A stretch of 40,164 nt of DNA from Lutibacter flavus (GTDB lineage: Bacteria > Bacteroidota > Bacteroidia > Flavobacteriales > Flavobacteriaceae): positions 1-40,164 of the forward strand of contig CAMDPE010000003.1 of the NCBI GenBank assembly GCA_945903795.1, in the 5' to 3' direction. Below, piece by piece: positions 1 to 40,164 of this stretch. The translations under genes and the position numbers were made by a program. The stretch's first letter is position 1, and each line of letters begins with the position of its first letter. The notes beneath the pieces were generated by a model. The model saw only the letters and a list, made by a program, of their open reading frames with translations, searched no databases and had not been told where the DNA came from.

Positions 1-2883
1 TCAGGCACGGCCACATCGGCAAGTGATTATGCAGCAATAGGAACGACAGTTGTTATCCCGGCCAACACCACCAGCATTACGGTACCGGTAACGGTAGTGG
101 ATGACAGTATCGTGGAGACCACAGGAGAAACTGTGATTGTGACCTTAACGGGTACCGACACGGCAGTGACCATCAACACGAACAATAACCTAGCAACCTT
201 AACCATAGCAGATGAAGATGCCTCGGCAGTAAGCATTTCAGCCGCTACTCAGGCGGGTGAACCAGCAACAAATGGCTTGTTCACTTTAAGCTTAACCAAT
301 CCGGTAAGTATAGCTACCACGGTAACATATACAGTATCAGGTACGGCTACATCGGGAGTTGATTACACAGCCTTAACAGGCACAGCAACAATTGCAGCGA
401 ATGGAACGACAGTGACTATTTCAGTGCCAGTGATCAATGATAACATAGTTGAGACCGGCGGAGAAACGGTAGTTGTGACAATAACAGGTGCAGGATCTGT
501 AGTTACTTTAGGAACAGCAGAAGCTACTGTAACCATAGCAGATGAAGATGCCTCGGCAGTAAGTATTTCAGCCACTACTCAGGCGAGTGAACCAGCAACC
601 AATGGACTGTTCACCTTGACCTTGAGCAATCCGGTAAGTGTATCCACCACAGTGACATACACAGTATCAGGCACGGCCACATCGGCTACAGATTACATCG
701 CCTTGACAGGAAGTATCACCATCCCGGCCAACACCACCAGCATTACGGTACCGGTAACGGTAACGGATGACAGTATTGTGGAGACCTCAGGAGAAACTGT
801 GATTGTGACCTTAACGGGTACTGACACGGCAGTGACCATCGACACGAATAATGACGCAGCAACGGTAACGATAGCAGATGATGACGCATCAGTAGTGAGC
901 ATAGCGACAACCAATCAAGCAGGAGAGCCAAACAGTAATGGACAGTTTACTTTAATTTTGACCAATCCGGTATCTGTAGCCACCATGGTAAACTACAGTG
1001 TAACGGGTACTGCCACATCGGCTACAGATTACGCGGCCTTGACAGGCACGGTAGTTATTGCGGCCAATACGACCAGCATCACCATCCCGGTAACGGTAAT
1101 TGATGACAGTATCGTGGAGACCTCAGGAGAAACTGTGATTGTGACCTTAACGGGTACCGACACGGCAGTGACCCTTGGCACATCAGCAGCGACCGTAACG
1201 ATATCTGACAATGATGCATCGCAGGTAAGCATTGCAGCCACGACTCAGGCGAGCGAACCAAACAGCAATGGACAGTTCACAATAACGTTGAGCAATCCGG
1301 TATCTGTAGCCACCACGGTAAGTTATACCGTAGCGGGCACCGCCATAGCAACGGATGATTACGCAGCCTTGACAGGCACAGTAATGATAGCTGCAGGCAA
1401 CACTACAGCTACGATAACAGTAGCAGTAGCGGATGACAATATTGTAGAGACCGGCGGAGAAACCGTTATAGTGACCTTAACGTCAACAGACACCGCTGTA
1501 ACAGTAAGCACATCAAGTTCAGCGACTGTAACGATAGCTGACAATGATGTATCGGCAGTAAGCATTGCAGCCACTACTCAGGCGAGCGAGCCAGACAGCA
1601 ACGGACTGTTCACCTTGACCTTGAGCAATCCGGTAAGTGTATCCACCACAGTGACATACACAGTATCAGGCACGGCCACATCGGCAAGTGATTATGCAGC
1701 AATAGGAACGACAGTTGTTATCCCGGCCAACACCACCAGCATTATGGTACCGGTAACGGTAACGGATGACATTATTGTGGAGACCTCAGGAGAAACTGTG
1801 ATTGTGACCTTAACGGGTACTGACACGGCAGTGACCATCGACACGAATAATGATGCAGCGACCGTAACGATAGCAGACAATGACACATCAGTAGTGAGCA
1901 TAGCGGCAACCAATCAAGCAGCAGAGCCAAACAGTAATGGACAGTTCACTTTAACCTTGACCAATCCGGTATCTGTAGCCACCACGGTAAGTTATACCGT
2001 ATCAGGCACGGCCACATCGGCTACAGATTACGTGGCCTTGACAGGCACGGTAGTTATTGCGGCCAATACGACCAGCATCACCATCCCGGTAACGGTAACG
2101 GATGACAGTATCGTGGAGACCTCAGGAGAAACTGTGATTGTGACTTTAACAAGTACCGACACGGCAGTGACCCATGGCACATCAGCAGCGACCGTAACGA
2201 TATCTGACAATGATGCATCGCAGGTAAGCATTGCAGCCACGACTCAGGCGAGCGAACCAAACAGCAATGGACAGTTCACAATAACGTTGACCAATCCGGT
2301 ATCCGTAGCCACTACAGTGACCTACACCGTATCCGGCACGGCCACATCAACGGATGATTACGTGGCCTTGTCAGGCACAGTAAGCATAGCTGCAGGCGAC
2401 ACCACAGCCACCATATCGGTAACGGTAGAGGATGACAGTATTGTGGAGACCTCAGGAGAGACCGTGATTGTGACCTTAACGAGAACAGACACCGCGGTAA
2501 CCTTAGGCACATCAGCAGCGACCGTAACGATAGCAGACAATGACGCTTCAGTAGTAAGTATTGCAGCAACGACTCAGGCGAGTGAACCAGCAACCAATGG
2601 ACTGTTCACCATCAGTTTGACCAATCCGGTATCGGTAGCCACCACAGTGACCTACACTGTATCAGGCACCGCCACATCGGCAAGTGATTATGCAGCCATA
2701 ACAACGACAGTTGTTATCCCGGCCAACACCACCAGCATCATCATCCCGGTAACGGTAACGGATGACAGTATTGTGGAGACCTCAGGAGAAACTGTGATTG
2801 TGACCTTAACGGGTACCGACACGGCAGTAACCATAGACACGAATAATGACGCAGCAACGATAACCATTGCAGATGATGATATT
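1..2883 (+). repeat. Tandem Calx-beta-encoding array, units of 330-336 bp (~110-112 aa), with ~1-kb three-unit higher-order periodicity
   Basis: The unit landmark 'tcaggcacggccaca' or a variant begins at 1, 337, 667, 1003, 1333, 1666, 2002, 2332 and 2662. The array continues upstream of the window. Confidence 0.95.
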
Positions 2884-4902
2884 GATAGTTCTGTAATTTC
2901 CATCAATAATGTTTTGATTCCTGAAGGAAATAATGGCAATGCTAACTTTGAGTTTATAGTATCTTTATCCAAAATTTCCAATTTACCTGTAAATATTGAT
3001 TATGCAGTATTTGATGGAACAGCAACTGTTTTAAATGGTGACTACGCAATAGTTTCATCCGGAAATCTAATTTTCTTGCCAGGTGAAACATCCAAAACAA
3101 TTACAGTAATTGTAAATGGTGATCGAGTGTTGGAATTGGATGAAACATTTACTGTTGAACTCAACAATTTGAATGGAAATGGCAATTTAATAACAATGGG
3201 CAATTCTATTGGAATTGGAACGATTCTTAATGATGATCATGCACCAATATTATCGGATGTTTTAATCACAGGAATTGAAGATAATGATGTTATTTTTGGT
3301 ACGGGCGATTTCTTAAATGTATTTACAGATGCAGATGGAGATTCTTTGTATAGTATTGAAATACTTAGTTTGCCTGAAAATGGCACGTTATATCTTTACA
3401 ATGTTGAAATAAATGTTGGAGATGTAATACTGGCTTCAGATTTAGGGAATATGATTTTCACGCCAAGTTTTAACTGGAATGGAGTAACTAGTTTTAATTA
3501 CACAGCTTCAGACGGTATTAATTTAGCTTTAGAAAATCATATGGTTATAATTACCATTGGTGTAATAGATGACTTACCTATTGCAAATGATGATTTCATT
3601 TCTACAACTCAAAACACTGAAATAACTGGTAATGTTTATAACAATGACATACCTAGTGGTGATGGAGTAAACGTTTGGAGTTTATTAGGCTTAAACGGAG
3701 GCAGTATTAATGCGGTTGTTACTATGGATTCAGAAGGTAATTATTCTTATAGTCCAAATCCATATTATTATGGTAATGACAGTTTTGTCTATCGTATTAC
3801 AGATGCCAATGGAGATGTTTCAAATGCTGTTGTTTTTGTATCTGTAAATCCTAACTCAAATTCTTCATTGACATTAATTAAAACAGCCACTATTGAAGGA
3901 AATGGATCTGTTGGAGAAATCATTAAATATACTTTTACACTAACAAATACAGGAAATGTAACCGTAAATAATATAGGTATTAATGATGCTTTAATTTCAG
4001 CAACATCAATAGCGATAATTCCTTCTTTAGCGCCAAATGAACATACATTTGTAACAGTTAATTATAGAATTACCCAGGCCGATATAGATGCAGGTTTAAT
4101 TACAAATACAGCAAATGCTTCTGGAGTTGATGCACTTGGCAAATCTGTAACCGATGTTTCAGATGACGGAAATGCAAATAATGGAAATGACAATCCAACA
4201 ATTACGTCATTGGTTCAGTCCCCTGAAATAGCAATAGTTAAAACAGCCATATTTAATGATGAGAATACAGATGGATTTGCGCAAGCAGGTGAGACAATAT
4301 CTTATAAATTTAAGGTAAGTAACATTGGAAATGTCACTTTAGCAAATATTGAAATTAACGATCCTTTACCTGGAGTTGTTGTTTCAGGAAGCCCAATTAT
4401 ATTAGAAGCAGGAGAATTTGACAATACTACCTTTGCGGCCATTTATACAATTACGCAAGATGATATTAACAAAGGAAGTGTCACCAATCAGGCATCAGTA
4501 TCAGCTATTAGCTCTAGAGGTGCGGTTGTTGAAGATTCATCGGATGATATTGATAATTATGGTGATAATCCAACAGTGTTATCGATAACGGGATGTGTAG
4601 TTGAAGTCTTCAATGCTGTATCGCCAAATGGAGATGGTGATAACGATGTGTTCTATATCCGTGGTCTAGAATGTTATGGTGACAATAGTGTTGAAATTTA
4701 TAACCGTTGGGGAAGTTTGGTATTTGAGCGCGATCATTATAACAATACAGATCGTGCTTTTAAAGGTATTTCTGAAGGAAGGTTAACAGTTAATGCGCCA
4801 AAAGAGTTGCCAGATGGTGTTTATTTCTACATTTTAAAATATAAAGATGTAAATGCCAATGTTCAGCAAAAAGCAGGTTACTTATATATAAACAGAAGAT
4901 AA
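1..4902 (+). CDS. Giant Calx-beta repeat surface protein/adhesin, 5'-truncated by the window; C-terminal DUF11-like domains and T9SS type-B (gliding motility-associated, CHU_C-type) sorting domain
   Basis: Frame is open from base 1 (SGTATSASDYAAIGTTVVIPANTTS...), so the true start lies upstream of the listed Met at 97. Repeated DD.IVETSGETVIVTLTGTDTAVT..ATVTIADND motifs; C-terminus VEVFNAVSPNGDGDNDVFYIRGLECYGDNSVEIYNRWGSLVFE...DGVYFYILKY is typical of the T9SS type-B domain. Confidence 0.93.
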   Translation, partial: SGTATSASDYAAIGTTVVIPANTTSITVPVTVVDDSIVETTGETVIVTLTGTDTAVTINTNNNLATLTIADEDASAVSISAATQAGEPATNGLFTLSLTNPVSIATTVTYTVSGTATSGVDYTALTGTATIAANGTTVTISVPVINDNIVETGGETVVVTITGAGSVVTLGTAEATVTIADEDASAVSISATTQASEPATNGLFTLTLSNPVSVSTTVTYTVSGTATSATDYIALTGSITIPANTTSITVPVTVTDDSIVETSGETVIVTLTGTDTAVTIDTNNDAATVTIADDDASVVSIATTNQAGEPNSNGQFTLILTNPVSVATMVNYSVTGTATSATDYAALTGTVVIAANTTSITIPVTVIDDSIVETSGETVIVTLTGTDTAVTLGTSAATVTISDNDASQVSIAATTQASEPNSNGQFTITLSNPVSVATTVSYTVAGTAIATDDYAALTGTVMIAAGNTTATITVAVADDNIVETGGETVIVTLTSTDTAVTVSTSSSATVTIADNDVSAVSIAATTQASEPDSNGLFTLTLSNPVSVSTTVTYTVSGTATSASDYAAIGTTVVIPANTTSIMVPVTVTDDIIVETSGETVIVTLTGTDTAVTIDTNNDAATVTIADNDTSVVSIAATNQAAEPNSNGQFTLTLTNPVSVATTVSYTVSGTATSATDYVALTGTVVIAANTTSITIPVTVTDDSIVETSGETVIVTLTSTDTAVTHGTSAATVTISDNDASQVSIAATTQASEPNSNGQFTITLTNPVSVATTVTYTVSGTATSTDDYVALSGTVSIAAGDTTATISVTVEDDSIVETSGETVIVTLTRTDTAVTLGTSAATVTIADNDASVVSIAATTQASEPATNGLFTISLTNPVSVATTVTYTVSGTATSASDYAAITTTVVIPANTTSIIIPVTVTDDSIVETSGETVIVTLTGTDTAVTIDTNNDAATITIADDDIDSSVISINNVLIPEGNNGNANFEFIVSLSKISNLPVNIDYAVFDGTATVLNGDYAIVSSGNLIFLPGETSKTITVIVNGDRVLELDETFTVELNNLNGNGNLITMGNSIGIGTILNDDHAPILSDVLITGIEDNDVIFGTGDFLNVFTDADGDSLYSIEILSLPENGTLYLYNVEINVGDVILASDLGNMIFTPSFNWNGVTSFNYTASDGINLALENHMVIITIGVIDDLPIANDDFISTTQNTEITGNVYNNDIPSGDGVNVWSLLGLNGGSINAVVTMDSEGNYSYSPNPYYYGNDSFVYRITDANGDVSNAVVFVSVNPNSNSSLTLIKTATIEGNGSVGEIIKYTFTLTNTGNVTVNNIGINDALISATSIAIIPSLAPNEHTFVTVNYRITQADIDAGLITNTANASGVDALGKSVTDVSDDGNANNGNDNPTITSLVQSPEIAIVKTAIFNDENTDGFAQAGETISYKFKVSNIGNVTLANIEINDPLPGVVVSGSPIILEAGEFDNTTFAAIYTITQDDINKGSVTNQASVSAISSRGAVVEDSSDDIDNYGDNPTVLSITGCVVEVFNAVSPNGDGDNDVFYIRGLECYGDNSVEIYNRWGSLVFERDHYNNTDRAFKGISEGRLTVNAPKELPDGVYFYILKYKDVNANVQQKAGYLYINRR

Positions 4903-4910
4903 ATCAATTT

Positions 4911-4946
4911 AATTCCTAAGGGAAATAAAAAACCCTTAGGAATTTT
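4911..4946 (+). terminator. Strong hairpin between adhesin gene and porP/sprF-like gene (terminator or attenuator-like)
   Basis: AATTCCTAAGGG (4911-4922) / CCCTTAGGAATT (4933-4944): perfect 12-bp stem, 10-nt loop, followed by only a short T run. Confidence 0.65.
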
Positions 4947-4960
4947 AAAAATTTGAATAA

Positions 4961-5887
4961 ATGAAAAAAATAGTAGCAATATTGGGTTTAATGTTTTTAA
5001 CAGGTTTTAGTTATGCCCAACAAGATCCTCAGTTTACACAGTATATGTACAATACAATTACTATAAATCCGGCCTATGCAGGAAATTATCAAGGTATGCG
5101 AATTTTTCTTTTAAACCGCTCTCAATGGGTTGGCCTGGAAGGAGCTCCTGTAACAACCAATCTTTCAATTAGCTCACCAATTAACGACAATCTTGGTGTT
5201 GGGGTAACTATTATGAATGATAAAATTGGGCCATCAGACGAAAATAATATTGCTGTAGATTTCTCTTATACAATTGCAACTTCGGAAAAATATAAATTAT
5301 CCTTCGGATTAAAAGCAAGTGCAAATTTATTGAATATCGATTTTAATAAATTGAGTCAATACAATAATGGGGACTTCAGTTTTGAAACCAACATAGAGAA
5401 TAAATTGTCTCCAAATATAGGTGCTGGAATTTATTTATATTCAGACAAAACATATGTAGGAATATCTGCCCCCAATCTTTTAGAAACAAGACATTTCGAT
5501 AGATATGCAAATACAGGAGCAACCAGTTATGTTGCGCAGGAACGAATTCATTTTTTCTTAATTATGGGGCAAGTTTTTGATTTAAGTCCTTATTTAAAAT
5601 TTAAGCCAGCATTGCTTTCGAAATTTGTGCAAGGCGCTCCATTGCAGATAGATATGTCTGCAAATTTTTTAATAAATGAAAAGTTTACTTTAGGTGCTTC
5701 TTATAAATCCAGTAAAACATTTGGTGCCCTTGTAGGATTTCAAGCCAGCGATTCTTGGTTTATAGGATATGGATATGATTTAGAAACTACAAGATTGGCA
5801 CGCTACAATTCAGGTTCGCATGAAATATTTTTACAATATGACTTATTTAATAAATTTGGAAAAACGATTTCACCAAGATTTTTCTAA
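4961..5887 (+). CDS. Type IX secretion system membrane protein, PorP/SprF family
   Basis: Signal peptide then QQDPQFTQYMYNTITINPAYAGNYQGMRIFLLNRSQWVGLEGAP, the PorP/SprF N-terminal signature. Located directly downstream of a T9SS type-B adhesin. Confidence 0.93.
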   Translation: MKKIVAILGLMFLTGFSYAQQDPQFTQYMYNTITINPAYAGNYQGMRIFLLNRSQWVGLEGAPVTTNLSISSPINDNLGVGVTIMNDKIGPSDENNIAVDFSYTIATSEKYKLSFGLKASANLLNIDFNKLSQYNNGDFSFETNIENKLSPNIGAGIYLYSDKTYVGISAPNLLETRHFDRYANTGATSYVAQERIHFFLIMGQVFDLSPYLKFKPALLSKFVQGAPLQIDMSANFLINEKFTLGASYKSSKTFGALVGFQASDSWFIGYGYDLETTRLARYNSGSHEIFLQYDLFNKFGKTISPRFF

Positions 5888-5946
5888 ACAGTTGGTTAAT
5901 ATTTTTTTAAAAATGATAGATTCACGATTTTTTTATATTAAGTAAT

Positions 5947-7890
5947 ATGAAATATTTATACACAGTAATTTTTGTCGGTATAACATTTTTTGGCTTTGCT
6001 CAAGAAAAAAACAAAGAGACCAATACTTTTTTTGAGAAAATGGAATATGCAGAAGCGGCCAAGCAATATGAGTTGGATTTTTTAAAGGGCAATAATTCGA
6101 AAGAATTGTTACAAAAGCTTGGAGATGCCTATTATTTGAATACAAATATGGCAGATGCCAACAAATGGTATGGGAAATTAATTGAAAAGTATTTTAATGA
6201 GGTTGATTCAGAATATATTTTTAAATATGCGCAGTCTTTTAAAGGTCTAGGAAAATTAAGCGCTGGAAATAAATGGATGAAGCTATTTGCTGATAAAAAC
6301 AAAACTTCTATAGCGAATGAAAGTGGCGAAAAAGAGTTGGCTTTACAACAAGATTTGGAGCAGGATCCTCATTTTAGGTTGAAAAATGTTTCAATAAATA
6401 CTTTATTTTCAGATTTTGGTCCAATGTACTTTGGCAATAAAATAATATATGCATCTGAAATAAATTCATCATACAACCAACCAATTAAAAACAACTTAAA
6501 ACAACAGCCATATCTTAATCTCTATATTGGAAGTATTAATAAAGAAGGCAATGATATAGAAATGATTAATAATTTTTCAAAAGTAATAAATTCTAAATAC
6601 CACGAAGCTACTTTGTCCTTTTCGGCAGACCTTAAAAAAGTGTATTACACACGAAATAATTATAATGGAAAAGGTAAAACAGACAATGGTAGTGTCAACC
6701 GATTAAAACTTTATAGTGCCACGGAAATTATTGGTAATGACGGTAAAGCCGAATGGGGAAATATAAAGGAATTGCCGTTCAACAGTAAAGACTATTCAGT
6801 TGGGCATCCTGCAGTTAGTAATGATGGCGTTAAATTATATTTTGTGTCAGATATGCCAGGTTCAATTGGAGAAACTGATATTTTTGTTGTCGATATTTTA
6901 GGTGAGGACCAATATTCTAAACCAAAAAATTTGGGTTCAAAAATAAATACCGCTGCAAGAGAAATGTTTCCTTTTATAACTGAAAATTCCTTGTATTTTG
7001 CTTCAGATGGGCATCAAGGACTTGGAGGGTTGGATATTTTTGAAAGTAAGTTAACTGCAGACTCATTTGAAACCCCAATAAATTTGGGTGCGCCGCTCAA
7101 TTCTGCTTCAGATGATTTTGGTTTTATTATTAATGAACAAGAAAAAAACGGATTTGTTTGCTCTAACAGAAATTCTGGAAAAGGGGGTGATGATATTTAT
7201 TTTTTCGAGAGAACCCTCTCAAAACCTTGCGAGCAAAAAATTAAAGGATACATATCAAACAATGTAACAGGTGAACGCATTTCAGACGCCAAAATTGTTT
7301 TATATTCAAATAGTGGGGAAATATTATCCGAAACTCAGACCAAAATTAATGGAGAATATGCTTTTGAAAATGCGCTTAATTGTGATGTCGTCTATAAAAT
7401 TTCAGTTCAAAAATTAGGTTATAAAAGTGCAGAAAAGTTGGCTTTAACTTCAAATAGAAAGGGAGAAACCTTTGTGCCAATAGGATTGGATTTTATCAAT
7501 GAACTTATTGTTGAAGAAAATGGCCTGCTTAAAATTAAGATTGGAATTATTTATTTTGATATTGATAAATTTAATATTAGAGAAGATGCCGCCCGAGAAT
7601 TTAATAAAGTTGTTTTGCTGATGAATCAATATCCTAAAATGATTATCAATATAGAATCTCATACAGATTCCAGAGGGGTAGACAATTATAATTTGACCTT
7701 ATCAAATGAAAGGGCGCAAGCAACAAAAAATTACATTATTGAACATGGCATTAATAGTGAAAGAATACTTAATGCGGTTGGATACGGTGAAACTCAATTA
7801 ATGAATGAATGTAAAAATGGCGTTACTTGTGCAGATGCGCTTCATCAATTAAATAGAAGGTCTGAATTTATTATTTTAAAAATTTATTAA
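5947..7890 (+). CDS. OmpA family protein with TPR-like N-terminus, PD40-type repeats and regulatory-like domain
   Basis: Signal peptide; SNDGVKLYFVSDMPGSIGETDIFVVDI / ENSLYFASDGHQGLGGLDIFES PD40 motifs; C-terminal IYFDIDKFNIREDAAREFNKVV...IESHTDSRGVDNYNLTLSNERAQATKNYIIEHGI OmpA domain. Confidence 0.92.
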   Translation: MKYLYTVIFVGITFFGFAQEKNKETNTFFEKMEYAEAAKQYELDFLKGNNSKELLQKLGDAYYLNTNMADANKWYGKLIEKYFNEVDSEYIFKYAQSFKGLGKLSAGNKWMKLFADKNKTSIANESGEKELALQQDLEQDPHFRLKNVSINTLFSDFGPMYFGNKIIYASEINSSYNQPIKNNLKQQPYLNLYIGSINKEGNDIEMINNFSKVINSKYHEATLSFSADLKKVYYTRNNYNGKGKTDNGSVNRLKLYSATEIIGNDGKAEWGNIKELPFNSKDYSVGHPAVSNDGVKLYFVSDMPGSIGETDIFVVDILGEDQYSKPKNLGSKINTAAREMFPFITENSLYFASDGHQGLGGLDIFESKLTADSFETPINLGAPLNSASDDFGFIINEQEKNGFVCSNRNSGKGGDDIYFFERTLSKPCEQKIKGYISNNVTGERISDAKIVLYSNSGEILSETQTKINGEYAFENALNCDVVYKISVQKLGYKSAEKLALTSNRKGETFVPIGLDFINELIVEENGLLKIKIGIIYFDIDKFNIREDAAREFNKVVLLMNQYPKMIINIESHTDSRGVDNYNLTLSNERAQATKNYIIEHGINSERILNAVGYGETQLMNECKNGVTCADALHQLNRRSEFIILKIY

Positions 7891-7926
7891 ATTTAAGATA
7901 AACTGACTTCTAAGCTGTGACTTAAA

Positions 7927-8142
7927 TTGTTTAATTTACATAACGATCTATGTTTTTTTAAAAACTGTTTGTTTGATGGCGGCGTTTTTAACGTTCGTGA
8001 TTTTATAAGAAATGGCGCGAGCGATGAGGAGTTAAAGCAACTGTTTATCAATACCATTCATCACAAACCCGAAAATGGTTTTATTGCCGAGGATTCCAGA
8101 GGAAACGCCGTTTCGGAAAGTATGTCTACTATTGGCGGTTAA
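7927..8142 (+). pseudogene. moaA: C-terminal remnant of MoaA (GTP 3',8-cyclase)
   Basis: The ~60-residue peptide FFKNCLFDGGVFNVRDFIRNGASDEELKQLFINTIHHKPENGFIAED...SESMSTIGG* resembles the MoaA C-terminal region (..GKLKNCLF...VRD.LR.GASDEEL.. ending in GG). The radical-SAM CxxxCxxC domain is absent, and the intact OmpA gene ends only 36 bp upstream. Confidence 0.72.
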
Positions 8143-8350
8143 ATCAATTATCACTTGATTATTTGCTTTTAAATACAGCTCATTCTGAATTTATTTTGAA
8201 ATTTGTTCAGATAATAAATCATTGGCTGAATCTAAAAAAGCATTTAATATTGTTTAATCAAAAAACGAATAACTTTAAACATAGGATTACTTTCTGTTTA
8301 CTTTTTACCTTCATTTTTGTTGAGTTCAAAATTTATTTTTTAAGATAAAA

Positions 8351-8400
8351 TATATTTTGTTTAATATATTTTGTTTAACATTAAACATTCTGTATCTTTG
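8351..8400 (+). promoter_or_regulatory. Promoter with overlapping operator candidate for the tetR operon
   Basis: Two exact tandem copies of TATATTTTGTTTAA (8351-8364, 8365-8378); perfect palindrome TGTTTAA-CA-TTAAACA (8372-8387); TTG (8371-8373) - 19 bp - TATCTTTG (8393-8400) matches the Bacteroidota TTG-N~19-TAnnTTTG promoter. Confidence 0.7.
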
Positions 8401-8415
8401 TGCTCAAATATTTAT

Positions 8416-9078
8416 ATGATGAAAGCAAAAAAGAAACTCACTGCCAATATGTTATTTTCGAACTATATGAATTATGTTTTGGAAAATAATTCGAATCCGC
8501 CATCGGTCTATTCTTTCGCGAAGGCAAATGATTTTGAAGAAGCCGATTTTTATAAATTTTATGGCTCTTTTGAAGCTTTGGAAAAGGCCGTTTTCGCTAC
8601 ATTTTTTGATAATTCTATAGAAATGTTGGCCAAAAGCGAAGAATTTCAATCGTTTGATGCCCGCAATAAATTACTGAGTTTTTATTTCACTTTTTTCGAA
8701 AACCTGACTGCCAACAGAAGTTACGTGGTTTATGCGCTAAAAATGCATAAAAATAACATGAAAGCTTCGGGAAAATTGTCGGAATTAAAACACCGTTTTA
8801 CGCAATTCATCAGCGAGCTGGAAATAGAAATGATTGATGTTAAACAAGATAAATTAAAGAAATTTCAGGATAAAACGCTTGAGGAAAGCGCTTGGATTCA
8901 ATTGTTGGTTACCATAAAATTTTGGTTGGATGACACCTCTGCTTCCTTCGAAAAAACAGATATTTTTATTGAAAAATCCTTAAACGCAAGTTTCGATTTG
9001 TTAAATGTTCAACCGCTAAAAAGCATCATCGATTTGGGTAAATTTTTATTCAAAGAAAAAATGAATCCCAAACTTTAA
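8416..9078 (+). CDS. TetR/AcrR family transcriptional regulator
   Basis: TetR-like HTH region (..PPSVYSFAKANDFEEADFYKFYGSFEALEKAVFATFFDNSIEML..). The ORF track starts at 8371, inside the predicted promoter; Met at 8416 or 8419 is more plausible. Confidence 0.75.
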   Translation: MMKAKKKLTANMLFSNYMNYVLENNSNPPSVYSFAKANDFEEADFYKFYGSFEALEKAVFATFFDNSIEMLAKSEEFQSFDARNKLLSFYFTFFENLTANRSYVVYALKMHKNNMKASGKLSELKHRFTQFISELEIEMIDVKQDKLKKFQDKTLEESAWIQLLVTIKFWLDDTSASFEKTDIFIEKSLNASFDLLNVQPLKSIIDLGKFLFKEKMNPKL

Positions 9079-9082
9079 GCTT

Positions 9083-10393
9083 ATGAAGACCATAGATTAT
9101 ATTCCAACCTCAAAAATTTCACGGGCTTCAAAATTGATGCAAACAGGCGCCAAAGTGGGCGTTAATTACCTAAAATTTTACGGCGACAAAATGATCAATT
9201 CTGAAGTTGATGCCAAAGAAAGATTGAACAAATCGAATGCGGCCGATATTTATGACGGACTTAAAAACCTGAAGGGAAGTGCTTTAAAAGTTGCGCAAAT
9301 GCTGAGCATGGAAAAAAACATATTGCCTAGCGCTTATGTTGAAAAGTTTTCCCTGGCGCAGTTTTCTGTTCCGCCATTGTCTCCGGCCTTGGTGCTAAAA
9401 ACTTTTAAACGGTATTTTGGAAAATCACCCAACGAAATTTATGATACTTTTAATGCGTCATCAGTAAATGCCGCAAGTATCGGTCAGGTTCATAGAGCTG
9501 AAAAAGACGGTAAAAAACTGGCGGTAAAAATTCAATATCCCGGCATTGCAGGAAGCATTTCTTCCGATTTGGCGATGGTGAAACCTATTGCGATGAGTAT
9601 GTTCAACATCAAAGGAAAAGGTTCCGACCGCTATTTTAAGGAAGTTGAAGACAAATTGATTGAAGAAACTAATTATTTATTGGAAATTAAACAAAGCAAA
9701 GAAATTTCAAAAGCTTGCGCGCACATTCCAAATTTACTTTTCCCAACTTATTATGAAGCGCTTTCAACCGAGCAAATCATCACAATGGATTGGATGACCG
9801 GATTGCATCTTTCTGAATTTACGAAAGAAAATACAGATCAGGAAAAGTCAGACAAATTGGGCCAGGCCTTGTGGGATTTTTTCATGTATCAAATTCATGT
9901 GCTTAAAAAAGTGCATGCAGATCCGCATCCGGGAAATTTTCTGATCACAAAAAATACAGAATTAATTGCCCTCGATTTTGGTTGTATCAAAGAAATACCA
10001 AACGATTTTTATGTGCCTTATTTTGAATTGGTGAATCCTGAAATGATCAACAATCCGACTATTTTCAGAGAAAAACTCTTCGAATTGGAGATTTTACGGG
10101 AAGATGATTCAAAAGAAGAAATCGTGTTTTTTACTGGAATGTTTCATGAAATGCTGACCTTGTTTACGCAACCTTTTCAGCAGGAAGAATTTGATTTTTC
10201 TGATTCAGTTTTCTTTCAAAAAATTGCCTCGTTGGCTGAAAGTTATGCAAAAAGCACCGAGTTAAAGAATATGAACGGAAACCGGGGTTCCAAACATTTT
10301 ATTTACATCAACAGAACGTTTTTCGGACTGTATAATTTAATGTACGATTTAAAAGCGCAGCACGTAATGATCAACAGTTATAAAACGCTTTAA
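9083..10393 (+). CDS. AarF/ABC1/UbiB family atypical kinase
   Basis: ALKVAQMLSM, NAASIGQVHRAEKDGKKLAVKIQYPGIAGSISSDL, VHADPHPGNFLI, ALDFGCIKEIP: the characteristic UbiB/ABC1 motifs. Confidence 0.93.
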   Translation: MKTIDYIPTSKISRASKLMQTGAKVGVNYLKFYGDKMINSEVDAKERLNKSNAADIYDGLKNLKGSALKVAQMLSMEKNILPSAYVEKFSLAQFSVPPLSPALVLKTFKRYFGKSPNEIYDTFNASSVNAASIGQVHRAEKDGKKLAVKIQYPGIAGSISSDLAMVKPIAMSMFNIKGKGSDRYFKEVEDKLIEETNYLLEIKQSKEISKACAHIPNLLFPTYYEALSTEQIITMDWMTGLHLSEFTKENTDQEKSDKLGQALWDFFMYQIHVLKKVHADPHPGNFLITKNTELIALDFGCIKEIPNDFYVPYFELVNPEMINNPTIFREKLFELEILREDDSKEEIVFFTGMFHEMLTLFTQPFQQEEFDFSDSVFFQKIASLAESYAKSTELKNMNGNRGSKHFIYINRTFFGLYNLMYDLKAQHVMINSYKTL

Positions 10394-10402
10394 AATTGCG
10401 AA

Positions 10403-10705
10403 ATGACTGCCGTTGATTACATTGCCGACAAAGAGTTGAACGCCATTGCAATTGACCGAATTATTGAAATGGCCTGGGAAGACAGAACACCTTTCGAGGC
10501 CATTCAATTTCAGTTTGGCCTGGCCGAAAAAGAAGTGATTAAATTGATGCGAAATCAATTAAAATTAACCAGTTTTAATTTGTGGCGCAAAAGGGTCAAT
10601 AGCAAAATTAGCCAGAAACATCTAAAAAAAAGAAGCGAAGAAATTACCCGTTTTAAATGTTCCAGACAACGGACCATCAGCCTTAACAAAATTTCAAAAC
10701 GTTAG
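10403..10705 (+). CDS. TIGR03643/DUF2805 family protein
   Basis: IDRIIEMAWEDRTPFEAIQFQFGLAEKEVIKLMRNQLKLTSFNLWRKRVNSKISQKHLKKR fits this small family. Confidence 0.85.
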   Translation: MTAVDYIADKELNAIAIDRIIEMAWEDRTPFEAIQFQFGLAEKEVIKLMRNQLKLTSFNLWRKRVNSKISQKHLKKRSEEITRFKCSRQRTISLNKISKR

Positions 10706-10726
10706 AGACCCAATAAATTAACGCAA

Positions 10727-11362
10727 ATGCATTTAACACAAAACGACATCAAAAATCTGGAACGCGTTAAAAGGCTCAATTTAATCAATTCAATTACCGG
10801 CATAAAACCCGCAAATTTGATTGGTACAATTTCGTCAAAACAAGAAACAAATTTGGCCATTTTTAGTTCGGTGATGCATTTGGGAAGCGACCCCGCGCTA
10901 TTGGGTTTTGTTTTACGTCCGGCCCAGGACGTTCCAAGACATACATTTGAAAACATTATGGAAAATGGGTTTTACACCATCAACCACGTGCAAACTTCTT
11001 TTATTGAAAAAGCGCATTACACCTCCACAAAATTTAAAAAGGAAGAATCTGAATTTGAAAAATGCCAGTTGACCGAAGAATATATTGCCGATTTTAAAGC
11101 GCCGTTTGTGAAAGAAAGCACCATAAAACTGGGGATGAAGTTTGTGGAAAGCATTCCGATAAAATTGAACAATACCCTTTTAATCATTGGGGAAATAGTG
11201 CATTTAATTATTCCAAACACCGCTATCGATGCCAATGGTTATATGGATCTTGGACTGTTGGAGAATGTTGGGATTTCCGGACTCAACAGTTATTATAAAT
11301 TGGAAAAAATAACCGATTTTCCTTTTGCGCGACCAAATGAATTGCCCAACTTTTCTGAATAA
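10727..11362 (+). CDS. Flavin reductase family protein (FMN-binding split barrel)
   Basis: LIGTISSKQETNLAIFSSVMHLGSDPALLGFVLRP...HTFENIMENGFYTINHV resembles flavin reductase-like FMN-binding domains. Confidence 0.85.
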   Translation: MHLTQNDIKNLERVKRLNLINSITGIKPANLIGTISSKQETNLAIFSSVMHLGSDPALLGFVLRPAQDVPRHTFENIMENGFYTINHVQTSFIEKAHYTSTKFKKEESEFEKCQLTEEYIADFKAPFVKESTIKLGMKFVESIPIKLNNTLLIIGEIVHLIIPNTAIDANGYMDLGLLENVGISGLNSYYKLEKITDFPFARPNELPNFSE

Positions 11363-11432
11363 AAACCCTTTAAACTAACTTTTCTTCTTTTTTAGTGTGA
11401 TGTTTGTGACCTGTATTTTGCGATAAAACGCC

Positions 11433-11440
11433 TATATTTG
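11433..11440 (+). promoter_or_regulatory. Candidate -7 element (TATATTTG) upstream of moeA
   Basis: Matches TAnnTTTG, 21 bp before ATG at 11462. No convincing -33 TTG at optimal spacing. Confidence 0.4.
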
Positions 11441-11461
11441 TTGCTTATAATTTTACACCAA

Positions 11462-12661
11462 ATGGACTTAATCAACGTAAAAGAAGCTTTAGAAATCGTA
11501 TTAAAGAATTCCGAAAATTTTGGCATCGAAGAAGTGGATTTTTTAAATTCGTCAGGCCGCGTTTTAAAGGAATCCATTTTTGCCGATCGCGATTTTCCGC
11601 CGTTTGACAGGGTAAGTATGGACGGAATTGCCATTTCCTCAGAAGCTTTTAGCAACGGACAAAGAACATTTAAAATTGAAGGAATTCAGGCTGCCGGAAG
11701 TGAGCAATTAACGATCCAAAATACGTCAAATTGTATGGAAGCGATGACCGGCTCAGTACTTCCAAAAAACACCGATACAGTCATTCAATATGAATTGTTG
11801 ACCATTGAAAACGGAATTGCCACAGTAAATTCAGAAGCTGTAAAAAGTTTTCAAAATATCCATTTAAAAGGAACCGACAAAAAACAAGGCGATTTGCTGA
11901 TAAATGAAAACACGCTCATTTCTCCTGCCGAAATAGGAATTTTTGCCACCGTTGGAAAAACGACTGTGAAAGTCGCGAAACAGCCAAAAGTCATCGTCGT
12001 TTCTACAGGTAATGAATTGGTTGAAGTTGGCGAAATTCCGGCTGACCATCAAATCAGAAGAAGCAATGTTTTTACCTTGGTTTCCCTGTTGGAAAAACTG
12101 CAAATAAAAGCAGAAACCTTGCATATTTTGGATGATAAAAAAGTGCTGTTGACCAAAATTGAATCCTTGCTGGCAACCTATGATGTGTTGATTTTCAGTG
12201 GCGCGGTTTCCAAAGGAAAATTCGATTTTATTCCTGAAGTTTTGGATCAATTGGGCGTAAAAAAACTTTTTCACGAAGTAAAACAACGTCCGGGAAAACC
12301 ATTTTGGTTTGGTAAAAAAGATAAAAAAACAGTTTTTGCTTTCCCTGGAAATCCGGTCTCAACTTTTGTAAATTGCGTAAAATATTTTTATCCGTGGCAT
12401 TATAAATCCGTTGGATTGAATTTTGAAAACAAGCACCAGGCAATTCTTAGCGAAGATTTCTATTTTAAACCCGAACTTACCTATTTTTTACAGGTGAAAT
12501 TAAATCAGGTTGAAGGCAAATTAATGGCAACGCCCATTTCAGGAAAAGGTTCTGGCGATTTGGCCAATTTGGCTGAAGCCGATGCTTTTTTGGAATTGCC
12601 GGATAATCGCAGTAATTTTACCAAAGGAGAAGTTTTTCCTGTAATTATTTATCGACAGTAA
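11462..12661 (+). CDS. moeA: Molybdopterin molybdotransferase MoeA
   Basis: MDLINVKEALEIVLKN; DFPPFDRVSMDGIAI; MTGSVLPKNTDTVIQYE; VIVVSTGNELVEVGE; VKQRPGKPFWFG; FAFPGNPVSTFV. ATG at 11462 is preferred over 11438, which overlaps the -7 element. Confidence 0.95.
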   Translation: MDLINVKEALEIVLKNSENFGIEEVDFLNSSGRVLKESIFADRDFPPFDRVSMDGIAISSEAFSNGQRTFKIEGIQAAGSEQLTIQNTSNCMEAMTGSVLPKNTDTVIQYELLTIENGIATVNSEAVKSFQNIHLKGTDKKQGDLLINENTLISPAEIGIFATVGKTTVKVAKQPKVIVVSTGNELVEVGEIPADHQIRRSNVFTLVSLLEKLQIKAETLHILDDKKVLLTKIESLLATYDVLIFSGAVSKGKFDFIPEVLDQLGVKKLFHEVKQRPGKPFWFGKKDKKTVFAFPGNPVSTFVNCVKYFYPWHYKSVGLNFENKHQAILSEDFYFKPELTYFLQVKLNQVEGKLMATPISGKGSGDLANLAEADAFLELPDNRSNFTKGEVFPVIIYRQ

Positions 12662-12698
12662 TTCGCCATTGCCTAGGCAGTGAAGCAATCTTTCACTT

Positions 12699-13178
12699 AT
12701 GGAAAATAAATTTTCTCATATCAATAAAAAAAATCAGCCAAAAATGGTTGATGTTGGCGATAAAAAAGTCACCAACCGCGCGGCAACCGCAAAAGCAACG
12801 ATGTTTTTGGGCGCAGACATTATTGCGCATTTTGAAGACAAAGAGTTAATCACCAAAAAAGGCCCGGTTTTCCAAACTGCGATTATTGCCGGAATTCAGG
12901 CGGTTAAAAAAACTTCGGAACTGATTCCAATGTGCCATCCTTTGTTAATTAACGGCATCGATATTGACATTGAAATTACGGACAGGGAAAATATAGAAAT
13001 TTTATGCACGGTTACTATGGAAGGAAAAACCGGTGTTGAAATGGAAGCGTTAACTGGCGCGACTGTTGCTGCACTCACCGTTTATGATATGTGTAAATCC
13101 ATTTCGCAAAAAATGGTGATTAAAGAAGTGAAACTGCTTAAGAAATCTGGCGGAAAAAGCGAACTAAAAAATGAGTAA
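12699..13178 (+). CDS. moaC: Cyclic pyranopterin monophosphate synthase MoaC
   Basis: MVDVGDKKVTNRAATAKATM; IAGIQAVKKTSELIPMCHPL; VEMEALTGATVAALTVYDMCKSISQKM. Confidence 0.97.
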   Translation: MENKFSHINKKNQPKMVDVGDKKVTNRAATAKATMFLGADIIAHFEDKELITKKGPVFQTAIIAGIQAVKKTSELIPMCHPLLINGIDIDIEITDRENIEILCTVTMEGKTGVEMEALTGATVAALTVYDMCKSISQKMVIKEVKLLKKSGGKSELKNE

Positions 13179-14286
13179 GCATCAAAAACATACGAAACTT
13201 AAATTAAGGGACAACGACAATTTTGCGCCGAATGAAATTGCCATTGTGGGTACAAAATGCAGCGTTATTTCAAATTTGGTTCAGCAGGTTTCCGAGAAAT
13301 TGGGAATGTATAAATTGGCGTATCTGGACGCTTCCCACAGTGAAGAAATCGAAGGAAAAAAGTTTGATTCTTTTACTTTTAATGCCAATGAAACCCTTGC
13401 TGTTTCAGAAAAATATGTGATAAACAAATTCAATCAGCGCGTGCAATTTTCTCAGCACGATTTGGTGTTTATCAACGGAAATCATTTTGAAGGCGCCAAA
13501 CAAATTCTAATTTTAGACCAAGAGAAAGAGGCCTCTGTGTTGAAAAGATTGGATCAGTTAAACAACATTCAGTTTGTCATCAAATTAACCGATGACGCCA
13601 AGTATTTCAATTTTTTGGAAGAAAAAAATCCGCAGATAAAAAACTTACTGTGTTATCATATTACTGAAATAGACAAGATTTCAAATCATATCGAAAATTT
13701 AATCAAGGAAAAAATAGCGCCCGTTCACGGATTGGTTTTGGCCGGCGGAAAAAGCACCAGAATGGGAACCGACAAGGGCACGCTTAACTTTTATGGTAAA
13801 AATCAGCGTGATGTGGCCATTGAATTGCTGGAAAAGAACCATTTAAAAGCATATTTGTCTGTTAGAGAAGAACAAGAAATAGGAATTGAAAACAAAATCA
13901 CCGACAAGTTTATTGGTTTGGGGCCTTTTGGCGCCATTTGTTCCGCGTTTCAGGAAAATCCGGATGTCGCTTGGCTGGTTTTGGCAACCGACTTGCCTTT
14001 TGTGAACGATGAAGTAATTAAATTGTTGCTAAAACACAGAAATCCATCAAAAGTGGCCACTGCCATAAAAGGAAAAAACAGTCAGTTTCCTGAGCCTTTG
14101 ATTACCATTTGGGAACCAAAAAGTTATACCTTATTGCTCAATTATTTGGCGCAGGGCTATTCTTGCCCGCGGAAAGTTTTGCTCAATTCCGATATAGAAA
14201 TTGTTGAAGTTGATGATGATTTCATCAGAAACATCAATACACCAGAAGAATTTAACGCGGCCCACAAAGAAATAAACGAGGAATAA
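13171..14286 (+). CDS. mobA: MobA-like molybdenum cofactor nucleotidyltransferase with ~185-aa MobB-like N-terminal extension
   Basis: C-terminal half HGLVLAGGKSTRMGTDKG...LGPFGAICSAFQ...LVLATDLPFV is MobA-type. N-terminal half starts with IAIVGTKCSVISNLVQQVSEKL where MobB would carry its P-loop. Overlaps moaC by 8 bp. Confidence 0.87.
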   Translation: MSKHQKHTKLKLRDNDNFAPNEIAIVGTKCSVISNLVQQVSEKLGMYKLAYLDASHSEEIEGKKFDSFTFNANETLAVSEKYVINKFNQRVQFSQHDLVFINGNHFEGAKQILILDQEKEASVLKRLDQLNNIQFVIKLTDDAKYFNFLEEKNPQIKNLLCYHITEIDKISNHIENLIKEKIAPVHGLVLAGGKSTRMGTDKGTLNFYGKNQRDVAIELLEKNHLKAYLSVREEQEIGIENKITDKFIGLGPFGAICSAFQENPDVAWLVLATDLPFVNDEVIKLLLKHRNPSKVATAIKGKNSQFPEPLITIWEPKSYTLLLNYLAQGYSCPRKVLLNSDIEIVEVDDDFIRNINTPEEFNAAHKEINEE

Positions 14287-14303
14287 ATCCATTTTGACCA
14301 CAC

Positions 14304-15383
14304 ATGAACTTCAATAGAGAAACCTATTTTTTGCGTCAGACAACCTTGCCGGAAATTGGTAAGTCCAAGCAAGCGCTGTTGCAACAAGCAAAAGTGCTGG
14401 TGATTGGTTGTGGCGGATTGGGAAGTCCGGTTGCCGTTTATTTGGCGGCAAGCGGTGTTGGAGAATTGCATTTGGTTGATTATGATACGGTTTCAGTTTC
14501 AAATTTGCACCGTCAGGTTTTTTATAAAAAGGAAGATGTTCAGCAGCCAAAAGTGGAAGTGCTGGCCAATGAAATAAGGAAAAGAACGCCTTTCACCAAA
14601 GTTTCTGTAACCAATGAAGCAGTCACTAAAAATTCCATTTTGGCATTGATTTCAGGCTTTGATGTGGTGGTAGATGGGACCGACAATTTACAGGTGAAAT
14701 ATTTAATCAATGATGCCTGCGTTTTGGCTAAAAAACCGCTGGTTTACGGCTCTTTATATAAATTCGACGGCTATGCGGCAACTTTTAATGTGTTGGGTGA
14801 AGATGGTTATTACAGCTGTAATTTACGGGATGCATTCCCCAAAATTGCCACCGATATTCCCAACTGCGAAGAAGCCGGAACGATGAATCCCATAGTTGGG
14901 ATGATTGCGCTTTTGCAGACAAATGAAGTAATCAAATTAATCACTAAAACGGGTAAATTGCTTACAAACAAATTGCTGATTTACAACGCATTGGAGAATT
15001 CTCAGTTCAAAATGAAACTGAAGAAAAACAACGCTTTAGACATACAATCTATTTTTGAAAAATCAAATTATCTTGCTGAAACCTGCGAAAATCAAGATCC
15101 TTCTTTGCTGATTTCTGCTTCTGAATTAAAAGAAAAAATTGACGATTCAACTTTAGAAATTGTGAGTGTACTTAACAATTCAGAAGAATTTATTCCGTTT
15201 AAAGTGCATCAAAAAATGCCATACAATGCTTTTGATGTTGAAAATTTTCAACCAAATTTTAAAAAACACTACGTAATTGTTTGCAAAAAGGGAATCACCA
15301 GCTATGAAATTACTTTAAAACTAAAAGAAAAATATCCATTGCTTTCAGTCGTTAGTTTGTCTGAAGGCATCATAAATTATTAA
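14304..15383 (+). CDS. moeB: ThiF/MoeB family adenylyltransferase with C-terminal rhodanese-like domain
   Basis: VLVIGCGGLGSPVAVYLAASGVGELHLVDYDTVSVSNLHRQVFY...VDGTDNLQVKYLINDAC; C-terminal VIVCKKGITSYEITLKLKEKYP (CxxGxxS rhodanese-like loop). Confidence 0.93.
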   Translation: MNFNRETYFLRQTTLPEIGKSKQALLQQAKVLVIGCGGLGSPVAVYLAASGVGELHLVDYDTVSVSNLHRQVFYKKEDVQQPKVEVLANEIRKRTPFTKVSVTNEAVTKNSILALISGFDVVVDGTDNLQVKYLINDACVLAKKPLVYGSLYKFDGYAATFNVLGEDGYYSCNLRDAFPKIATDIPNCEEAGTMNPIVGMIALLQTNEVIKLITKTGKLLTNKLLIYNALENSQFKMKLKKNNALDIQSIFEKSNYLAETCENQDPSLLISASELKEKIDDSTLEIVSVLNNSEEFIPFKVHQKMPYNAFDVENFQPNFKKHYVIVCKKGITSYEITLKLKEKYPLLSVVSLSEGIINY

Positions 15384-17153
15384 ATGCAACATCCATTAGA
15401 ATTTTATACCGCTGAAAAAGCGCGTTTTGAGCAGGAATATAAAACGTTAAAAAAGCAATTGGCAATGTCAAGTTCCTTGCGGCTGCTCGTTTTTTTAACG
15501 GCAGTTGCCGGCATTTATTTCTTTTTTGGCGATGCAAAAGTCATGATTTATATTGTGGTGATTGCCGCAATTTTGTTCATTTATTTATTGAACAAGCATG
15601 TCAAATTGCAATATAAAAGCAATCTCAATAAAGCCTTACTTGAAATTAACAACACAGAAATTAAAGTCTTGAACAGGGACTATTTTTCCTTGAATAGCGG
15701 AACCGAATTTATAAATCCCGCACATCCCTTCAGTTATGATATTGATTTGTTTGGCAAAGGTTCTTTTTTTCAATATGCCAACCGAACAGTCACCAATGAA
15801 GGCAGACAGGAGTTTGTTGATTTATTGACGAATAACGATATTTTAAATATTGAAAATAAGCAACAAAGCATTCAGGAATTGAGTAAAAAACCCAAATGGC
15901 GCCAGCAATTTTCTGCTTTGGCAAGTTTGGTGAAAGTGGAGCATCCTGCAAAGGAAATAGTGAATTGGATACACAATTATAAATCGGTATTTCCTAAATT
16001 TTTATCTTTTTTACCAACGCTTTTTTCAATAATTTCATTGGTGTTCATTGTGCTAATTGCGATGCAAATGATTGCTGACCAAATACTGTTAATTTGGATT
16101 TTTGTCGGAATGGGAATTTCTGGCGCTTATTACAACAAAGTCAATGAATTGTATAAAGAGGCGAGCAATGCCAAAGACACTTTTAAGCAATACCATAAAT
16201 TGTTGGGAGAAATTGAAACAGCCTCATTTGAATCACAAATTTTGAAGGAAAAGCAACAAGAAATTCAAACGGAATCCCAGAAAGCATCTTTCATTTTCGG
16301 CAAATTTTCTAAAATACTGGACGCTTTTGACCAGCGAAATAACCTAATCATTGGCTCTTTTGGCAATGTTCTTTTATTGCGTGATTTAAAATTGGCCCAT
16401 AATCTGGAAAAATGGATGGACAGTTATAAAACCAAAGTGGCGGATTGGATCAATGTGATTGCTTTTTTTGATGCGCAAAATTCACTGGCTAATTTTGCTT
16501 TTAACCATCCAAATTATGTTTTTCCCGTAATTGTGCAACAAAAAAATGTAATTGCTGCCCAGAATTTAGGACATCCATTATTGAAGGTTTTGCAACGTGT
16601 TGACAATGATTTTACCATTGAAAACCAGCAATTTTTTATTGTTACGGGTGCAAATATGGCTGGAAAAAGCACTTTTTTACGAACGGTTTCCTTGTCTATA
16701 GTGATGGGAAATATGGGGCTGCCGGTTTGTGCGTCAGCATTCAATTATGCGCCCATAAAATTGATTACCAGTATGCGAACTTCAGATTCTTTAGCCGACA
16801 ATGAATCGTATTTCTTTTCTGAATTGAAACGGTTAAAATTTATTGTTGACGAAATTAAAAATGAAGATTATTTTATCATTTTGGATGAAATTTTAAAAGG
16901 AACAAACAGCACGGACAAAGCGATTGGCTCGAAAAAATTTGTCCAGAAGTTGGTGAGTTCAAAATCGACCGGAATTATCGCCACGCATGATTTAAGTTTG
17001 TGCGAAATAGAAAAGGAAATGCCAGAGGTGCAAAACTATTATTTTGATGCTGAAATTATCAATGACGAATTGTTTTTCGATTACAAACTGAAAGAAGGAA
17101 TATGCAAAAATATGAATGCCTCATTTTTGTTGAAGAAAATGGAAATTATATAG
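15384..17153 (+). CDS. MutS-family ATPase with predicted transmembrane segments, lacking a recognisable mismatch-binding domain I
   Basis: Walker A FIVTGANMAGKSTFLRTV, Walker B YFIILDEILKGTNSTDKA, IATHD motif as in MutS domain V. Hydrophobic stretches RLLVFLTAVAGIYFFFGDAKVMIYIVVIAAILFIYLL and TLFSIISLVFIVLIAMQMIADQILLIWIFVGMGISG. Confidence 0.85.
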   Translation: MQHPLEFYTAEKARFEQEYKTLKKQLAMSSSLRLLVFLTAVAGIYFFFGDAKVMIYIVVIAAILFIYLLNKHVKLQYKSNLNKALLEINNTEIKVLNRDYFSLNSGTEFINPAHPFSYDIDLFGKGSFFQYANRTVTNEGRQEFVDLLTNNDILNIENKQQSIQELSKKPKWRQQFSALASLVKVEHPAKEIVNWIHNYKSVFPKFLSFLPTLFSIISLVFIVLIAMQMIADQILLIWIFVGMGISGAYYNKVNELYKEASNAKDTFKQYHKLLGEIETASFESQILKEKQQEIQTESQKASFIFGKFSKILDAFDQRNNLIIGSFGNVLLLRDLKLAHNLEKWMDSYKTKVADWINVIAFFDAQNSLANFAFNHPNYVFPVIVQQKNVIAAQNLGHPLLKVLQRVDNDFTIENQQFFIVTGANMAGKSTFLRTVSLSIVMGNMGLPVCASAFNYAPIKLITSMRTSDSLADNESYFFSELKRLKFIVDEIKNEDYFIILDEILKGTNSTDKAIGSKKFVQKLVSSKSTGIIATHDLSLCEIEKEMPEVQNYYFDAEIINDELFFDYKLKEGICKNMNASFLLKKMEII

Positions 17154-17202
17154 AAATTTCTATATCTTAAATTATTCATTTTTAATCATTCATTATTCAT
17201 TA

Positions 17203-17625
17203 TTACGGATGTGAATTCACCCAAACTTCACCATCGTTAAAATGCTCTTTTTTCCAGATGGGAACTGTTTCTTTTAGGGTATCAATGGCAAATTCACAAG
17301 CTTCAAAAGCTGCTTTTCTGTGTGCGGACGAAACCGCGATAATTACGGGAATATCTCCAATTCGCAATTCACCAACCGCATGATGAATGGCTATTTTATG
17401 GATTTGAAACTTTGCCAAAGCCAAATCTGCAATTTTTTGCATTTCCTTTAAAGCCATTGGTTCGTAAGAACTGAAATCCAATAAGGAAACCTCCTTATTT
17501 TTTGTTGAATTCCGAACAGTACCCACAAATACGGCAATGCCGCCACAAGTAGCATCCTGCACAAAATCGTAACAATCCTGAACCATTAATTTTTCCGAAG
17601 TAATTAAAACAGCGGTGTTTTTCAT
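17203..17625 (-). CDS. moaE: Molybdopterin synthase catalytic subunit MoaE
   Basis: GGIAVFVGTVRNSTKNKEV..LDFSSYEPMALKEM...HHAVGELRIGDIPVIIAVSSAHRKAAFEAC..AIDTLKETVPIWKKE. Confidence 0.96.
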   Translation of the reverse strand: MKNTAVLITSEKLMVQDCYDFVQDATCGGIAVFVGTVRNSTKNKEVSLLDFSSYEPMALKEMQKIADLALAKFQIHKIAIHHAVGELRIGDIPVIIAVSSAHRKAAFEACEFAIDTLKETVPIWKKEHFNDGEVWVNSHP

Positions 17626-17662
17626 AATTAATTTTTTAATTTCCTCTCGGGATCCGGCGGCT

Positions 17663-17905
17663 TTATCCTCCGCTTACCGGCGGAATGATTGCCACCACAT
17701 CATTTTCTTTTAAAACCAAATCATCTTCGGCATATTCCTCATTTACGGCAATGGCAAATTCATCGATGTTTTTTAATTTTGAATATTTCAACAGCAATTC
17801 TTTTTTTAATGCCAACACAGTTTCTTCCGAATTCAATTCGTAAAAAATTGAATTTTCACCTACCAAATCTGTAGCAATTCCAAAAAATAACAGTTGAATT
17901 TTCAT
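17663..17905 (-). CDS. moaD: Molybdopterin synthase sulfur-carrier subunit MoaD
   Basis: 80-aa ubiquitin-like protein, MKIQLLFFGIATDLVGENS...LKENDVVAIIPPVSGG with C-terminal GG. Confidence 0.94.
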   Translation of the reverse strand: MKIQLLFFGIATDLVGENSIFYELNSEETVLALKKELLLKYSKLKNIDEFAIAVNEEYAEDDLVLKENDVVAIIPPVSGG

Positions 17906-17984
17906 GGCTTAAATTTCAGCAAAAATAAATTATTTCTGCCTAAAAAAGGCGATTCATTTAAAATACATCTAAATAATCAATTGC

Positions 17985-17998
17985 GTGATGAATATCAC
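17985..17998. promoter_or_regulatory. CRP/FNR-like palindrome GTGAT-GAAT-ATCAC
   Basis: Perfect 5-4-5 inverted repeat (TTGCGTGATGAATATCACAAAA) in the intergenic region between divergent moaD and the FeS-NrfD gene; resembles half-sites of the CRP/FNR superfamily. Confidence 0.5.
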
Positions 17999-18019
17999 AA
18001 AACTAATTTTTACATTCGT

Positions 18020-18027
18020 TAAATTTG
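18020..18027 (+). promoter_or_regulatory. Candidate -7 element (TAAATTTG) for the FeS-NrfD/molybdoenzyme operon
   Basis: Matches TAnnTTTG and lies 26 bp before the ATG at 18054; no clear -33 TTG. Confidence 0.35.
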
Positions 18028-18053
18028 TTATAGTTCAAAATATTTTCAAAAAT

Positions 18054-19670
18054 ATGAAGTATGGTTTTATAATTGACAATCGCAAATGCATTGGTTGTCA
18101 CGCTTGTACAACAGCCTGTAAATCAGAACATGATGTGGCTATTGGAGTAAACAGAACCTACGTGAAGCAGGTTGAAAAAGGAGAATTTCCAAATACGCGA
18201 AGAATTTTTTCAGTGATGCGCTGCAACCATTGCACCGACGCTCCTTGCGTGGAAATTTGTCCGGTTCAGGCGCTTTACACCCGTGAAGACGGGATTGTGG
18301 ATTTCGACAACAACCGTTGTATCGGTTGTAAATCTTGTATGCAAGCTTGTCCTTACGACGCTTTGTATATTGATCCCGATACACATACTGCGGCAAAATG
18401 CAATTATTGTGCACACAGGGTAGATGTTGGTCGTGAGCCGGCTTGCGTATCCGTTTGCCCGGAACATGCGATTATTGCCGGTGATATGCACAATCCGAAC
18501 ACGGAGATTTCGCAATTGTTGGCACGCCAGGCGGTGAAAGTCCGCAAGCCTGAAAAAGGAACAAATCCTAATTTATTTTATATAGATGGAGACGATGCTT
18601 CATTGGTTGCAGAGGCAACAGACAAGTCGGGTCCAAGTATGTGGAGTTCACAGGCGCGAGGTGTTGGACATTTTGCGAAAGCTGCGGAAAAAATGATGTA
18701 CAGCAATAAGGAGTTCGATTTATTGCAGATGACAATCGACAATGATATTGAAGCGGCTTACCAAAGAAAAGACAGTGAAAATCCGAATTATATAGATGTA
18801 TTGAACGGGAAAGCCCGCAGAGTATATGACACGCCGGATAAAGGAATATTGTGGGGCTGGGAAGTTTCCGCCTATGTATTTACCAAAGCCATCGCTGCAG
18901 GCGCTTTTTTAATTCCTTTTTTGGCCATGCTGTTGGGCTATGAAGTTTCTCCAACCGCTAAATTATGGTCGGCAGGAATTTCGTTGGTTTTCCTTGGGCT
19001 AACAGGGTTATTCTTGGTGATGGATTTAGACAGGCCGGACCGATTTTTAAATGTTTTATTGCGTCCGCAGTGGAATTCCTGGTTGGTGAAAGGCGGTTAT
19101 ACAATTACTGTTTTCGGATTGTTGGTAACAATTTGGGGAGCAATGACCTTCTTCGAAATAAAAACCGGTGAAACTGTTTTATTATGGATTACTGTAGTTT
19201 TCGCCATATTGTTGGCAATTTATACCGCATTCTTATTTGCCCAGGCTAAAGGCCGCGATTTTTGGCAAAGTCCAACCTTACCGCTGCACATGTTGGTGCA
19301 CAGCGTGATGGCGGGAACTGCAATTTTTGTGATTGCTTCCCTGGTTTTCGGTTATGAAGACTGGATGGTGATGCTGAGAAACACCATGATTATTGCTTTG
19401 GTGGTGAACCTTTTTACGCTGGTTACTGAATTAACCATCACACATCCGACCACTTCAGCAAAAATGGTGGTGAAAATGATCACGAAAGGAAGGTATAAAA
19501 ATCTGTTTTGGGGCGTTACCGTTTTGGTAGGAAACATCATTCCATTGGCATTGTTGCTTTTGGGTGCTGGAGAATTAGTGGCTGTGTTATCAGGAGTTTG
19601 TGTTTTGGCAGGAATTCTCATCACAGAGAAAATTTGGGTGGAAGCACCACAAAGAGTTCCGTTAGCTTAA
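18054..19670 (+). CDS. Fused four-cluster ferredoxin + NrfD/PsrC-type membrane subunit (polysulfide reductase-like electron transfer module)
   Basis: Cys groups CIGCHACTTAC, CNHCTDAPCVEIC, CIGCKSCMQAC, CNYCAHR..ACVSVC (16 Cys, four [4Fe-4S]), followed by multiple TM helices of NrfD type (GWEVSAYVFTKAIAAGAFLIPF...DLDRPDRFLNVLLRPQWNSWLVKGGY). ATG at 18054 preferred; the 17985 start overlaps the palindrome and -7. Confidence 0.93.
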   Translation: MKYGFIIDNRKCIGCHACTTACKSEHDVAIGVNRTYVKQVEKGEFPNTRRIFSVMRCNHCTDAPCVEICPVQALYTREDGIVDFDNNRCIGCKSCMQACPYDALYIDPDTHTAAKCNYCAHRVDVGREPACVSVCPEHAIIAGDMHNPNTEISQLLARQAVKVRKPEKGTNPNLFYIDGDDASLVAEATDKSGPSMWSSQARGVGHFAKAAEKMMYSNKEFDLLQMTIDNDIEAAYQRKDSENPNYIDVLNGKARRVYDTPDKGILWGWEVSAYVFTKAIAAGAFLIPFLAMLLGYEVSPTAKLWSAGISLVFLGLTGLFLVMDLDRPDRFLNVLLRPQWNSWLVKGGYTITVFGLLVTIWGAMTFFEIKTGETVLLWITVVFAILLAIYTAFLFAQAKGRDFWQSPTLPLHMLVHSVMAGTAIFVIASLVFGYEDWMVMLRNTMIIALVVNLFTLVTELTITHPTTSAKMVVKMITKGRYKNLFWGVTVLVGNIIPLALLLLGAGELVAVLSGVCVLAGILITEKIWVEAPQRVPLA

Positions 19671-19726
19671 TTAAAAAGTTAAAAGTTTGAAATTCAAAAT
19701 AAAAAAATCGTAAATCGTAAATCATC

Positions 19727-22648
19727 ATGGGTTACAAAAAACCATCATTTATAGAAGGAATTGCTGAAAAATTAGGCATCATTCCTAATTTGCATAAAGA
19801 CGGCCATCAGGAATTTGATCAGGATATGCGCCATTTTACCGATGAACAAGTAGCGCAACTGTATGAGAATTTTCCGCCACCTGAAAAATGGGACAATTGG
19901 GTGGAATACAATCCGAAGGTATGGCCAAAAAAGGAAAAAGTCACTTATCAAATTGTGCCGACTACCTGTTTTAATTGTGAAAGCGCCTGTGGATTAACCG
20001 CATTCATCGACAAAGAAACTCAGGAAGTCAAAAAATTTGAGGGAAATCCTTACCATCCGGGAAGCCGAGGAAGAAACTGCGCCAAAGGTCCGGCCACCAT
20101 CAATCAATTGACAGATCCAGACCGAATTTTATTTCCGCTGAAAAGAAAAGGAAAAAGAGGTGAAGGAGAATGGGAGCGTGTGAGTTGGGACGAAGTGCTC
20201 GACACTATTTCTTTAAGAATCAGAAATGCCATTTTGGAAAATCGCCACAATGAAGTTGCTTACCATGTGGGAAGGCCGGGTCATGAAAAATTTATGAACT
20301 GGATTTTGCAGGGCTGGGGAATTGACGGACATAATTCGCATACCAATATTTGTTCTTCAGGAGCACGCTTTGGCTATAATTTGTGGTATGGATACGACAG
20401 GCCATCACCAGATCACGCAGAAGCAAAATTTATATTGCTGATTTCTGCACATTTAGAATCGGGTCATTATTTCAATCCGCATGCGCAACGCATTATTGAA
20501 GGGAAAATGAAAGGCGCCAAATTGGCCACGATGGATCCCCGTTTATCAAATACCGCAAGTATGTCCGATTATTGGATGCCGTCTTATCCGGGAACGGAAG
20601 CCGCCGTTTTGCTGGCGATGGCATTGTATATTTTGCAAAATAAGTTGTACAATAGAGATTATTTAGAAAATTGGACCAACTGGCAAGAATATTTAAAGGC
20701 CAAACACGCAGATAAAGCGATTACTTTTGAGAATTATATTGATGCAATGATCGACGAGTACAAGGAGTTTACGCCTGAATTCGCAGAAAAAGAATCGGGC
20801 GTAAAAGCGGATATGATCGTGGAGATTGCACAAAAAATTGGTGAAGCTGGAGAACGTTTTGCGTCTCATAACTGGCGCGCTGCGGGCGCATCAAACCTTG
20901 GCGGCTGGGCTGTTGCCCGTTGTTTGCATTTCTTAACGGTGCTTACTGGTGCAGTGGGCACAAAAGGCGGGACATCCCCAAATATCTGGAACAAATTTGC
21001 ACCAAGCATTCCAAATCCGCCAAAACCACAGAAACAATGGAATGAATTGCATTTTCCAAAAGAATTTCCTTTGTCATTTTTTGAAATGAGCCAATTGTTG
21101 CCGCATTTCCTAAAAGAAGGAAGGGGAAAACTGGATGTGTATTTTTCGAGGGTTTTCAATCCGGTTTGGACCTATCCCGACGGTTTTACCTGGATGGAAA
21201 TGTTTATGGACGAAAGTAAATTTGGATTGCACGCCGCATTAACGCCAACGTGGAATGAAACTGCTTTTCACGCCGATTTTGTGTTGCCGATGGGATTGGC
21301 TTCGGAACGTCACGACATCAACTCTTACGCCACGCACGGCGGAACTTGGGTGGCTTTTCGTCAGCCAGTGTTGCGTGAAGCTGCGCGAAGAAATGGAAAA
21401 CCTGTGCAACTGACTTATGAAGTGAATCCGGGAGAAGTTTGGGAAGAAGATGAATTTTTTATTGAATTAAGCTGGCGGATAGATCCCGACGGAAGTATGG
21501 GAATTCGCAAACATTTTGAATCGCCTTATCGTCCGGGAGAAAAAATTACTATCGACGAATATTACCAATACATTTTTGAACGCGTTCCGGGCTTGCCGGA
21601 AACCGCCAAAAAAGAAGGCATTACCGAATTGGAGTACATGCAAAAGTATGGCGCCTTTGAAATTGAAAGCGGTGAATCGTACAAAAAGAATGAAACATTA
21701 TTAACCGAAGCGCAGTTAACTGGAGCAATAGTGAATGAAAATAACAATGTTGTTTCCAAAGACGGAAAAGACATCGGTGTAATGATTAACGGAAAAGCGA
21801 TGGTTGGTTTCCCAACGCCATCACGTAAAAATGAGTTTTATTCGCAAACCATGGTCGATTGGAAATGGCCGGAATATGCCACGCCAACTTATATTAAAAG
21901 CCACATTCATCTCGATAATCTGGACAAATCAAAAGGAGAATATGTGCTGGTTCCAACATTCAGGCTGCCGGCGTTGATTCATACCCGTTCGGGAAATGCA
22001 AAATGGCTGGTGGAAATTTCAAACAGAAATCCGATTTGGATGCATCCCGACGATGCGGCAAATTGGGGATTTAAAACGGGCGATTTGGTGAAAATGAATA
22101 CCGATATCGGTTATTTCATCGATAAAGTTTGGGTAACGCAAAGTATGAAACCCGGCGTTGTTGCATGTTCGCATCATATTGGCAGGTGGAGAAGGCCTCA
22201 GGATAAAACAGGAAACAGGTGGGCCACCAATACCGTAAATATTGAAAGCAATGGCAAAGGCGGTTGGAAAATGAACACCATTTCTGGCATTGAACCATTT
22301 GAATCATCGGACAAAGACTCTAAACGAATTTTTTGGAAAGACGGAGGCGTGCACCAAAATATTACCCACGCCGTGCATCCCGATCCTATCAGTGGCATGC
22401 ATTGCTGGCACCAAAGGGTTCGTATTGAAAAACCAGGAAAAGAGGAACATTATGGAGATATTTTTGTGGACACCAACAAATCGCACGAGGTTTATAAAGA
22501 ATGGATGAAAATGACACGTCCGGCTCCGGGGCCAAATGGAGAACGCAGGCCAATTTGGTTTGAAAGAGCTTTTAGGCCCGATCCATCGATGTTTTATCTG
22601 AATGATGAAACGAGCATAACAAATTTTGATACACAAAGAAATGAGTAA
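19727..22648 (+). CDS. Molybdopterin (bis-PGD)-dependent oxidoreductase, DMSO reductase superfamily, catalytic subunit
   Basis: TTCFNCESACGLTAF...SRGRNCAKGPA (FS0 [4Fe-4S] motif), NICSSGARFGYNLW (candidate Cys ligand to Mo), C-terminal molydopterin dinucleotide-binding region NRNPIWMHPDDAANWGFKTGDLVKMNTD. Confidence 0.95.
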   Translation: MGYKKPSFIEGIAEKLGIIPNLHKDGHQEFDQDMRHFTDEQVAQLYENFPPPEKWDNWVEYNPKVWPKKEKVTYQIVPTTCFNCESACGLTAFIDKETQEVKKFEGNPYHPGSRGRNCAKGPATINQLTDPDRILFPLKRKGKRGEGEWERVSWDEVLDTISLRIRNAILENRHNEVAYHVGRPGHEKFMNWILQGWGIDGHNSHTNICSSGARFGYNLWYGYDRPSPDHAEAKFILLISAHLESGHYFNPHAQRIIEGKMKGAKLATMDPRLSNTASMSDYWMPSYPGTEAAVLLAMALYILQNKLYNRDYLENWTNWQEYLKAKHADKAITFENYIDAMIDEYKEFTPEFAEKESGVKADMIVEIAQKIGEAGERFASHNWRAAGASNLGGWAVARCLHFLTVLTGAVGTKGGTSPNIWNKFAPSIPNPPKPQKQWNELHFPKEFPLSFFEMSQLLPHFLKEGRGKLDVYFSRVFNPVWTYPDGFTWMEMFMDESKFGLHAALTPTWNETAFHADFVLPMGLASERHDINSYATHGGTWVAFRQPVLREAARRNGKPVQLTYEVNPGEVWEEDEFFIELSWRIDPDGSMGIRKHFESPYRPGEKITIDEYYQYIFERVPGLPETAKKEGITELEYMQKYGAFEIESGESYKKNETLLTEAQLTGAIVNENNNVVSKDGKDIGVMINGKAMVGFPTPSRKNEFYSQTMVDWKWPEYATPTYIKSHIHLDNLDKSKGEYVLVPTFRLPALIHTRSGNAKWLVEISNRNPIWMHPDDAANWGFKTGDLVKMNTDIGYFIDKVWVTQSMKPGVVACSHHIGRWRRPQDKTGNRWATNTVNIESNGKGGWKMNTISGIEPFESSDKDSKRIFWKDGGVHQNITHAVHPDPISGMHCWHQRVRIEKPGKEEHYGDIFVDTNKSHEVYKEWMKMTRPAPGPNGERRPIWFERAFRPDPSMFYLNDETSITNFDTQRNE

Positions 22649-22697
22649 TGGCGAACTGCATCTGTACCAATAAAAAATAAATAATAGACAGATGAAA
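22604..22697 (+). repeat. Direct repeat copy A: 3' end of molybdoenzyme gene plus 3' UTR
   Basis: gatgaaacgagcataacaaattttgatacacaaagaaatgagtaatggcgaactgcatctgtaccaat...acagatgaaaa aligns with 27392-27487 at roughly 80-85% by eye. Confidence 0.9.
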
Positions 22698-22716
22698 AGA
22701 AAAAAGAAGATTAATG

Positions 22717-22745
22717 AAAATCCCGCAATTGCGGGATTTTTTTTG
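22717..22745 (+). terminator. Rho-independent terminator downstream of molybdoenzyme gene
   Basis: AAAATCCCGC-AATT-GCGGGATTTT followed by TTTT. Confidence 0.9.
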
Positions 22746-22865
22746 TTTTAAAATTATGCGAAGAATAAGCAGTTTTTAAATCTTAAAACAAATAATAGGT
22801 CAATTTAGTTAGTTATTTATAATTTAGCAATTTACCATAATCAACCTTAATCCATAGAACTCCTC

Positions 22866-23237
22866 ATGCCAACCAAAAAAGAATCAGCGCAGCACTTTTT
22901 AATACTTGCTTCAGCAGGGAAATCAAAAGAGGCATTTAAACTTTATGTAGGGGCAACATTTAAACACCACAATGCTTATTTTAAAGGAGACGCAAATACT
23001 TTAATGATTGCAATTGAAGAAGACGCTAAAATGAACCCTGATAAAATTTTTGAAATTCAACGTGCTTTGGAAGAGGATGATTTGGTTGCGGTTCATTCTC
23101 GTTTCAGACAAAATCCGAACGATACAGATTACGCTGTGATGCATATTTTCCGTTTTGAAGGAAATAAAGTTGTGGAACTTTGGGATTTTGCCCAGGCTGC
23201 TCCTGCTGAAATGATCAATGAAAACGGGATGTTTTAA
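22866..23237 (+). CDS. NTF2-like/SnoaL-like protein (COG4922-type)
   Basis: FKLYVGATFKHHNAYFKGDANTLMIAIEEDAKMNPDKIFEIQRALEEDDLVAVHSRF...MHIFRFEGNKVVELWDFAQ, the typical SnoaL-like fold signature. Confidence 0.85.
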   Translation: MPTKKESAQHFLILASAGKSKEAFKLYVGATFKHHNAYFKGDANTLMIAIEEDAKMNPDKIFEIQRALEEDDLVAVHSRFRQNPNDTDYAVMHIFRFEGNKVVELWDFAQAAPAEMINENGMF

Positions 23238-23268
23238 TTCGAAATTGTAAGTAATAAAGCTACTTTTT

Positions 23269-24087
23269 CTAATCCACATAAATTTTGCTTCCTTGTAAAT
23301 ACTCGGAAGGTCTTTTTCCTAAAATCTTTAAAAAAGTATTGCTGAAGGTGGGCAAACTGCTGTAGCCAACCATCAATGCAATTTCGCCGATGGTGTGTTT
23401 CTTTTCAAGCACGTATTCTAGCGCTTTAAACATTCTAAGCAAGGTGTAATAATGAATAAAAGTAATTTTTACATCGCTTTTAAACAATCTGTGCAACGAG
23501 CGTTCACTCATTCCCAAATGAGAAGCAATTTCTGTCAGCGAAATATTTTTGTCTAAATTGTCTTTTAAATAAATCAGGGTTTTTTCCAGTCTGGGATCTT
23601 TAGGACGCGGAAGCGTCAGCATCAATGGACCGGTTGAAATTTGTGCCAATAACACTTTAAAAGCGGTTGCCACGGGAAATCTTTTTTCATCCGTTTCAAA
23701 AATGTTGCCATCCCATTTTTGCGTATAATATAACAAATGCCATAATAATTCATTCACTGGGTAAATGCCTTCTGTTTTGTAAAATTGCGCATCAGATTTT
23801 TCTACTGGAAAATATAGGTTTCTCATAATCACTTCAGGCGTACTGGGATAGATGGCATGTTCAACATCGGGAGGAATCCACATATAATGCCTTGCGGGCA
23901 AAAAGTGTGTTTTATTTCCTGTTTTTATATAAACAATTCCGCCTTCTGTATAAATAAATTGTCCTTTTTTATGAGAGTGTTTTTTAATAAATAACTCACC
24001 CATCAAATCGTGATGACAGTAAATGCTGCATTCAATTTTATCAACTTCGGTTAAATAATATTTCTCTTTGGCTTCGTTTTTTTTCAT
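23269..24087 (-). CDS. AraC family transcriptional regulator with cupin-like N-terminal sensor domain
   Basis: C-terminal SLTEIASHLGMSERSLHRLFKSDVKITFIHYYTLLRMFKALEYVLEKKHTIGEIALMVGYSSLPTFSNTFLKILGKRPSEYL (AraC HTH); N-terminal FIYTEGGIVYIKTGNKTHFLPARHYMWIPPDVEHAIYPS. Confidence 0.94.
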   Translation of the reverse strand: MKKNEAKEKYYLTEVDKIECSIYCHHDLMGELFIKKHSHKKGQFIYTEGGIVYIKTGNKTHFLPARHYMWIPPDVEHAIYPSTPEVIMRNLYFPVEKSDAQFYKTEGIYPVNELLWHLLYYTQKWDGNIFETDEKRFPVATAFKVLLAQISTGPLMLTLPRPKDPRLEKTLIYLKDNLDKNISLTEIASHLGMSERSLHRLFKSDVKITFIHYYTLLRMFKALEYVLEKKHTIGEIALMVGYSSLPTFSNTFLKILGKRPSEYLQGSKIYVD

Positions 24088-24135
24088 TTGGCAGAATTGA
24101 ATAAATCATTGACCATTTTAAATATATGGTTAACG

Positions 24136-24150
24136 TGTAGAATTGCTACA
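24136..24150. promoter_or_regulatory. Inverted repeat TGTAG-N5-CTACA in the araC/CoA-transferase divergent intergenic region
   Basis: TGTAGAATTGCTACA; perfect 5-bp arms about 50 bp upstream of the AraC start codon. Confidence 0.35.
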
Positions 24151-24244
24151 TTGCATCCCTAAATGAATAGGACAACATTTTTATTTGAGCAAATTAGTGT
24201 TAATTTTTTAAATAAATCATATGAAATACAACAAAGAAGTAAGG

Positions 24245-25747
24245 ATGGAGCGAATTCTTTTCGAGAATTATAAGAATATAATTTTTACGCCTGAAGAGGC
24301 TGCGAAATTTATTAAAAACAACTCCATTGTTGGTGTAAGTGGTTTTACAAAAGCCGGTGACAGCAAATCCGTATTGCCTGCTTTTGCAAAACGTGCAGAA
24401 ACAGAAGATGTGCAAATCACCCTTTTAAGCGGGGCTTCTCTTGGCTATGATACCGATGCCGATTTGGCAAAAAACCATGCTATTTATAAAAGAATGCCTT
24501 TTCAGGCCGATCCAACTTTACGTCAATCAATTAATACGGGCGAAGTGTTGTATGTAGACCAGCATTTAAGTGAAACGGCAGAAATGTTGCACAACCAGCA
24601 TTTGCCAAAAGTGAATATGGCCATTATTGAAGCCACTTATATTGATGCAAACGGGTTTATTATTCCAACCACATCGGTGGGGAATTCCGCAACTTTTGCT
24701 GCTTTGGCCGATGAAATCATTATAGAAGTTAATGTGTCAATCCCTTTATCTTTTAAAGGAATTCACGATGTATTTATTCCCAAACCATATCCGCACAGAA
24801 ACATTATAGCCATTACCGATCCTGAGACCAGAATTGGAACGGAATACATAAAAATTGATCCTAAAAAAGTTATCGCGGTAGTGTTTACGGACCGTCCGGA
24901 CAGTCCGGCAAAAATCTCTGCACCCGATGAAAACACCACTGCCATTGCCCAGCACATCCTTAAATTTCTGGAAAATGAAGTGACAGAAGGAAGACTGACC
25001 AATTCATTATTGCCTATTCAGGTTGGAATCGGAAAAATAGCAAATTCCGTATTATCGGGTTTTGTAAACAGTCCTTTCGAAAATTTGACGATGTATTCTG
25101 AAGTATTGCAAGACAGCACTTTCGAATTATTTGATGCCGGAAAAATGATATTCGCTTCGGCTTCATCCATCACGGTTTCCGAAGAATGTTATAAAAAATT
25201 CATTGGAAACTTTAAAGATTATAAAAACAAAATTGTGTTAAGGCCACAAAATATCAGCAATGCAGCTGAGGTAATTAGAAGATTGGGGATTATTGCTATA
25301 AACACCGCTATTGAATTTGATATTTACGGAAACGTGAATTCCACGCATTTGGGAGGAACGCATATGATGAACGGCATTGGAGGATCGGGAGATTTTGCCA
25401 GAAGCGCTTATTTAAGCATTTTTGTTTGTCCGTCATCATCCAAAAATAACACCATTTCTCACGTGGTTCCTATGGTTTCGCACCATGACCATACAGAACA
25501 CGATGTCGATATTTTGGTAACAGAGCAAGGTTTGGCCGATTTAAGAGGTTTGGCGCCAAAAGAACGCGCGCAAGTTATTATCGACAACTGTATGCATCCT
25601 GAATACAAAGAACAAATGCAGGATTATGTTGAAGAAGCCCTAAAACGCGGCGGACAAACACCTCATGTGATGGAAAAAGCATTTAGCTGGCATCTCGATT
25701 TAAAATCTCAAGGCACCATGAAAAAATTGGTAGAAGCAGTAATATAA
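24245..25747 (+). CDS. Acetyl-CoA hydrolase/transferase family (succinate/acetate CoA-transferase-like)
   Basis: GVSGFTKAGDSKSVLPAFAKRAE; VGNSATFAALADEIIIEVN; NGIGGSGDFARSAYLSIFVCPS; VDILVTEQGLADLRGLAPKERA. ATG at 24245 (MERILFENYKN) preferred over 24221. Confidence 0.93.
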   Translation: MERILFENYKNIIFTPEEAAKFIKNNSIVGVSGFTKAGDSKSVLPAFAKRAETEDVQITLLSGASLGYDTDADLAKNHAIYKRMPFQADPTLRQSINTGEVLYVDQHLSETAEMLHNQHLPKVNMAIIEATYIDANGFIIPTTSVGNSATFAALADEIIIEVNVSIPLSFKGIHDVFIPKPYPHRNIIAITDPETRIGTEYIKIDPKKVIAVVFTDRPDSPAKISAPDENTTAIAQHILKFLENEVTEGRLTNSLLPIQVGIGKIANSVLSGFVNSPFENLTMYSEVLQDSTFELFDAGKMIFASASSITVSEECYKKFIGNFKDYKNKIVLRPQNISNAAEVIRRLGIIAINTAIEFDIYGNVNSTHLGGTHMMNGIGGSGDFARSAYLSIFVCPSSSKNNTISHVVPMVSHHDHTEHDVDILVTEQGLADLRGLAPKERAQVIIDNCMHPEYKEQMQDYVEEALKRGGQTPHVMEKAFSWHLDLKSQGTMKKLVEAVI

Positions 25748-25770
25748 TAGTTTGGTTAATTATCTTTAAG

Positions 25771-25794
25771 AGCTCCTTTTTAAGGAGCTTTTTT
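25771..25794 (+). terminator. Rho-independent terminator after CoA-transferase gene
   Basis: AGCTCCTT-TTT-AAGGAGCT followed by TTTTT. Confidence 0.85.
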
Positions 25795-25936
25795 AGTTTT
25801 ATTCATTTTTAAATGAAGTGAAATGCCTCTTATTTATTGTTTTTGGTTATTTTAGCGATGTTATAAAAAAAGTAAAATTGAAAATAATTGCGGCTGCATC
25901 ATCAAGTTATCAGAATTTTAAAAATAAATAGAATGA

Positions 25937-27388
25937 ATGCTCTTTAATTCCATAGATTTTGCCATTTTCTTGCCGATTGTATTTATACTTTATTGGTTTG
26001 TTACCAACAAAAACTTAAAGCTTCAAAATTTATTAATTGTTGTTTCAAGTTATGTGTTTTATGGCTGGTGGGATTGGCGATTTTTGGCATTGATACTTTT
26101 TAGCACACTTGTTGACTATTTGATTGGGGTTAAACTTTCAAAAGAAGAAAATGAGACCAAAAGAAAAGTTTTGCTTTGGATAAGCATTATCGTAAATCTT
26201 GGTTTTCTCGGATTTTTTAAATATTACAACTTTTTTATAGAAAATTTTACCACGGCCTTTTCATTCTTCGGAAATGAAATTCAAGCCAATTCTTTAAATA
26301 TCATTTTACCCGTTGGTATTAGTTTTTATACATTTCAAACTTTAAGTTATTCAATAGATGTTTATAATAAAAAGCTAGAACCTACTAAGGACTTTATCGC
26401 CTTTACTGCCTTTGTAAGTTTTTTTCCGCAATTGGTGGCTGGCCCAATTGAACGAGCAACCAATTTATTGCCACAGTTTTATAAAAAGAGAACATTTGAT
26501 TATAACAAGGCAGTAAATGGTATGCGTCAGATACTTTGGGGTCTTTTTAAAAAAATGGTCATAGCCGATAATTGTGCAGAATATGCTAATATTATATTTA
26601 ATAACTCGGATAATTATAATGGAAGCACTTTGGTTTTAGGCGCTTTGTTCTTTACTTTTCAAATCTATGGCGATTTTTCAGGGTACTCTGATATCGCAAT
26701 TGGAACATCAAGACTTTTTGGATTTGATTTGAAGAGAAATTTTGCGTTTCCTTATTTTTCAAGAGATATTGCAGAGTTTTGGAGACGTTGGCACATTTCT
26801 CTTTCTACTTGGTTTAGAGATTATTTATACATTCCATTAGGCGGAAGTAGAGGCGGAACTTGGATAAGTTCCAGAAATATTTTTATCATATTTATTGTGA
26901 GTGGTTTTTGGCATGGCGCAAATTGGACATTTATTGTTTGGGGGGCATTAAATGCCCTGTATTTTTTACCGCTATTGCTTTTAAATAAAAACAGGCAGCA
27001 CATTGGAATTGTTGCGCAAGGAAAACACTTCCCAACTTTAAGAGAATTTTTCCAAATAATAATAACCTTTGGTTTGACTGTATTTGCTTGGATATTTTTT
27101 AGAGCTGAAAATATTGGACATGCATTCAATTATATTTCTGAAATATTTTCAACATCTACTTTTAGTCTTCCTGATTTTAAAGAGATTTACAGGGCTTATG
27201 TAACATTAGGTTTGGTTGCTTTTTTTATGATGTTGGAGTGGTTTGGAAGAGGTCATGAATTCGCCATTGAAAAATTAATGATAACTCGTTCAAGAATGCT
27301 AAGATGGTCATTTTATTCTTTTATCATATTTATGATTATCATGTTTGCGCAGACTGAAGAGACCCCGTTTATTTATTTTCAATTTTAG
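25937..27388 (+). CDS. MBOAT family O-acyltransferase (AlgI/DltB-like)
   Basis: Multi-TM; SFYTFQTLSYSIDVY; FVSFFPQLVAGPIERA; FSGYSDIAIGTSRLFGF; EFWRRWHISLSTWFRDYLYIPLGG; SGFWHGANWTFIVWGALNA (catalytic His). Confidence 0.96.
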   Translation: MLFNSIDFAIFLPIVFILYWFVTNKNLKLQNLLIVVSSYVFYGWWDWRFLALILFSTLVDYLIGVKLSKEENETKRKVLLWISIIVNLGFLGFFKYYNFFIENFTTAFSFFGNEIQANSLNIILPVGISFYTFQTLSYSIDVYNKKLEPTKDFIAFTAFVSFFPQLVAGPIERATNLLPQFYKKRTFDYNKAVNGMRQILWGLFKKMVIADNCAEYANIIFNNSDNYNGSTLVLGALFFTFQIYGDFSGYSDIAIGTSRLFGFDLKRNFAFPYFSRDIAEFWRRWHISLSTWFRDYLYIPLGGSRGGTWISSRNIFIIFIVSGFWHGANWTFIVWGALNALYFLPLLLLNKNRQHIGIVAQGKHFPTLREFFQIIITFGLTVFAWIFFRAENIGHAFNYISEIFSTSTFSLPDFKEIYRAYVTLGLVAFFMMLEWFGRGHEFAIEKLMITRSRMLRWSFYSFIIFMIIMFAQTEETPFIYFQF

Positions 27389-27391
27389 ACA

Positions 27392-27487
27392 GATGAAACG
27401 AGCATTTCAAATTTTGACACACATAGGAATGATTAATAGCGAACAGCATCTGTTACCACTAAAAAAAAATAATTTAAACAGATGAAA
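27392..27487 (+). repeat. Direct repeat copy B: relic of the molybdoenzyme gene 3' end between MBOAT and SGNH-like genes
   Basis: Aligns with copy A and translates in frame as DETSISNFDTHRND*, compared with DETSITNFDTQRNE* at the molybdoenzyme C-terminus. Bounded by ACAGATGAAA at 27389-27398 and 27478-27487. Confidence 0.88.
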
Positions 27488-28429
27488 AAATTTATTATTT
27501 TGATGCTAAAATTTTCTGTTTTTATATTAGTATTCTATAGCATATTGATTATTTTTTGGGGAAGATTTGCACCAGCTATTTTAAGGCCAAATATAAATTA
27601 TACATACAGAACATATGGGTTTACCAATACCAGATTAAATGAGATTAGTAACTTTAAAAATATTGATATTTTATTTTTGGGTTCATCACATGCCTATCGT
27701 GGGTTTGACACTAGAATTTTCAATAATGCAGGCTTGAAATCCTTCAATTTAGGTTCAAGTTCTCAAACGCCGGTTCAAACAGAAATTCTTATAAAAAGGT
27801 ACTTAGATTCTTTAAAGCCAAAAATGATAATATTTGAAGTTTCTCCATTATCGTTCAGTACTGACGGTGTAGAATCAACTTTGGACATTATTTCAAATGA
27901 TAAAAATGATTTAAATTCTATTAAGTTAGCGTTGAATCAAAATAATTTAAAAATTTACAATACGCTGTTTTATTCCTGTTTTCATTCAATCTATCGTGAT
28001 TTATTTGTTGAAAAAAAGTATGCGGAAGATATAAAGAAAGGTAATGACATGTATATTAGCGGAGGTTATGTAGAAAAAGAATTTAAGCTTTTCAAATATG
28101 TTAATTACCCAGAGACTAAATGGGAATTTAACGAAACCCAATTTTCTGCGTTGCAAAGAATTATTGAGCTTGTTAATAAACGCAATATTAAACTGATTTT
28201 AATTCAAGCGCCAAGCACTTCCAGTTTTTATAATGCCCATACCAATAACATTGAATTTGATGATAGGATTGGTAATTACGGAATTTACTTTAATTTTAAT
28301 GAAATATCAAAATTAGATGATTCACTTCATTTTTATGATGCTCATCACTTAAATCAAAAAGGTGTGGAAATTTTAGATAATGATGTCATAAATCTTATAT
28401 TTAAGCAGAAATTTATTTTAAGAGAATAA
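27482..28429 (+). CDS. SGNH/GDSL-hydrolase-like protein, probable partner of MBOAT acyltransferase
   Basis: N-terminal TM; IDILFLGSSHAYRGFDTRIF (GDS/GSSH block I) and C-terminal FYDAHHLNQKGVEI (DxxH block V). Confidence 0.75.
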   Translation: MKKFIILMLKFSVFILVFYSILIIFWGRFAPAILRPNINYTYRTYGFTNTRLNEISNFKNIDILFLGSSHAYRGFDTRIFNNAGLKSFNLGSSSQTPVQTEILIKRYLDSLKPKMIIFEVSPLSFSTDGVESTLDIISNDKNDLNSIKLALNQNNLKIYNTLFYSCFHSIYRDLFVEKKYAEDIKKGNDMYISGGYVEKEFKLFKYVNYPETKWEFNETQFSALQRIIELVNKRNIKLILIQAPSTSSFYNAHTNNIEFDDRIGNYGIYFNFNEISKLDDSLHFYDAHHLNQKGVEILDNDVINLIFKQKFILRE

Positions 28430-28580
28430 AGAATATCTCTTCATAACTTTAGAGTTTGCAAAAACGTTTTTGACAAAAAATCGCTAACTTATCAAGAATG
28501 ATTGTTAAAAAAATGCAGTATAATGCTCATTGAAAAAGCAGTTTTTAATTCCTGGTTTTAAAAAATTACGTGCGCTAAAA

Positions 28581-28598
28581 AACCCTATTTTATAGGTT
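28581..28598 (+). terminator. Possible weak terminator downstream of the SGNH-like gene
   Basis: AACCCTAT-TTT-ATAGGTT imperfect hairpin followed by a T-rich stretch. Confidence 0.35.
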
Positions 28599-28659
28599 TA
28601 TATTTTCATTTATTTTGAAACTATGATAAATATTAGCTTTCCTTTGCGCGAATAATGGT

Positions 28660-28667
28660 TAACTTTG
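28660..28667 (+). promoter_or_regulatory. Candidate -7 element (TAACTTTG) upstream of maeB
   Basis: Matches TAnnTTTG, 31 bp before the ATG at 28699; no -33 at optimal spacing. Confidence 0.45.
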
Positions 28668-28698
28668 TGACTTACGATTTATTAAATTAACTATTATT

Positions 28699-30975
28699 AT
28701 GAGCGATTCTAAAAAACAGAGCGAAGCTTTATTTTACCACCAATACCCGAGTCCGGGCAAAATTCAAGTAGTTCCAACAAAGAAACATGCAACCCAGCGC
28801 GATTTGTCGTTGGCATATTCACCAGGTGTGGCTGAGCCGTGTTTGGCCATCGAAAAAAATCCGGATGATGTCTATAAATATACCGCAAAGGGAAATTTAG
28901 TGGCCGTTATTTCTAACGGTACTGCAGTTTTAGGTTTGGGTGATATTGGAGCGATGGCTGGTAAACCAGTAATGGAAGGGAAAGGATTGTTGTTTAAAAT
29001 ATTTGCAGATATTGATGTTTTTGATATAGAAGTGGATACACACGATGTGGAGAAATTTATTGAAACAGTAAAAAATATTTCAGTAACTTTTGGAGGCATT
29101 AATTTGGAAGACATTAAAGCGCCGGAAGCTTTCGAAATAGAGCGTAGACTAAAAGAAGAGTTGGACATTCCCGTAATGCATGATGACCAACACGGTACAG
29201 CAATCATTTCAGCAGCGGCATTAAAAAATGCAGTTGAAATAACAGGAAAAGACCTTGCAAAAGTTAAAATAGTGGTGAGTGGCGCAGGAGCTGCTGCCAT
29301 TTCCTGCTCAAGATTGTATTTGGCAATTGGCGCTACAAGAGAAAATTTGGTGATGTGCGACAGCAAAGGGGTTATCAGAAAAGATGCATCGAATTTAAAT
29401 GCCCAAAAAGCAGAGTTTGCAACCGACCGTGATTTACATACGTTGGAAGAAGCAATGGTTGGTTCAGATGTTTTTATTGGACTTTCAAAAGGAGATCTTG
29501 TAACACCGGCAATGTTGATGACGATGGCAAAAGACCCAATCGTTTTTGCGATGGCTAACCCAACTCCCGAAATTGAGTACGATTTGGCAGTGGCAACAAG
29601 AAAAGACATTATTATGGCCACGGGTCGTTCAGATTATCCTAACCAGGTGAACAATGTGCTTGGTTTTCCATATATTTTTAGAGGTGCGTTAGATGTGAGA
29701 GCCACCAAAATAAATGAAGAAATGAAATTGGCAGCGGTTCATTCTTTAGCAAATTTGGCCAAAGAAACCGTTCCGGAACATTTAAACATTCTGTACGGAA
29801 AAACAAATATCAAATTTGGCAGAGAATATATCATTCCTAAACCATTCGATCACAGGCTTATTACCGAAGTTCCTCCAGCAGTGGCGAAAGCAGCTATGGA
29901 ATCGGGTGTTGCAAAAGAACCTATCACAGATTGGGATGCCTACAAAGAAAGATTGGCAGAAAGACTGGGAACAGGAAGCAAATTGATGCGTATGTTGATG
30001 TCTCGCGCAAAAGATGATCCAAAAACCATCATTATAGCTGAAGCAGATCATTTAGATGTGTTAAAAGCAGCCCAAATTATTCATGATGACGGAATTGGAA
30101 AACCTATTTTATTGGGTGACAAAAAAATTATTGAGGAATTGATGAAGGAAATCAATTTTACTGCGGATGTGAAAATTTTAGATCCTAAAAGTGATGAAGA
30201 AGAAGAACGTAGAAACAGATATGCGAAAGTATATTGGGAAAAAAGACAGCGCAACGGAGTCACATATTTTTCCGCTCAAAAATTAATGCGAGAACGCAAT
30301 TACTTTGCGGCTATGATGTTAAATGAAGGCGATGGCGATTCCTTAATTACAGGTTATTCTAGAGCTTATCCAACGGTTGTAAAGCCAATGATTGAGTTAA
30401 TTGGTAGGGAAAAAGGTGTGAAACGAATTGCGGCAACAAATATCATGTTGACCAAAAGAGGCCCGATATTCTTTTCAGATACCGCCATAAATATTGAACC
30501 AACGGCTGAAGAATTGGCAAATATTGCTTATATGACGAGTGTTTCTATGAGAATGTTTGGATTTGAACCTAATTTGGCGATGTTGTCGTTTTCTAATTTT
30601 GGATCATCTCCATCTCCATTAGCCGATAAAGTTTCACAAGCTGTTGAAATTTTGCACAGAAGATATCCAGAACTTAATGTGGATGGTGAAATACAAGCCG
30701 ACTTTGCCTTGAATCCTAAATTAATGAAAGATAAATTTCCTTTTTCCAGGTTAACCGACAAAAAAGTGAATGGTTTAATTTTTCCAAGTCTGGAATCAGC
30801 AAATATTGGTTATAAACTTATGAAAGAATTTGACCAAATTGTATCCATCGGACCTATTATTATGGGACTTCAAAAACCGGTTCATATTCTTCAGCTTGGT
30901 GCCGGTGTTGATGAAATCGTGAACATGGCTTGTGTGGCCATTGTACATGCTCAGGAAAAAATGAATATTAAGTAA
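28699..30975 (+). CDS. maeB: NADP-dependent malic enzyme with C-terminal phosphate acetyltransferase-like domain
   Basis: YHQYPSPGKIQVVPTKKHATQRDLSLAYSPGVAEPCLAI; PVMHDDQHGTAIISAAALKNA; VFAMANPTPEI; C-terminal PTA-like region IIAEADHLDVLKAAQIIHDDGIGKPILLG. Confidence 0.97.
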   Translation: MSDSKKQSEALFYHQYPSPGKIQVVPTKKHATQRDLSLAYSPGVAEPCLAIEKNPDDVYKYTAKGNLVAVISNGTAVLGLGDIGAMAGKPVMEGKGLLFKIFADIDVFDIEVDTHDVEKFIETVKNISVTFGGINLEDIKAPEAFEIERRLKEELDIPVMHDDQHGTAIISAAALKNAVEITGKDLAKVKIVVSGAGAAAISCSRLYLAIGATRENLVMCDSKGVIRKDASNLNAQKAEFATDRDLHTLEEAMVGSDVFIGLSKGDLVTPAMLMTMAKDPIVFAMANPTPEIEYDLAVATRKDIIMATGRSDYPNQVNNVLGFPYIFRGALDVRATKINEEMKLAAVHSLANLAKETVPEHLNILYGKTNIKFGREYIIPKPFDHRLITEVPPAVAKAAMESGVAKEPITDWDAYKERLAERLGTGSKLMRMLMSRAKDDPKTIIIAEADHLDVLKAAQIIHDDGIGKPILLGDKKIIEELMKEINFTADVKILDPKSDEEEERRNRYAKVYWEKRQRNGVTYFSAQKLMRERNYFAAMMLNEGDGDSLITGYSRAYPTVVKPMIELIGREKGVKRIAATNIMLTKRGPIFFSDTAINIEPTAEELANIAYMTSVSMRMFGFEPNLAMLSFSNFGSSPSPLADKVSQAVEILHRRYPELNVDGEIQADFALNPKLMKDKFPFSRLTDKKVNGLIFPSLESANIGYKLMKEFDQIVSIGPIIMGLQKPVHILQLGAGVDEIVNMACVAIVHAQEKMNIK

Positions 30976-31014
30976 TATTTTATTACATTTGGAAGTCCAT
31001 AGAAAAAGTGAAAT

Positions 31015-31596
31015 ATGATAACGCACATAAGAGGAAAATTAGTTGAAAAAAATCCAACATTTGCCGTTGTAGAATCTAACGGCGTCGGTTATTGGCTTAA
31101 TATTTCTCTTAATACATATTCTCAGCTTCCAGACAATGAATTTGTTATGCTGTATACGCATCTTTCTATTAAGGAAGATGCGCATACATTATATGGGTTT
31201 ATCAACAAAACAGAACGCGAAATTTTTAGATTGCTTATTTCCGTTTCTGGGGTTGGACCAAGTATTGCCCGAACTATGTTGTCATCCATGACAACCGATG
31301 AAATTCAGCAAGCCATCGCTTCAAATAATGTTTCTGTGATTCAATCCGTAAAAGGAATTGGTGTTAAAACCGCACAACGCGTATTGGTAGATTTGAGAGA
31401 CAAAATTTCCAAAACCTATGCCATTGATGAAGTTTATGTTAGCCAAAGCAATACGATTAAAAATGAAGCGTTATCAGCATTAGAGGTCTTAGGATTTAAT
31501 AAAAAACAGGTTGAAAAAGTAGTGGATAAAATACTGCTTGAGGATAAAAACCTAAGTGTTGAGGTTTTGATAAAAAACGCATTGAAAAATTTATAA
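31015..31596 (+). CDS. ruvA: Holliday junction branch migration protein RuvA
   Basis: MITHIRGKLVEKNPTFAVVESNGVGYWLNIS..LYGFINKTEREIFRLLISVSGVGPSIARTMLSSM...SVKGIGVKTAQRVLVDLRDKI. Confidence 0.97.
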   Translation: MITHIRGKLVEKNPTFAVVESNGVGYWLNISLNTYSQLPDNEFVMLYTHLSIKEDAHTLYGFINKTEREIFRLLISVSGVGPSIARTMLSSMTTDEIQQAIASNNVSVIQSVKGIGVKTAQRVLVDLRDKISKTYAIDEVYVSQSNTIKNEALSALEVLGFNKKQVEKVVDKILLEDKNLSVEVLIKNALKNL

Positions 31597-31599
31597 AAA

Positions 31600-34500
31600 T
31601 TGAAAAAGTCGCGATATATAGTTAAAACGTATATTTTATTTTTTTTCTTTTGGTTTTTTCTGTCAGCAGTTAAAGCCCAAACACCTCCTATTTTACTACC
31701 AAACGATACTACCATTGTTGAAAAAGCAACTGATACCATAAAATTAAAATACCCATTTAAAAGATTTCAGGAAGGAAGTTTGTTTTTAACCGACCCGAAG
31801 CAATCGGAAATCATTTATGATACTGCGCTTGGTAAGTATATGATTGTTGAAAAAATTGGAGATTATTACGTGCAGTATCCGATTTTTATGACTCAGGAAG
31901 AGTACAAACAATACCAGCTAAAAAAGGACATGCTTGCCTATTACAAAAGCAAAATTAGCGCAACCAATCCTAAAAAGGCAGGAAGCGTTGAGCAACAAAA
32001 AAATTTATTGCCAACTTATTATGTAAATTCAGATTTTTTTCAATCTGTTTTTGGAGGAAATACTATAGAGGTAAATCCACAAGGATCTGTATTGGTAAAG
32101 CTGGGAATGTTGTATCAAAAAGTAGACAATCCGCAATTGTCCGAGCGCAATAGAAAAAGTACGACGTTCGATTTTAACCAGGAAATTAGCGCGAGTATCC
32201 TGGCAAAAGTAGGAACCAAATTAAAAGTTTCCGCACAATACGACACACAATCAACCTTTAATTTCCAGAATCAAATAAAGTTGGAATACACGCCGACGGA
32301 AGATGATATTCTTCAAAAAATAGAAGTTGGGAATGTAAGTATGCCCCTTAAAAACTCCTTAATTGTGGGTGCACAAAGTTTATTTGGGGTTAAAACACAA
32401 TTGCAATTGGGGAAAACTACCGTTACAGGCGTTTTTGCCGAACAAAAATCACAAACAAAAACAGTGGCTGCGCAAGGTGGCTCAACCATTCAGGAATTTG
32501 ATCTTCAGGCAACAGATTATGATGAAAATCGACACTTTTTTTTATCACAATATTTTAGGGATAATTACAATAGTGCTTTAAAAGATTTTCCACTAATTAG
32601 CAGTGCTGTAAATATCACAAAAGTGGAAGTTTGGGTCACCAACAGAAACGCCACAACCATTGACATCAGAAATATTGTGGCGCTTTCAGATATTGGAGAA
32701 GGTGATCCAACAAATATTGGTCCGGCCAACGTAACTCCGGTTCCTGGCGCCATTTTTCCATCCAACAACGCCAACGACATATCATCAATCTTAACAACCA
32801 CAAATCCAGTTCGTAACATTTCAACAGTTGGTAATGGTTTGTCTCCATTTGCCATGCAACAAGGCCGTGATTATTCGGTTTTGGAAAACGCCATCAAACT
32901 AAGACCTGATGAATTTAGGGTGCATCCTCAATTGGGTTTCATTTCATTGAATAGAAGATTGGCCGATTCAGACGTGCTTGCAGTGGCTTTTGAATATACA
33001 GTTAGTGGTGATTCCCAAGTATATAAGGTGGGTGAATTTACAAGTGATGGTATTATTGCACCTGAAAATATTGTGGTAAAACTCTTGCGAAGCGAAATTA
33101 TAAGTACCCAAATTCCGCTATGGGATTTGATGATGAAAAATATTTATTCGTTGCAAACTTTTAGAATGCAGCGTGACGGATTTAGATTGGAATTGTTGTA
33201 TGCGGATGATGCGACCGGCGTGCCGATAAACGTACTTCAAAATGCGCAAACAACAGGTGTTTCTGATAAAACATTGCTAAATTTATTGGATGTGGACAGG
33301 CTGGACCAAAGTCAGTTTTACACACCGGAAGGCGATGGCTATTTTGATTACGTGGAGGGCGCAACCGTAAATTCGGAAAAAGGATATATTATTTTTCCAA
33401 ATGTGGAACCTTTTGGTACAGATTTACAGGCTAAATTAACCAATAGTGACGATGAAATATACATTTTTAATGAACTATACCGAATCACCCAATCCGAAGC
33501 AAAAAATAATTTTCAGCAAAAAGACAAATATTTAATTAAAGGTTATCATAAATCCGAAAGCGCCAACGGCATTCCTTTAGGCGCATTTAATGTGGCACAA
33601 GGTTCGGTAAGAGTAACTTCTGGCGGAAGAGAATTGGTTGAAGGTATTGACTATGTAGTTGATTATCAAATGGGACGGGTTCAAATTATCAATCCGAGTT
33701 TGGAAGCCTCCAATGCGCCTATTGAAGTTTCTGTGGAGAACAATGCCACATTTAATTTGCAGACAAAGAGCTTTTTAGGCATTGATATTGAACATCGATT
33801 TTCCGATAATTTTATTGCCGGCGCCACCATCTTAAATTTGAATGAAAAGCCAATAACACAAAAAGCACTCTTCGGACAAGAGCCAATTAACAACACTATT
33901 TTTGGGTTAAATGCAAGCTTTGGAACGGAAGTCCCAAAATTTACAAAATGGGTGAATAAACTGCCAAATATTGATACCGATGTTCCATCAAATTTTTCAG
34001 TTCGTGGAGATTTTGCTTATTTAATTCCGGGCTCACCAAAAAGAATTGAATTAGACGGACAAGCGACTTCATACGTTGATGATTTTGAAGGCTCCCAAAT
34101 TCCTATTGAAATAAAAACAATTCAGCAATGGTATATGGCCAGTACGCCGCAATATCAAACGCAATTTGATTTGGGAGGAAACGTTTCCGACATATCTTAT
34201 GGATATAAAAGAGCCAGATTGGCGTGGTATACTGTTGATCCTCTTTTTTATGGAGGATCTTCGTTACAACCCTCAAGTATTGACAATACAGAGCTTTCTC
34301 GTGCGGAGGTTAGAAGAATCAGGTACGAAGAATTATTTCCGGAACAAGACCTGGATTTAACGCAATCAACCGTAGTAAGAACCTTGGATTTGGCTTACTA
34401 TCCAAATGAAAGGGGAAGTTATAACTTCGACACTTCAAATTTGGGTGCTGATGGAAAATTTACCAATCCGGAAGATAGGTGGGCAGGGATTACCAGACCA

Positions 34501-37500
34501 TTAACCACTACTAATTTTGAACAATCTAACGTTGAATATATTCAATTTTGGTTGATGGACCCTTACGACCATTATTCAATTACAAATGAAGAAGGTTTGC
34601 CTACAGGCGTAAATCCGAACGATCCTGCAAATCAGGTTGGGGAAGTTTATTTTAACCTTGGAAATGTATCAGAAGATATTTTAAAAGATGGCAGGAAAAT
34701 GTACGAAAATGGTTTGCCCGAAAATCCTTTGAGCACCAGCAATACAGAGCCAACTATTTGGGGAAAAATTCCTACCAACCAATCTTTATTGTATGCTTTC
34801 AGCGACAAGGATGATGAACGTTTGAGTCAGGATATTGGTTTAAATGGATTGACTGATGCCGAAGAAATCCAAAAGTTCGGAACCGCTTTTGGTCCCGATC
34901 CGGCAAATGACAATTATTCCTACTTCAGAAGCACGGAATACGACAACAACAATGCGTCCATTTTAACACGCTATAAAAAGTTTAACAATACGCAGGGAAA
35001 TTCGCCGACAAATAATTTATCAACAGAAAGTTACCCAACATCAGCCACCACATTTCCAGATACGGAAGATATAAATAGAGACCAAACCATGAACACGGTT
35101 GAAAGTTATTATCAATACAAAGTGTCTTTAAATAAAAATGATTTAGTTATTGGTCAAAACAACATTGTTGATGAAAAAATAGTGAAAGTTGAACTTGAAG
35201 ATGGCAGCCAAAAAGAATTCAGATGGTTGCAATTTAGGATTCAGGTAAGCAGTCCGGATGAGGTTGTTAATAATATTACCGGGTTTAATACCATTCGTTT
35301 TATGCGAATATTTTTAACCAAATTTAAAATGCCGGTGGTGTTGCGTTTTGGAGAACTGCAGTTGGTGCGTGGAGACTGGAGACGTTTCACTAAAACGTTG
35401 GATGATGCAATAGTGCCACCGCAAGATTTAACAAATTCACAACTTCAAAATTTTGGGGTTGGCGTTGTCAATATTCAGGAAAATGAAACCAGGAATCCGA
35501 TACCTTATGTATTGCCTCCGGGAATTCAACGTGAAATATTAAGGGGAACCACCACCTTGCAAAAACAAAATGAGCAATCATTAACGTTAAAAGTTACCGA
35601 TTTAGAACCTGAGGAAACTAGGGCAATCTTTAAAAATGTAAAGGTAGATTTAAGAATGTACAAACACTTAAAATTGTTTTTACACGCCGAAGGAATACAA
35701 ACAAAACCACAAGTACAAGACAATGAATTAAAAGCCATTATTAGAATAGGAAGTGATTTAAACGATAACTATTATCAGCTCGAAAAGTTACTGACGATTT
35801 CAGATTATGGCGTAACAACTCCTTATGAAATTTGGCCTGAAGAAAATAATTTAGATGCCTTTTTGGAATATTTGGGAAAACTTAAATTATTGCGATTTGA
35901 AGCTGGAATTGCTCCAAATATATTGTTTCCTGCAGTAAATGCGCCTTCACCCATTGAAGGTTTGGACGGTTATGAAATTAGGGTAAAAGGAAATCCAAAT
36001 TTGGCGAACATCAAAACCATAATGCTTGGGGTTAAAAATGCCACAAATACCAATCAAAGTGCTGAAATTTGGTTTAATGAAATGCGTGTATCCGAGTTCG
36101 ACAATAAAGGCGGATGGGCAGCTGTTTTGAGTGCCGATGCAAATTTTGCCGATTTTGCGGATGTTGCCGTAACCGGAAGAATGGAAACACAAGGTTTTGG
36201 AGGCATTGAACAGCGCGTAAATGAACGTAGCCAGCAAGAAACGAAATTGTATGATGTGGTCACCAATGTGAATCTTGGGAAACTATTGCCGAAAGACTGG
36301 GGCATAAGACTGCCTTTTAATTACAGCATTTCTGAAGAGTTTAGAGATCCAAAATACGATCCGCAATACCAGGATGTATTGTTTGAAGATGCAAAAGACA
36401 TCAATCCAAATAGTGCCAGCGCAAGAGATTATACCAAAAGAAGAAGTATCAGTTTAATCAATGTCAGAAAAGAATTTAATCAAAATTCAGACAGCAAGCA
36501 GCGTTTTTACAGCGTCGAAAACTTGTCGGTTTCTTATGCCTATAACGATACTTACCACAAAGATTACAACGTTCAAAAATTCAGCGATCAAAATGTTCGA
36601 ACATCGGCAAATTATAATTACAGTTTTAAGGAGCTGACGCTAGAGCCATTTAAAAATGTGGATGCTTTAAAAGGAAAGTATTTACAATTTATTAAGGATT
36701 TTAATTTGAATTTCTTGCCTTCAACAATCTCTGTAAATTCAAATATTATAAGACGTTATAACGAACAGCTTTCTAGAAGTTTAATTGAAGGATTACCGGA
36801 ATTGCCGGTGTTAAGGCAACGTCATTTTATGTTTGATTGGGATTACGCCATAGGATACAATTTAACAAAATCGCTACAGTTTAATTTTAGGGCGACCAAT
36901 AACAATATTTATGATGACTTTTTTGCTTCAGATGACATCAAATTATTTGACAATTTCTTTACCACCGGAAGACCGGATCATTACCACCAGTCATTAAACG
37001 GAACTTACAAAATACCGTTGAATAAAATACCGTTTCTAGACTTTGTAAATGCAAATTATGCTTACACAGCCGATTTTGACTGGCAGGCAGCCTCACAATC
37101 CTATGCGGCCAAAATTGGAAATGTTATTCAAAATGCCAATACACATACCCTGGGTTTTGATTTAGATTTTAATACATTTTACAAAACCATTGGAATTGAT
37201 AAGTTGTTGAATAATAAATCAAAATCGCCGGAAGTTGCGCAAAATAACGCTGCTAAAAAGAACAAATCTGTGGGTGCAGAAATTGGACAGACCTTTTACA
37301 ATGTGTTAACTTCGGTTAAAAAAGCACGTATTAATTACTCTGAAAATAACGGAACCTATTTGCCGGGTTATGTGCCTCAAATCGGATTTTTAGGTCGCGA
37401 CAATTATAGTGGAAGCCTTGCGCCAACCTTCGGATTTGTGTTTGGAAGCCAAATTGATATGAGACAAAGAGCGGTTGAAAATGGATGGTTGCTATCAAGA

Positions 37501-38619
37501 AATGAAAATGATCCTTATTTTAACAGAACTTTCAGCCAAACACACTTTAATAAATTGGATGCATCCGTTACCGTTGAGCCATCAAAAAATTTGGACATTG
37601 AATTTAGGGGCAATAAAACATACACCAAAAACACATCCCAGCAATTAGATGTTGTGAACGATATATTAAACACAAATTCACCAATTACCCAGTATGGGAA
37701 TTTTAGCATAAGCCACAATATGTTAAAAACATCATTCAATAATAGTGATGTCACTTTTGAAGAATTTAAAAATAACAGAACAATTATTGCACAACGTCTT
37801 GCCGCAAATACCGGACAACCAATAAGTGGTTTTGGTGAAACAAGTGAACAGGTAATGATTCCGGCATTTATGGCTGCCTATTCCGGAAAGGATGCGGCTA
37901 ACGTAAAATTAAGCGCATTTAGGGAAGTGCCCATTCCAAGTTGGAATTTAACCTATAAAGGATTGATGCAAATAGCTTGGTTTAAAGAACATTTCAGAAG
38001 TTTTTTAGTGACTCACAGCTACAATTCACTTTATTCTATCACAAGTTTTAGCAATAATTTGGCCTATAATAATGACAATCCTTATGCAGAAACCGATATA
38101 GCAGGCAATTATATCAACAAAACCATTTTTACAAATGTCAATTTACTGGAAGAATTTTCTCCACTGATAAAAATTGATGTGAAAATGAAAAATTCCGTAT
38201 CTTTCAGCGGTCGAATAAATAAAGACAGAGGTCTAACTTTAAACTTTAACAACAATACAATTACCCAGATAAAAGGCACTGAATATGTGGTTGGATTGGG
38301 ATATAGACTTAAAGATTTGGCGATGAAATTTAAGTTTGGCGGCGAGGTGACAAAACTAAAAGGAGATCTCGATTTAAGGGCTGATGTATCATTAAGAGAC
38401 AACGAAACAATTATTAGAGCCATTGATAAAGATAATGACCAAGTCACCGGCGGACAGCGTTTATTGTCCATAAAATTCTTTGCGGATTATGCGGTAAGTA
38501 AAAACTTAACAACCTCTTTTTACTTTGACCAAAGTTCTTCCCAATATGCAATTTCAACAACTTTCCCAAGACAATCGGTAAGTTCAGGATTAAGCGTCAG
38601 ATATATATTTGGTAATTAA
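31600..38619 (+). CDS. sprA: Cell surface protein SprA (T9SS outer-membrane translocon), TTG start
   Basis: 2339 aa with signal peptide; YVDDFEGSQIPIEIKTIQQWYMASTPQ; LDLAYYPNERGSYNF; ANLANIKTIMLGVKN-type motifs and C-terminal beta-strand ending; ruvA-sprA-gcvH context. Confidence 0.95.
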   Translation: MKKSRYIVKTYILFFFFWFFLSAVKAQTPPILLPNDTTIVEKATDTIKLKYPFKRFQEGSLFLTDPKQSEIIYDTALGKYMIVEKIGDYYVQYPIFMTQEEYKQYQLKKDMLAYYKSKISATNPKKAGSVEQQKNLLPTYYVNSDFFQSVFGGNTIEVNPQGSVLVKLGMLYQKVDNPQLSERNRKSTTFDFNQEISASILAKVGTKLKVSAQYDTQSTFNFQNQIKLEYTPTEDDILQKIEVGNVSMPLKNSLIVGAQSLFGVKTQLQLGKTTVTGVFAEQKSQTKTVAAQGGSTIQEFDLQATDYDENRHFFLSQYFRDNYNSALKDFPLISSAVNITKVEVWVTNRNATTIDIRNIVALSDIGEGDPTNIGPANVTPVPGAIFPSNNANDISSILTTTNPVRNISTVGNGLSPFAMQQGRDYSVLENAIKLRPDEFRVHPQLGFISLNRRLADSDVLAVAFEYTVSGDSQVYKVGEFTSDGIIAPENIVVKLLRSEIISTQIPLWDLMMKNIYSLQTFRMQRDGFRLELLYADDATGVPINVLQNAQTTGVSDKTLLNLLDVDRLDQSQFYTPEGDGYFDYVEGATVNSEKGYIIFPNVEPFGTDLQAKLTNSDDEIYIFNELYRITQSEAKNNFQQKDKYLIKGYHKSESANGIPLGAFNVAQGSVRVTSGGRELVEGIDYVVDYQMGRVQIINPSLEASNAPIEVSVENNATFNLQTKSFLGIDIEHRFSDNFIAGATILNLNEKPITQKALFGQEPINNTIFGLNASFGTEVPKFTKWVNKLPNIDTDVPSNFSVRGDFAYLIPGSPKRIELDGQATSYVDDFEGSQIPIEIKTIQQWYMASTPQYQTQFDLGGNVSDISYGYKRARLAWYTVDPLFYGGSSLQPSSIDNTELSRAEVRRIRYEELFPEQDLDLTQSTVVRTLDLAYYPNERGSYNFDTSNLGADGKFTNPEDRWAGITRPLTTTNFEQSNVEYIQFWLMDPYDHYSITNEEGLPTGVNPNDPANQVGEVYFNLGNVSEDILKDGRKMYENGLPENPLSTSNTEPTIWGKIPTNQSLLYAFSDKDDERLSQDIGLNGLTDAEEIQKFGTAFGPDPANDNYSYFRSTEYDNNNASILTRYKKFNNTQGNSPTNNLSTESYPTSATTFPDTEDINRDQTMNTVESYYQYKVSLNKNDLVIGQNNIVDEKIVKVELEDGSQKEFRWLQFRIQVSSPDEVVNNITGFNTIRFMRIFLTKFKMPVVLRFGELQLVRGDWRRFTKTLDDAIVPPQDLTNSQLQNFGVGVVNIQENETRNPIPYVLPPGIQREILRGTTTLQKQNEQSLTLKVTDLEPEETRAIFKNVKVDLRMYKHLKLFLHAEGIQTKPQVQDNELKAIIRIGSDLNDNYYQLEKLLTISDYGVTTPYEIWPEENNLDAFLEYLGKLKLLRFEAGIAPNILFPAVNAPSPIEGLDGYEIRVKGNPNLANIKTIMLGVKNATNTNQSAEIWFNEMRVSEFDNKGGWAAVLSADANFADFADVAVTGRMETQGFGGIEQRVNERSQQETKLYDVVTNVNLGKLLPKDWGIRLPFNYSISEEFRDPKYDPQYQDVLFEDAKDINPNSASARDYTKRRSISLINVRKEFNQNSDSKQRFYSVENLSVSYAYNDTYHKDYNVQKFSDQNVRTSANYNYSFKELTLEPFKNVDALKGKYLQFIKDFNLNFLPSTISVNSNIIRRYNEQLSRSLIEGLPELPVLRQRHFMFDWDYAIGYNLTKSLQFNFRATNNNIYDDFFASDDIKLFDNFFTTGRPDHYHQSLNGTYKIPLNKIPFLDFVNANYAYTADFDWQAASQSYAAKIGNVIQNANTHTLGFDLDFNTFYKTIGIDKLLNNKSKSPEVAQNNAAKKNKSVGAEIGQTFYNVLTSVKKARINYSENNGTYLPGYVPQIGFLGRDNYSGSLAPTFGFVFGSQIDMRQRAVENGWLLSRNENDPYFNRTFSQTHFNKLDASVTVEPSKNLDIEFRGNKTYTKNTSQQLDVVNDILNTNSPITQYGNFSISHNMLKTSFNNSDVTFEEFKNNRTIIAQRLAANTGQPISGFGETSEQVMIPAFMAAYSGKDAANVKLSAFREVPIPSWNLTYKGLMQIAWFKEHFRSFLVTHSYNSLYSITSFSNNLAYNNDNPYAETDIAGNYINKTIFTNVNLLEEFSPLIKIDVKMKNSVSFSGRINKDRGLTLNFNNNTITQIKGTEYVVGLGYRLKDLAMKFKFGGEVTKLKGDLDLRADVSLRDNETIIRAIDKDNDQVTGGQRLLSIKFFADYAVSKNLTTSFYFDQSSSQYAISTTFPRQSVSSGLSVRYIFGN

Positions 38620-38655
38620 ATGATAAAATAAACAGTAAATTAAATAATAAAAATA

Positions 38656-39036
38656 ATGAAAATTCCAGCAGATTTAAAATACACTAAAGACCACGAATGG
38701 ATTAAAGTTGAAGGAAATACGGCAACAGTTGGTATTACACATTTTGCACAAAGCGAATTGGGCGATATCGTTTATGTTGATGTGGACACTTTAAACGAAA
38801 CAATTGAAAAAGAAGAAGTCTTTGGATCGGTGGAAGCCGTAAAAACAGTTTCAGATTTATTTATGCCAATTTCAGGCGAAATCATTGAATTTAATGAAGC
38901 TTTGGGTGACGAACCTGAAAAAGTAAATAAAGATCCTTATGGAGAAGGATGGATGATTAAAATTGTTATTTCAGATCCTTCTCAAATTGAAGAATTGTTA
39001 TCACCAAAGGAATATGGAGAGCTGATTGGTTCGTAA
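38656..39036 (+). CDS. gcvH: Glycine cleavage system H protein
   Basis: LKYTKDHEWIKVEGNTATVGITHFAQSELGDIVYVDV...EEVFGSVEAVKTVSDLFMPISGEIIEFNEAL (lipoyl Lys in SVEAVKTVSD). Confidence 0.98.
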   Translation: MKIPADLKYTKDHEWIKVEGNTATVGITHFAQSELGDIVYVDVDTLNETIEKEEVFGSVEAVKTVSDLFMPISGEIIEFNEALGDEPEKVNKDPYGEGWMIKIVISDPSQIEELLSPKEYGELIGS

Positions 39037-39385
39037 TTATTTTTTTTATATTGCCTTACTTTTAACAATTACGATTACAGTTGGAAGTCTTATTTCTCTT
39101 AAGGACGGATTGGGAATTGGCGTACAAGTTTCAGACAAAATTTTGCACGCTTTTAGCTATTGTCTTTTAACAATTAGTTGGTTATTGGCTTATGGTTCAA
39201 CGTCCATTTCATTAAAACCAACCATTTTTGTTGCCTTAGCAGTTTTTATTTATGGCATAATTATTGAGTTTTTACAAGGAGCATTAACCGATTATAGGCA
39301 AGCAGATTTACTTGATATTTTTGCCAATTTTTCGGGTATTGCGGTCGCAATCATATTTTTTATGCTTGTTTTGAAAAAAAACTAA
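39026..39385 (+). CDS. VanZ-like family protein
   Basis: Small multi-TM protein; SDKILHAFSYCLLTISWLLAY...YGIIIEFLQGALTDYRQADLLDIFANFSGI. Putative TTG start overlaps the gcvH end by 11 bp. Confidence 0.87.
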   Translation: MVRNYFFYIALLLTITITVGSLISLKDGLGIGVQVSDKILHAFSYCLLTISWLLAYGSTSISLKPTIFVALAVFIYGIIIEFLQGALTDYRQADLLDIFANFSGIAVAIIFFMLVLKKN

Positions 39386-39455
39386 CATCAATTAAAAAAT
39401 ATACTTGTATAATATATTTAAATTATTAAATTAGCAACCTATAAAAAATTTACAG

Positions 39456-40164
39456 ATGCAAGTCAAAAAAAATCCAAAAGCGAATTTAGAGACCTATACC
39501 AAATTGTTTATGCAGTTAGGTTTGGTATTAGCACTTTTAGTGGTTTATTTAGCCATTGAAAAGAAGACGTATGATAGAGTTATCGCAGAACTTGGCCCTG
39601 CTAGTTACAATGCTCAAGATGAGGAGCAAACTATTGAAATAGAGCAAGTGAAACCACCAGAGCAACAAGCTGCACCACCACCAACACCTGACAAGATTGA
39701 AATAGTTGAAGATGAAAAAGAAGTGGAAGAAACAGTGATTAAATCTACTGAAAGCAATCAAGACGAAGCTATTGAAGTTAAGAAAATTGTTGAAGTAAAG
39801 ATGGATGAAGATATTATGGAGGATGTTCCTTTTGCAATTATTGAAGACGTTCCTGTATATCCAGGATGTAAAGGTTCAAAAGCAGAATTAAAAGAATGTT
39901 TGCAAGATAAAATCTCTAAACATGTAAATACTAAATTTAATGCAGATTTAGCGTCAGAATTGGGATTAACTCCAGGTATTAAAAAAATATTTGTAATGTT
40001 TAAAATTGATAAAACAGGAAACATTACTGATATTCAAGCTAGAGCGCCTCATAAAAGATTGGAAGCGGAAGCGATTAGAGTTGTTTCATCATTGCCTAAA
40101 ATGATACCGGGAAAACAACGCGGACGTGCTGTAGGTGTAAAATACAGTTTACCAATTGCATTTA
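39456..40164 (+). CDS. Energy transducer TonB family protein, 3'-truncated by window (absent from the ORF track)
   Basis: ATG at 39456 gives an open frame to the window end: MQVKKNPKANLETYTKLFMQLGLVLALLVVYLAIEKKTYDR...PPEQQAAPPPTPDKIEIVEDEKE...FVMFKIDKTGNITDIQARAPHKRLEAEAIRVVSSLPKMIPGKQRGRAVGVKYSLPIAF. Confidence 0.93.
   Translation, partial: MQVKKNPKANLETYTKLFMQLGLVLALLVVYLAIEKKTYDRVIAELGPASYNAQDEEQTIEIEQVKPPEQQAAPPPTPDKIEIVEDEKEVEETVIKSTESNQDEAIEVKKIVEVKMDEDIMEDVPFAIIEDVPVYPGCKGSKAELKECLQDKISKHVNTKFNADLASELGLTPGIKKIFVMFKIDKTGNITDIQARAPHKRLEAEAIRVVSSLPKMIPGKQRGRAVGVKYSLPIAF

Follow-up and report, generated by a model that had tools for sequence, protein, structure and literature searches.

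The closest described systems concern either the way in which foreign DNA can leave a partial copy of a gene beside a complete one or the kind of cargo that is found here. In E. coli K-12, the integrase-made insertion of prophage e14 leaves a 163-bp icd' fragment and supplies icd with a new 3' end (PMC6379469). In homology-facilitated illegitimate recombination (PMC3240628), one end of the foreign DNA is joined through homology and the opposite end illegitimately. As for the cargo, SprB/SprF-type loci of type IX secretion system (T9SS) surface adhesins pair a type B CTD protein with a PorP-like partner (PMC9143113). Concerning moaA as a reported integration site, we found no title or abstract on that subject.

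The locus analyzed here belongs to a Lutibacter bin and is distributed over two contigs, namely C22 and the window, i.e., the whole stretch of 40,164 nucleotides that we analyzed (Table 1). Our reading, which we regard as probable, is that a T9SS adhesin block of more than 26 kb was inserted between moaA and tetR, that the moaA fragment of the window is the scar of this event, and that an intact moaA was retained. Such a locus gives a readable footprint of how a conserved metabolic cluster came to contain a very large T9SS adhesin locus, and its insertion site can be compared at both borders and against uninterrupted relatives.

Table 1. Positions of the features discussed, in the window unless contig C22 is indicated
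Feature	Position	Strand	Basis or remark
Intact moaA, 328 residues	C22:5741-6727		TIGR02666, Radical_SAM, Mob_synth_C
Left copy of the 194-bp direct repeat, end of intact moaA	C22:6539-6732		blastn
trpF-like stub (77 bp)	C22:6728-6805		directly after intact moaA
Giant Calx-beta adhesin, C-terminal part with CHU_C (type IX secretion signal) end; right end of the putatively inserted block	1..4902	+	Pfam Calx-beta (9 stretches), DUF7507, CHU_C
PorP/SprF-like outer-membrane partner of the adhesin	4961..5887	+	PF11751, 290 bits
OmpA-family protein (PD40, CarboxypepD_reg, OmpA); last gene of the block	5947..7890	+	Pfam
Right junction, where the 3' flank of OmpA meets moaA sequence	7891..7953	+	no moaA similarity; not alignable with Kmv35 moaA
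Right copy of the 194-bp direct repeat	7954..8147	+	blastn
moaA 3'-end remnant, last 61 codons and stop	7957..8142	+	Mob_synth_C, TIGR02666, nucleotide identity
moaA-tetR spacer	8148..8415	+	tetR-proximal part common to Kmv35
tetR-type regulator (TetR_C_23)	8416..9078	+	Pfam; follows moaA in four close relatives
UbiB/ABC1 kinase-like gene, in the older tetR-ubiB-DUF2805-flavin reductase segment	9083..10393	+	Pfam, gene order of relatives
moeA	11438..12661	+	MoeA_N, MoCF_biosynth, MoeA_C
moaC	12699..13178	+	PF01967
mobA-like NTP transferase	13171..14286	+	PF12804
moeB-like ThiF protein	14304..15383	+	PF00899
moaE	17203..17625	-	PF02391
moaD	17663..17905	-	ThiS family
Fer4-NrfD fusion	17985-19670		with the molybdopterin oxidoreductase
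Molybdopterin oxidoreductase, likely client of the cofactor	19727..22648	+	Pfam

The moaA fragment of the window

At the DNA level, moaA homology in the window is limited to the right copy of a 194-bp direct repeat (90.7% identical and gapless by blastn) and stops 5 bp beyond the stop codon; only two copies of this repeat exist in the genome, the other being the end of the intact moaA on C22. The remnant itself encodes the last 61 MoaA residues (FKNCLFDGG...ESMSTIGG) and, over its 186 nt, is 91.4% identical to the end of the intact gene. The ORF called around it (7927-8142, 71 codons, TTG start) matches positions 86-125 of the 128 of Pfam Mob_synth_C with an E of 7e-5 and a score of 23.2 bits, which lies under the curated cut-off because the sequence is a fragment. 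It shares with MoaA (TIGR02666) the last 63 of its 336 positions (274-336) and the terminal GG (...STIGG), whereas positions 1-273, including the radical-SAM domain, are missing; indeed, a search of the fragment for that domain (CxxxCxxC) gave no Radical_SAM match, and the CxxC cysteines preceding the tail in intact MoaA are absent as well.

A frameshifted moaA upstream of 7954 is ruled out, as no moaA similarity was found there by blastn. The called ORF opens with 27-30 bases (7927-7956) of non-moaA sequence, and the TTG at 7927 is the only in-frame start codon ahead of the moaA homology, so that this ORF is not a plausible gene; judged from its sequence, the fragment is a non-functional recombination scar. 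The preliminary description of this DNA had proposed a MoaA C-terminal fragment ending in GG without a radical-SAM domain, in company with moeA, moaC, mobA-like, moeB, moaE and moaD genes and next to a rearrangement at the OmpA boundary. The profile matches agree with the first point, Pfam matches all of the accompanying genes, and the OmpA 3' flank is joined directly to moaA sequence. Among the 38 genomes of the genus, the fragment is present in one only, namely the bin under study, and it is thus no widespread stand-alone gene.

Cofactor synthesis and gene order in relatives

The intact moaA of the same bin lies directly behind a crp-type regulator on C22, and its product scores 339.2 bits against TIGR02666 (cut-off 284.05, positions 1-336) and matches both Radical_SAM and Mob_synth_C of Pfam. 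The Moco genes moaA, moaC, moaD, moaE, moeB, moeA and mobA are all in the bin; since its moaA is complete, cofactor synthesis has not been lost, and by gene content it would continue from the C22 gene. Of the two outcomes first envisaged, an intact moaA elsewhere or a compromised Moco synthesis, the former is what C22 provides and the latter is not supported, given that very gene and the full set. A false alarm is thereby removed: cyclic pyranopterin synthesis is not missing by gene content, and loading the adjacent molybdoenzyme with cofactor is in principle possible.

In the genus, moaA was found in 35 of the 38 genomes. Three genomes (G024, G025 and G026, two of them single-contig assemblies) gave no Mob_synth_C match; the same genomes contain close homologues of the block's OmpA gene. 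Three others (G015, G020 and G029) have two full-length moaA copies each, reflecting either second cofactor clusters or mixed bins.

The usual Lutibacter order is rplU-waaA-crp-yeeE-yeeE-crp-moaA, then moeA-moaC-mobA-moeB(-mutS2)-moaE-moaD, then the NrfD/molybdopterin oxidoreductase pair, and the core order in relatives can be written crp-moaA-(trpF-like)-(tetR-ubiB-DUF2805-flavin reductase)-moeA-moaC-mobA-moeB. The synteny check suggested in the preliminary description found moaA full length in relatives, beside moeA or beside trpF-like/tetR genes followed by moeA, all on one contig. The small trpF-like gene (PRA isomerase family) lies between moaA and moeA in many genomes; DUF2805 and the flavin reductase gene after tetR-ubiB were seen in those relatives whose contig reaches far enough. 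In four close relatives (L036, L037, L038 and L042), tetR-ubiB stands downstream of a full-length moaA, with moaA and tetR contiguous in L036, L037 and L042 and a trpF-like gene intervening in L038, which has both the trpF-like gene and tetR-ubiB. The arrival of tetR-ubiB, initially suspected as the cause of the truncation, is therefore ruled out: tetR-ubiB is the older resident and the adhesin-PorP-OmpA block the newcomer. The tetR-proximal part of the moaA-tetR spacer aligns with Kmv35, the nearest relative, so that the moaA tail has kept its original right-hand neighbour; the match to L036 by blastn begins at about window 8332, 379 bases inside the flank. The closest homologues of the OmpA gene of the block in the genus are 57-67% identical and are sited at unrelated loci.

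The region also contains a dispersed repeat of ~93 bp (window 22605-22700 and 27386-27488, and C22:4935-5115), frequently arranged as tandem pairs; it has more than 40 matches in the genome and copies in relatives (L040, L081). At the three sites inspected it begins at or slightly ahead of gene ends, as a REP-like family.

Two probable halves of one cluster and the proposed insertion

C22 carries the left half of the cluster, from rplU through crp-moaA to the trpF-like stub, a 0.6-kb spacer with a palindrome and the start of a giant adhesin gene, and the window carries the right half, from the adhesin C-terminus through PorP/SprF, OmpA and the moaA tail to tetR and onward. The stub has ATT in place of the ATG start codon, keeps ~26 codons in frame and is the only trpF-like match in the genome. 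On C22, the giant HYR/Calx-beta adhesin is a 5928-codon frame open to the contig edge, and the adhesin frame of the window is open at its left contig edge; both break inside Calx-beta-type repeats at an equivalent repeat position. As the two are separate contigs, with the middle of the giant gene in an assembly gap, 26 kb is a minimum block size (about 18.4 kb on C22 and 8.0 kb in the window). In the single-contig genome G026, a homologue of the C22 adhesin N-terminus (61%) opens a giant gene region of ~33 kb at whose end, on the same contig, lie homologues of PorP and OmpA. We looked in the bin for a second copy of either flank and found none for the left half or the right half; the identity to Kmv35 is 93.1% for crp-moaA and 92.5% for tetR-ubiB, so both flanks are equally close to it. 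C22 and the window are likely, on these sequence data, to be one locus, adjacent across the gap.

The palindrome (C22:6861-6915, 55 bp, A/T-rich and near-perfect) lies in the spacer that separates the trpF-like stub from the giant adhesin gene; further copies of it or of the left spacer were searched in the genome, and each was found at this single locus only. The ~11,000-codon giant adhesin of G026 (G026:C1:2388379-2421369) is interrupted once near 2415273, into frames of 2031 and 8965 codons, by a frameshift or an assembly error.

The two moaA tails differ at 16 of 186 sites; 13 of these fall on third codon positions, and only 3 residues are altered, where random change is expected to alter the protein in ~79% of cases (73% with transitions weighted), giving a P of about 4e-7 for all differences. 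Nine differences are unique to the remnant, two of them replacements (P about 0.0004-0.002), and its reading frame and stop are intact. Measured over 186 bp only, the divergence between remnant and C22 is approximately equal to that between C22 and Kmv35. In the tree, the C22 tail and the remnant group together with weak likelihood support (96/52), within a firm clade with Kmv35 (98/98). As the differences are mostly silent, the two tails diverged as working alleles: the fragment spent most of its divergence within a working moaA and was cut off recently, which suggests a scar made by recombination with related foreign DNA.

The giant T9SS adhesin gene, its PorP/SprF partner and the OmpA gene would, thus, have been inserted as a block downstream of moaA, leaving on the left side the complete moaA followed by the truncated trpF-like gene, and, on the right side, another moaA 3' end that is truncated and runs on into the tetR spacer. 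Since the two 3' ends are diverged alleles, the incoming DNA probably stemmed from a related Lutibacter and brought a moaA 3' end of its own beside the adhesin block. A single crossover in the shared moaA stretch (Campbell-type) would flank the insert with one complete and one 5'-truncated gene; homology on one side with illegitimate joining on the other would give an equivalent layout, and we infer a recombination route of either kind. The block was found beside moaA in no other genome, and the donor is therefore unseen. One caveat concerns the trpF-like gene, which begins on the left flank and is missing from the right one, so that a single, simple insertion into one allele leaves part of the layout unexplained; a stub on the left and none on the right fit two different alleles.

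This asymmetry is also the main reason for considering a mixture of strains, in which C22 and the window would come from two Lutibacter strains; that of the window would have the OmpA-moaA tail-tetR junction, and its own full moaA would simply lie outside the bin. A bin of 306 contigs with 4.38% estimated contamination leaves room for it, as do the two diverged moaA alleles and the two full moaA loci of some other genomes of the genus; however, no second allele of either flank was found in the bin, the two flanks stand at the same distance from Kmv35, and the division of the adhesin block between two contigs is what one locus would predict, so we hold a mixture to be rather unlikely.

Site-specific integration, by an integrase-carrying element that targets the moaA 3' end and brings its own copy as e14 does at icd, would produce the same geometry (PMC6379469), with mostly silent differences between the two ends and an identical run of 35 bp at the moaA 3' end (8110-8144) as a possible crossover site. 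The sequenced parts of the block are, however, occupied by the adhesin, PorP and OmpA frames and contain no integrase, its middle lying in the gap; the homologous blocks of other Lutibacter sit at unrelated loci and the moaA fragment occurs in no other genome of the genus, which makes this explanation unlikely. An improbable course of events, too, is one in which the moaA 3' end was duplicated within the genome during insertion and its right copy then decayed neutrally: the tree grouping of C22 with the remnant speaks for it, but decay should have replaced residues at the random rate given above and not in 3 of 16 (or 2 of 9 remnant-unique) differences, and it should not have spared frame and stop. 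Neutral decay of a self-copy is, thus, disfavoured by the codon positions of the differences. Finally, a functional stand-alone MoaA C-terminal peptide under selection is scarcely credible, the open frame and silent-biased differences being set against a lone TTG start, the lack of a radical-SAM domain and a presence in 1 of 38 genomes.

Insertion of the block with retention of moaA remains our preferred reading. A broader version of it, in which Lutibacter giant-adhesin/PorP/OmpA blocks would move as units and insert at the 3' ends of housekeeping genes, bringing a replacement 3' end along, strikes us as very unlikely; if true, surface adhesins would be swapped between species with the target gene unbroken.

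Comparison with described systems

The locus is an ordinary, though neatly readable, insertion scar. As with e14 and icd', a complete housekeeping gene stands on one side of the insert and a short 3' fragment on the other; unlike e14, the Lutibacter insert carries a T9SS adhesin block as cargo, and no integrase or phage genes were seen in it. According to PMC3240628, homology-facilitated illegitimate recombination can leave partial duplications of the homologous gene, as here; there, the process was observed experimentally with small linear DNA, whereas in Lutibacter it would be read from the scar only. As in SprB/SprF-type loci, the block comprises a giant repetitive protein with a CHU_C C-terminus (PF13585) followed by PorP/SprF (PF11751); it differs from them by its HYR-like/Calx-beta repeats, in a protein whose adhesin function is predicted, and by the OmpA-family gene that follows.
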